Below are positions 1-64,000 of a stretch of DNA of 64,000 nt, one piece after another. Origin of the DNA: Antedon mediterranea (Eukaryota > Echinodermata > Crinoidea > Comatulida > Antedonidae); NCBI RefSeq assembly GCF_964355755.1, contig NC_092680.1, positions 18,577,001 through 18,641,000 on the forward strand. The letters are read 5' to 3'. Made by a program: the position numbers and the translations under genes. The stretch's first letter is position 1, and each line of letters begins with the position of its first letter. The notes under the pieces are model-generated. The model was not told where the DNA came from, searched no databases, and saw only the letters and a program-made list of their open reading frames with translations.

Positions 1-69
1 CTTCCTTGTCTTTGGTCATGGGAACCAAGCTTTAATACGTTCAATGTTACGTTTTACGTTGTTCTGTAG

Positions 70-3000
70 GGTGGTATGAAAGCTGTCTTATGGACCGATG
101 TATTCCAAGTAACAGTGATGGTGATTGGGTTCTTAGCTATCATCATCCGGGGTTCCATGGACGTGGGAGGATTAGATAGAGTATGGAACATCAGTGCAGA
201 AGGCGGACGCATTCAGTTTTTTGAGTAAGACATACATTAATTGATCAGACGCTTGCCATACGCTTGTACTTTATAAGTCTATATGAGAATAATTAGTCGA
301 ATACGATTAGAACCCACGACCTCAAGATCACTAACCTAAACTAGAACTATTAAAATAAACCTGGCTAGCGACGAGGGCGTATCTCCATACTTCGGTTTGG
401 GTTTAGCTTTGCAATATTTATTAGTTTGTTATTTTATCATATAAATAATAAAAGCAATATTATGTTCAAAATGTAAAACTATACAATGTTATCAAAGTAT
501 TCAAACAAAACATAATCTTTAATGCAATATACCATTTTATCATATTTATGTTATATCGAATCTCTTTTTAATACTGAATATCAATCTTTATATCGTTTTA
601 GCTCTGTAATATAAATTTTCTCTGTATACATGTTTGTTTTATCTAGATTTCAACACAATAACAAAATATTTTATATAATCTTTTAACCTCTGTCTGTCTG
701 TGTAATATCACTTAAATATTCATTGATAAATAGATAGATATACATATATACTGTAACCTTCACCATATTGTTTATCATTGCAATAAAAGTGGGTTGCCCC
801 CACAAAAGAGAAAAAAAAAGATCACTAACCTGGCATTCGTACCTATAGACCACCGAGCTTGTGATGATGGTGGCCCAAGGAAACAGCGAGTGCTGCATGT
901 ACCATGACCTCCATGCATGTACCAACAGAATGAATTTCAGTTCGAGACTTATTCTGAAATGTATTTAGCAAAGTAAATTTACGTCAGAGTAGGGAAAAAT
1001 GACCACTTAACTTTGCTCCCTGGCGCAAAGATACTTAGTTACTAAAATGTAATTAATTCATCCTTTACCTGATTATTCCCTAAAGTACAACATTATATGT
1101 TGTAAAGCTAAATGAAATTGGAATAGCTAATTTCCTAGTACATTAACATTATTCCGTCACTAGTTTTGTTGTTTAAAGTTAAGCATGATGTTGATATTTA
1201 CCAAGTTTACTACTAATAATTTACTAAATAATATATTGCTTTTTAGTTTCGATCCAGATCCAACTGTACGACACACGTTTTGGTCCGTTGTTATTGGGGG
1301 AACTTTTACGTGGACGGCCGTTTACGGGGTGAACCAGTCACAGGTACAACGGTACCTAACCTGTGGAAGTCAGAGTGTTGCAAGAATGTAAGTGAAACCA
1401 TAAATTTAGCTAGGGTAGGGAGACATTTCCAAATTCTCCTTAGATCGAGTCAAACTCATTATTTCTGTGATACCCGTAATTACAGGACGAAGTGACCCCG
1501 GGGATCTCCATGAAGTGATTGGCATGTCATCTGAAAAATGAAGTGCTGTTAAACCGCTCCTCATTGCTCTTCATCCAAAACAATTGAGGATAATTCCCGC
1601 TGTGAAATGTAAATGTTATGTTTTAATGAGATCGGAAATGAATGTAATTGCACAGCGTGCATTATGGAAAGTGCATTGTGGAAGTAGGCCTACTGATACC
1701 CGATTCACCTGTAGGCCTACAACCAAATACAGGTGTAACAGTATAAATGTTACATTGGTATTTCCCGAGGTGATCTTACTGAGTTTCAGCGCTTCTCACA
1801 CGCTAGAATGTATAGTAACAATGTTACCTGTATCCAGTTAATTATTATTATTATTAAGGGATGTTTTGACTTGCGTTGTTCAGTGGCCACAGACTTGTAC
1901 CATAGTGTCTATTGAACACGCAAAAATTGTTTAGGCCTAGGCCTATGTCTTACATGTGTAATTTTTTTTGTGAATTGTGTCTACGAAGTGGGGCGACAGC
2001 GACGGATTTGCTTGAGTGTCTATGTCGTCCCTCGACCAAATGACACTTTTTGTTGTTTTAATTGCTCTATAAATGTATATATAATTGTTGTTTGATTTTC
2101 GTCTAAGTAAATGTGGAATTGAATTGATGTGATGCAATTTAGTAACGCAAAAGAAAGATACAAATTATATAGATATAGGGTATATTGTACTGTACATATA
2201 AACACTTGTAGAGATACCATAACCAGCGTGTTCCACGAAACTTCGCACCAATATAACAATCATCCACAGGTGGTGGGAACGGATATCAATATAATCACAT
2301 TTACTATTTACTATTTTATCGGTTTATAAACACTTGTGAACTTTTGTGTAGGCCTATAAACTATACTCATGTAATAATTTATTTATTTTCAAGTGCTTTG
2401 TTGATTTCAACTATTGGCATGGTGATTGTCGTCTGTTTGGCCTGTTTATCGGGCCTGGTCATGTATGCAAAGTATGCAGGGTGCGACCCAATGCTACGTG
2501 GCGACGTTGCCAAAAGTGATCAGGTAAACATAAATGAGAACCTAAAATATTGCTTATAAATAATAATATTCAATTACATCGCAATGATTTATAATGTAGT
2601 GTATTTTTTAGAGTCGGAACTACCGCAGTAGTCAAAACGTACCTGTGCGTGTTATGTGCCAATTAGCTACGGTCTTTTGTTGTTGTTGTTCCCAAAATCC
2701 GAAACTCGAGTGGTTCCAAGTACACCCTGAAGTGCACTCACACGTCTTCCTTTCTGCATAATTGATTGCATAATATTTGTAAATACAATCAAAAGTAAAG
2801 TACCGAACTGAAGTGGTTGTTTTTCGTTAAAGGGCAGTTTATCCAAGGCAATCTATATATAATGCTACTACATTTTTCGCGTATTTTACGTACTCTTCCA
2901 AAACCACTGCTCACATTTGGCACACTGATGTTTAGGCTACTGATGGGCCGTACACGATAGGCTATGTCACTTTCCTGAATTTTAAGGATAAACACTAAAA

Positions 3001-6000
3001 AGGCAAAAAAAGCAGTAATTTGACGTCTCAGCGACCATGTTACGTCACTGTATAAACTACACAACCTCCTCTGTTGTGTACCGCCATGGCCGGATCTACA
3101 AATACCATGCCGAGCCGCCAAGAAAAACAGTATCGAATGATCGCGTCGTTAAAGTTTTAATTAATTACACCTAGGCCTACTCTTAGAACAGAATGATTTT
3201 CGTAAATCACGTTTGTCTCCAGTGAGTAAACCGCCGTGACCATTAATATCAATGCTTAGTACGTTCGAGTTCGAATCCGCGACATGTGTAATTGTTGACC
3301 GCTAAAGCTAAAAATCAAAACTAGACCACAATATCTAGCAAAAAAAGATACGAAACCTTACCAACAAAAAAAATAAAAACCATGAGGCGCATCCTAGATT
3401 AATCCAGTATTGCTTTCATTTTGTAGCTTACAGATATTTCAAAGTAAAGGAATACAAAATCAATGGCCGTAAATAGTTCCAACTTGTATTCTTTTATTAT
3501 ACGGTACTTAATCATGCCATGCGAATTATTATTAAGGCAGACAAACCGTGCGAAGCACGGGTTACTGGTAGGCCACAATTTAATTACAAAAGTAGCAAGT
3601 ATAGGTACAAATCTCCCACACAAAAAAAATTTGCAAAATATAAAACCAGTGAAATAAATATAAATGTAACTGAATAACTTGAATTCGTGTTTCCGCAGCA
3701 ATGTGTTTTTCATTTGATTTTTGTCCACTTATTATTTTATCTCTAATGTATCAAATAATTAATACATTACGAAAAACACCCAAAATAATATAGTTCGGCA
3801 TTTTATACTTTCGTTATGTGTTTGCGCGCATCATCCAATTCACACAGTACAATTTAGCGTCTTTTATTTTCGTAAAGTCTGAACAGTCAAAAGTAAAGTC
3901 TAACGCTCCATATCCACTATTGCTTTAATTGTTTAGCCTACATATATATTTTAAAGTGAAGGGATAGTGTATAACAAATCAATGGCCGTAAATACAGTAG
4001 TTCCGAATTTAATTTTATTTTAATAATTTGTCAAAGTACTTTTATCAGAGTGCACTTTCATTATACTTGCCCATGCAAAGTTTAAAAAAAGACTGCTAGT
4101 ATCTGTAAATAGGCCTACAATAAAAAGTTGAAGAATACCGAAACGAAGTGAGTGTTTTTTCGTTAAAGGGGGGTGGGGGGGGGGGGAAGTTTATCCAAGG
4201 CAATATCTGTAACTGTGTGGCATGTAAATTAAAATAAATTCGGATAGGATAAGTTCTACAGTAATTTCTTACTTACTAAATCAATCAATAGATCTGTAAA
4301 TAATTATGGAATATAATCTATTGTTACGGCACAATAGTTTCAGTCGATACTCATACGGTTCATAACGATATTTAAAAAACAAGCTACAGTATCGCATCTG
4401 TTGACGGTGACAGGCCCATCCGTGACACCACCGCCTACGTACATAATTACTACGCCTTAGGTCACCTTAGTTTCAGAGGGCTGTGAACCCGGTTCATTAA
4501 AACCACCAGATAACACATATATATCCTTCAAATATCATACATTCAAATGTCGTAAAGTCGGTGTATTGGTGGTTTTTGATAGGCTTTGGACATTTTAATC
4601 GACTGAAGGTCGAGAAACTTTAAGCAAATGCTTCACTGATCTACTACCGTATCATTACGATTATGTGATTGAGCACGTCTTAGTGCATATGCTGTTTTTT
4701 TAACATCTTAAAAATCGAGATGTATCAAGATCAGGGATACGAATGTCCTGTGAAACAATTAAGCTTGATTTCTCCAACTGCCTCGCCATGTACCTATACC
4801 AAGAAAAACCTTGTTTATGATGCGGTATCTGTACATCTTTTTAAACGTTTCACTTCATCAATAAGATATAGGCCTACATCTCCTGATCAAACCACCATCG
4901 TACATTTGCACTGTTAATATGTTAAATTACTTCGGTTTGTCTTTATTTTAGTTAATTCCATATCTAGTAATGGACCTATTTTCTGACATGCCCGGTCTTC
5001 CTGGCTTGATAACATCGGCAGTATTTAGTGCTGCTCTCAGGTAAGTCGTATTCATATAAGATATACCAGGGAATAGTGTAGCTTATGTTACGAGCATATA
5101 ACAACTTTGTGTTGTCTCTGTTTTTGGATTTGGATTTGATGTTCGATTAGTCTCTTTTTGGGGACCCCTCATGAAACGTCACAAATAAACATGAATATTC
5201 ATTAGTCATCTTTCACATAAGAGGTCCCCAACTTATGTACGAAAAAAAAATCTTCCCGGGTGTCATCTGCTCCACCACTCCCATCCATATACAGCTACAA
5301 TATACACCTTATGTTTGTGAGATTAGGCCTATAATAAGCAGTATGTTTTCAGTTTTGTATGGTCTAATTGGAAAGATGTCTGTAAAATAAATTAACCCGT
5401 TACCGGCAATTCTTAACAATGTGGTTATCAGCGGAAATAATCTGTGGCCGAAAGTAGTAGCATATAAAAAAAGAGGGTCCCTGGATATTAGCAAGACCCT
5501 CTCTAAATAAAGTTGAAACAAAATGAAAAATAAATAAAAATAAAATATGTTTGCATATTTTAGTACGGTCTCGTCCGGCTTGAATTCACTGGCAGCCGTG
5601 TATGGTGAGGATGTTGTCAAACTAATCTGGCCAAATATAGAAGAACGCAAATACACTATGATCACTAAGGCCCTTGGTAAGTTTATATAAGAAATCCTTT
5701 TCGCCTATATAATAAAACAATATTAGTATTATAAGTATAATTTGTGTTAAGTATAAAAACATATTTTACGTTGAGTCTGTAGGGGATGGCTGTAGCTAAT
5801 TTGGCCCCGCTTGTACGCAACGCCACGACGTAGCTGCAACGCCAGTTATTTAGTAACACTTAGTACCTATTTATTGAACATATTATGAATGGTAATGTAT
5901 TAATTTAGTGTTACATATTTTCAGCTGGTTTCTTTGGAGTAGTATGTATAGGAATGGCAGTTGTAGCCTCTTTTATGGGTGACGTTCTTCAGGTACGTAT

Positions 6001-9000
6001 TTGTCTACAAATACGATAGTAGGCATAAGCGGTGTTGTACTGCGTAGGCGAATGCTCATCCTTGATGCAGTACTCTCTGCTCATTGGGCTCGAATCTTAC
6101 CCTAGCTATTCGCGAAAACACGATGGTCTAGGAGTTCTTGAGGTTTTCTGTTCGCCCACCCGACGAGAATTTATTGTTCTTGATAGCTTAGCATAAAGTA
6201 GAATTCTAAGTAGGCTCGACTCGGTCCGCCCGTGGTATGAATACGTTGTGAAAAAACTACAATGTATATATTGCTATAGTATCGTGGATAAAACAATAGT
6301 TCAATGCAATCTACTTGACTCCATTATTTAGCAGTCGTTCCAATCAGTCTCTGGTAGAAGAATAATACACTGTACCGTTTGCTCTACAAATGCTTCTCGT
6401 ACGCCCAACAAAGCTTTCAAATACCGCGCATGACAATGCTACCTTCTGATTCGTCCACTTGAGAGCGATTTATTCGCATGACACCTGCTGCAATTTCTAT
6501 CACCGTAACAGACCTGTGTGTACGGGATTAGCAATGTCCCGAACGGCGCCCCGTACGTCTGTGCCATAGATTATTTTGTTAGTATCTTTGGGCAAGATAC
6601 AGTACTTACATACATTGCCTCGTTCTTCGTATGAAAAGTCTTCGCTGCGCACTGTGACTGTCTATCAACTGAGGATGAATAGAATAAATTTACATGACAG
6701 TGTTTCTAATTTTTTTTTTCAGACTGCGCTCAGTATATTTGGTATGATTGGAGGTCCACTATTAGGTCTTTTTTCACTTGGAATATTTTTTCCTTGGGCG
6801 AATACAAAGGTAAGTGTATCCCAACGCCTACAATAGACAGTATACTTGGAAACCAATGGTAAATTGATGTAGTGTGTAGCGTTCATTCAAAATTATACAC
6901 AGTCCGATCCGGAAAAGTATCCAAGTGGTGACGTTTGTCCGTGTATGATTGTGACGTTCGTTGTCACAGTGTGTAGACGAACACAATTCCAAATATGGAA
7001 CATGTTTTTATTACCCATGCCGTTGTCATTGCAACTATTATTTTAAATATCGGTTTTTATTACTTCAGAGTTTGGCAAAATATCTGACCAATTAACTTAG
7101 CTCCATGACGCAAGGTACTTTTAGTAGTTCATGTTTGCAGTACCCGCTGCTTTCTTGAGCTTGAACCAAATCCGAGTTATTCGTTTGGTGGTCAACAGGA
7201 CACCGGTCTAGTGACCTGGATGTCATGGGTTCGAGTTCCACCTGATTATGATTATTATTATGCGATTATGTTCGCAATTTATTGAAATATTCAATATAAT
7301 AACGTCAAAATGGGGTAAAAAAACTGACTATTATGGGCATGGTAGGCCTAAATTAATATACTATTTTTATGATCGTACTGCAGTCGAGCGGTTAAGACAG
7401 GGGCGCCGCCGGCCGCAAACTGTATCTACACAATCGGCACAGGTTCAAGTCACTTTTCGACCATTGTTCTGGTGGTAGAACAAGTATTCTCGGATACACA
7501 TCCAGCGTACAAATCTGGCTCATGTGCACTTTAAAGAACCCAGTAAATCTTTCGGCAGAGTAGGGGTTACCCTGGTGTACTGGTCCATTCAGACGACGAA
7601 CGGGCGCCGTTTGGTGGCAGCACTCGACACGAAGGAACAGACCCTTATATGGAAGACTTAAGTGTGTCGTCCACACCTGTGCGCAATTCAGCCCGGTAGG
7701 CTGCAAGTCGCAGGTTATTCCCCCACTTACAGTTAAAGTACTGTACATTGCTTTTTTTTTTATCTTATTGCAGGGTGCCATATCGGGACTTCTATCAGGC
7801 CTCGTAATGGCTTTCTGGATCGGTATTGGTGCTCAGTTCTACCCTCCAGTTGTAAATAAACCACCCCTAACAATTGACTACTGTGAGTTTGGTGAAGGCA
7901 ATTACTCCATGTATAATAGTACAGATATGTACTCCACTACCACTATGATATCCATAACTGACATGCCGGAAGAAAGGTAAAGTAATTGTTCTCTCTTTGA
8001 AAAAGTAACCGTAAAAACCGTTGTGTCCACTGTTATGATTTAACCGCTCCCCATCTGAGAAGTCTCCGCATTCCAGTTCATTGTTCATGTTCATACGTTA
8101 AATGAACAATGATAGATAAAATGACGGACATGACAAAAAGTAAAATCCACAACGTTTTATGATACGAATGGTTTACGTATTTGGAAGATTCACACATGAA
8201 ATAAAAAAAACAAATCTGTAAATCTGATATATATTTTTTGATATGAACTATAAGTGCAAAAACGGGCAGTCCTAAAGCGGATTTCGGGCGGAATGATTTT
8301 GAGAACTGGAAAGGATAATAGGGTACCCATAGATATCATCCAATAATGATTACCAATGTTTAGGTTATCCGTATACATCCATAAGGTGACATCACAATGT
8401 TTTTATCTTGATATTTTGTAAAATGTGTTGACAGTTTTGCAACGTTTTTCTTTTGTTTTTGTAGGCCTGCTGTTGCTAAATTGTACTCACTTTCCTACGC
8501 CTGGTATAGTGCTGTCGCCTGGTTGACTGTACTTTTCGTAGGGCTTATTGTTAGTTTTGCAACCGGTAAGAAAAGTTTTTTTTGACTGACGAGGTTTAAG
8601 TTTAGAACACTTGATGATATTTGAGACATTCTTTCACTCTTGTAGATTTTGTTTCTTCCTCACATTTTATATTTATGGCTCTGTAAGCCTTAATATATTC
8701 CTTTTTGAAACAATTTTAGTTTCAGTATTTTAAGTATGATCCGTTTGTTTGCTAAACTTGTCAAATAACACTTCGCACAGTGATTTTTGGCCGGTGCACT
8801 TACCTTATATAGTACGTCATTCGTCAACGTTGAAACAGTTTAAATCTGTTCTCAAAACTCACTTTGTTGCTTCGTTTAACTTTATCTGAGCGATATGAGA
8901 CCGTTTTGATTAAGAGCGCCTCTATTCAAATAGTTATTGATTTGAACATTCTCCTGAAGCTCTCTTACTCCAATCTGCTCGTACTCTCAAAGACTGAACT

Positions 9001-9888
9001 TGTAAGTCTATTTCGTGCCTAGCTTACCCGGATAAACCGACAATAGAACTTTCTCCTCGAAGAGCGAGACATAACTCGAAAAGTAGAAATTCTCATTGAA
9101 CATTCCTCTCCACAAATGGTATAGTCCATGAAAATAAATAAATACTGTATAAATAAATATGTGGTGGCATAGATTTTTTTTTGCAGAAACATCTCCACTC
9201 AAATATATACGCTAATCTTTAATAAATTTGGTTTCTTTTTATGACCTAAAGGGCCGACTGATCCGGCAGATGTTGACCCAAAATTGTGCTGTTCTCTTGT
9301 TGATACCATGTATTGTTGTCTACCTGAGAAAATTAAGAAACCGTTACGATGCGGTGTTCGATACGACGAACAATTTACACATGTTGATGACGTAAGCAAT
9401 TAATATTATCTATTTAGCATTTGACAAGAATTACTTCAAGAAATCCATATTGGTGCCGTCACAAAAGCTTATAAATCTCTCGAATATCTTTAGTATTTGC
9501 CGAAACTATTTCTAAGTATTTCGCTCAGTTTCTGGGAGCTTGATATTATTTATACATGTACATTTTTACAATGAAAGCGAATATCTAAGAACAGAGAAAA
9601 GAAAATTGTCTTGAAGATCGAACATGCCCACCGTTCATTTGATCTAAAAAACATTCACTGCCGTAATCTTAGCTAAGCTTCCATTTCATTATGCATTTGT
9701 AGAAGGTAGGTCTAGAACTGAATGTACATTATGAACATTTATTATTATTTAACATTTCTCTAAATCATTTAGATCAACACCAAATAATAATGGGGTTTTT
9801 TTTTCGTTTATTTCGAATTTAGGTCCATGATGAATACAAGGTTGTTGGTGGGAAAAATATAGACTCCAAAGACGAAACCAAATTCTAA
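70..9888 (+). CDS. SLC5-family sodium-coupled monocarboxylate transporter (SMCT-like), 3' eleven exons
   Basis: Partial gene; upstream exons lie outside the window. Coding exons read as 70-224, 1247-1387, 2394-2523, 4952-5040, 5564-5676, 5925-5992, 6723-6809, 7774-7976, 8465-8565, 9252-9391 and 9823-9888 (TAA). All have GT-AG borders and compatible phases, giving 430 residues. The translation starts [13 protein letters not shown] and continues with [41 protein letters not shown] and [13 protein letters not shown], which are the signature stretches of SLC5A8/SLC5A12 transporters. Further membrane helices follow, then a loop rich in N-glycosylation sequons (NYS, NST). SMCTs carry lactate, butyrate, nicotinate and similar monocarboxylates with sodium across the plasma membrane. 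About 180 N-terminal residues should be missing, judging by the usual length near 610. A neighbouring SLC5 such as SLC5A5 or SLC5A6 is the main alternative. The substrate is inferred. Confidence 0.9.
3400..4200. repeat. Dispersed repeat copies within SLC5 intron
   Basis: Two stretches recur. Sequence around 3455-3490 (ending in AATCAATGGCCGTAAATA) reappears around 3970-4000. Sequence around 2810-2855 (CGTTAAAGG followed by GTTTATCCAAGGCAAT) reappears around 4130-4205, there split by a poly-G run. No coding potential was seen. These are diverged copies of an unidentified interspersed repeat. Confidence 0.45.
7165..7245 (+). repeat. Degenerate tRNA-like SINE head
   Basis: A GGTCAACAGG A-box-like word is followed about 45 bp later by a B box (GGGTTCGAGTTCC) and then by ATT-rich sequence. 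This resembles the 5' part of a second SINE copy just upstream of the clearer one at 7378. The cloverleaf is not convincing, so it is called a remnant. Confidence 0.35.
7378..7726 (+). mobile_element. tRNA-related SINE in SLC5 intron
   Basis: The head has a pol III A-box-like stretch (GAGCGGTTAAG near 7386) and a B box (GGTTCAAGTC near 7441), as in Leu/Ser-type tRNA-derived SINEs. A body containing GTGCACTTTAAAGAACCCAG and AGTAGGGGTTACC follows. I recall this kind of block as the conserved central domain of deuterostome SINEs (Nin-like), but could not verify it. It ends about 40 bp before the polypyrimidine tract of the exon at 7774. The exact 3' end and target duplication are unclear. Confidence 0.6.
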
Positions 9889-11040
9889 TTGAAGTTGACC
9901 TTTACGTACGGGGCGCCGGTCTGGACATTACTAATTTTGTCGACCTTTGTTGTAAATGGAGGGGTGGGGATCTTTTTCATGGAAGACTGACCGAACCATT
10001 GCTGGAGGGGGACAGTGTTTCCTTCATTTAGCACAGGCCTGATGCAGAGAGTTGTAAAATCATTTTAATTTTTTTTATTTTACAACTCCCTGCCTGATGC
10101 ATTGTGGTCCGGAATATGACGTCAATTACGGAATCGGTAATTTTTAGTATGGTATTTACGTCATACAAGAGTACTATGATAATATGTGTTTTTATAACTT
10201 TTTTATCTTCAGACAAAACTATAAATTGAGAATTTTTAATTGTATAGCTTTTTAGTTAATTAAATGTTATTTTTTTGCTAGGTTTTTTAGTTTTATAAAT
10301 AAGATTTGTAATTTGTATATTTCCGCCAAGGCGTATTAAACAGGGTGAAGATAATATATAATTTTGTACGGCGTTCCATAATTGAAGCTGCAGTTAAAAT
10401 GCTGCGTATAATGTTTCAATAATCTCGTTGCCAAACGCACAATTATTATGTTGTCGACTAAGTGGACTTAACACTGTTATGTAAAGTTGACAATTGTTTT
10501 ATCGCGAATAAAAATGTAGACTAACATTTTTTTACTCTCCAAATATAAAGTACTTTGCCTGGGCATTTATTTAGCCCGCTCTCTGATTACTTTACTCAAC
10601 ATATATTTTACGTAGGCGTAGGCTAATTGACGGCGCAACAGGAGCCACCGTCAGTCCTTTTTCCAACTATAGTATTCATTCATTCATTTATTTTATCAAA
10701 ATCACATAAAACAAGTAATAAGGTTCATGAATAAAAACAGTATAAAAAACAACATATAAAACAATGATAACAATATTTTAAAACATCTAAAACAGTATAA
10801 AAACAAACTTTAAAATATTTTTAAAATATTTAAAAACCATTAAAAAATTTTAAAGAGATAAAAAGGATGAGAAAAAGTGATTTAGATCAGAATCGTCCTA
10901 GAAAACCAATAACTCGGGTTTATTTCCATTGGAGTCCTTGTATGATTATTATGGCATAGATATATCTATAGCCACTTTTAAGCTGAAGCCGTATTTATTT
11001 TAACAATATTTTACGAATGTTTTCCATCCAGCCGAGCTGA
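9889..11040. other. SLC5 3' UTR and intergenic sequence
   Basis: No convincing ORF. Candidate polyadenylation signals are ATTAAA near 10334 and AATAAA near 10507. A palindromic micro-insertion lies at 10045-10091 (separate entry). An A/T-rich simple stretch at 10675-10860 begins with CATTCATTCATTTATTTTATC, a style common at LINE 3' tails, but nothing else of an element is recognisable. Confidence 0.5.
10037..10099. mobile_element. Ultra-short palindromic insertion (hAT-like) with 8-bp TSD
   Basis: Inverted arms CAGAGAGTTGTAAAAT and ATTTTACAACTCCCTG flank a T-rich loop. The 47-bp insert (10045-10091) is bounded by an exact 8-bp direct repeat, GCCTGATG, at 10037-10044 and 10092-10099. The 8-bp duplication and terminal CA are hAT-like. 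The insert is too short to encode anything. Confidence 0.6.
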
Positions 11041-11450
11041 TAATTAGGGACCCTAAGATACAGTACGGTGATTATGACTGTAATTAGGGACCCTAAGATA
11101 CAGTACGGTGATTATGACTGTAATTAGGGACCCTAAGATACAGTACGGTGATTATGACTGTAATTAGGGACCCTAAGATACAGTACGGTGATTATGACTG
11201 TAATTAGGGACCCTAAGATACAGTACGGTGATTATGACTGTAATTAGGGACCCTAAGATACAGTACGGTGATTATGACTGTAATTAGGGACCCTAAGATA
11301 CAGTACGGTGATTATGACTGTAATTAGGGACCCTAAGATACAGTACGGTGATTATGACTGTAATTAGGGACCCTAAGATACAGTACGGTGATTATGACTG
11401 TAATTAGGGACCCTAAGATACAGTACGGTGATTATGACTGTAATTAGGGA
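11041..11450. repeat. 40-bp minisatellite, ten perfect copies
   Basis: Ten consecutive 40-bp units start at 11041, 11081 and so on to 11401, each opening with TAATTAGGGACCCTAAGATA. A final 10-bp partial copy follows. I see no mismatch between units, which points to recent expansion or homogenisation. There are no unique spacers, so this is a head-to-tail satellite and not an alternating repeat-spacer array. Confidence 0.97.
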
Positions 11451-12423
11451 TTGTGATTCGTTAAAACAATTAGTTGTACTAATGTAATTTTAATGCAGTT
11501 TTGTAAGAAATAAGGATTTTAAGTAAGTAATTGTAGGTAAAAATAAAAGCTCGTAAGCTGTTTGCGACAATGTTTCCACTACGACCACAGTCCATATTCA
11601 AGGAACATCCCTATTAAGTGACACTTTGAAATAAAACTCGGACTTTGCCGTGAAACGAACAAGGAGTAATAATTATGTTATAACAATACGGCCAATCCCC
11701 ATTCAGGGGAGACATCCATTTACATTAAAGGGACATTTTTGGTCTCGAAGGTGTCCGTCCCCTGTGTAACACTCGTGACTAAAGAATGATCACTATTTTA
11801 GTACTAAATAGGTATTAGTAAGTAAATTTGTGAGTGAAGGTATTTTTAAACGTGATTTTATTGATAAAAATAAACGAAATGCATTAATTCTCAATGCTAA
11901 TAGTCTTTATTGATACGGCCCATCATGATTGATGTGTTTATATACAAAAAATACAATAAAAAAGATATAAACACTAGGCTTAAGTTCAGCACTTAATTTT
12001 ACAATTTCGATTATAGTATTATATAATTTCCACCTTAATTATAAGTAGATCTTCAGTCTGTAAGAGGTCGACTACTAAGTACATCTGTACTTTTTGTTCT
12101 ACCTAGTCGCCTGAAGAATCTTCCTAATTCAGTTCATAATGCGACTTCTATTGAAGTTTCAAAACGCTTTTTAAAACCCATACTTTTTTGTTCGTTGTAA
12201 GTTCGTTCTGTTTTTCTCTCATATTTATTTTAATTTTAAGCGCTTTGGAACAATCTGCTAAATTTTAAGTACAGGTGTTTTAAATGGCGATTTTGTATTT
12301 GTCCTCTTTCAAAATTATGTTTTTATGTTTTCACATGTCCTGCTGTTGTGGGGAAGCATATCTGGGGAATTACTGGAACAATCACCATTATTTCTATATA
12401 AATCAAACTCATAATCGGTCAAA
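11451..12423. other. Intergenic region with a diverged 83-bp-type repeat
   Basis: The convergent ends of the SLC5-like and RING-NHL genes meet here. Around 11604-11750 the words CCCTATTAAG, GTGAAACGAACAAGGAG and ACGGCCAATCCCCATTCAGGG match the repeat family expanded at 59040-60690. A TTTATT near 12225 could supply the minus-strand polyadenylation signal of the RING-NHL gene. No ORF is supported. Confidence 0.45.
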
Positions 12424-14463
12424 TTAAATTATAAGAATTCGTTCATTGCCGCTATCGGATATTAAAACTCTTCCATCCCTAAATACAGCAACATCCTCTG
12501 GTTCCCGTAGTGCAGATGAACTACTTTCAATGACACGCACACAGCTACCTTTAGTGTCAAACATTTGAACTCTGTTGTTACCGTAGTCTGCCACTAGTAT
12601 ATTACCCTTCCGATCCGCCACTATACCCCTGGGTCCACGGAGGTATCCCGGGTCATTGCCTTTACCGTAGCCAATCTTTCCGAGAAAAGATCCATTAACT
12701 GCGGAGAAGATCTTAATGTTGTTTGATAGTTTGTCAGTGACATACAAGTTATCTCTATGAATACATAGTCCTCTTGGTTTTCCTAAGCGAGTCGCGTCGC
12801 CAATACGTCGCAATAATACTCCTTCAATATTAAACACGTTTATGCAGTGATCATCAGGATCCACAATGTATATATTCCAATCAGTATCAACTGCTATGCC
12901 AATTAATGTGGTTCGAGCTTGCGCGGACTCAAGTTGTTTACAGGTGAATCCTAGAACATGTTCTCCAGTCCAATCAAAGATGTGTAACCTATAGTAACCG
13001 TCGACTACTATGACTTTGTTCTCAAAGTTTGTGGTCACGCCCAATGGGCATTTTAGTGGATATTTTCCACGATCGCTGCGTAAGGTTCGTATGTGAGTTC
13101 CAATGTCGTTGAAAATACGGACGCAGTTGTTCCCTTTATCAGCTACTACAATAGATCGGTCTTCTGTTATAGCGACACCGGACGGTCCTCCAATAAATAA
13201 TCGGTTATGACGAAAGTATTTTTGACCTAGGCATCTTGGAGTGGCAGAAAGACTGACAGTTGATTGCTCTTGCAGAAGAGTGTCGCTCTCTGCCAATGTG
13301 GTAGCACCAGATGGAGAATGAAACATGTTCGGATTGAACACTTGCAAATCACGTGGTGACTGACCAATAGAAATCTCATTAATGGTTGGCCTCGGTTCAT
13401 TCATCATTGTAGGTGAAATCAAGTCTTTGTTGTGGAGGTCACCACTGAGATCATTTGGTTCTGTAAGTTTGGCTGTCTTGCACAACGATTGATAGGAAAC
13501 CGGAGTGTCAGAATTTGACCTCATCAACTGATACTCAACATTACTTTGGTGAGATAGTGACCTTGCTTCAAGATTTTCCAACATCAACTCAGGTCCTAGA
13601 TATGCCGCGCCGCCAGCCGACAAATGAGGTGGTCTTACAGGTAATTCGGGGGCTATCTGCGCTGCACTGTTCATTTCCTCGTAAACCAAAGAGTTATCAA
13701 ATGAACCAACTTCATTTAAGCATTTTACCGCGTCTTCAAAATGTGTCTCAATGAACACCATTTTTCTGTCGTTTGACATGTATTGTCTATACAGAACATG
13801 TAGTTGATCTAAACACTCACTACATTTTTCAATAAGTTTTTTCATCTCGTGAACCTGATTTACAGAAGTCATACTCTTTTCTGCGTATTCAATGAAAGAT
13901 GTTGCGTTATTCACTTGTAGCTCTGAATTGCTATGTAATTGATCGGCGTCTAAAATGTCTATTTCCTGCAGTAAAATAGCTTCCCTCTCTTCTATGCGTT
14001 GTCGCAGACGGTCAAAACAACTTTTCACTTGATTACGCAAGCACGCGCATTTATCAGCAAACTCTTTCATGGAGTATGACGTTAGTTGACATTGACAACG
14101 AAGATCGGTTAATTTCCAACGAAGTTCGTCTGCCTGTTGGTCAAAAGTCTTCGGTACTAATTTAGGTGGTCTTGGTGGAGGCGTTGGTGGTTGAACGTTT
14201 CTACTGTATCTATCAAGCATCGAGATTGCTTGTATCATTGTCAAGTCATTTGGGAACCCAGTGCAGCCAGCACATGGAACATCGACCACCGCGCGGCAGG
14301 AAGAACAAACAACTCTTCCACTTATTTCTCCAGACATTCTTTGAACACACGACAAACAAAGGGTGTGTCCACATGGTAGTAATTTCGGCAGCCTCTCATT
14401 TTCGTTGTAGTCTTCGTAACAGACAGAACACTCGACAAGTCGGTTCAAACCTTTGGTGGCCAT
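12424..14463 (-). CDS. RING-coiled coil-NHL E3 ubiquitin ligase (TRIM32/nhl-1-like)
   Basis: Uninterrupted 679-codon reading frame. Start chosen at 14463 (MATKGLNRLVEC) because a consensus acceptor (TTCTATTTCAG) ends at 14488 on the minus strand, making upstream in-frame codons intronic; a 5' UTR exon must lie further right. Residues 12-56 form a C3HC4 RING (C12, C15, C31, H33, C36, C39, C53, C56). A helical, probably coiled-coil region follows at about 110-260. A low-complexity linker separates it from six NHL repeats at about 417-679, with repeated motifs such as VADKGNNCVRIF and VADYGNNRVQMF, a six-bladed propeller ending exactly at the C-terminus. No B-box is apparent between RING and coiled coil, unlike classical TRIM proteins. 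Role: ubiquitin ligase whose propeller binds substrate or RNA. Substrate unknown. Confidence 0.92.
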   Translation of the reverse strand: MATKGLNRLVECSVCYEDYNENERLPKLLPCGHTLCLSCVQRMSGEISGRVVCSSCRAVVDVPCAGCTGFPNDLTMIQAISMLDRYSRNVQPPTPPPRPPKLVPKTFDQQADELRWKLTDLRCQCQLTSYSMKEFADKCACLRNQVKSCFDRLRQRIEEREAILLQEIDILDADQLHSNSELQVNNATSFIEYAEKSMTSVNQVHEMKKLIEKCSECLDQLHVLYRQYMSNDRKMVFIETHFEDAVKCLNEVGSFDNSLVYEEMNSAAQIAPELPVRPPHLSAGGAAYLGPELMLENLEARSLSHQSNVEYQLMRSNSDTPVSYQSLCKTAKLTEPNDLSGDLHNKDLISPTMMNEPRPTINEISIGQSPRDLQVFNPNMFHSPSGATTLAESDTLLQEQSTVSLSATPRCLGQKYFRHNRLFIGGPSGVAITEDRSIVVADKGNNCVRIFNDIGTHIRTLRSDRGKYPLKCPLGVTTNFENKVIVVDGYYRLHIFDWTGEHVLGFTCKQLESAQARTTLIGIAVDTDWNIYIVDPDDHCINVFNIEGVLLRRIGDATRLGKPRGLCIHRDNLYVTDKLSNNIKIFSAVNGSFLGKIGYGKGNDPGYLRGPRGIVADRKGNILVADYGNNRVQMFDTKGSCVRVIESSSSALREPEDVAVFRDGRVLISDSGNERILII

Positions 14464-16739
14464 ATTGAAGCTCAGTGGGGTTATTACCTGAAATAGAATA
14501 GATGAATTCAAGAAAAACTACTGGTACTGTACGTATACAGAATTTATATTTTTATTCATTTAAGGTACCTGATATCTGGTACAACCGGGGGTACAACTGA
14601 TTATCGACAATCATTTAGGAACTTGTTTTGTGCATTAAATACTTTTAATACATGTTATCTCTGCCAGGTGCTATCTATTAGTAGTTAAACCATGCATTCT
14701 GACTGTGGATAGTCAGTTAGAATATATTTTATGACCGGGGGTATTCTATAAATATGAGCACGATCATCATAATCTGCCTATATTGTGCAGAACCGCATTT
14801 CAGTATTGTAGTCGCACATGAAGTTTAGACCTATGTTAGGTATCGAATACCTCCACCCACCTGTATACCGTTAAGGTTATTTCTGTTTTCGCAATATAGC
14901 CTAATATACAATAAGCGCATGCAGTACACAAAATATTAATATCGTTTTATTTGGATACTAAAACAAATACGCATTTGTGAACGTTTGTTGGGATGTGGAT
15001 CTTTTAGAAGAAACTAATTTCAAAATGTGAGTTGAATGAATGGGGTAACACAGAGGGCGCGTTTATATAACACGCTATTACACGCATATTCAACAAGTGT
15101 GTTGTATAACAACAAAAGAGATTCTGTGTAATGAGATTTTAATTGCAAAAAAAGGCTACTTGGCTGAATCCTAACATTTTGTGGATTCCCGGTTGCTGTT
15201 GGCGTGTTGGAAGTGTCCTCAGGGTATTGTTTTTACCTCTCGTTAAATATAAGTATGTGCTGTGAAAATGTTGACCAAATCTAGTAGATAATTGTGCTTT
15301 TTTTGCATATTTTAACTGATTTAGCACTTAATATTAACGCTAATTAATGTTGGCATAATTTGGCAAAATTTAGCATAGTTTTATCCTAATTCTAAAACAT
15401 TTTTTTTTAAATTTCAAAAGCAGATTTAAAAAATCAATAACTGAATAAACTAAATTTTAAACGAAATCATCCGTTTTATTAAAATCCTTTAATAGACTAA
15501 TATTAATTCATGCATGCGAGTATATATGTAACTTAGGATTATTATGAACTATGGTATAACACGGTATTACGATTTAATGTACATAACTGCAAGGTTTTTG
15601 TGGGGTTGACCTCGGCCCGTGCAATACGCTAAAATGAAAGACGTGTTCAAATTTAGGGTGTTGTATAAAACAGCCAGAGACAAATCAATACGTGTTCATG
15701 AATAACCATTATCGTTGTAGGGTGAACACTGTAGAATCATGTAAATATTTAGGCTCCTTAAACGTAATCACCAAACCCCCATACATACCATACGATCGAG
15801 AGAATATACATCAAAAATATTAACATACGTTTTACATTACTTATCTTCTTACCTTCTTTCCACAACATTTATAGTATCCTTACATGAAGCAATTGCATTG
15901 TATTATCAACTAAACTGTTTTAATAAGAATGAACAACTAACACTACTCTGATGTCAGACAAAAACAAACATTAGGTCTAAAGTTCACAACCGTTTACCTT
16001 TACCATGGAGTAAAGAATCTTTACTTTACTCCATGCCTTTACACGATTTAGGTGAACAATGATGAATGAATGATAATCAGCTAGCCGTTAAATCTGTCAT
16101 ATTTTGGAATTAAATTATTTTATGTAAATCAGTAAATTATATTATCATTTTGTATATTTTTAATTGAAATAAAATCAGTTAGACTTCCAACATATAATAC
16201 GACATTATCATAGATAAAATGATGCAATGAATCATTTTTAGGCACCACCAGTGTAGGCCTATTACCCTATACACTTCAGCCTAGTTTATTAACTATATTT
16301 TCTTACAAACATGGTATTATTTGTTAAATAAAAGTCACATAATGCTATATTTATTATGTATGTAGTTACAATTCTTGGAAATAACATACAAAACTATGTT
16401 GCTATGTTGTTAACTAATAATTAATGAGATGCATTATCTTGTTATAAGAAGTCTTTGTTCCCTGCAAAACCATTTACTCCATAGGACGAGTGGTTTAAAC
16501 AAAATTAATCTCTGATACAAATTTTAAACAGGTCTTTTGTTTTTAATAATTATAAATACCCTTTAATATGTAATCTCAAAAACATTTTGATTTATGCATA
16601 TTCATTCTGTGTTATTTTCTTTAAAGTTTAAAAATAAAATGTATCACCCCTTCTATTAAATGGAAGATTCTTGATTACGTATTTCTTCTCTCACATCATG
16701 TAACCTTTGACCTCTTGATTTGGGTAAAAAAAGAGGAAA
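14464..16739. other. Head-to-head intergenic region between RING-NHL and ASXL genes
   Basis: About 2.3 kb that should hold both promoters and at least one minus-strand 5' UTR exon of the RING-NHL gene. The acceptor at 14488 demands such an exon, but I could not place it. No coding sequence is supported. A palindromic micro-insertion lies at 16004-16034 (separate entry). Confidence 0.5.
15996..16042. mobile_element. Ultra-short palindromic insertion (hAT-like), 31 bp
   Basis: The insert at 16004-16034 starts CATGGAGTAAAGAAT and ends TTTACTCCAT. It is flanked by ACCTTTAC on the left and GCCTTTAC on the right, a 7-of-8 target duplication. The termini match those of the insertion at 42268. Confidence 0.55.
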
Positions 16740-16757
16740 ATGGCGGAATTTACCTGA
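16740..16757 (+). promoter_or_regulatory. Upstream ORF in ASXL leader
   Basis: An ATG in good context (A at -3, G at +4) opens a five-codon frame (MAEFT, TGA) that ends 75 bases before the ASXL start at 16833. If the transcript begins upstream of 16740, this could damp ASXL translation. The transcription start is not known. Confidence 0.35.
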
Positions 16758-16832
16758 AATTGATCAAGAATATTGTGCAAGATTTTGTGATGTACGACTT
16801 GTAATTTTCAAAATTATTAAAACTAAGATAAA

Positions 16833-19800
16833 ATGAAAGCAAGGAAGAGAGCATCAAAAGGTCCTACTTGGGCCGAAGCTGCTGAAAAGGTGCGTATAAC
16901 AATCGGAAATTACCCCGCCTTCGAATATGCCTTTTTTTGCCTTGGGAAGGCCTTGTTGATACAGTTTGTGTAAGGCTAGCTAGGCCTAGGCCCTCTAGGA
17001 CTAGGTGGGTGGGTGCGGATGTTTAGTCTAATGTTCTTAATTTTAGGACTCAGGCCTATGATACCTTATCCTATAGGCCTAGGCCTATATATTATTAAAT
17101 ACGTCAGTACTTTTTATTTCAACGTATAATAATTTTAATGTGGTTTTTGTCAATTAATTTTTTAAAATGTTAATGCGTTGTCAGTTGTGATTAACTGTGT
17201 TTTACTGTTTTTTTTGTGTGTGTTCGTTTATATTTATATACTGTAGGCCTATATAGGTTGAACCTAGCCCAGATCTGCTAGCCTTAGTAGAGTAGTAGGC
17301 TAGCAGCGACATGTACTGTACACAGTGTCCACCTTCTTGTCAGTAGAAGCTTGACTAATTCCTTAATAGTGTTGTGATTTTAGGTCGGTGCTGGAATGGC
17401 CTGATAATGAAAGCTACTAGGCTTACCTTAACAGTCCCGCTTGTCCTAAATCACACAAGTATCCATAAGCAGTAAATCCAAATATCTTGGTCAATTCCGG
17501 TTGTGTCCGTTTCTCCTTGGTTCCTGCTTCGAATAGACCAGCTCGGGCGGCGTCGAGGTCCCACGTTAACATTTGCATACCCCCTGTATGCAAATCAGGC
17601 TATCGGGGCGACGCCCTCGTTCGGTCGGCGGGGTGGTCTGTTTACCCAGCGGGCGCCGTTCACAACACTCCTCCCGTGTTTGAAAAGCGGGCACCCCGTC
17701 CTGGATCCACCTCGGGGGTAAACCGGGTGATTTTCGTACGTGAAAAAATACCCAATACCCGTAGCTATATAGACCGCTTCCAACGATCCCTTCAGGTAGT
17801 CACTAGCCGTGGGACATGCCTGTGGCACCGTCCTCCGCTTCCCTAGATACCTGAAAGATATAAATGAAAATAAATGTAAAACAGAACCATGTTCTTTTGA
17901 AACGGAAAACTTCTGGAAAACTGAAAACTTCTGGTTGTGGGTGAGCAAGGGGCTCAAAGGAGATCTCGACCGTTCTTCCATGTCAGATCAGTGACCTGCC
18001 TGGGGCTCCGGTCGAGCACCTGTCCCACGGCGACGGCGGTCGCCCACAGCAGATGAGGTGCTCCAACTGGGTATCCGGCAGGAGGATAATCCGGTCCGTT
18101 GGACCCCATCAGCAATCGCCGATCTTCATTGGTAGCGATGAAACGCAGGCCCTTGCGTTGATCGGCCGTAAAGCCCGTCACTCGACTGGTCACGCTAAAG
18201 TATGTCCTGGGGAAATGTCGAAGGTAGGCGGTGGCTACGGCTTCCGTGGAAGCGTAGTCTGCCAGAAGCAGACGCTGTTCCTTCGACACACGACTTAGAC
18301 GCAAGATGTCCAAGACGCGATAGTGGCACTCCTCCCCAGTGACATCGCCTTGAACTCCAGAGACTTCAAGACACAGGATGCGGTGGTGGCGGCCGTCCAA
18401 GCAACGACCCAACACCCTCTTTAGCAGCAGATCTTGTCTCGGCCAATCTATAGGCGGGGCCGAATGGTCCAATCCCACTCTCCCGATTACTCGAACATCT
18501 CGAGTTCGGGCTAAGGCCAGGAGCCTATCGAATTGGACCGTTGTCGGCGAGTAGCCAGGAGCCACTCCCAAGCCCACCGCACAGCCGTTCCTCGCCAGTC
18601 CACCAATCTCCCGCTCGGTGGGGTAAGTGGTTGGATCGCCAAACAGGGCAATCCCGCCTACCACTTCCACAGGCTGTGTTCCACTCCTCACCCGCACCGC
18701 TCGCTCCACGTCCCAGAGGTCCGCTCGTCTGGAAAGCTGCAGGTCCCTCTGCAACCGGTCCAGGTGAAAACAAGCATCGAACACCTTGGGTGCCGAACCA
18801 AGCGAAGCCGATGTACCCCGCACAATCGGTGGCGCCGCCACTGATCTACCATCCTTCGGTGCCGGGGCATCGCGCTTGGTCGGTCGCTCTCCATGTTCTC
18901 CCTCTGCCGCCCTTCTCTTTGTCGACTTTTTGGCGATCTGGTCCACTGCCGGCTCCTCCTCCTCAGCCCGACGACCACACTCCTTCACCAACTCCTCACC
19001 AAAAGAGGCAATGAGAGCGATCACACAGCGCCAGTGTATGAGAGCCGACGGGTGACTGATAACCGGAGCTATCGTGAGAGGCGGGGGCCTCTTTCCCCCA
19101 ATCACCCGTGTCAGCATAAGGATGGCACTACGAGTTTTCCTATCCGGAGGTAGGACATCAGTGCCATCCCCCATAAGGTGCTGGACGTTCAGGAGACATC
19201 TCAGGTCCTCTGGTGTTCTGCCTTTACCAAGGCCCTCCGTTGCCAAACTGGTGAGTGCCCGCCACTGCACTCGTGCCCTCCGCCAAGAACTCCGTTCCAA
19301 TGGCCGGAAACATGCCGGGGCATGCGTCTTCGTGACGTGGACCCGTATGTTGCTCACTGGACCACATCCCAGATGGCATTTTAGTTTCCGCTCGGCTGGG
19401 GTGCTCGCCACCGGGCAAGCCCCTCTCGTATCCCCAGCCGCTGTCTCTTCTTTCGGGGTCATCAGATGGCAGATTGGTTTCCCCTTGGCTGGGGTGCTCG
19501 CCGCCGGGCAAGCCCCTCCCGTATTCCCAGCCACCGTCAGTTCCTCCGGTACCCCCGGACTAGCCAAGAGCACATCCTCCTCCATCTCGGAAATCTCCGT
19601 ATCACTTCCGTCAGCAAACGGTAACTGATCCATATCTGAGGAAGAAGAGAAGGTAAACGTGAGTACTTAATTGTTAACTGAGGACTTGCAGTCCGCACAT
19701 CGATATAAGTCAATGTCCCAGGCCTCAGATAGTGCAATATTCACACATGCACCGTGGTACCACACCTCGCAATAGTCACATTGTATCATAAACGAGCCGG

Positions 19801-22800
19801 CCCAGGGCTGGCGACATAGACAATACAACGGTCCTGCATCCGGATCTGTAGGTGAAGAAAGAGGAGGTAAATTAAAATCAGCCAGCTTGTCATGATTTAA
19901 AACCACCGTCTTATTTCTCAGCTGCACCTGAAAAAAACAAGAACTAATAACCAGCCTATCCTGGTGGGGTCAACCCTGCATTTCAACCAGCTGATTTACA
20001 TGCAAATGAGCAAACTGGACAGGATATTCAAGCGTGAGACCCCTTTCACAACACACCTCCCCGTTCTAAAAGGGAAGCATTCCACCTTTCTCACACTAGC
20101 TTGAATACACCGAGGAAACTCCCTGAAATGTGGGTTCTGTACGTCTTCTTCTACATCATCATGGTAAGTGTGAAGCTCAGGAGGCATACTGATGTACAGA
20201 TATCAGCTCCTGCATCACTATACTTACCATCTGCAGCAACTTCCAAGATCAACCTGAGTTCAACAAATGTACATCACATTGCCACGAGCAAAAGTAATGC
20301 AACCATTTGGCAGGTTGATATTGATGTGAGTTAAGTTGAGGTTTCCAGTAGAAACGAGTCAACTCAACTGCTCCGTCGTCATAGGCACAATTCCAGTTTG
20401 ATTCCGTCAAGATTCTTGTAGACTACACTCAGAAAGCGCAGTCAGAAGTGACAGCATCCATTAAGTTTCACCTCCTGGATCCCACGGAATCGTCCCAGCT
20501 AGCTTAGGGTCTACTCTCTCAGCCCTGCTGTGTAGAACCCCAGGTCTAGTCGGGGTGAGTAGCCAAGAATGTAACCGTTGAGAGCTACGGGCTTGCTTTC
20601 TGATAGGAAAGGAAGATGTCACCGTAAACTCTGTACCTGAAAGACAAAGCATACTTACCTTGTGTTCAGGGGGTACTTCAGTTACCATTCTAACCTGGGG
20701 TTGGTCTGTCAATCCGGTAGTAACCTCCACTGTGGTCGACCCCACATCTTTCGCAGCCGGTTTACAACTAGCCCGATCAGATCCAGTTGTGACCGAAATC
20801 ACTGGAGTGTTACAGACTCCAATACTGGCCGATTGGATATCAGCAACAGAAAAAGCGGATACCACAGTTTGTCTTTCTTTCGGAACGGTAGGTAATCTCC
20901 GTCTTCGTCGAGGTAGTTCAGGCTTATCTACCAGATTGGTAGGTAGTTGCGGCCATCGTCTGTGTTGTTCTGGAGTTTGTGGACTCCATGTTGGTTCAGG
21001 CCACTCTACCGGAATGGTGGGTAGTTGCCGTCGTCTACGTGGTTCTCTGGTACCATCAGGTTTAGTTTTTCCTGGCCTCTCCCCTGGATTAAACACTGGG
21101 AAATCAGGCACTGGTACCTTAATCCTCTCTTCTAGGTCTTCACCAAGGGTGGCTAAACATGATTCAACCACTGTGAAGTCAAGAGCTGTGGTGTGTGCTG
21201 TATGTGTCCTTTCCTGACCCGAAATGCTAGCCGACCATGAGTCAACCACTGGGAAATCCAGATTAGCACGGGCAGACTTTGACACTGATTCTTGACTTTT
21301 CTTCTTTCTTGTCAATTCACTTGTTGGTGTGACAAGGTTAGGCATTTCACCAGTGGGTAAAATGCACCCTCGTTTTGTGGTCTCTAGTTGTTTCATGGTA
21401 ATACATGGGTCTGCTACAGGAAGCATGTCCGATGTTGGTGAAGAGTAAGATGCCAAAAGTTGGAGTTCATCGGATGTGCCAGGAAGTCTGTTTTTACCTT
21501 GCCGCCCTGCAGCCTTCATCATGGTAAGAGATTTCCCATTGGGCACGTCCTCTTCTCCAATTGATGACTCCGCTTTCGGCCTACTCCAGATTTCAGAAGC
21601 TTGATAATGGTTTTCGGCTTCATCCTCGTGTGAGGATATGTGATGATGGGTTGAGCTACAGAGAGTATAAGTCATAGACCTAGTACGGGGCATTAAATCA
21701 TTTCCGACTTTTCTCCCATGCTCTCTGTACAACCCTTTGCGGCGACAGTCAAACCTCCTATATTTTTCAAGAGCTTTGGTGATAGTAGCACAATGTTTCC
21801 GTGAAACATACTCACCAGCATCCTTGTCGTGACACCCAGTGCAGAACCATTCCACCTGTAGCTTTTGCACTCTAGATCCAGGTAGATCACTACAGGCTCT
21901 CTCGGTTACCGTCATGACTCTACGTCCCCATTTTTCTATAGTTTCGTGTCGTTCCTGTTTTAGAGACCGCTCACCGTCTCCGAAACGTACACTGAGGACA
22001 TCCATCATCTCTTTGAAGTCTAATGTTGGCTCCATCCTTAAAAGATTGGTTAAGAACTTCGCCGCAGGTCCCTCCATACACCAAAAAAGGGCATTTTTAC
22101 TATCCCCGGTGGTAAGGTTCTGCGCCTTTGCGAAAAATCTGAACCGTTTCTTAAAAGGATACCAGTCATCATCCCAGCCATTAAAAGTTAGAGACTTGGG
22201 AATGTCTTTTTGTCTCAATAGTTTTTGTGATCGTTGGGAATGCCTATGCGAGTGTCGTCTTCTAGATTGAACACTCGTAGAATATTTACCATAAGCCCTA
22301 TCCTGATCACTATCTTCGTCACTTGTACAACTCTCATCATTACTAGAGCTGGAGTCCATAAGACTAGAGCTACTAGAAGAGTCACTGAAACAATCCTCTG
22401 TCAGTAATCTACAAAGCTTAGACACAGATCTAGTTTTTGAGGTTTTACTACCTTTAGTGCAATGGTGACCCCGTACATTAAGACTAGAGTCTAAAGCTAA
22501 CAGTTCAGATATTGGTTGACATTCTGCTTTGGTTGCATACCTATAGTGAGTATTCCTACAACCTGAATCTGTCTTTTCTCTGTGGTCAGAACTAGGTTGG
22601 TTGGTACTGATGTGTCTCCATGAGAAACTACCACCAGGTAAATCACCGGAATAAGTTCCAAATGGAACTTGTGCTGCATGAAACAGCTGAGGAGTGCTAG
22701 TGTTCTGAACCCAACTACTCACTAATTGAAGATTTGGTGTGAAATCCCAGCGAGTCGTTTTGGATGACAAGCACTTGATTCCAGTTAAATATTCTAAGTC

Positions 22801-25800
22801 ACAGGCTCTAATATTTCCAAATTTGGACCTCCAATCAGTAATTTTCCTAGCTCTTTTTCCTAGTAGATGGACAAGCTCCGGCTCTGTCCAGAAATTTATT
22901 GCAACATGAGGCATCCTTTAAAACATACGATACACTTAAACGTATAAAAGTATTGCCAGAGGTCAAAGACTTTCATTAAAATGTATCTAAATGTATGTTT
23001 TGCCACTAGTAATTATCCGGTTTAAGATGAATACTGTGTATAAACTAGGAATGTAAAATGTCATAAAATACCAATGCCTGGAATATTAAAATGGGCATAA
23101 AACTATTAAAACATTTGTGATACATTCACCAATTGCACAGCATTCAAATGATGACGATACTTCAAATCCAGATCTTGGTAATGCTCAACGAACACTGATC
23201 ACCAGACCCCTCCCCTCCACAGAAAGGCAGTGATAATCAGCGTGTGAAGTTGAAGTCACAAATCACGTGAACAGTCTTCAAGCTTTCCAGAAGAAAACAG
23301 ACTGGCACGGAATGAAAGTTGTAGTAACACTTTACAATCTTCAGTATGGTAAAACTAGCTGCAGTGTGAGATAACAGATGTTATCAAGCAAAGAGTACGA
23401 TACAAATTAAAATACCGCCAGACGTAATAAAAATTACAGGCCCAACAATAGAATAAAATATCGTCAATGCAGTAACACACACACAATATTGCAAAATGGT
23501 TGTTGGAGATGCAAATATAATAAAATATTTCACCAGCAAACCTGCAATAACAACTAGATTATCCAAAAAGACGTCAATACAGTTTAACAACACTTACCAC
23601 TAAACCTTCCCCCGATGCAAAGAAAGGAGAGCGATAATGCCACTGTGAGGTTAACACAATAATACGCACAGCCAGTATAATTTCTCAAGATGAAAAACCT
23701 GACTGACGGACGAAAAAGATGTTATCAATAAAAAACAATCAAAGTTAAAATTAGTGGTGCCACTCAGTTCAACGGCCACGCCTAGTACCCTACCAGGTGA
23801 TACGGCCTAATAAACTGTCCACTAATCCTTCAACTACAGCAAAAAAGTACAACTCCCGGTACGCATCGACTAACCCCGTCGATACGCTAATCAGCAAGTA
23901 TCCAAATGCCACAACACTGCGTGATTAACTTTACCGGTATGTTGTAATCTTCAATAAAGATATCCACTTCAATAAACTAACAAATGCACCGTAAGTACAA
24001 TAAGTTAATAGTTTCAGCAGAGGACGAAATACCTCGCAATCAACCCGATCACGTTAAGAATGCCAGCTGGCAATCAAGGCACCCGCCTCCCCACCAAAAA
24101 AAAAGATTACCGAGCTTTTGCTCGCAGCGCCAATGTTGTGATTTTAGGTCGGTGCTGGAATGGCCTGATAATGAAAGCTACTAGGCTTACCTTAACAGTC
24201 CCGCTTGTCCTAAATCACACAAGTATCCATAAGCAGTAAATCCAAATATCTTGGTCAATTCCGGTTGTGTCCGTTTCTCCTTGGTTCCTGCTTCGAATAG
24301 ACCAGCTCGGGCGGCGTCGAGGTCCCACGTTAACATTTGCATACCCCCTGTATGCAAATCAGGCTATCGGGGCGACGCCCTCGTTCGGTCGGCGGGGTGG
24401 TCTGTTTACCCAGCGGGCGCCGTTCACAACAATAGGATTATTGCAAATAGCTTGATTTCATGAGGAACTTCATTGCACAATGCATAATGAAAAGGGTTTG
24501 GGAGCCACCGTCACGACGCGTATGTACTAAACAACAAATCATGTACGCGTCATGACGTTTGCTCTCAAACCCCTCCCACCATGCGTTGTGCCTGCTATTT
24601 GGGATAAACCTTATATATCAATATAATATAGGCCTATCATCAGTTCCATTTACATGACAAAGCTTGCACTTTACTCACATGCTCTACAGTACTGAAATTA
24701 TCTTTATTTAGGGCATTAGATTTGGGTCACAGGAATGCTAACCAGTGGCTGAACCTAAAATCTAGGATTGTGACCTAGCTAGGCCTATTGTGCAAAAGTA
24801 CAGAACCTCCCATTACATTGTATTGTAAATGAAAAATAATTGGGAAAATTGATTTAAATTGTATTCCACTACAGAACTTAAAATTTATTCTTTTTTAGGT
24901 TCTTGAAAAATTTGACAATCGACCAATGAGCTTCAAAGAAATTCTGATTGACATTCAGAAGAACAATTACAAGGACATCAGGTAAGTGGTATTGACAAAG
25001 TATGATTAACCACAAATTGACACCCGATTCTTGTGTTGGTATCGCGTCTAGCTGTGTCATCATGTGCGGATGACAACAGGCCCATTACCAGCGCATCTAA
25101 TGCACTTGTCACTATACGACCCCCGGGAGAGGTGCGTCATTTGTCCTATGTGCGTCATACCTTTTGAATACCATGACGCACCCCTGCGTCAAATAAGTGA
25201 CTTACCTTTGGATGACCATGACACACCCATTTTGAAGAACAAGGACACATTTTGACCATGTTATGGTGGGTGGCAAAGTGACATTGACACACCAGTGTTG
25301 ATGTGACGTACCATTTGATTTGATTTTAAATAAAATAATTTTTTTCATCGTACAAGACAATATTTTCTAGGATGAAAATTGAATGAAACTGAAAATTGAT
25401 AAAGTTTTAGTTACTAAAACTATACACTGACAGAAATAACAATAACTTTGAAACCCATCTTTTTTTTTAAATTTCACCATTAATGGATATTAATTATGTA
25501 ATTATGTTAAGCTCTGTCTACACTATCAAACTTTATTTGACAAAAAAATGTGATGTGCCCATATATTGACATGATGATGTCATATTACTACCATATTTGA
25601 GAATGTCACTACCATATTTAGGCACATCACACTTTTTTTGTCAAACTAATTTGATAGTGTAGGTATAGCTTTACACAAATTATGTTATACAAATTTTATA
25701 AAAATAATTATTAATATTGATAATAATAAATAAATATTCAGTAGTTAAACATGCCAGGCAAAACAATGTATAATACGATGTCAGTAATACAAGGAAGGCT

Positions 25801-28800
25801 ATGGCAATGTATAAAATATTACAGTTACAGTACATAGATTACTGTAGCTAGAATTTGAATCAATTATTGACGTCAATATTATTATGCTAATAGGATAATA
25901 TATTAATGGGTGTAAGGCGTAAGCCCAAAATAGGATAAAAAGTAAATTGAATGACTAATAATTAATTATGAAAATACATTAACATAATATGGGTATTGTA
26001 CTGTCTAGCTGTGAATCACAATCATATTTTGATAATTTTAAATGTAATTAACTGATAATAAAATAGTTTAATAACTAATAAAAAAATTTACAGTACAAAA
26101 CAAAATAACAACATGCATACTATTACTGTAAAATAATTACATAATTTAACAAAAAATAAAGAAAGTAATTGTAGTTAACTTTTAGTTATTGGTTATAGAA
26201 TCAAGAAAATATAGTAATAAATAATAAAAAAAGTAATACTGTACTCTGTTATTGTGGGATGACAGTATAGCACCGTTTATTTATTTTACAAACAAAATAT
26301 TGAATACTCAAAGCAGAATACAATTTGTATGATTTTTTTAATTTCATTCAATTACCCATTTTTTCGTTTCATACAAATTTTTCATTTGGATACTGTGACT
26401 TCATTTCTGTGGTGTAGTAGGTAAGATTATTCACCATTGTATGGGAGCTTAAAATGACCACCTATTTCATAGATTATCAAATATAATGTATGCATCTGGG
26501 TGGTCATTTTAAGCTTCTATACTGTATGCCTATGATCAAAGTTTTTTTACACTGATTGGCAACATAAAGGTTTTTTATTAAAAAAGCTTGTTTTTGGTAC
26601 TTCTACTTTTTTTTAAAGTTTGTGTTTATTGTTTTCTCATTGAATATTTAAATAATACAATTTAATGCTGTTGCTAACATATTTAATTGAGCCTGTTCTG
26701 AACAACTGAAATGCAGTGGTGGAGGTATAGGATATTTTTTTAATATTGCTGGTGATATGATGGGTTTAATTAAATATACTGTAGGGGTTGAGATAGTTTT
26801 AATATGATGGTGCTAGCGTTGGTATTACATCATGGTTCAAACATAACGTCTAGTGATTGGTTGAAAGAGCATCGCATGACAAAATCTGAGCGGCAAATTT
26901 TGTTATTGCCTTGCCTTGCCATCGATCAAAGGTGCAAAAAATTGTAATTCAAGAGAAATTTTATTTTTGGTTTTTTGAAGTTTGTATTTTGTTATTTTAC
27001 TAATTAATTTATTTTACAGAACATTCTAATTTGGGTATTTTAAACTAACCATAGGTTTTTATTTTTTAAATTACTGTATCAGTAAATGTTTTTTAATGTT
27101 GTTGGATAGAGGATAGCTTTGTCATATAAAACATTAATTACCAACATTTTAACAAGTTATTATTTAACTATGTTTATTGATTATTGCTGTTAATATAATA
27201 ATAATAATTTCTCAGGCCTTGTCTTTTGAAAATTATAGGTGTGCTACAAATTGCACTCCTGAATACATTCAGGGGTGCTGTAGGTGTCGTGTGCTGTTTG
27301 TATTTTGGTGTGTAGAAGTTTACCAAATTAAGCGTGTTGTAAATCACACTCCTCAAGGGTAGTTTAGGAGTGTGTTAGGTGAGTGATCGCACTCGCTCGC
27401 TTTAAAAGACAAGGCCTGATTTCTGATCTGATTTTCATATTTATTACGTATGTACGTATGTAAGCGATAATTATAATAATGTGGATGGTATACTGAGGGG
27501 TAAAATGGAATATATACAAATATATTATTAGTCAAATTACAGTAACTACTAGTGCTTCTGTATTTATTTATTAAATATACAAATAACGAATGTTTATGAG
27601 TGCAATAGTATAAATAATTTCATAAATAAAAATTATTTGTTCAATTTTACAAACATCTATTATGTATTTTCTGATATAATGACACCTACAGTACTTTTAT
27701 TCAATTAATTCACTGCTAATGACAAGAATTTAGACTAATGTTGACTTTTGAAATCCCAATTTGATGGGGTTGTAAGTAGCATCTGTACATGGTTACTTCG
27801 GCTGCTCGATTGTTACTGCTGTCTGAGGGAGCCAGTGTGTGGGGGCTAAAGTGGCTGGGGCTTGTCAAAATATCAAAACATATCTTGCAACAGGATATTA
27901 AAGAAGACCAGAATTCCCTCTTCCATGTTATCTGAGATAACTTTATTAATTTGAAATCTCAAACTACTATACTGAGTACTGTAATGTTATGTATTGTACT
28001 GTAAACTTTGTGATGGTTATTTTTCAGGGGTACTGAACCATTTGCCTGTCTCAATGCAATGTTACATCTAGGGTGTCGTGGTAAAGAAAGCCCTTTCTAC
28101 AAAGTATCTGGACTTCACGGTATATATGGCTTAAGGGTAGGTAACGTCAGAAACAATCAATCAGCGTTACTTTATTAATTCTCGACAGTATTTTGTTTTA
28201 ACTTGTTTAATCCTCATTAATGTCATCTTATGATATAGTTGACTCTCCCAATGAACTCTCCGAAATTGGGAAATTAAAAACCAAATTTTGCTTGAGCTTT
28301 CAGATTTTTCAGAATCCCAGAATTTTTTTTAATCAGGCATATGAAGCTCTGTCAGTGTCACTACCCTTTTAGGGCATACCACACTTTTTTTGTCAAACTA
28401 GTTTGATAGTGTAGACAGAGCTTTAGGCCAGCCCAAGGGTGTCCGATATTGGGAGAGTTGCCAGGATATTAATTTAACCTAACAATGTTTATGTTGTTAC
28501 CCAAACATATTAACTTTACAACTATATTAATTCCTTCAGAAAACTCTACCCTCTGGCGTTGATGATTTGCTGGAAACATTAAATGAGGAGTCGGAACCGA
28601 CTTACGAAGGCAGTGATGACGCCATACGTCCACTTCCGATTAAGAAAAGACGTAAGTTATATCGTGACAAATTGATGATAAATTCATACCTTGGATTTGA
28701 TTGCATCTCTCCAATACAACATTACATTAACAATACGTCTTAAGGGAATTAATTAATTTTTTTGGGTTTTTAGCTGTTTACATTCTTCCTGTGAGCGCTC

Positions 28801-31800
28801 ACAGCTGTATACCATCTTTGGTGAGGTTCAAGAACCAGCAACCAGACAGTCCTACACCAAAGACTTCTTCTGTGAAGAGGTCTAGTAAGGATCACAGTCA
28901 TCGGACCTGGAAGAGCTCCATGAGAAGAGTTCATCGGCGTCCCCCAAACATTATACCTAGAATTATTTTGAAACCTTTAAAGCCACCACCTGGATATCAG
29001 GATAAAGATGCTACAGGTACGAGTGATTTTATTATTAACTTTAGTATTATTTACTCTAGACAATGGGGAGTAAAGTTGATAGTGAGTAAAGCCAGCCTTG
29101 TAGACGATCTTTCATAGTTAAATTAATTACCACCTAGTACTAATCCAACTTATATATAATAGTAATAACTCACTTTTCTACAATCAATGTATTTACAACA
29201 AGAATGTATTATTTCAAAAGAACTTTCAATTAGATTTGTGCAGAATGCAGAAATTGAACAAAATGAAAATAATTTAATATATCATTGTCTTTGTCAACTT
29301 TCAGGTGCATCTGTAGTGTCAGAAATTCGAACTAGCCGAAGGCTGTCTAAACGGAAATCTCATGATAACAAAACTTCATTTTCTGATGAAACTGTGACAA
29401 ATACTCCTCCACGTTGGCAAACAGTACAAGAGATATTAGCATCCGTGCCAGGCTACCTTGGAAAGGTTTGTGAACAGATTAGAATGTAGAGAAATGTTGT
29501 TTCATTTTATTTTATTTATTTATTTGACCAACAAACCATAATATAAAATACAGTATACAGAGATGAATTGGTCAGGGACTGCTAAAATAAGATTACTGTA
29601 ACTACAAGAGTCAGAAGTTCCATAAATAAATTTATGATAAACAATGTATTTAGCCGTGAATGTACAAAAAAAAAAGAACTAGTATTATGATTAATGTGTT
29701 TAGGCATATTGCCGAAAATTGATAACAGATTTAATTTCTGTCCCAGGATATAGACTATAAACACAAGGTTGCTCTACACAACAAGTTTTTGGGAGTACAT
29801 TAGGTTCGTTGTGAGAACAAATACTGACTCCACTCATCATAAATAATATCATGCTCACAACTTCCTTGTATGACTCTGCTTTTGGCCCAATTCCCATCCC
29901 TTTGGTAAACCATCAAAAACGCATTTTTCATATTTAAACCATGTTGGCACTCGTCCAGTCAATATATGCGTTACCTGTATAAGTCAACTGCTTGTTGTAA
30001 ACTTTGACCTTAAGTTAATGCCAGGCTGACAGACATTAGGAGCATTAATTTGTTGGATCTAGAGCTTGAACTTGTGTGTCAGCTATCTAGACTGTAGCCT
30101 CCTGTATCCTGTGAACCATACAGAGTCACCTGTCTTAAATCCCCCCCACTGCCCCCAAAGACAGGAGTTACTTGCTTCACCCTTTTACGACTGTGTCACC
30201 TTAGGTCATGTGACTACTGTCCACTATTACCATTTACAATGTTTACCAATTTTGTTTTTCATTGTTTTTTATAGTCTCGAAGAAAGATGAACAGGAGAGC
30301 TGGAGGTAAGAGTCTAACAGTATTCTTTTCAATTCTTATTTATTTATGCATACATAAAAAAAGATATGGTATAGTATTCAGTAGTCATGGAAACAATATC
30401 AGAAATTGCAATACATCAACCTCAGTAGTACATTGTGCTATTTTTTTCATTTAAAAAAAAAAGATACAAAGAAGACAATGTGTGAATGAAGATCAAAATA
30501 AGTAATATGGAATAATTACTTTAAGCATTGACCATCTAAGCAGTGTTGTCGACATGACAAGAAAACTAAAAAATATATATAATATTGACAAAAACAAATA
30601 TTACAAAAAATATAAAAAAAATTACATTCATATAATTCCAGTAAAATTCGTTTTGTTTGTATATTAGTATTATTATTATTAGTAAACTTGACCAAATTCT
30701 GTTTTCTTTTCTATCATAGGTTGTATTGACCTGGAAACACCTGATTCTATTCTAGCAAATACAAATTTAAGGGTTAGTTAACAATTGCCTTGGTGCTCCA
30801 AGGACCGTGTCAAATCTTTTCTACTGCAGTTACTGCAGTAAATACATTTTGTTTCACCTTTTTACACAATTATTTAGCATGGATTTTTTGGTAATCATAC
30901 TCACTGTTTAATGCAGTGAGACTGCTTCATAAACTTGACAAACTAAAATCATACATTGTTGCAGTAGATGTAATTACTGCAGTAACTGTCGCGAATGATT
31001 TTTACACGATCCCTTACTAAACAATGCTAAGAGTCAGAAACACCATTGGAAATATTGCTCCCTATTCTTTTTGAATAGTGTCGTTCTTTATTATACACAT
31101 GTCCATTGTATGTAAACAAGACCAACAGCTTTACATCCAATCCGAAGGAAGAGGCCAATAGAGTATCTGTCTTTGGCTCCAGTACAAGCAATGTGGGCTT
31201 TAACAGTTAAAATATGATAAACCATTATGCCATATTTCTTCTTTTTAGGCCCTTATCAATAAACATACCTTTGCCAGCCTGCCACCAAATTATCAACACA
31301 AGTTAATTACCCTGCTTCCTGAACCTGATCGATATAGAGGCTCAGATAATGTCTTAAGGTAAAGCACAATTTGTTTTATTAATTTGAATTTATTAATTAG
31401 AAATGTTCCAATGCTGCAATGCCTTCTTGTTCTTCTTGTTAATGTTTTGCGAAGTAATTAAAACTTTTAATGATTCTGAAACAATAACAAGGAAAAACAT
31501 TTTTAAAAAGTTAATTGTAACATTTTGATATTGTATATACGTTTCTGCACTTTTATTTAATTACCGATAACTAAGACCCCATTTACACTTCATCGACGAT
31601 TTCGAAGTCGGCCCGACGCCGGCTTTCTTTTTAGCCTGCAATGTGTTTACACTTACCCAAAAAGCCGGCCTCGGGCCCCTACTATTGTGTTTACACTTGC
31701 TCTCGCGGAAGAGTGCTCGATGATACGATTTTGCTACATTCACGTCATATCCGCTCATGTTAAAAAGTTGTCGATCTACACTAGGCCTAGGCCTATCAAC

Positions 31801-34800
31801 TTTATCAAAAAAGAATCAAATAACGGTATTTAATATGGATCAAAACAATTGTATTATTGCTTTACTACTAATGTTTGCGTCTCGTTTTCTAAAGAATAGT
31901 AGTAGATAATACGCCTTTTTTACTAAACGGAAGACATCTTCGATCAATGAAAACACAAACAATGCCGTTCAACGAAGCGTAACTAACAGAAATAACATAG
32001 CGTTTTCAGCCTATTTTCGGAGGACAAGTTACTTAAAAATTCGTAACTCCTCAACGGACAGTCGTATGGACAAAATTTGTACTGTAAAATGTTCTTTAAA
32101 GATTAGCCTATATAACTGTGTGATTGAAAAAAATTAAAATTTTTTTTTTCACTTCTTAAGTCCATCGAAAAAAACACCACAGTTTATAAGCATAGGCGCC
32201 GCATGGTGTCCTGAAATCCCATGAAAACGCTATGTTATTTCTGTTGGTTACGCTTCGTTGCACGGCATTGTTTGTCATAGATCGAAGATGTCTTCGTTTC
32301 GTGAAAAAGGCGTATACTAAATTCACCAATTTAATTTCAATGAAGAATTTCCGATTCATCAGCAATAAGTTTCGTAAACTTAAAGCTATAGTTGACCCAG
32401 AACGTTCATTTTATGACCGCGAGTGTTTACACTATACGAAGTGCCGGCCCGAAGCCCGCAATTGCCGGCCCGAAGCCCGCAATTGCCGGCCCGAAGCCTA
32501 CTCTAGACTAGGCTCAAAATTGAGCCCGCTCGAGGCCGGCTCGGTTGTTCCCAGAGTGTTTACACTTGTGCACTTTTGGCTCGGAGCCGGCCTCGGGCTC
32601 GCTAAAAGCTGAAGTGTAAATGGGGTCTAATGTTGAAGACTAGATGTGAGACTAGGCCATTAAAGAAAGCAGTGCTCATATTGTGTTTACGGCGTAAAAT
32701 AGACAAACGCACCATAGGTTTGTTTTTAATCGTGGAGCATTCACCCAGCCAATTCCTGAGTGTGCTATAGAATCATTAAATAGAACATTTGCCATGCGGT
32801 AGACTTGATAATGAACTGTATGGATATGAAATTGATCAATCAGATAGTAAGAATAAACTTGGGTTATAATGATTATATTTAATTTTCTTTTCTCAAGGAT
32901 ATCATCTTCTGCAATGAGTAATGAGTTCTTTGCAAGGGCGTGCACAAGTTGGCGTGAAAGTCTATCAGAAGGAGACTTCATGCCAGAAGCTCAGTTGAAA
33001 ATTAAACAAGAATTAGAAAAGGAAAAGGTTAAACTTGATCCGTGGAAGGTACGGCTCTTGTTTTTGGTTTCACCTGAATGTATTTTTGTAGTGGAACTGT
33101 AGGTTGGTGTTAACTGATGAAAGTGAATTTCCATTAAAATTTACAAACATTTTTCCGCCTAGGCCTAGCTCTGAATTAAGTTTTCCGTAAAGCTCAAGTA
33201 GCGATCGCAATGTAGGCCAGGCTAGAGATATTACGTGACTGCAAGCAGATTGACGACACATTTTTTTTTTCTTTGCATCACTCAAATAGATAAAAACGAG
33301 GTTCCTGAATTCAGAATACTAAATTAAATAAAATACAGATAAAAATAAACATATTATACACATATTAGGCAATGAACATTAATTCGAAACCACCCGGTGA
33401 TATACCGAAATTTAATTAATTAATTTGAAACGATAAAGATGAGGAAATCTGTGAGAATGAGAAAAAGTCGCCCCAACCGAGACTCGAACTCAGACCGCCT
33501 GCTTGATATGCAGATGTCCTAACCATTAGACCACTGGGGCTTTCATGGTATTGTTCAAACTAGATTGGATAGCAACTCTTTAATATTCTCGGCGTGGTAT
33601 GGCGGAACAGCACTAGTCCTCAGTTGTACGCACGCGCACCAGAGATCAAATTGATACGCCCTCATCTTTCGGTATTTTTATTCACGGGTCGGGATCTCCG
33701 AAGAGATACTTTTATATATATAAACACATTAGGCAATGAACATTAATTCAAAACCACCCGGTGATATACTGAAATTTAATTAATTACATGTACACTAGCA
33801 AGAGTATGTACATGCGCTGTGAAGAGGGTTTGTTTATTTTCGTTAACAAAATTTAATGTAATTATAATTACAAACAAAGTAAATTGTTCATACATAGTTT
33901 TTGTGTAATTATAAATTATTTTTTTATTTTATGAATTATTTTTAGATTTAATTACATGCATATACAATTTTTTTTATTTAGGTAAAACATTTTGAGCCTG
34001 TTTGGGGTCAAAGTACCATACCGAAAAATCCAGATACAAACTCGTCTATTGAGCTTGTATCAACTTCACCAACCAAGACGTCACCGGTGAAAATAATAGA
34101 GAAACAGCAGTCAGCGCTTTCAGCTACTGTGAAGCCTGTAATTACCACTGTAGCAGCTATACGAAGTCCAGTTGTGACAAGATCAGTCACCGCAACTTAC
34201 AGACCTAGTCACGTTTCTGATGCAAAGTCAGAGCTGTCTGATAGTACGGCAGCGCATTGTGTAACCACATCAGATTGCAATACAAAAACAATACCAAGTG
34301 TTAGTGTGCCAGTTGTTACGACGAGCACAGCAACAACCAAAGCAGATTTAGACATTGTCAACGTTAAAAGTGAACTTAGTAATTCTCCATCGTCTTTACA
34401 AGTGTCAACATCGTCATCGTCAACAATTAATAGTTCTCATTTCTCGTGTAGTAATCTACTTTCCAGTATGGCAGCTGAAAGCCAGAGGAATAGACAGTCT
34501 GCTGGCGAGTCTAGTGTAACGTCTTGTAAATCTGTCTCGAAATTAGCTGAAATGCTTCAAAAACCATCGCAAATTATGTCCGCAGATAAAAATAATAAAC
34601 GTCCTTCCACGGAAGTAAATCCTGTATCACCGGAGAAACGGTTACGAGAAGATACACCACAAGTGAAACATCAACCGCGAATTATCCTAAAGTTTACCAA
34701 AGGAAAAACGACACCACATGTTCGTATGCAAACAGAAATAAAACCAGTGAAAACTACAATACAAGTAAAACGTCCGTTGCCTAGAGTGAAAGGACAAACA

Positions 34801-35592
34801 AAAACACTAGCCCAAATTAAAGCTCAAAATCAATCCAAAGCAAAGTTGCAAGCCCGCAGGCCAGGAGGCATAAACAAAATGAAAACGCCATATTACTTAA
34901 ACTCTATTGTTCCAACAAATGCAACTGCTGTCGTTTCGCAAGCTAACCTTCAAGGCTCGCCGCCAAATGTAACACAGAATTCGATAACTTTAACCACACC
35001 GTTACAATCTGTTTCCCAGTTTATTGTTCGGCCAGTGAGTGTCGTTCTTATGGGGAAACCCCAAGTACAATTGATATCAACACAAGCACAAAGTTTTTCG
35101 GAAAACGTAAATCCTTCGTCTGGCACGACATCAGGTAGTGTCATGACCCCGGGAAAGCAAGTGATACTGTTACAAACAAGTTCAGCGTCTGTACCTAATA
35201 CACAAACTGTTACTAATACTCCTCTATCACCTAATAACAATATTGAAAGCATCAGACCAGTTGAGAATAAACAAAGTACACCAACAAATACGCAATTATT
35301 GAAATCTCCAATTAGGACGAACCAAGACAGAACAATAAACGGTACGCCGTTATCACTTTGTGTCACGCAGCCGTCACAGACAGTTGTCTTAGAAAATCAC
35401 AATCAAAACACGCAACTTGGATATGTTACTGGAAACAAACCAACAGCGTCGAAATCGGAAAGTTTAAATGCAACAATAGCAAAATGTACATGTCGAGTGA
35501 AAGCAATGATTTTATGCCAAGGTTGTGGGGCTTTTTGTCACGATGATTGTATAGGACCAACAAAGCTATGTGTTACATGTCTTATACGATGA
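16833..35592 (+). CDS. ASXL: ASXL / Additional sex combs-like, PR-DUB cofactor (complete, 11 exons)
   Basis: Exons read as 16833-16889, 24899-24981, 28028-28136, 28540-28651, 28774-29016, 29305-29465, 30275-30305, 30720-30772, 31249-31358, 32898-33048 and 33982-35592. GT-AG borders and phases are all consistent, giving 906 residues. Domains: an N-terminal HARE-HTH/ASXN winged helix at about 11-83 ([22 protein letters not shown]); a DEUBAD/ASXH domain at about 266-370 ([38 protein letters not shown]); a long Ser/Thr/Pro-rich linker; and a C-terminal ASX-type PHD at 870-906 ([25 protein letters not shown]). ASXL proteins bind and activate the BAP1/Calypso deubiquitinase, which removes ubiquitin from H2AK119 in Polycomb regulation. 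At 906 residues it is shorter than vertebrate ASXL1-3 (about 1,500 or more). Intron 1 carries the antisense LTR element. A single ancestral-type ASXL copy is inferred. Confidence 0.95.
17370..17667 (-). repeat. 3' LTR of the Gag-PHD-TatD element
   Basis: 298 bp with TG..CA ends extended to the inverted 8-mers TGTTGTGA and TCACAACA. By eye it is identical to the copy at 24134-24431. The left flank is ATAG. Confidence 0.95.
17668..17676 (-). other. Polypurine tract
   Basis: The minus strand reads CGGGAGGAG immediately before the 3' LTR TG. This is the expected position and composition of the plus-strand primer of an LTR retroelement. Confidence 0.65.
17954..19633 (-). CDS. Zinc finger plus degenerate TatD-like nuclease-fold protein of the retroelement
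   Basis: 559 codons from ATG at 19633 (G at -3, G at +4). It lies in the same frame as the PHD exon, 11 codons beyond that exon's stop. Residues about 32-88 contain a tandem duplication ([13 protein letters not shown] / [13 protein letters not shown]), followed by a C86-X3-C90-X8-H99-X4-H104 zinc-finger pattern. Residues about 284-559 follow the TatD order: [58 protein letters not shown]. The TatD HxH becomes C288-x-H290, the Glu of GEIGLD becomes R385, the HCF-type His is absent and the Asp of LLETD becomes N512, so metal-dependent nuclease activity is unlikely. Function unknown; a structural or nucleic-acid-binding role is possible. Confidence 0.75.
   Translation of the reverse strand: MDQLPFADGSDTEISEMEEDVLLASPGVPEELTVAGNTGGACPAASTPAKGKPICHLMTPKEETAAGDTRGACPVASTPAERKLKCHLGCGPVSNIRVHVTKTHAPACFRPLERSSWRRARVQWRALTSLATEGLGKGRTPEDLRCLLNVQHLMGDGTDVLPPDRKTRSAILMLTRVIGGKRPPPLTIAPVISHPSALIHWRCVIALIASFGEELVKECGRRAEEEEPAVDQIAKKSTKRRAAEGEHGERPTKRDAPAPKDGRSVAAPPIVRGTSASLGSAPKVFDACFHLDRLQRDLQLSRRADLWDVERAVRVRSGTQPVEVVGGIALFGDPTTYPTEREIGGLARNGCAVGLGVAPGYSPTTVQFDRLLALARTRDVRVIGRVGLDHSAPPIDWPRQDLLLKRVLGRCLDGRHHRILCLEVSGVQGDVTGEECHYRVLDILRLSRVSKEQRLLLADYASTEAVATAYLRHFPRTYFSVTSRVTGFTADQRKGLRFIATNEDRRLLMGSNGPDYPPAGYPVGAPHLLWATAVAVGQVLDRSPRQVTDLTWKNGRDLL
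19667..19927 (-). CDS. PHD-finger exon, spliced in frame to Gag
   Basis: The exon begins after an acceptor (TTTTTTTCAG) at 19928, has no ATG of its own at the 5' end, and runs 86 codons to TAA at 19669-19667. It encodes a complete C4HC3 PHD (exon residues C36, C38, C50, C53, H58, C61, C77, C80). LYCLCRQPW and [13 protein letters not shown] closely parallel the BPTF PHD. Y35, W42 and W56 occupy three of the four positions of the BPTF aromatic cage that binds trimethylated H3K4; the fourth appears to be M47. Phase matches the gag donor at 20658, so the expected product is Gag(1-752)-PHD. H3K4me3 binding is inferred from the cage, not shown. Confidence 0.8.
   Translation of the reverse strand: MQLRNKTVVLNHDKLADFNLPPLSSPTDPDAGPLYCLCRQPWAGSFMIQCDYCEVWYHGACVNIALSEAWDIDLYRCADCKSSVNN
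19928..20658 (-). other. Retroelement intron between gag codon 752 and the PHD exon
   Basis: 731 bp with a GTAAGT donor and a polypyrimidine-CAG acceptor. It contains the alternative 65-codon gag tail and an extra octamer word (ATGCAAAT near 20000). Retention would yield Gag alone; removal would yield Gag-PHD. Confidence 0.6.
20461..22914 (-). CDS. Retrotransposon Gag (capsid) protein, with internal splice donor
   Basis: 817 codons from ATG at 22914. Residues about 242-395 match a Ty3/Gypsy Gag capsid: [33 protein letters not shown], then a helical stretch with [16 protein letters not shown] and [11 protein letters not shown] serine/acidic tract lies at about 172-205. The C-terminal third is Pro/Arg-rich with repeated [10 protein letters not shown]-type blocks that could bind nucleic acid; no CCHC knuckle is visible. 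A consensus donor (AAG|GTAAGTATG, GT at 20658-20657) cuts after codon 752. Splicing to the acceptor at 19928 keeps frame and swaps the last 65 residues for the PHD exon. A second acceptor-like site (TTTGTCTTTCAG) lies at 20637. There is no protease or polymerase downstream in this frame. Confidence 0.85.
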   Translation of the reverse strand: MPHVAINFWTEPELVHLLGKRARKITDWRSKFGNIRACDLEYLTGIKCLSSKTTRWDFTPNLQLVSSWVQNTSTPQLFHAAQVPFGTYSGDLPGGSFSWRHISTNQPSSDHREKTDSGCRNTHYRYATKAECQPISELLALDSSLNVRGHHCTKGSKTSKTRSVSKLCRLLTEDCFSDSSSSSSLMDSSSSNDESCTSDEDSDQDRAYGKYSTSVQSRRRHSHRHSQRSQKLLRQKDIPKSLTFNGWDDDWYPFKKRFRFFAKAQNLTTGDSKNALFWCMEGPAAKFLTNLLRMEPTLDFKEMMDVLSVRFGDGERSLKQERHETIEKWGRRVMTVTERACSDLPGSRVQKLQVEWFCTGCHDKDAGEYVSRKHCATITKALEKYRRFDCRRKGLYREHGRKVGNDLMPRTRSMTYTLCSSTHHHISSHEDEAENHYQASEIWSRPKAESSIGEEDVPNGKSLTMMKAAGRQGKNRLPGTSDELQLLASYSSPTSDMLPVADPCITMKQLETTKRGCILPTGEMPNLVTPTSELTRKKKSQESVSKSARANLDFPVVDSWSASISGQERTHTAHTTALDFTVVESCLATLGEDLEERIKVPVPDFPVFNPGERPGKTKPDGTREPRRRRQLPTIPVEWPEPTWSPQTPEQHRRWPQLPTNLVDKPELPRRRRRLPTVPKERQTVVSAFSVADIQSASIGVCNTPVISVTTGSDRASCKPAAKDVGSTTVEVTTGLTDQPQVRMVTEVPPEHKVSMLCLSGTEFTVTSSFPIRKQARSSQRLHSWLLTPTRPGVLHSRAERVDPKLAGTIPWDPGGET
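22915..24133 (-). other. Retroelement 5' leader
   Basis: About 1.2 kb between the primer-binding site and the gag ATG, read on the minus strand. It holds only short frames; one of 69 codons is hydrophobic but starts without ATG and has no recognisable relative. It presumably carries packaging and splicing signals. Two purine/pyrimidine-rich blocks near 23210 and 23610 resemble each other (CCTCCCCTCC.. and CCTTCCCCCG..). Confidence 0.4.
24115..24132 (-). other. Candidate tRNA primer-binding site
   Basis: Reading the minus strand, one base after the 5' LTR comes TGGCGCTGCGAG, which begins with the TGG complementary to a tRNA CCA end. The implied tRNA 3' terminus (ending GCGCCA) suggests a tRNA-Ser type. 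That assignment is tentative. Confidence 0.5.
24134..24431 (-). repeat. 5' LTR of the Gag-PHD-TatD element
   Basis: 298 bp, the promoter-bearing copy in the element's own orientation. It holds a palindromic octamer pair (24335-24359) and, near its downstream end, a consensus splice donor AAG|GTAAGC with GT at 24190-24189. The right flank repeats the ATAG target duplication. Confidence 0.95.
24335..24359. promoter_or_regulatory. Palindromic pair of POU octamer motifs in the LTR
   Basis: ATTTGCATAC and GTATGCAAAT form a perfect inverted repeat around a 5-bp spacer; each arm contains the octamer ATTTGCAT/ATGCAAAT. The same sequence is at 17571-17595 in the other LTR. Octamers are recognised by POU-homeodomain factors. 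The position upstream of the LTR splice donor suits a U3 enhancer. Regulation by POU factors is inferred. Confidence 0.5.
25509..25671. mobile_element. MITE, AGCTCTGTCTACACTATCAAAC family (copy 1)
   Basis: Terminal inverted repeats AGCTCTGTCTACACTATCAAAC and its complement enclose a mostly palindromic 160-bp body containing TTTGACAAAAAA, TGTGATGTGCCC and their complements. TTA flanks both ends, compatible with a PIF/Harbinger-type TWA duplication. It lies in ASXL intron 2. Related copies are at 28344, 38398, 54486, 56493 and 63399. Confidence 0.75.
26438..26523. repeat. Inverted repeat (hairpin) in ASXL intron
   Basis: GTATGGGAGCTTAAAATGACCACC is mirrored by GGGTGGTCATTTTAAGCTTCTATAC about 36 bp later. 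It is probably a short MITE. No clear target duplication. Confidence 0.55.
27207..27424. mobile_element. MITE with 6-bp target duplication
   Basis: Terminal repeats CAGGCCTTGTCTTTT and AAAAGACAAGGCCTG bound 27213-27418. ATTTCT is repeated exactly on both sides (27207-27212 and 27419-27424). The 206-bp interior has GTGTG/CACAC-rich imperfect repeats and no ORF of note. The family is not identified; the CAGG ends are hAT-like but the duplication is 6 rather than 8 bp. Confidence 0.75.
28344..28423. mobile_element. MITE, AGCTCTG family (copy 2, internally deleted)
   Basis: It keeps a short left end (AAGCTCTGTC), a shortened middle and the full right arm ending TTTGATAGTGTAGACAGAGCTT. It lies in the ASXL intron between the exons ending at 28136 and starting at 28540. 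Confidence 0.65.
31572..32630. mobile_element. Non-autonomous PIF/Harbinger-like foldback transposon
   Basis: Terminal repeats GACCCCATTTACACTTCA (from 31575) and TGAAGTGTAAATGGGGTC (to 32627) are flanked by TAA on both sides, a 3-bp TWA-type duplication. Subterminal arms contain several GTGTTTACACTT and GCCGGC blocks. The inner parts are also inverted copies (around 31930-32010 versus 32225-32300), so most of the 1,053 bp can fold back on itself. A triplicated CCGGCCCGAAGCC motif lies at 32443-32500. No transposase is present. It occupies the ASXL intron before the exon at 32898. Confidence 0.75.
33371..33785 (-). repeat. Composite repeat: two ~53-bp direct repeats flanking a tRNA-like unit
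   Basis: Near-identical 53-bp segments (beginning CAATGAACATTAATTC and ending TTTAATTAATTA) occur at 33372-33424 and about 33734-33785, bracketing the tRNA-like gene and unique sequence. This could be a tandem-duplicated SINE body or a solo-flanked insertion. It lies in the last ASXL intron. Confidence 0.6.
33470..33540 (-). tRNA. tRNA-like gene or SINE head with anticodon ATC
   Basis: The minus-strand 71-mer folds as a canonical cloverleaf: a 7-bp acceptor (GCCCCAG/TTGGGGC), D arm (GTCT..GGAC), 5-bp anticodon stem (TCTGC/GCAGG), 4-base variable loop and T arm (CTGAG-TTCGAGT-CTCGG). The anticodon loop ATATCAA gives anticodon ATC, nominally Asp for GAU, which is unusual because eukaryotes decode Asp with GTC. 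The A box TGGTCTAATGG and B box GTTCGAGTC match consensus, and TTTTT follows three bases after the acceptor. Pol III transcription is plausible. The repeat context favours a SINE-derived tRNA-like unit over a decoding tRNA. Confidence 0.6.
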
Positions 35593-36881
35593 TGATTGGT
35601 CATGTTATAAACAGTCTTTGTTTATATAAAGCAAATTAAGTATATTTTATGGGCTATAAAGTAAGAGTTTTATTGTACAGTAAGGTAATTCAAACAATTG
35701 TGTTACTAACTGTTTTCTAACATTGTTTGTGTGATTACAAATAATCTAATAACCCAAGTAAACATTTGCATTAGAAATCAGATATATATAAAGATTATGA
35801 AATAGCAAAAAAATAATAGATATATTTCCAACAAAAGTTAAAAGGTGAAATTACGTGAAAGAAAACAGTATGTTATGTTGTTCAAACATGTTTTTCCTTG
35901 GGTGCTATGAATATAATTTTAAAGCATGGAAGAATTTTAAATTTAAAGAAATTTCTAATGTTTGTAGATTTCTCAGTTTCACAGTGTGTTTTGGTGAACA
36001 ATTGACATCATTCAATACTCTAAATTTGGAAATGCAATTTAAGAGTGTTTACATAAAATGAATTCCACACTACTGGTTACAACTTGCAATGGTGTAAAGT
36101 AATATTATTTTCAATACCAACAATAATGACTGCATTTTAATCAAGGAGATGTAAAATAATTTTGAATTTGTAAGGTTTTATTCAGTTAATCGCATGAAAT
36201 ATCTATATAATACAGAAACGAAACCACTGTCTAGTATCATCCTCCTTCCTGGAAAATCCCTTTGTAAGTAATATAAAATCATGAGATTAGCGCTTGTCTT
36301 GTCCATTTCAAAAGTTGTTCCATTGCAGGTTCTTTACTGATTCACGCTGAATAAATTAAAAATACCTACCTATGTAAAGTGTTCTAGTGTGAACTAAGTA
36401 GCTTGCAGGAAACATGAGGCCTGGGGTTTTCAAAATATCATTTATTTACCTTGCTTCATTATTATTAATAATCATAATAATAATAAACAAATCAAATCGA
36501 AGTAAGGATCTCAACTATATTGTTTTATAAAATATAGCATTTTTGTTTTTATTCTGAATTTTGTTTTGTGATTTAATTTTTTTTTTCTACCCAATAGAAA
36601 AACTACCATCATAGAATTTAATTTTTTTCTGTTTTAAATTGTAAATACGAAAATTATGACGAAAATAGCCAAAATAAATAAATATTTCTTTTATTTTAAA
36701 GTAGCTAAATGAAAATGTTACTTTTAAATTTGGTTTCATAGTGTCCTGAACATTATTGTACTGGTAATATTAGCAATTCATTTCTTTGTGTCGTTTTTGT
36801 TTGCTTTGTAAAAATAAAATTTGATATAAACTGACTTTATTTTAATTTATATTTTAGTTTACCGTATTTTTATACAAATTA

Positions 36882-36966
36882 TATTGGTGGTCAAATTGTT
36901 ATATATGGTGGTCAAATTGTTATATATGGTGGTCAATATGGTGGTCAAATTGTTATATATATATAT
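36882..36966. repeat. Short tandem repeat, GGTGGTCAAATTGTTATATAT unit
   Basis: About four imperfect copies of a roughly 20-bp unit, one of them shortened, running into a TA run. Confidence 0.8.
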
Positions 36967-37240
36967 AGGCCTACAGTCAATCACCTCCTCTGGGACATTA
37001 AGGGGGACTTTATGTTTTAACAGTCAATTCCTATTCAAGGGCTGTTTATCTTTTATTGATTAGTTGATCACATGACATACCATTGCATTTCTATCCTAAA
37101 TGATAGCAGTTATAGAACCTCTATTAAGGGAACACCTTTGGGACCCCACAGTGTCCTCTTAATACAAGTGATCCACTTAAATAATAGTTGGCTTTTGTTC
37201 GTTTCGTGGAAAAGTGTATTCCAGAGGGGTTCTACTGTTT

Positions 37241-37655
37241 TTGTCAATATGAGCGTCCCATAGTAGCCAGGTTGTTGTTGTCCCCTTCCCATCTCTAAAT
37301 TTCAAACAAAAGTAATGTATACGCCTTATTTATTTGCATTACATTGGATAACAATAATTATTATCTACTTCATTGACTCGTTTCTACATTAATATGACTT
37401 CTGCATGGTATTGATGGCGCTGCACTGCTTGCGTCAAGAGTGTCTTTTTCACAGTTATCAATCAATCAAAGGAAATAGGGGTTTATAATGCTGTCTTTGT
37501 CAATATGAGCGTCCCATAGTAGCCAGGTTGTTGTTGTCCCCTTCCCATCTCTAAATTTCAAACAAAAGTAATGTATACGCCTTATTTATTTGCGTTACAT
37601 CAGATAACAATAATTATTGTCTACTTCATTGACTCGTTTCCAAGTTAATATGAAT
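37241..37655. repeat. Direct duplication, two ~155-bp copies 256 bp apart
   Basis: The segment beginning TTGTCAATATGAGCGTCCCA at 37241 recurs at 37497 with only a few substitutions through CATTGACTCGTTTC. It is non-coding and is probably a tandem duplication including about 100 bp of intervening sequence. Confidence 0.85.
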
Positions 37656-38397
37656 TCGGCTAAAGATAAGATTGGACGAATTGAAATGGGTCACTATCTC
37701 TGTCCTGTTACATTTTCCAAGGTACTTTCCCTTATTTTTTCCCCGGATGTCGTGATTCATATCGTCGGCTTGATAGCCTTGGTCTAATCAGCTACAATAA
37801 GATCAATGCAAACATTAAAAGCACATTAACCCCTTACGTTGCTATTTATTTTTAATAATCATCATTTTGGATACTAACAATGAAACAAGATTTTCGGCCA
37901 TAAAACACTCAATACCTTCAGACGTATAGACGTACATGGTTCTATTCTGAAAATACGTAAGTAATATAATCGTAACTAGTAAACGTAAAAAAATAGTTCA
38001 TTGATTCGTTATAGTGGTCTGCAAAGACTGTTTCATATTCTTAATAGGCCTAATAAATGTGCAGTGACTTCAGTTCATGTGCATCATATGTAGGCCTACT
38101 CCAACTTACATGACTTCTGCCATCGTTGAATGAACCAGTGTTGAGAAGACCTCACTGTTCTTTCTTGCCATTTCCCTTAGCATTCTTCCATATTTTGTCA
38201 AAATGTCATTTTTAATCCGCACATGAGTTGTGTTTTCAATATAATATAATAAGTTATTTATGGGCATAGGCCTAATTGAAACTGTAAAAACATCAGACGT
38301 TTTAGTTAAACATTACACACCATGCCATTTGGCTATAAAGACTGCTTTTACTCAGTATTATTACCAATCATTCATTCACAATTCCATTAATCACATA

Positions 38398-38535
38398 AAG
38401 CTCTGTGTACACTGCTATCAAATTTTATGTGACAAAAAATGTGATGTTCCCATAATAATGTATGGACATAATGATGTCATCACTACCATATTTGGGAATA
38501 TCACTGCCATATTTGGGGCACATCATAATTTTTTA
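38398..38535. mobile_element. MITE, AGCTCTG family (copy 3, right end missing)
   Basis: The left terminus AAGCTCTGTGTACACTGC and the TGTGATGTTCCC..GGGGCACATCA body are present. The expected right arm is replaced by a T-rich tract that leads into TTTCTTTTCAG at 38542-38552, just before the KCTD-like start codon. Confidence 0.65.
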
Positions 38536-38574
38536 TTATTATTTCTTTTCAGTTACGAAAGGTGTATATTTACA

Positions 38575-39147
38575 ATGAATTCATCTTCAGACGAATTATT
38601 GACGCTAAACGTCGGTGGTCATCTGTACACGGCAACTCGCTCGACTTTAACTTGTTATCCGAATTCTAGGCTCGGGTCATTGTTCAGTGGTCATTTTGCG
38701 CCATCATGTAAAGACGATTGCAATCGCTACATTATAGATGGGGACGGGCGCACGTTCCGTCATATTTTGAATTTTATGAGTTGTCGAAAACTTATCCTTC
38801 CCGATGGATATCAAGACTGGGACATCCTTTTGGCTCAAGCAAAATTTTACCAAATTACAGAGCTCATTCCACTTATTATTAACGAACAAATAAAGCGACG
38901 TGTTGATAGGACAAGAAGATCGCCTTCAGAATCTGACTCTGAGGAGTCCTTACATTCAATAGTCCATCAGAGAGGCAGATTTTGGATACCTGCATGCATT
39001 GATGTACTACAATATATTGTGGGTCTGAAACGTTGCTTTGCGCGGGACGAGGACTTAGAGGTGAAGAAGACAGACAACATACTAGCAATGAATGACAACC
39101 AATCACAACACCTTGTTGAAAATGGATTCAAAATGACAAGTGTATAA
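38575..39147 (+). CDS. KCTD6/KCTD21-like BTB (T1) domain protein, short copy
   Basis: 190 codons from ATG at 38575 (MNSSSDELLTLNVGGHLYT). The frame stays open upstream to 38260, but that extension runs through a MITE, and a splice acceptor at 38551-38552 lies between, so the later Met is preferred. A T1/BTB fold occupies residues about 6-103 ([54 protein letters not shown]). KCTD6-type proteins are substrate adaptors of Cullin-3 ubiquitin ligases. The C-terminal region is diverged and about 40 residues shorter than in the paralogue at 43210, with no matching tail. It may be functional or on the way to decay. Confidence 0.75.
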   Translation: MNSSSDELLTLNVGGHLYTATRSTLTCYPNSRLGSLFSGHFAPSCKDDCNRYIIDGDGRTFRHILNFMSCRKLILPDGYQDWDILLAQAKFYQITELIPLIINEQIKRRVDRTRRSPSESDSEESLHSIVHQRGRFWIPACIDVLQYIVGLKRCFARDEDLEVKKTDNILAMNDNQSQHLVENGFKMTSV

Positions 39148-39394
39148 AAAGTAGGCCTAATATATTAAGTCATTGAATATTTTGTATAAATAAATACGAC
39201 TTTACATTGATGATGAACCTACTTATCTTCGGGGTGTTTACCATCTTTCGCACTTGTTCCGGCACGGGTCCGGCACCTGCAAACCAAACGTTAATTGACG
39301 CATATCCGCGTGGAACTTCGGGAAAACGAAACAGAACGTGTCAGAACAGTACAGGTGTAAAAGACCCAAACATTTGTCGCTGACTTTGGTGGAT

Positions 39395-39690
39395 ACCCAG
39401 ATAGCAAGCCCTTATGGTGCCAATATGGGTCCCATGTTGGAATAAATATGGGCCCCACATGGGCTAATTGAACCCACGAATCATAATGGGTCCCATCCGG
39501 GACAGCCCACATAGCATGGGACCCATATGGGCGCCACATGGGCTGCAAATGGGCCGAATATAGGCTACACTTATGGGACCCATATGGGCTTTGCATCCAA
39601 GATTCATATGGGTCCCATGTGAAAAAGCCCATCAAGCCTATATAGGCCTATATATATATCCCATATGAGAGCCATATGGCATATACATAT
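39395..39690. repeat. Degenerate ATGGGTCCCATATGGGC palindromic repeat block
   Basis: Around a dozen imperfect copies of ATGGGNCCCATATGGGC and GCCCACATGGG-type words on both strands. Each word is itself near-palindromic. It ends in a TATAGGCCTATATATATATCCCATATG stretch. Confidence 0.7.
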
Positions 39691-40148
39691 GGGTAGTTCA
39701 ACAACTTGCCCGGTAAATAAATAAGCGTGATGTGGTGGATTTATTTGATGGTTGGTTGGTATTTTATAGCCTTAAACTTAAATTATTATGCGAATATTTT
39801 GTGTAAACATATCGTGGTGTCATAGAAATAGAACCAATTAGGGTATCGAAATACTCGACATAGAACTAAACCACTCATGAACTCATGCATTCATGGCCGG
39901 CTATTCAGTGATTATCTTTTATTTATCATGTATGGTGTCATATAACTTTCAAAAACATAAAATACATCATAAGTAGATCTCCTATTAAGGTTTCTCCTTA
40001 GAGCCCTACTGATGTATCTTGAAGTGTCGCCTAAAAAATAAGTTGCCTTTTAAAACATAATAGGCTATTTCCCCTCGTTTTCTGTACGATAAAGTTCTAT
40101 AGGTTTCATTTGCTATGTTAAATACCTCCCTATTGAATAATTATTATT

Positions 40149-40448
40149 ATATAACACCTATATAAATTCCTGTCATTTGATTGGACGAATGTGGGTCACA
40201 TGGCGTGCAATAGTACGCACTATTCAACGATCGTTAAATAGTACTTTTTGAAACATTTTTGTTTGTTATTTAGATGTTATATAAAACAAATAATGAATGT
40301 TTTGTATTCGTGTAATGGTACAAATAATGGCACTTGGTGAATGATGAAAGGTTATATCAACTCGGCTTTGCCTCGTTGATATAACCTTTCATCATTCACC
40401 TCGTGCCATTATTTGTACCATTGCACTCATAAACATTCATTATTTGTA
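40149..40448. mobile_element. Large palindromic MITE-like element
   Basis: Two nested structures. TTATATAACACCTATATAAATTCC at the left recurs inverted near 40275 (GATGTTATATAA). From about 40286 to 40447, arms of some 75 bp (CAAATAATGAATG.., GTACAAATAATGGCAC, AAAGGTTATATCAAC) pair almost perfectly around TCGGCTTTGCCTC. The left portion (TTTGATTGGACGAATGTGGGTCA) matches, inverted, a stretch at 56670-56725. Confidence 0.6.
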
Positions 40449-41237
40449 TAATGTTTGTTAATAAAGGTCTGTCCAAATTAGTAGAACATTTTAAAAATAT
40501 CTAATCAACTATTAAAATGCGTCAAAATAAATGAAAAACAAACAAAAGGTAAGGCCCTATTGCGTGTACACACACAGTCATACAAATTTTTCAAAACACA
40601 TTTTTTGTCTATTTTTCTGAATATCATCTTTCTATTTATTATCTATTATATCCGGACATCTGATGTTATTTATAGCCCACATATAACCCACAATTTGTGC
40701 ATGAACTTATAGGCCTACTGTCGGTTGCATTGCATCGAAATACTGATATCCTATCCAGAATTTGAGACTCAACCAAAGTTAGTATATTATTAACTTTGCT
40801 TGGTATATTTAAAACAATAAAACTAAAAACGCTATTTGTTGGAACTGGAACGATCACATCTAGAGAAGTCGAAAAATCAGATAAAGGCCCTCTTCAAGGT
40901 GTCAGAGAAGTATTCCATTTTTGTGACCTTGAAAGGCCTAAGTGTTGCCTTGATCTATTGAAGTGAGAATGCACAAGGAAGGATTGTATACTTTACTTCA
41001 TACTTCCGTCCATGCTTCCAGGTATCCTAAACCCAACAATACGGTATCTTAACTTTTATATTATATTGCTTTTAACATAAACTTCTTGCAGCTTGTTGTT
41101 TCTTTATAAAACATAGCTTTGAAGCTTGTTAAATTGAAACAGCACTACTACTACAGTCTCGCACCTAAAACTAGGCATAAGACTCACCATACCGCCGCGC
41201 AGGGAGTGTGGTGCGAAAGTGTCATTTGCCAGAACGT

Positions 41238-41275
41238 GATTAGAGCAGGGAGTTGTAAAAACTCCCTGATTTAAG
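41238..41275. mobile_element. Ultra-short palindrome CAGGGAGTT-gtaaa-AACTCCCTG
   Basis: A 22-23-bp perfect hairpin at 41246-41268 with the same outer sequence as the insertion at 10045. The flanks GATTAGAG and GATTTAAG agree at 6 of 8 positions, so it may be an older insertion of the same kind. Confidence 0.4.
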
Positions 41276-41657
41276 CGCAAGGAGGAGTATCTGTCTCCAA
41301 AGAGTCGGAGAGGGTACTTCCTAATATTAATTCCTAATAAATTTCTGGGTAAATTGCGATCGGTCGCGATCATTACGAGGGGGATTCAATTGCGCAAAGA
41401 TATCAATCAATTTGAGATTGCAAATAGCTCGTGATAGACTCTTATGATAAATTAAAACACAATGTTTAGAAATAATTATTGTTTTATTTTGATAGATCTA
41501 ATACGGAACAGTTTTTTTTAAATATAATTATGAAACTAAAATGTCACCAAACGAACAATTAGCAAATGTCAGTTTTAGCCACTTTATAAAACAGTATTTC
41601 AATGGTAAACTGAATTTTTTAAACTTGCTTACTTACTAGGCTATAGGTATTACCACC

Positions 41658-42360
<703 letters not shown>

Positions 42361-43209
42361 AGATAAGCGATTACACATCATACACTGTTATAGCTTTACG
42401 GGTTTTTTTTTTATTAATAGAATTAGTAATGTTTTCCGTACAGCATTTTAGATTATTTTGAAAAAAAAATATCCCTGTATATTTGGATATCATTTCATAG
42501 ATTTAGAGACATAAAATCGATAAAATCTGATTTTTACTTTTCTTCACTAATGGACAGGTATGAATTTAAAAGGTGTACGAATTAAGCAAATTTTCATCTG
42601 ATATCCATATTATTTTCGTAGGTACTTTCCTAATTTGTCTGTAAGATAATTCATAACGGGTTGATGTGAATTAAGTCCAAACATTAAAGGTCAATTTGTT
42701 AGTATACGGTAGTACGTTATCTTTATCCACCATTAATCTCAATGATAACGCGCTAATTACTCATCTACACGTTCACATGTCTTTTTTAGGCGTACATTCA
42801 AAGTGAATAGTCTGCCTGGTAACAATTCCCATTCTCGTGCATCAAACCCGGTTACTATAAAGGTAGGGATTGCATACCAATTATCAATTTTGTCAGGTAG
42901 AATCGGTGTGTTTATGTTGAATAACTAAGTTTTTTTTCTTATTTCATGACGGCCACTCACAAAAGTACCGTATCACATAGGGTCACGATATTCTATCCTT
43001 GTAGGCATATACTATTAGTACCGTATTACATGGCTACGACTTAAGTTAAGTGCAATATCATAGTTCTTAAAAACCGCGATACGTGTTCGTGGCCCTTTTA
43101 CGACACACTTACACTCACTTTAATATATTGCATATAATTAAACAGAAATGAAGCTAATAGTTTTTAAAAAATAGTACAACTATCACTTCAAATCTTAAAC
43201 GATAGGACT
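42361..43209. other. Intergenic region upstream of the intact KCTD gene
   Basis: No ORF or recognisable element. It presumably contains the promoter of the gene starting at 43210. A short GTACCGTAT-like motif recurs (42965, 43018). Confidence 0.4.
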
Positions 43210-43905
43210 ATGGATGAATTATTGGATCTAAACATTGGTGGCCACTTCTACACGACATCTCGTTCAACCTTAACTCGTTATCCGGAGTCTATGCTGGGTG
43301 CTATGTTTAGTGGTCGTCTTCCTTCTAAAGTTGATCAGTGTAACCGCTACATTATTGACGGAGATGGGCCTACATTTCGACACATTCTCAATTTCCTGCG
43401 ACGATCTAAACTCATCCTACCTGACGGATTTAAAGAGTGGGATATTCTACTGGCCGAAGCGGATTTCTACCAAATTCCAGAGTTAATTAAAATTATTGAT
43501 GAAAGAAGAAATCAACAACTGAATGAGTCTAGACCAAGTAGATTTATTTTGGAGGTTAGGGGTGTTTTCAGAAGTAGTACAGGAAGCCCATGTACATCTA
43601 AATGGTATATATCTGGGCCACCTAAATTTATCGATCTACTGCCATCTATAAAACATCACTTTGAGTTGCAAGTAACCCATGACTCCGAAAGATATACTGA
43701 TGAGGTGAAGAAAGCAGAATATAGTTCACTCTCAATAGAGCGCTTATACCAAAATCATTACTTGAATAAGACACAATTGTTTAAAGAAATACATGATATT
43801 GGTTTTACATTATTCAACACAGGATGTATTCCTCAGCATAATGGAACTGTAACTGATCAATGGTGGACATTTATAAAAGGGGATTCACCTAATGGAACAA
43901 ATTAA
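43210..43905 (+). CDS. KCTD6/KCTD21-like BTB (T1) domain protein, intact copy
   Basis: 231 codons, single exon, from ATG at 43210. Residues about 3-102 form the potassium-channel-tetramerisation (T1/BTB) domain: [69 protein letters not shown]. These are the hallmark stretches of KCTD6/KCTD21. The C-terminal domain (FILEVRGVF.., ..DIGFTLFNTG.., DQWWTFIKG) has the expected length (KCTD6 is 237 residues). KCTD6 and KCTD21 recruit substrates, including histone deacetylases in Hedgehog control, to Cullin-3. It is the best-preserved member of the local three-copy cluster. The orthologue assignment between KCTD6 and KCTD21 is not resolved. Confidence 0.9.
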   Translation: MDELLDLNIGGHFYTTSRSTLTRYPESMLGAMFSGRLPSKVDQCNRYIIDGDGPTFRHILNFLRRSKLILPDGFKEWDILLAEADFYQIPELIKIIDERRNQQLNESRPSRFILEVRGVFRSSTGSPCTSKWYISGPPKFIDLLPSIKHHFELQVTHDSERYTDEVKKAEYSSLSIERLYQNHYLNKTQLFKEIHDIGFTLFNTGCIPQHNGTVTDQWWTFIKGDSPNGTN

Positions 43906-44114
43906 AAAGCACTATAAGAGGCTGGTTGATTTTATTTCCTAGAATAAAGCAAAAAAATGATTTTTTTTTTGTCTTATGTAGGATCGACCCACTTTTATTT
44001 CTTCATCAATAAAATGTTCGTTTACAATGCATTGCACATGAGTAATGTAATGATACAATACAATATAACTGACATTAAATAACTTTCAGTACATCTGATA
44101 TCTTACTCCTACCA

Positions 44115-45053
44115 TTGCATTTTATATATAATAGTATAAGGAAAGAAGAAGAAAATATATTTTCCTCTATGTTATACACTCTTACACGTTTTTCAATCCT
44201 TAACAATGTACGTATAATTTACCACAGAATTCTTTATTTTATAAATCTTTTTATCTCTTTCAGGCAATCAAAAAAAAAGTTATATTTTACTTTACCTAAA
44301 TATCAATTTTATAAACGTTAATTTTATACCTTGCTAAATTGTTACGGTCCATATCTGACCACATTTTTTTTGCCTTTTCTAATTGAAGCTATTCCGAGAA
44401 ACTGGAAAGTTATAGTGGTTAAGAAACCCTATTGTTATATACATAAAGAGGTTGATACAATAGAGAAAAATGTTAATGTTATTTCAAATTATACAACTGT
44501 CAAACAATTATATTCCACTTTTACCGATGTAGCATATAAAGCGTGCATACCAAAAGCACAAGATAAATGGAAAAACCAACTTCAAAATTGTTTTATTGAC
44601 TGGAATCTATGTTGGAAAAACAAAGTTAAGAGTATGTTGCACATAAAAAGAGTGGCTTTCTTTAATTTTAAGTTGCTACATAAAATTTTACCAACTAGGT
44701 GTAAGCTAAAATCATGGAATTTGTCAAACAGTAATTATTGTGAATATTGTAATGAGGAGGTTGAAAATGAAAAGCATATGTTATTTACATGCAAAGAAGT
44801 AAAACATTGCTGGGTAAAATGTTGCGCTATGCTGAAAACATGTTTTGCATTTACTCAGGAAGTTACATGGGAGAAAATTGTACTTGGAAAATATGATGTC
44901 AAAATTAATGAAAGATTTTCCATTTTAACTTTCTGTTTTTATAAAAGTAAAGTCAAACATAGACTAGGACTTGTCAAAAAATGTCCATGGTTAATGTTCA
45001 CTGCGGAGTTAGAAGGTATAATCAATTGTGAGTTTTTAATTAAAAAAAAATGA
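44115..45053 (+). mobile_element. LINE (non-LTR retrotransposon) 3' fragment with zinc-binding C-terminus
   Basis: A single frame with one early stop (44319-44321) encodes the C-terminal end of an L1/Tx1-like ORF2. FNFKLLHKILPTRCKLKSW is followed by a zf-RVT-type knuckle C-X2-C...H-X4-C (NYCEYCNEEVENEKHMLFTC) and CW. The reverse-transcriptase core is absent, so the copy is 5'-truncated. The frame ends at TGA just before A/T-rich 3' sequence. The exact 5' junction is unclear. Confidence 0.8.
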
Positions 45054-46380
45054 TTTCTTGTGAAGAAATTGAAGTGGAACATTACTGAATATTATGATTT
45101 TTTTTTTTAAATAAAATAAATTCATTGTACCTTTATAACATTATATACCTATATAATTTGTTGCAAAATTAATCTGCAATCTTATTTTACATGCAAACAA
45201 ATCTAACAGGTAGTGATGATATTAAAGGTTAATTAAAATAATACATAAATAGAACAAATTATTCATATTATGAGTATAAAAACAATATTCATATTTTTAA
45301 AAAAATAATATATTTTACCTAAAACAATATATTCATATTATGTAAATTATAAGATGTGGACATTTTAAGTTGAAAAACATTATTGATATTGTGATTTTCA
45401 CAAAAAACAAAATTAACTAATTTTACTTGATTATTATACCTGTGGAAAGTTTACGAAACTGTAGTTTTTATAGTGTAAGTTCAAACTGTAGATTTGACAT
45501 TAAAGTTACAATATACGATATCAATATAGGCCTAGTGTATAAATACAATGCAAATTGTGAATAAATGTACCTGTTATAGTGTTACTTGGTCAAATTGTAG
45601 ATGTTTTTATTCATTATATTTTAGGTTTCAATGCCTATTCACTCATTCATTCATTATTTCCATTATTTAGGATAGTACATCCATATTAAGAAAAAAAAAT
45701 CATCATGAAATTAACAATACGATCTTCCACAAAAACATCCTAAAATATCAATTTGCACCAACGCTGAAGATGTAGGTTGTATTGTGGAAGTATATTGACT
45801 ATGGTTTTAATTACAACTATTAGGACTATGAATTGAGTTACTCCAATATTCATAAAATGAGGGAATGTTATTTTGTTACAAACATCATGCTTACGCTATT
45901 ATAACAGACAATACAGAGGCTACCACAATAATTAAAGTAGTGCGTTGCAAGCCAAGTAGCAATTCCCCAAGAATGAAAATCTTGAAATTGGAAGCTGTCA
46001 AACAATACTTTTAGAATATTAAATTATATACATCTTTTACCGTAAACATAAAGGATTAAGTATGCAAATTAATTAGCATTCCATTTATTTTAAGGCATAG
46101 CAAGTGATTGTTTCCATATAGTCGAATGGATTAGACTATGGATAGTTGATAGCGTGCAAACTAGAATCCCTCTAATATTTCGATATCACCTCATAGGAGG
46201 AGTGAGTGACATACAGTTAGTCTCGATAAAATCAGATTCTTTACTTCTCTCCACAAACGGAAAAATATGAATTTAAAAGTTGTGCGAATTAAACAAAATT
46301 TTCCTGGCCATAAGGAATATACTGTGAAAAATTGACTTAGCTAGATTAAACTGATATCAAGATAAGGTCATATACAAGTT
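45054..46380. other. A/T-rich intergenic sequence
   Basis: Follows the LINE fragment. Short repeated words (ATATTCATATTATG) occur around 45255-45345. No ORF or element is supported. Confidence 0.4.
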
Positions 46381-46382
46381 AG

Positions 46383-46760
46383 TGTTTACCGACCAACCGA
46401 CCAACCGACCGACATAGTGAGCTGACTAAAATGGGCAGATTTTGACCTTTTTTTTTTCGATATAAATGGTTACTATAGAACAATTGACATGCGCAGAAAC
46501 ATTATTTGACTCTGCGCATGTTAATTATGCTATAGTAACCAGTTATGTAAAACAAGGCCAACAGCCATAAGTCGCGTGCTCTCAGAAAAAAAAATGAACT
46601 TTCAAAAAGTAATGTACTTTAAAACTTTTCTGTACATCAAAACAGTTCAAAAAGTACAGAAAAGCGATAATACGCATAGTGATACCGGACCGACAGACAG
46701 ACCGACAGACCGACCGACCGACCGACTGACATAGTGAACTATAGAGTCGCGTCCACGCGA
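46383..46760. repeat. Left flank of satellite block: GACC tetranucleotides and a GGTTACTATAG hairpin
   Basis: GACCAACCGACC runs at 46390-46415 and (GACC)n/(GACA)n at 46685-46730, each followed by GACATAGTGARCT. Between them, 46467-46546 is a hairpin (GGTTACTATAG..ACATGCGCAGA / TCTGCGCATGT..CTATAGTAACC) of the same family as the array at 51480-53640. GTCGCGTCCACGCGAC at 46746-46761 is a near-perfect palindrome immediately before the 470-bp array. Confidence 0.8.
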
Positions 46761-46764
46761 CTAA

Positions 46765-49700
46765 AAATATACTATAAAAATATATTTCTTATTTTATTTA
46801 AAAAATCATGAGTCTCCTCTCCTTAATTGCAAACACAAAAAACGATCTGAGCATGTGTAAATGTATATAAAAGCACTCAGATAATGTACAGAGGGCAGTA
46901 TAATGATATAAGCAGTGAGTTAGGCAGATCATAAGTCAGCTCTCCTTAATTGCCTAAGTCACACAGCTGACTTAGGCAGAAACACAAAAAATATAGTATA
47001 TTGATATAAGCAATGAATTATGACTTAGACACTTTTGTTATGAGGCTGTCGATATCATCTATATACAAAAAATGCTACCTTTAAGTAACAACATTTGCAT
47101 CAGCTCTTCACATTAAAATTAACACTGATGAATTTAGAAAAGGAAAGTAGCAATAAAAGAGAAAGAATTTGTAACAAATGGGTTAAAAAATATACTATAA
47201 AAATGTATTTCTTATTTTATTAAAAAAATCATGAGCCCCCTCTCCTTAATTTGCCGAAGTCACACAGCTGACTTAGGCAGAAACACAAAAAAACGATCTG
47301 AGCATGTGAAAATGTATATAAAAGCACTCAGATAATGTACAGAGGGCAGTATAATGATATAAGCAGTGAGTTAGGCAGATCATAAGTCAGCTCTCCTTAA
47401 TTGCCTAAGTCACACAGCTGACTTAGGCAGAAACACAAAAAATATAGTATATTGATATAAGCAGTGAGTTAGGCAGAAAAACAAAACAAAAATTATGACT
47501 TAGACACTTTTGTTATGAGGCTGTCGATGTAATCTATATACAAAAAATGCTACCTTTAAGTAACAAAAATGAATAGCTTCAGCTCTTCAGATTAAAATTA
47601 ACACTGATGGTTTAAGAAAAGGAAAGTAGCAATAAAAGCGAAAGAATTTGTAACAAATGGGTTAAAAAATATACTATAAAAATGTATTTCTTATTTTATT
47701 TTAAAAATCATCAGTCTCCTCTCTTTAATTGCCTAAGTCACACAGCTGACTTAGGCAGAAACACAAAAAACGGTCTCAGCATGTGCAAATGTATATAAAA
47801 GCACTCAGATAATGTACAGAGGGCAGTATAATGATATAAGCAGTGAGTTAGGCAGATCATAAGTCAGCTCCCCTTAATTGCCTAAGTAACACAGCTGACT
47901 TGGGCAGAAACACAAAAAATATAGTATATTGATATAAGCAGTGAGTTAGGCAGAAAAAAAAAATTTTGTTTTAGACACTTTTGTTATGAGGCTGTCGATA
48001 TCATCTATATACAAAAAATGCTACCTTTAAGTAACAAAATTTAATGGCATCAGCTCTTCAGATTAAAATTAACACTGATGAATTTAGAAAAGGAAAGTAG
48101 CAATAAAAGAGAAAGAATTTGTAACAAATGGGTTAAAAAATATACTATATAAATGTATTTCTTATTTTATTAAAAAAATCATGAGCCTCCTCTCCTTAAT
48201 TGCCTAAGTCAGCTGTGTGACTTAGGCAGAAACAAAAAAAAACGATCTGAGCAAGTGCAAATGTATATAAAAGCACTCAGATAATGTGCAGAGGGCAGTA
48301 TAATGATATAAGCAGTGAGTTAGGCAGATCATAAGTCAGCTCTCCTTAATTGCCTAAGTCACACAGCTGACTTAGGCAGAAACACAAAAAATATAGTATA
48401 TTGATATAAGCAGTGAGTTAGGCAGAAAAAAAAATTATGACTTAGACACTTTTGTTATGAGGCTGTCGATATCATCTATATACAAAAAATGCTACCTTTA
48501 AGTAACAACATTTAATAGCATAGCTCTTCAGATTAAAATTAACACTGATGATTTTAGAAAAGGAAAGTAGCAATAAAAGAGAAAGAATTTGTAACAAATG
48601 GGTTAAAAAATATACTATATAAATGTATTTCTTATTTTATTAAAAAAATCATGAGCCTCCTCTCCTTAATTGCCTAAGTCAGCTGTGTGACTTAGGCAGA
48701 AACACAAAAAACGATCTGAGCAAGTGCAAATGTATATAAAAGCACTCAGATAATGTGCAGAGGGCAGTATAATGATATAAGCAGTGAGTTAGGCAGATCA
48801 TAAGTCAGCTCTCCTTAATTGCCTAAGTCACACAGCTGACTTAGGCAGAAACACAAAAAATATAGTATATTGATATAAGCAGTGAGTTAGGCAGAAAAAA
48901 AAATTATGACTTAGACACTTTTGTTATGAGGCTGTCGATATCATCTATATACAAAAAATGCTACCTTTAAGTAACAACATTTAATAGCATTAGCTCTTCA
49001 GATTAAAATTAACACTGATGATTTTAGAAAAGGAAAGTAGCAATAAAAGAGAAAGAATTTGTAACAAATGGGTTAAAAAATATACTATATAAATGTATTT
49101 CTTATTTTATTAAAAAAATCATGAGCCTCCTCTCCTTAATTGCCTAAGTCAGCTGTGTGACTTAGGCAGAAACACAAAAAACTTCCTGAGCATGTGCAAA
49201 TGTATATAAAAGCACTCAGATAATGTACAGAGGGCAGTATAATGATATAAGCAGTGAGTTAGGCAGATCGTAAGTCAGCTCTCCTTAATTGCCTAAGTCA
49301 CACAGCTGACTTAGGCAGAAACACAAAAAATATAGTATATTGATATAAGCAGTGAGTTAGGCAGATCATAAGTCAGCTCTCCTTAATTGCCTAAGTCACA
49401 CAGCTGACTTAGGCATAAACACAAAAAATATAGTATATTGATATAAGCAGTGAGTTAGGCAGAAAAACAAAACAAAAATTATGACTGAGACACTTTTGTT
49501 ATGAGGCTGTCGATGTCATCTATATACAAAAAATGCTACCTTTAAGTAACAAAAATGAATAGCATATCAGCTCTTCAGATTAAAATTAACACTGATGGTT
49601 TAAGAAAAGGAAAGTAGCAATAAAAGCGAAAGAATTTGTAACAAATGGGTTAAAAAATATACTATAAAAATGTATTTCTTATTTTATTTAAAAAATCATC

Positions 49701-51475
49701 AGTCTCCTCTCCTTAATTGCCTAAGTCACACAGCTGACTTAGGCAGAAACACAATAAACGACCTGAGCATGTGCAAATGTATATAAAAGCACTCAGATAA
49801 TGTACAGAGGGCAGTATAATGATATAAGCAGTGAGTTAGGCAGATCATAAGTCTGCTCTCCTTAATTGCCTAAGTAACACAGCTGACTTAGGCAGAAACA
49901 CAAAAAATATAGTATATTGATATAAGCAATGAGTTAGGCAGAAAAAAAAATTATGTTTTAGACACTTTTGTTATGAGGCTGTCGATATCATCTATATACA
50001 AAAAATGCTACCTTTAAGTAACAACATTTGCATCAGCTCTTCACATTAAAATTAACACTGATGAATTTAGAAAAGGAAAGTAGCAATAAAAGAGAAAGAA
50101 TTTGTAACAAATGGGTTAAAAAATATACTATAAAAATCTATTTCTTATTTTATTAAAAAAATCATGAGCCCCCTCTCCTTAATTTGCCGAAGTCACACAG
50201 CTGACTTAGGCAGAAACACAAAAAAACGATCTGAGCATGTGAAAATGTATATAAAAGCACTCAGATAATGTACAGAGGGCAGTATAATGATATAAGCAGT
50301 GAGTTAGGCAGATCATAAGTCAGCTCTCCTTAATTGCCTAAGTCCCACAGCTGACTTAGGCAGAAACACAAAAAATATAGTATATTGATATAAGCAGTGA
50401 GTTAGGCAGAAAAACAAAACAAAAATTATGACTTAGACACTTTTGTTATGAGGCTGTCGATGTCATCTATATACAAAAAATGCTACCTTTAAGTAACAAA
50501 AATGAATAGCATATCAGCTCTTCAGATTAAAATTAACACTGATGGTTTAAGAAAAGGAAAGTAGCAATAAAAGCGAAAGAATTTGTAACAAATGCGTTAA
50601 AAGATATACTATAAAAATGTATTTCTTATTTTATTTAAAAAATCATGAGTCTCCTCTCCTTAATTGCCTAAGTCAGCTGTGTGACTTAGGCAGAAACACA
50701 AAAAACGACCTGAGCATGTGCAAATGTATATAAAAGCACTCAGATAATGTACAGAGGGCAGTATAATGATATAAGCAGTGAGTTAGGCAGATCATAAGTC
50801 AGCTCCCCTTAATTGCCTAAGTAACACAGCTGACTTGGGCAGAAACACAAAAAATATAGTATATTGATATAAGCAGTGAGTTAGGCAGAAAAAAAAAATT
50901 TTGTTTTAGACACTTTTGTTATGAGGCTGTCGATATCATCTATATACAAAAAATGCTACCTTTAAGTAACAAAATTTAATGGCATCAGCTCTTCAGATTA
51001 AAATTAACACTGATGAATTTAGAAAAGGAAAGTAGCAATAAAAGAGAAAGAATTTGTAACAAATGGGTTAAAAAATATACTATATAAATGTATTTCTTAT
51101 TTTATTAAAAAAATCATGAGCCTCCTCTCCTTAATTGCCTAAGTCAGCTGTGTGACTTAGGCAGAAACACAAAAAATGATCTGAGCATGTGCAAATGTAT
51201 ATAAAAGCACTCAGATAATGTACAGAGGGCAGTATAATGATATAAGTAGTGAGTTAGGCAGATCATTAAGTCAGCTCTCCTTAATTGCCTAAGTCACAAA
51301 GCCTACTTAGGCAGAAACACAAAAAATATAGTATATTGATATAAGCAGTGAGTTAGGCAGATCATAAGTCAGCTCTCCTTAATTGCCTAAGTCACACAGC
51401 TGACTTGGGCAGAAACACAAAAAATATAGTATATTGATATAAGCAGTGAGTTAGGCAGAAAAAAAATTTATGACT
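46765..51475. repeat. ~470-bp satellite array, about ten units
   Basis: Units can be phased on TATACTATA at 46768, 47191, 47670, 48141, 48611, 49081, 49658, 50124, 50605 and 51076. Spacing is mostly 466-481 bp, with one 423-bp and one 577-bp unit; the long one carries an extra ~105-bp internal duplication. Each unit holds two hairpins built from GCCTAAGTCA/TGACTTAGGC, a TATAAAAGCACTCAGATAATG stretch and GAGGCTGTCGAT. Units are very similar, indicating ongoing homogenisation. No conserved ORF. Confidence 0.95.
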
Positions 51476-51479
51476 TTTT

Positions 51480-53650
51480 AAAAAAATGGCAAATTTTCGA
51501 CATTTTTATTTTTCGATAAAACTGGTTACTATAGCACAATTAACATTCACAAAACCCATTATTCGCCTCTGCGCATGTTTATTATGCTTATACCTCCATG
51601 GCTATAGTAACCATTTATGTCAAAACTGGTTACTGTAGCACAATTGACATGCGCAGAACCCATTATTCGTCTCTGCGCATGTTTATTATGCAATAGTAAC
51701 CATTTATGTCAAAAAATAAAAGGGTCTAAAATCGGAAATTTTTAGAAAATTTCCCTGTACTTATAGTACAGGGATTTTTCAAGAAATGGCCATTTTTCGA
51801 CCTTTTTATTTTTCGATAAAACTGGTTACTATAGCACAATTAACATTCGCAAAACCCATTATTCGTCTCTGCGCATGTTTATTATGCAATAGTAACCATT
51901 TAAGTCAAAAAATAAAAGGGTCTAAAATCGGAAATTTTTTGAAAATTTCCCTGTACTATAGTACAGGAATTTTTCAAGAAATGGCCATTTTTCGACCGTT
52001 TTATTTTTCAATAAAACTGGTTACTATAGCACAATTAACATGCGCAGAACCCATTATTCGCCTCTGCGCATGTTTATTATGCTATAGTAACCATTTATGG
52101 CAAAACTGGTTACTATAGCACAATTGACATGCGCAGAACCCATTATTCGTCTCTGCGCATGTTTATTATGCAATAGTAACCATTTAAGTCAAAAAATAAA
52201 AGGGTCTAAAATCGGCCATTTTTCGAAAATTTCCCTGTACTATAGTACAGGGATTTTTTCAAAAAAATTACCATTTTTCGACCTTTTTATTTTTCGATAA
52301 AACTGGTTACTATAGCACAATTAACATGCGCAGAACCCATTATTCACCTCTGCGCATGTTTATTATGCTTATACTTCCATGGCTATAGTAACCATTTATG
52401 TCAAAACTGGTTACTGTAGCACAATTGACATGCGCAGAACCCATTATTCGCCTCTGCGCATGTTTATTATGCAATAGTAACCATTTATGTCAAAAAATAA
52501 AAGGGTTGAAAATCGGCAATTTTTAGAAAATTTCCCTGTACTATAGTAAAGGGATTTTTTCGACCTTTTTGTTTTTCAATAAAACTGGTTACTATAGCAC
52601 AATTAACATGCGCAGAACCCATTATTCGCCTCTGCGCATGTTTATTATGCTTATACCTCCATGGCTATAGTAACCATTTATGTCAAAACTGGTTACTGTA
52701 GCACAATTGACATGCGCAGAACCCATTATTCGTCTCTGCGCATGTTTATTATGCAATAGTAACCATTTAAGTCAAAAAATAAAAGGGTCTAAAATCGGAA
52801 ATTTTTAGAAAATTTCCCTGTACTATAGTACAGGGATTTTTCAAGAAATGGCCATTTTTCGACCGTTTTATTTTTCAATAAAACTGGTTACTATAGCACA
52901 ATTAACATGCGCAGAACCCATTATTCGTCTCTGCGCATGTTTATTATGCAATAGTAACCATTTAAGTCAAAAAATAAAAGGGTCTAAAATCGGAAATTTT
53001 TAGAAAATTTCCCTGTACTATAGTACAGGGATTTTTCAAGAAATGGCCATTTTTCGACCGTTTTATTTTTCAATAAAACTGGTTACTATAGCACAATTAA
53101 CATGCGCAGAACCCATTATTCGTCTCTGCGCATGTTTATTATGCAATAGTAACCATTTAAGTCAAAAAATAAAAGGGTCTAAAATCGGAAATTTTTGGAA
53201 AATTTCCCTGTACTATAGTACAGGGATTTTTCAAGAAATGGCCATTTTTCGACCGTTTTATTTTTCAATAAAACTGGTTACTATAGCACAATTAACATGC
53301 GCAGAACCCATTATTCGCCTCTGCGCATGTTTATTATGCTATAGTAACCATTTATGGCAAAACTGGTTGCTATAGCACAAATGACATGCGCATAACCCAT
53401 TATTCGTCTCTGCGCATGTTTATTATGCTATAGTAACCAGTTATGTCAAAAAATAAAAGGGTCGAAAATGGCAATTTTGGAAAATTTTCCATCAGGGATT
53501 TTTTTGAAAAATTGGCAAATTTCGACCTTTTTATTTTTCGATATTACTATAGCACAATTGACATGCGTAGGACACACTATTTGACTCTGCGCATGTTAAT
53601 TATGATAGAGTAACCAGTTATGTCAAATAAAAGGATCGAAAATTGCAACT
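51480..53650. repeat. Hairpin satellite array with ~195-bp and ~287-bp units
   Basis: Units phased on the TTTTTCGACC word recur at about 51790, 51985, 52272, 52557, 52852, 53047, 53240 and 53515. The longer unit has one extra ~90-bp hairpin. Each hairpin pairs GGTTACTATAGCA with TGCTATAGTAACC and ACATGCGCAGA with TCTGCGCATGT; about 13 are present. Most units also contain the perfect 20-bp palindrome CCCTGTACTATAGTACAGGG or a near variant. Apparent 110-codon frames merely read through the palindromes. Confidence 0.93.
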
Positions 53651-54199
53651 TTTGGAAAATTTTAGAAATTAGAACACAGGATTCAACTTGAAATATCTTA
53701 TAGCCACTTTTTATTCTTAACTTAGTATGTATATTTAGTATAATATGGTCGTCTGTTTGTTAATCTAGTATGTTTGAACTAGTATAGCCACTAGTTTATT
53801 ATTATTAGTATGTATATTCAGTTTTAAGTACGGCCATCTGTTTGTTAACCTAGGTTGGCATTTATCAATATTTGCTTATATTTTTAGAATTAGTGTATTA
53901 CACAATGTATTAATTAATAATGTATAATTACCATAATTGATTTAGCTTAAGTTAATATGGTTTATGGAATTAGAATTACATTTGTAAGTAGGCCTAGTTG
54001 TTATGTTATATATATTTTTTTTATTTACTAGTAGCAAAAATATAATAATTAAAAACAAACAAAAATTATACTAAAGTCATGAACATGGTCAGTGGTGTTT
54101 TAACACAAAAAACCTCCATAACGTTTTTTTATAAAAAGGACGATCAGCAACTTTTTTTATACATCGACTAAAGTTTGATTCTTGCATAGAGAATTTGTA
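53651..54199. other. Intergenic sequence downstream of the protease gene
   Basis: A/T-rich. Two diverged copies of a short stretch (TAGTATGTATATT..GGCCATCTGTTTGTTAA) lie near 53720-53850. TTTATT-type polyadenylation complements for the minus-strand gene occur near 54030. No ORF. Confidence 0.4.
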
Positions 54200-57100
54200 T
54201 TATTTTTGTTTCAACTTTACATGAGTTGCATCAGTTGCAACTCCACAATTGTTTTCTTTTTGATTCATAAGAACATAGCCGTTGTTTCCCCAGTTCGTCG
54301 ACCAGGAGTTCTTAATAAGCCAGTAAGATTCTGACCCTATCTTACCATACCCAACTGCTAACACAGCATGATCGAGATTCTCTGGTTTGTTTCCTGAAAT
54401 TCAAAAATATAAATATCACCTACTGTGGCAAATCGCCATTAAAATCGGGTGTGGCCGTATTCAGCATCCATAATGGAAAACCCTAAAGCTCTGACTACAC
54501 TATTAAAAATTATGTGACAAATAAAATGTGATGAGTCACGATGTCGTCATATTACTCCCGTAGTTGGTATACACACTTTTTTGTCAAGCTAGTTTGATGG
54601 TGTAGATAGAGCTTTAAGATTTGAAAAATTCACCCATCTAAGTGAATACAACTGTTAAGTGTTTAACCCTTTGAAGACGCAAGTTTTCTACCCCAAGTGA
54701 CTGAGGCTAAATAAGGCATTTTTAATAGATTTAGGAAAAATGCTAAATACATTTTTATGACTGTAACTTTCTGCAATTGTTGGTTTTACTGTTATGTGAA
54801 ATATTTTGGCCTTTCCGAAAAATTGCATTTTTTTTTGGACCTAGGTCAAAGGTCCAATGCTCAAAAAGTGCAATTCAGTAACCCAAAAAGTCAATCCGTA
54901 CATATACGGGCCTCACATCCGGGACAGTAAATTACCCCGTATGGGATACGGGCCACGTCTTTAAAGGGTTAAAGGAAAATATCTGCCTTCAGTGTACAGT
55001 AAACATTGAATATGGCTATTGCCTCTACTTAAAGATGTATTGTGCCTTTGTCAAATTCCAAAAAAATAAAAAGATTTCGAAAAAAAGTGGGTCATTTTGA
55101 AGTATCATAATAGTTATTAACTTTCACCAAAAAATAGTCGGAAAAAAAATCATTTAACTGAAATACACACGTTTTTGGGTTTAAAAAATAACTTTGACTT
55201 CCAGTCAAAGTTTTCGATCAAAACATATCTCATAATATTTGGCTGCTCTGTATGCATAATAATAAAACTTCCTCGCGATCTTTGTGAAAACACCTTCTCA
55301 ACCGTGACAAGTTGTAAACAATCCTAATTAGCATCATATATGTAACTCATGGTTTAAAATCTATGTTAACTTTGTTTTCCAGACGAAATGTAATCAAATT
55401 AATTTAGCTATTAATTACGTAAAATTGTTGTTTTTGTCTTGAATTTGTCGTGAATAACTTTAATATTACTTTGATATGGCCAATTAAAATTTAGTATATT
55501 TTGACCTTCATTTTTTTGTGTTTCAAGGGACAATACATCTTTAAGGTGAGGACTGAGTAGAAAGCAAGTATCCAATCCCTACAATTGTTGTTTGTACTTA
55601 CCACATGCCTTTTCGTAGTAGATTCCACTGGCGTAATACGACAACGACTTGTGCGAAGCATCTATCCCAACAGCAATAGGGCCAACATTGGCAATTGCAT
55701 TGGCCAACTTACTCTGACTTCCAGATGTAATGTTATAGTAGTCTGTGATCTGTATAGCTATATTGGAACTATTAAAGTGGCACCTTCCATTCTAAAGGTA
55801 GTAGTGTATAAAAAAATAATACAGATGAGTAGAGATACAGTAATTTCATAACATTAACAACATCTTCAATTGTAAAGATAAGGTATAAAACAGTACTACC
55901 AAGGAAGAGTTAAAATATAATTCAATTGTAATTTAACTCTTCCCTGGTAATACAAATGTATAGATACAGTATTAGTTCATAATATTATATTATTAGTGAC
56001 ATCTTCCATTCTAAAGATAAGGTATAAATAATTCATGGCATCATCTATTGTAAATATTTAAAGGTATAAAACAATACAAGGAGTCAGTTAAGTTATAACA
56101 TTAAATGGAATCTTCCATTTTAAAGATAGGATATAAAATATGTATTCATACTCATGAAACATGCTTTGAAATTTACCTTTTTTGTCACAGACAATAAATA
56201 AAATACCAATTATATACCATTATGATAAAAAATGGCGTAAAACAGTTTTGAAAGAAACAATTGAAATAAATAGGAATACCTGGCCAAGGTAATGACCATA
56301 TGTTGACTCGGCCTGTAAACCTCCATTATCCCTTATCCATTCATAGGAACGCCACTCTTCACCGCCATCACAACCATTGTTCCCGCGTTTCCATGAGCAG
56401 TCCATTAGATTCTGTTGTGACAGACGAACCATTTTTCCTGTCTGCAAATTATAATTAACATTAAAAATTAAAGAATTGTCTAATATTCTTTAAAGCTCTG
56501 TTTACACTATCAAACTAGTTGGACAAAAAAAGTGTAATGTGCCCAAATATGGTAGTGATATGACATCATGTAAGGGCACATCATATTTTTTTGTCACATT
56601 AAGTTTGATAGTGTGACGCTATTGGATTTCACACAGGTTTTTTTTTTAGTATGTACTATCTCACACCAAATGACCCACAATCGTCCAATCAAATGAAAGG
56701 AATTATTTAGGTGTTATATAATATATAATGTTTTATTTCATTTTTTAACAAAGCACCTTGCATCTACTTGTTCATCTCACCTTGACTTGCTTGATGTTTT
56801 CGCAAAGTTAAGTTTGTGATGGCAGAAAAAGACACTAGATTGCATTATGGAGTCGCAAAATTCAGCGAAACGAAACTTTAGTGCTTACCTCAGCCACGGC
56901 TAATGTAGTGCATACAGTACAAAAAATACATTTTACCTGGAGAAAATAAGCACCCTCTATAGTTCCAGTTGCACCAAAACTCCAACATGAGCCACAAGTT
57001 GCTTGGTCTTTTACTTGACTGACAGCACCTTTAAATATTTAAATGCCATTTTAAATCAAATCATTCTTTGTTAAATTGTTAACAATTCCATTAGGCTTTG

Positions 57101-60100
57101 ATGTTTTTAAAGACAGGAAATTCTCCCAAAATTGATCATAATTGATCTATATATTTGAGTAAAAATATATATAAAATCCAAAGAAAAATCAATTTTACAA
57201 AGGAAAATATATTATTTATCTTATAAAATTGTGAAAAAGTCATATATGTAGCAATACTTTTAAAAAAGGTGCTTATTTCATGATGCTTATTCTGCTTCAC
57301 TAAACATTAAGTGGGATCATTCAATGTTGTTGCAAAGGGTTATGTTTTATAGCAATAGAAACTTTAAACCTGGAGCTACACTTTAATTAAAGTTTCTGTG
57401 CTCGGCGGCAGAACAGTAATTTTGCCTGAACAAGCTGTCTGCAGTAGATAAAAACCCCAACAAAATTATCTTTACCCTTTATTCTCCAATCCACGCTGTC
57501 TGGTATTTTGTTATCTTTAGCAACGTAGGGCAAACCGTTGTTTCCGCTCGGTGTGTACAATCTTCCTCGCATTTGTCGTAGTTCATCGTCAAATAGGTCA
57601 ACTAGGTGGTTTACTTCCACTTTGTAGCTGAGATGCGCACGATTTGTTGAGTGAATAAACCTAGTAAATCATAGAATTCTCTACTATTAATTAAATGCAT
57701 CCTTTAATTTTATTTGTATCATGTACCATGCATTGTTTTCTGTCATTTAAATATTAATATAGTAGTAGTGTCGACCGTTGTAATTGTAGCTAAAATATTA
57801 CAAGCGCTGTATTTGTTAATGGATTGCTTGGCCTTCAACATTCGCTTCTTGATCTAAAGTTTATATATAGAACAGTTAGTAGGTAAGTAATTGATGTATA
57901 AAACAATTAATAGAGTACTCAAAATATTCTCCAAACATTCATAAAACGTGCACCCTTATTTTTGTTTCCTTCTCTTTTAAATTGTTCTGTTTTTGCACAT
58001 TTTGGCCCTGATGCTGCAACCATGCCCAAGTACTTCTTGGTCACTCTGAATCACAACAAATTACCAGATCTCAATAGAAAATTGTTTCAATTGGAAAGTT
58101 TATATTTACCGGACATTATTTCTGAAAGTTGATTGCCTCTTTCGATGTTCAAATGCATCACTGTATTGCTTATTATGTATATCTTTGTAGGTCTCGTAAA
58201 ACTTATTGTAACGGTCTCCTTTGTGTGGGCTAAAAATCTCTTGGTGTGGGTTAGTAATGATATGATGCTCAATACCAGGTCCAGGGAATGAGCCACACTT
58301 CAGACCTGTATTTCAATAAAAATTGTTATAACTAACAAAGGGTCAGGTTTGAAAATTACAATAGTGATAATGCTTGGTCCCTTGGATGCAACACAAGGAC
58401 GCAAGCACACCGTAATTTGACCTTTATAAATATTATTTTTTATATAACACTATTATGCTTTTGGTGGAATGGGATGCGATTTCCAGGCTACTTTTTATGC
58501 TCATTGTAAGGCTTATTAAATAAAATAATACAAGTTTCGATTTCAGCCAAAAAAACAATTAATATCGACAAACTAACAAATAATGACTATTATTGAACAC
58601 AATGTAATAGATAATAATAGAGAGTGTTAGTCACTAAATGTGTGCCAAAAAAAACCCCAGTATGTTCGCACCTTTAGGTAAATCAAACGTTGTATCAGGT
58701 ATCGGTTTAGTACTGTATACATAATAGTCCACGTAATAACGATCGTAATGGGAACCAATTAATGTGTCATAGCCAATCATTTCATATCGCACAGGTCTTG
58801 GTGGTTGGCTCTGTGTCACCATGAATCTGTACGTGTTTGTCTTTTGGCCTACATCAACAACACTTTTCCAAATGTCTACTTCAACCTCATTTGCAACTCC
58901 CTGCCCTGCATACTGTTAAACAAAAAGAAAATTTCCATTGTAACAAAAGTAAAATGTAACTATGTTAAAATAAAACTTGTGTTTTCTGCAACTCAATCCA
59001 TGTATCAACTCTTCATTTCAAAGATACATCACAGTAGAACCTATATTTAGGTGACGCCTATTAAGTGGATACTTTCTTGTGAAACGAACGAGAATGGAAC
59101 TATATTTGTCAACACTACGGGCCACCCCTATTGAGGAGACACTTTCCTGTGAAGCAAACAAGGGGAAATATATCTGTAAACACTACGGCCAACCCCTATT
59201 CAAGGGTCGCACCCCTATTCAAGGGTCGCACTCCTATTCAAGGGTTGCACCCCTATCCAAGAGTCGCCCTCCTATTCAAGGGTTGAACCCCTATTCAAAG
59301 GTTGCACCCCTATTCAAAGGTCGCACTCCTATTCAAGGGTTGCACCCCTATTCAAAGGTTGCACCCCTATTCAAGGGTTGCACCCCTATTCAAGGGTCGC
59401 ACCCCTATCCCAAGAGTCGCACCCCTATCCCAAGAGTCGCACTCATATTCAAAGTTTGCACCCCTATTTAAAGGTTGCACCCCTATTCAAGGGTCGCACG
59501 CCTATTCAAGGGTCGCACCCCTATTCAAGGGTCGCACTCCTATTCAAGGGTTGCACCCCTATTCAAAGGTTGCACCCCTATTCAAGGGTCGCACCCCTAT
59601 TCAAGGGTCGCACCCCTATTCAAGGGTCGCACCCCTATCCAAGAGTCGCACTCCTATTCAAGGGTCGCACCCCTATTCAAGGGTCGCACCCCTATTCAAG
59701 AGTCGCACCCCTATCCATGATATGTGTTAACACTATGGCCAACCTCCATTCAGGCAACACCTATAGGGACACTTTCCTGTGAAACAACCAAGGAGTGATA
59801 TGTGTTAACACTATGGCCAACCTCCATTCAGGCAACACCTCTATTAAGGGGGGACACTTTCCTGTGAAACAACCAAGGGGTGATATGTGTTAACACTATG
59901 GCCAACCTCCATTCAGGCAACACCTCTATTAAGGGGGGACACTTTCCTATGAAACAACCGAGGGGTGATATGTGTTAACAATATGGCCAACCTCCATTCA
60001 GGCAACACCTCTAGGGACACTTTCCTGTGAAACAACCGAGGGGTGATATGTGTTAACACTATGGCCAACCTCCATTCAGGCAACACCTCTATTAAGGAGA

Positions 60101-62753
60101 CAGTTTCCTGTGAAACAACCGAGGGGTGATATGTGTTAACACTATGGCCAACCTCCATTCAGGCAACACCTCTATTAAGGAGACACTTTCCTGTGAAACA
60201 ACCGAGGGGTGGTATGTGTTAACACTATGGCCAACCTCTATTCAGGCAACACCTCTATTAAGGAGACAGTTTCCTGTGAAACAACCGAGGGGTGATATGT
60301 GTTAACACTATGGCCAACCTCCATTCAGGCAACAGCTCTATTAAGGAGACAGTTTCCTGTGAAACAACCGAGGGGTGATATGTGTTAACACTATGGCAAA
60401 CCTCCATTCAGGCAACACCTCTATTAAGGAGACACTTTCCTGTGAAACAACCGAGGGGTGATATGTGTTAACACTATGGCCAACCTCCATTCAGGCAACA
60501 CCTCTATTAAGGAGACAGTTTCCTGTGAAACAACCGAGGGGTGATATGTGTTAACACTATGGCCAACCTTCATTCAGGCGACACCTCTATTAAGTGGACA
60601 CTTTCCTGTGAAACAACCGAGGGGTGATATGTGTTAACACTATGGCCAACCTCCATTCAGGCAACACCTCTATTAAGGCAACACCTCTTTGTTTGGTCCG
60701 AGGTACAAACATGTGTAGAATAGATAGACAGCTTTGTTCATTTTCAAAATCAGATACTGTACCTACACTACAATAAGATAAGGAATAAACCAAAGTAAAA
60801 GTAAATATCAATAGTATGATGAACTTTGACCCATAATACAGTATTTCAGATAAGCTAAATGTTGCCAGTCTAGCCATTTTACATCTTTATTGGAGGCATT
60901 GACACACAACAAGCAACACCTCCAGTCATGCATATGTTATTTTTCCTACTTCCTAATAATTTCACAATACTTTCATTTCTTTTGTTCATTGTATCATGGA
61001 GGAAAAAATCTCCATGATTGTATTTTATTCACCTACATTTGTTAAATCAAACATGTGTACCACGACATACAATCAATCATCTTATGTTTTGATTTATAGC
61101 AAATTAGTGACATAAAATTAAAGTGAAAATAAGTTATTCTCAACTTTAAATGTGTAGTTCTAATTACTAATACAAATGCAATTTGATTATTTTCAATGCA
61201 GCTTCTTATGTGCTAGATTTCATTTTTGTTTCGCTCTACACTAGAGATACAATGCTGTACAAAACGGAAAAATTGTGGTGGCTTGAGACATTGCGTTTCC
61301 ACCACAGTTTGTTGGTGTTCGAGCTGGAAGGATGTCATAAGTACATCGGCATAACAAAGTCATAAACTAATAACTGTAATGCCACAATTGAGCTCCAATA
61401 AAGATGTAAAATGGCTTTAGAGTGGCGAAATTTAAGCTTATCTGAAATACTGTATTATGGGTCAAAGTTCATCATAATAATGATATTTACTTTTACTTTG
61501 GTTTATTGCTTTATATTAAGTGTAAATATCTGATAAATGAACAAAGATGTCAAGTTAGAGAGTTGACTGGGTATAAGTTTAGTATTGTGACTAGTTGCAG
61601 TAATAACCTCCAGCCTTCCTAGTTTATTTCTAAAATATTATTTCTTTATATTAAAATCTAGTGATCTGACAGACACGATTTGCTCTTCTCTCAAATACTC
61701 TCACTCATAATCTGTCAAATTTTGACTTTACTTTATATGTATTTTATTTGTTTTCTTTCATTTAATATTATTCTATCTGTTAGTTAGTTTACTGTTAATA
61801 TCATATTCAATTGTATTATCAAGGGGTCATCATGAAGCAAGCTTACTCTTCCAGCAAGGGCCTGAGATAAAAAATAAAGGTGTGTCAAATGTAGGCTACT
61901 TGTATAGCTACAATAAACAATAATAATTAAGTTACTTCTCCTAAACATTTTGAGATACAAACACAAACTTACATTGAAGTCAGAGACATCAGGAATAAAA
62001 CTCTGAATAGAGACAGCACCGTCTTTTGTCCCATTCATCTGAAAGCATCCCGTTTCTACTTTACCTGTGACGGTTTCAGGAGAAATAGTGTAGGTGACGC
62101 CATAGTCAAAGCCAGCATTCTTTTCAAAGAGGTAAGTCTTGTCCAAACCTACAAAAAATTAAAAAGTAAAGTCAGTTTATTGTTTGGTTATTGCCAGGCT
62201 CTTACAAGCTAATAGTAGGCATTCACATTTGAATTTGAACAAAAAAATGAATGTATGAAAATACAGATATTAAGTGAAATTTTCCTTTTATAAAAGTTGG
62301 CTCTCTCTTACATAAATGCACAAGCTCTTTCCTTTCTAACCGGGAGCTTTTGATTTGAAGTTGAGGTAGTATTTCTTTTAGGCCTTTTTTTTATTATCCA
62401 GCAAAGGATCAGAGAGGGAAAGGTGTGCAGAAGTGCATCACATTGCATGATTGCTATGTGTCAGACGATGAACATCGACATGTCGACTCACCTAGGTCTC
62501 AAATCAAAAGCTCCCTATTCATTCTTCCTTCAATTTTTTGTTAATAAAGATTATTAATAAAGTATTGGTATAATACTATATTCCTATACATTTTTACCAT
62601 TATAGAAGGAAACCAGGCTCCTTTTGGTCTTCACATCATAGTAAATAGAAAACTCCTCCTTCAATTCAGCGTACGGTAATTGCAGAACACCAGAGGCATA
62701 GTAGCTTCCTGTAAATGCTGGCTTGGGAGGATCTGCTTTCACTGATAATGAAC
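54200..62753 (-). CDS. Papain-family (C1A) cysteine protease, counting-factor-associated-protein-D-like, nine exons, 5' incomplete
   Basis: Minus-strand exons: 62753-62598, 62148-61973, 58912-58672, 58305-58110, 57660-57476, 57028-56937, 56441-56280, 55791-55602 and 54393-54200 (TAA). GT-AG borders and phases agree, giving 529 full residues. The first part (about 240 residues, [18 protein letters not shown].. to ..PDTTFDLPK) is the extra N-terminal domain of this protease subfamily. Then comes an I29 inhibitor prodomain ([35 protein letters not shown]) and a C1A catalytic domain with the active-site Cys ([10 protein letters not shown]), His ([11 protein letters not shown]) and Asn (IKNSWS). 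The propeptide boundary is near IPDSVDWR. All catalytic residues are intact, so an active secreted or lysosomal protease is expected. The signal-peptide exon lies upstream, probably beyond 64000. Confidence 0.92.
54486..54614. mobile_element. MITE, AGCTCTG family (copy 4)
   Basis: Termini AAGCTCTGACTACACTATTAAA and TTTGATGGTGTAGATAGAGCTT, with TA flanks. The interior is diverged from copy 1. It is in the last intron of the protease gene. Confidence 0.65.
54663..54972. mobile_element. piggyBac-type MITE with TTAA duplication
   Basis: CCCTTTGAAGACG (from 54667) and CGTCTTTAAAGGG (to 54968) form terminal repeats flanked on both sides by TTAA. The ~302-bp interior has a further inverted pair (CCGTACATATACGGGCC / CCCCGTATGGGATACGGGCC). 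CCC..GGG ends plus TTAA are characteristic of piggyBac elements. Confidence 0.7.
56493..56620. mobile_element. MITE, AGCTCTG family (copy 5)
   Basis: The left end AAGCTCTGTTTACACTATCAAAC is well kept and the right end eroded (TTTGATAGTGTGACGCT). It lies between protease exons 57028-56937 and 56441-56280. Confidence 0.65.
56640..56750. repeat. Inverted relative of the palindromic element at 40149
   Basis: CCACAATCGTCCAATCAAATGAAAGGAATT and GGTGTTATATAAT match, on the opposite strand, the left part of the element at 40149-40290. The copy is incomplete. Confidence 0.5.
59040..60690. repeat. Two nested minisatellites (19-bp and 83-bp units) in a protease intron
   Basis: From 59040 a few diverged copies of an ~80-bp unit appear (CACTACGGCCAACCCCTATT..CACTTTCCTGTGAA). 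At about 59200-59720 one part of it, CACCCCTATTCAAGGGTCG, has expanded into roughly 27 tandem 19-bp copies with minor variants. From 59721 to about 60690 an 83-bp unit (GATATGTGTTAACACTATGG ... GTGAAACAACCGAGGGGT) repeats about 12 times. Open frames here are simple repeat translations ([14 protein letters not shown]) and not genes. Confidence 0.95.
60745..61551. repeat. Inverted duplication, ~155-bp arms about 490 bp apart
   Basis: TTTACTTTTACTTTGG, GACCCATAATACAGTATTTCAG and AATGGCTAGACTGGC-like words in 60745-60897 recur inverted in 61394-61551. This is probably a foldback element or an old inverted duplication within the protease intron. The loop contains no recognisable gene. Confidence 0.6.
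62342..62515. mobile_element. Short inverted-repeat element (MITE-like)
   Basis: Terminal repeats GGGAGCTTTTGATTTGA and TCAAATCAAAAGCTCCC bound a 174-bp interior with a smaller hairpin (CATCGACATGTCGA). No clear target duplication. It sits between the two first protease exons seen here. Confidence 0.6.
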
Positions 62754-64000
62754 CTGTGGAAAACAACAACGTTTGACATTAATACATCTTCACCTGATAA
62801 AGTGTGTCATTGTTTTAACACTAAAAATGATTACCATTGCACAGGAAACGGAAAAGTTATTATATTTGGTTAAATATCTATTGTCCACCAAACAAAAATA
62901 AAGGTGGAAACAAACTTATAATATTCTAATCCATTTTTGTTTTCGGACAATTATATCTTTTAAAGACTAGCTCCAGGTATAAAATTTATATTTATGATAA
63001 AATATAAACCAACAACATTGATAACGCCATTAATTGTCAGCGGTAAAGAAAACAAGTTTTGTGAAATAAGCCTTTTTCAAACAAGTGGTGCTATAAGAAT
63101 ATGTTGTAATGTTATACTATCGGAAATTCACCAAAATTGAATGTCATTTATGTAAATTTAAGTTTGCTTTTTTGGGAGAAAAAAAAGTGTACAAATAAAA
63201 AGACAGGGAAATATAATTTTAGAATTAGTTACCCAGTTAATACTTGTAAGTCATTGAAAATCGGTATAAGCCTACACGGCACAGTGCGTCGTTTAAACGT
63301 TGGTGGCGCCACAATCAATACAATTTAAAAATGTAATGCTTTTATTCACATTCCTTTCATACTGTATTTGCTTGTATTTGTTTACATACAAATAAAGAAA
63401 GCTCTGTCTACACTATCAAACTAGTTTGACAAAAACGTATGATGATAGACAGAGCTTTGGATTGGTGTATAGTATCATGTGACTTGACTCCATAAAACAC
63501 ATACAGATAAAAGGTAATCCTTTGTTTCACATTCTATTCCAACAATGGCTATTTCACTCTTCCTGTTGTACAGTAGGCCTACTTCCTCAATTGATGATTA
63601 TAGCATAGAGAAATAACTCCATGGGTATGGTATATTCACAAACATGTCTAATCAGACAAGTCTTTTACTTATCTATGATTTCTAGACAATTATCTCTCCC
63701 TCCCACATATTCCTGGAAAACTAAATAATTAGTGTGGTATATTTTGCCTCGGAGGTATTTATCCCTAATACTAAATAGTGGTTAGATGTCCAAGGTGTAG
63801 TGTTTTTTAAGGGTTTAGTTTTCCTAGAATGTAGGATTTGTTGTTTGTTTCCCAGGGTATAATTTTCCCTGGGGATTTTTCCGGATGGTACAGTAGCTGT
63901 CTGTGTGATTTATGGTGAAGTGTCTGGATATGGCAGGTTATTTGTATGGGGTAGACATTATGTTGGGTAGAATTCCTCTCACTTTATGGATCATTTGCAT
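62754..64000. other. Intron or 5' region of the protease gene
   Basis: The exon at 62753 needs an upstream exon ending one base into a codon. I found no signal-peptide-like minus-strand exon in this 1.2 kb, so the first exon probably lies beyond the window. A shortened AGCTCTG-family MITE (copy 6, 63399-63458) is present. Confidence 0.45.

What the first reader, a model, noticed from the sequence alone, without database searches (positions are those of the whole stretch)
17370..24431. Pol-less LTR retroelement carrying Gag, a PHD finger and a TatD-like protein
The sequence shows matching 298-bp LTRs, a 4-bp TSD, a purine tract, a candidate primer site and three long open frames, but no protease, RT, RNase H or integrase. 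Known non-autonomous LTR elements are usually non-coding or gag-only. One that keeps intact frames for a chromatin-reader finger and a TatD-fold protein while lacking pol suggests selection on those modules. I do not know of a described family with this composition, and cannot search. It may be a cooperative parasite that borrows pol from a full-length Gypsy relative.
Basis: partly seen in the sequence, partly recalled or inferred. Interest (0 to 1): 0.88.

Follow-up and report, generated by a model that had tools for sequence, protein, structure and literature searches.

The report
Pol-less retrotransposon with dead TatD protein
This is a recently inserted jumping element in an animal genome that has lost its own copying enzymes, probably borrows them from a complete sister element in the same genome, and still carries a DNA-cutting-enzyme fold that lost its active site yet was afterwards kept nearly unchanged by selection.

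Summary
In detail: identical 298-bp LTRs, 4-bp TSD, primer site, purine tract, and minus-strand frames for Gag (817 aa), a PHD finger and a TatD-like ORF3 (559 aa from its ATG). The element has family. Of 7 such copies read, 6 have matching 4-bp TSDs. Eight related 7.8-9.8 kb elements share its LTR, leader and 3' end; 4 of the 8 have open Gag and Pol (PR-RT-RH-IN) and are the likely Pol source. One correction: the PHD is the tail of Pol (integrase end plus a PHF8-like finger), not a separate module. TatD is the third ORF of a Ty3/gypsy clade. A young element in the same genome carries Gag-Pol(PHD)-TatD with canonical active-site residues, and a crinoid has relatives. In the window's lineage six of seven of those positions are changed. 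Yet the fold is predicted intact, and after inactivation the domain changed at dN/dS about 0.06: apparently a selected pseudoenzyme, although the evidence inside the Pol-less family alone is weak. The Pol-bearing partner has deleted TatD; the Pol-less element keeps it. Gag-bearing Pol-less elements are known (TR-GAG), so this is a new variant. I found no description of the TatD ORF or the Pol-PHD tail in the open-access library searched.

The parts
24134..24431 (-). 5' LTR (298 bp, TG...CA)
   Evidence: 100% identical to the other LTR; 40 LTR matches in the genome, a lower bound
24432..24435 (.). target site duplication ATAG (partner at 17366-17369)
24119..24132 (-). primer binding site TGGCGCTGCGAGCA (tRNA-Ser-like by recall; the tRNA search did not complete)
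   Evidence: same 24 nt after the 5' LTR in 7 of 7 copies of the family, 7 of 8 partner copies and 2 of 2 type C copies tested; first 18 nt also in L048
22915..24133 (-). leader; 784 bp of it 95-96% identical to the Pol-bearing partner in the four copies compared; 5' splice-like GTG|GTAAGT at 23592-23597
20461..22914 (-). Gag, 817 aa from ATG; N-terminus related to the helix-hairpin-helix region of the partner Gag, capsid domain; no CCHC knuckle seen
20653..20658 (-). 5' splice-like site AAG|GTAAGT inside Gag, phase 0
   Evidence: exact string in 5 of 7 copies; phase by arithmetic; use in splicing is inferred
19928..19936 (-). 3' splice-like site TTTTTTCAG, phase 0; could join Gag to PHD in frame
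   Evidence: exact string in 5 of 7 copies; phase; inferred
19667..19969 (-). Pol remnant: end of integrase C-terminus plus PHF8/KDM7-like PHD finger (core 19670-19834)
   Evidence: 83% identical to L041 Pol 1313-1419; Pfam PHD; best PDB sequence hits PHF8, PHF2
17954..19666 (-). ORF3: C2H2-like motif (by eye) plus TatD-fold domain (first ATG 19633), active-site residues lost
   Evidence: Pfam PF01026; AlphaFold2 pLDDT 84, Foldseek to TatD DNases; motif table
19636..19661 (-). pyrimidine tract and 3' splice-like site two bases before the ORF3 ATG
   Evidence: same place in 7 of 7 family copies and in type C L043, L045, L053; use inferred
17668..17678 (-). polypurine tract CACGGGAGGAG
17370..17667 (-). 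3' LTR

Best explanation
A young, non-autonomous member (type A) of a Ty3/gypsy clade whose complete members encode Gag, a Pol ending in integrase plus PHD finger, and a TatD third ORF. Type A kept LTR, primer site and leader, a divergent Gag of its own, the Pol tail with the PHD, and ORF3. It lost protease, RT, RNase H and integrase. Shown: copies inserted separately (near-identical LTR pairs, matching TSDs), and elements with open Pol and the same cis signals coexist. Inferred: type A RNA is packaged with Pol of the partner (type B), reverse-transcribed and integrated by it. ORF3 is most likely made from a spliced subgenomic RNA, as env is. It probably no longer cuts DNA but serves as a selected non-catalytic (nucleic-acid- or protein-binding) factor. 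The PHD, if made, would be a histone-tail (H3K4me3-type) reader, perhaps fused to Gag by splicing.
For: TSDs match in 6 of 7 type A copies; LTR pairs differ at 0/298, 0/298, 1/298, 0/148, 2/298, 9/222 and 1/298 sites. Type B: 8 copies read, 4 with both Gag and Pol open; LTRs 95.6-96.6% identical to the window's in 7 of 8 (L044 88%), leader 95-96% in the four compared. At E 0.001 no Pol homology beyond the tail in 7 of 7 type A copies. PHD = Pol C-terminus. L048 = gag-pol(PHD)-TatD with open frames, LTRs 306/307 identical, TSD GTAC. Changed active-site positions shared by types A and C, canonical in L048-L050. TatD domain between A and C majorities: 26 synonymous: 4 nonsynonymous, dN/dS 0.057 (0.057-0.073 by transition weight), versus 73.8: 130.2 private to single C copies, Fisher 1.6e-7. 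Dead clade 100/100 on a stem of 0.6, next to a canonical crinoid protein at 93/94.
Against: No expression, splicing, particle or transposition data. Three of 12 Gag-A loci were not read and the genome-wide Pol search did not complete, so a Pol-bearing element with this Gag is not excluded. Within type A, leaving out the recombinant-looking L047, ORF3 has 20.5 S: 23.5 N (one-sided p 0.005-0.032) and its TatD domain 7 S: 8 N: weak. Gag-A dN/dS is 0.61; p 0.0017 without transition weighting, about 0.05 under a harsher assumed null. Type A PHD 3.8 S: 15.2 N, no constraint seen; L035 has lost a zinc cysteine. For comparison, type B Gag is 0.29 and Pol 0.26. The 93/94 support is below the tool's 95 mark, and 5 of 9 inner branches are open.
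Confidence: 0.82

Rival explanations
1. Type A is a passively copied derivative; its frames are relics, and ORF3 conservation dates only from the time when it sat in a Pol-bearing (type C) element.
For: Differences inside type A are few, and in the TatD domain near neutral once L047 is left out; PHD unconstrained; 3 of 7 copies (L031, L034, L035) carry internal deletions.
Against: Gag of type A is not the type B/C Gag with a deletion but a 30%-identical paralogue, open over its full length in 3 of 7 copies. Older diverged Gag-A fragments at two loci read have no Pol nearby, so the Pol-less form has lasted. Gag-A and ORF3 within type A depart from neutrality, though only modestly.
Confidence: 0.25
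2. Complementary two-component system: type B gives Pol, type A gives the TatD-fold protein in trans, each needing the other.
For: Type B copies keep only about the first 21 codons of ORF3 (8 of 8) while type A kept ORF3 and lost Pol; the type C copies read, with both, are decayed; A and B are both young.
Against: Nothing shows that type B needs ORF3; it may be dispensable. L044, a TatD-less Pol-bearing copy with an 88% LTR, also has a near-identical LTR pair (1/299), though no matching TSD.
Confidence: 0.2
3. ORF3 is still a nuclease with rebuilt chemistry.
For: One His of the HxH pair and the predicted fold are kept.
Against: Six of the seven positions compared are non-canonical wherever they could be read in 7 type A and 6 type C loci (several loci are incomplete).
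Confidence: 0.05

Closest known systems
TR-GAG elements (plants; PMC8704663, passages seen)
   Same: Non-autonomous LTR elements with an intact Gag, no Pol, and a related autonomous element; one was seen there to transpose
   Different: Here in an animal Ty3/gypsy clade, with a divergent Gag, a Pol-tail PHD and a TatD-fold third ORF
Bdelloid rotifer LTR elements with enzymatic ORF3 (DEDDy exonuclease, GDSL esterase; PMC5408684, sections 3.3 and 4 read)
   Same: A nuclease-type third ORF in gypsy-like elements; those authors mention inactive DEDD relatives that keep RNA binding
   Different: Different fold (TatD TIM barrel); active site lost yet strong constraint here, whereas that paper reports no significant departure from neutrality. 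TatD does not occur in its text
Ginger1 transposases with C-terminal Ulp1/OTU, one with PHD (PMC2836005, passages seen)
   Same: Gypsy-type integrase core with a PHD downstream in the same protein
   Different: Ginger1 are DNA transposons; here the PHD ends the Pol of LTR elements
PHD fingers in CR1/L2 LINE ORF1 (PMC4120745, passages seen)
   Same: Retroelement PHD suggested to aid targeting
   Different: LINEs, mostly ORF1; not integrase-linked
TATDN/TatD DNases
   Same: Fold; canonical motifs in L048, L049 and L050
   Different: Window lineage lacks those residues and has an N-terminal C2H2-like region

Membership tests
Ty3/gypsy (Metaviridae) LTR retrotransposon | LTRs TG..CA with 4-6 bp TSD | tested here: met
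Ty3/gypsy (Metaviridae) LTR retrotransposon | Pol order PR-RT-RH-IN | tested here: not met
   absent in the window copy, present in partner L041 and in L048; the window is a non-autonomous relative
TR-GAG-like non-autonomous element | two LTRs, intact Gag frame, no Pol core | tested here: met
TR-GAG-like non-autonomous element | single ORF (Gag only) | tested here: not met
   PHD remnant and ORF3 present; hence a variant
TR-GAG-like non-autonomous element | mobilised by an autonomous relative | tested here: inconclusive
   candidate partner found and copies inserted separately; transfer in trans not observed
TatD DNase (PF01026) | TatD TIM-barrel homology | tested here: met
   E 2.1e-8; Foldseek prob 1.00 to TatD structures, model made with an alignment of relatives
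TatD DNase (PF01026) | active-site residues HxH, H, E, H, H, D (set named from recall; partly aligned to YcfH) | tested here: not met
   six of seven changed in the window; present in L048, L049 and L050
TatD DNase (PF01026) | nuclease activity | not testable with these tools
   needs an assay
H3K4me3-reader PHD (KDM7/PHF8 type) | best match to known readers, zinc-ligand pattern | tested here: met
   PHF8 3.9e-16, PHF2 2.8e-15, then KDM7-type and BPTF chains; eight Cys/His read by eye in the window copy
H3K4me3-reader PHD (KDM7/PHF8 type) | binding of methylated H3K4 | not testable with these tools
   needs an assay

The most novel reading that the evidence does not exclude
A retroelement pair that has divided one ancestral genome: type B keeps Gag-Pol-PHD and has deleted ORF3, type A keeps ORF3 with its own Gag and has deleted Pol. 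ORF3 is a nuclease turned into a selected pseudoenzyme that works in trans for both, so the two are mutually dependent, as in a multipartite virus.
Probability: 0.17. Interest if true: 0.88.

Novelty: new variant of a known kind. Interest (0 to 1): 0.63.

Why it matters
It adds a TatD-fold protein to the captured third ORFs of LTR elements. It supplies a natural integrase-PHD fusion, of the kind made artificially for retargeting (ING2 PHD fused to the integrase-binding domain of LEDGF; PMC8149907, passage seen). And it gives a case in which a retroelement enzyme lost its active site and then came under tight constraint. The A/B/C set makes it testable whether a Pol-less element gives anything back to its helper.

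Tried and rejected
Considered and rejected: assembly artefact (copies elsewhere with their own TSDs); PHD as separately captured cargo (it is the Pol tail); hidden RT/IN in a type A copy. Protein database searches with the window's TatD region and Gag gave nothing at E 0.001; the L048 ORF3 found two Anneissia japonica proteins and one unnamed TatD protein. A scan of viral contigs confirmed no relative (31 pattern matches, 0 confirmed). The primer-tRNA search and the genome-wide Pol search did not complete.

Literature. TatD with retrotransposon and LTR: 4 papers, TatD passages seen in two, the other two by listing only. TatD, Gypsy, transposable element: 1, listing only. TatD, integrase, reverse transcriptase: 13, listing only apart from one also seen. 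Retrotransposon, TatD, PHD finger: 0. PHD with integrase: 2 papers, 8, 6; passages seen in PMC2836005, PMC4120745, PMC4255032, PMC8149907, PMC2991247, PMC5408684, PMC10799480 and PMC7602945, the rest by listing only. One search found 106 papers for a wider LTR/PHD query, 20 listed; PMC3286476, PMC6238403 and PMC8905726 were searched for PHD and TatD without anything like this. Subscription journals and Repbase were not searchable.
Full report
What is there. The element at 17370-24431 is real. Its two LTRs are 298 bp and identical, it is flanked by ATAG on both sides, and its genes read on the minus strand. Gag runs 20461-22914 from its ATG (817 residues), a 100-residue PHD ORF 19667-19969, and ORF3 17954-19666 (570 residues stop to stop); its first ATG (19633, 559 residues) lies two bases after a strong 3' splice-like site. 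Pfam calls PHD and TatD_DNase but nothing in Gag. Gag is identified by 30% identity (8e-51) to the Gag of a sister element that has Retrotrans_gag, HHH_3 and CCHC matches. The window Gag shows no CCHC knuckle. A predicted capsid model (pLDDT 80, pTM 0.59) has the PNMA2 and dArc capsids as best PDB matches, at low TM-scores of about 0.35, and only PNMA2 is under E 0.001.

Family in the genome. The window's genome (354 Mb, 18 contigs) gave 40 LTR matches, a lower bound (40 of 57 candidates scored). I read 17 elements counting the window's (L046 and L047 are two halves of one). Type A, like the window: window, L031-L035 and L046/47, 7 copies. Type B: L036-L042 and L044, 8 copies with Gag and Pol. 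Type C: L043 and L045, 2 copies. The partial loci L053-L056 carry ORF3 of the type C kind. L043, L045 and L053 also hold broken Gag and Pol. Of 8 type B copies, 4 (L038-L041) have both Gag and Pol open. Pol of L041 has protease, RT, RNase H, H2C2, rve and a C-terminal PHD.

Movement. 4-bp TSDs match in 6 of 7 type A copies; the seventh, L033, has a truncated 5' LTR. They match in 5 of 8 type B copies (not L036, L037, L044), and of type C in L045 but not L043. LTR pairs of type A differ at 0/298, 0/298, 1/298, 0/148, 2/298, 9/222 and 1/298 sites; type B at 0 to 2; L043 and L045 at 7/286 and 9/288. So A and B are mostly young, and the two C copies are older. All 7 type A copies, 7 of 8 type B and both type C share the same 24 bases after the 5' LTR. 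The distant element L048 shares the first 18.

The PHD is a piece of Pol. It is 83% identical (89/107) to residues 1313-1419 of the type B Pol, with gaps of 12 and 1 residues, and at E 0.001 that tail is the only Pol homology in 7 of 7 type A copies. Among solved structures the finger is closest to PHF8 and PHF2, with BPTF further down. That these bind H3K4me3 is general knowledge; binding by this finger is inferred. In type B the integrase therefore ends in a chromatin-reader-like finger.

TatD is a third ORF of a wider clade. tblastn with ORF3 gives 73 matches in the genome (77 of 87 candidates scored), including diverged ones at 35-42% identity. L048 has Gag 692, Pol 1455 (PHD at its end) and ORF3 563 residues, all open, LTRs 306 of 307 identical and TSD GTAC. 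L049 has the Pol tail, and L050 broken Pol pieces, next to TatD. Outside this genome two Anneissia japonica (crinoid) proteins match, at 37% and 51% identity over 95% and 49% of the query, plus one unnamed protein weakly.

The window's TatD has lost its active site but is conserved. At the motif columns L048, L049 and L050 read DAHFH, G(V/L)HP, GE, LH, LH and E(S/T)D, the canonical set as I know it. Type A and C loci read DACFH, GVAP, GR, CLE, LAD and GSN apart from private changes and missing stretches; none reads canonical at the six changed positions. Two further diverged loci, L057 and L058, are canonical at the E, H and H columns (L058 has a stop beside one of them); L057 is also canonical at D, while L058 is not, and L057 differs at the GxHP column. 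L059, 61% identical over the part aligned, is already non-canonical. The fold is predicted intact (pLDDT 84, pTM 0.86, five-sequence alignment that includes canonical relatives), and TatD DNases are the best PDB matches. The tree puts the A/C clade at 100/100 on a stem of 0.6, next to a canonical Anneissia protein at 93/94, just under the tool's 95 mark; 5 of 9 inner branches are open and L048, L050 and P0001 are long branches. Between the majority codons of types A and C, i.e. after inactivation, the TatD domain has 26 synonymous and 4 nonsynonymous changes (dN/dS 0.057, 266 codons), the N-terminal half 30.5 and 25.5 (0.28), the whole ORF 56.5 and 29.5 (0.185, 502 codons). Changes private to single C copies, mostly post-insertion decay, are 73.8 and 130.2 in the domain (dN/dS 0.66; Fisher 1.6e-7), and the domain value stays at 0.057-0.073 with transition weights 1, 2 and 4. 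Codons were used where at least 3 copies per group had letters and the majority reached 75% (A) and 60% (C).

Against over-reading. Within type A alone the evidence is weaker. The ORF3 dN/dS of 0.31 is driven by L047, in which 25 of 46 variant codons match type C, so it looks recombinant. Without L047 ORF3 has 20.5 S: 23.5 N (one-sided p 0.005-0.032 by transition weight) and the domain 7 S: 8 N. Gag-A has 65.25 S: 128.75 N, dN/dS 0.61, p 0.0017, rising to about 0.05 if the neutral nonsynonymous share is set at 0.72, an assumed value. The type A PHD has 3.8 S: 15.2 N, no constraint seen; its 55-residue core is identical in 4 of the 6 copies with the type A form and has lost one zinc cysteine in L035. 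Type B Gag and Pol, as yardstick, give 0.29 and 0.26. So selection on the dead TatD is shown for the A/C lineage, not firmly for the Pol-less family by itself.

History. All 8 type B copies keep only about the first 21 codons of ORF3 after the Pol stop, with the ATG gone in the two shown. So type B lost ORF3, and type A lost Pol. The window's leader is nearer to the type B copies compared (95-96%) than to type C (88-90%), but L031, also type A, is only 94% identical there. Its LTR is 95.6-96.6% to seven type B copies and 85-92% to L043 and L045. From PHD to 3' end it is nearest to L043 overall, though type B reaches 96% in the PHD stretch. This fits recombination between co-packaged RNAs, but age differences could mimic it. 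Gag-A is found at 12 loci at over 60% identity (57 matches, 55 of 75 candidates scored); in the 9 that I read no Pol core was found, and 3 were not read.

Expression model (inferred). The leader has GTG|GTAAGT in the two type A and two type B copies scanned, and the ORF3 acceptor is present in 7 of 7 type A and three type C loci, as for an env-like spliced RNA. AAG|GTAAGT in Gag and TTTTTTCAG before the PHD are both phase 0, occur as exact strings in 5 of 7 type A copies, and would give a Gag-PHD fusion.

Known or new. Gag-bearing, Pol-less LTR elements are known as TR-GAG (PMC8704663, passages), enzyme-like ORF3s are known from rotifers (PMC5408684, sections 3.3 and 4 read), and a PHD behind a gypsy-type integrase core is known in Ginger1 (PMC2836005, passages). 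I found no paper describing a TatD ORF in a retroelement, nor an LTR-element Pol ending in a PHD, in searches; many of the listed papers were seen by title only, and the library lacks most subscription journals. Hence: a new variant of a known kind.

Noticed in passing
window 46763-53662: Two neighbouring satellite-like arrays: units of about 470-480 bp (5.0 and 4.3 copies), then nested 89/195/282 bp units with inverted similarity to themselves.
   Followed up: no
window 59192-60678: A 19-bp array (27 copies) followed by an 83-bp array (11.7 copies); the first lies in a 200-residue open frame.
   Followed up: no
window 11041-11450: Perfect 40-bp tandem repeat, 10.2 copies at 100%.
   Followed up: no
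window 12424-14517, 33982-35592, 38245-39147, 43168-43905: Host-like coding stretches: a RING/NHL frame, an Asx-type PHD (PHD_3) frame, and two BTB_2 frames.
   Followed up: partly
window 44322-45053: Piece of a LINE-like element with zf-RVT.
   Followed up: no
window 33469-33540: tRNA gene, called Asp with anticodon atc.
   Followed up: no
L046/L047: Type A copy of 14.5 kb with two inserts (about 3.2 and 4.6 kb) and a Pol tail of the undeleted B/C form; looks recombinant.
   Followed up: partly
L048 7040-7200: ORF3 of L048 opens right after a 3' splice-like site but has no early ATG, so how it is started is unclear.
   Followed up: partly
Anneissia japonica LOC117116965 (P0001): Annotated crinoid protein that joins an apparently unrelated N-terminus to this kind of ORF3; possibly mis-annotated or a host-adopted copy.
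   Followed up: no
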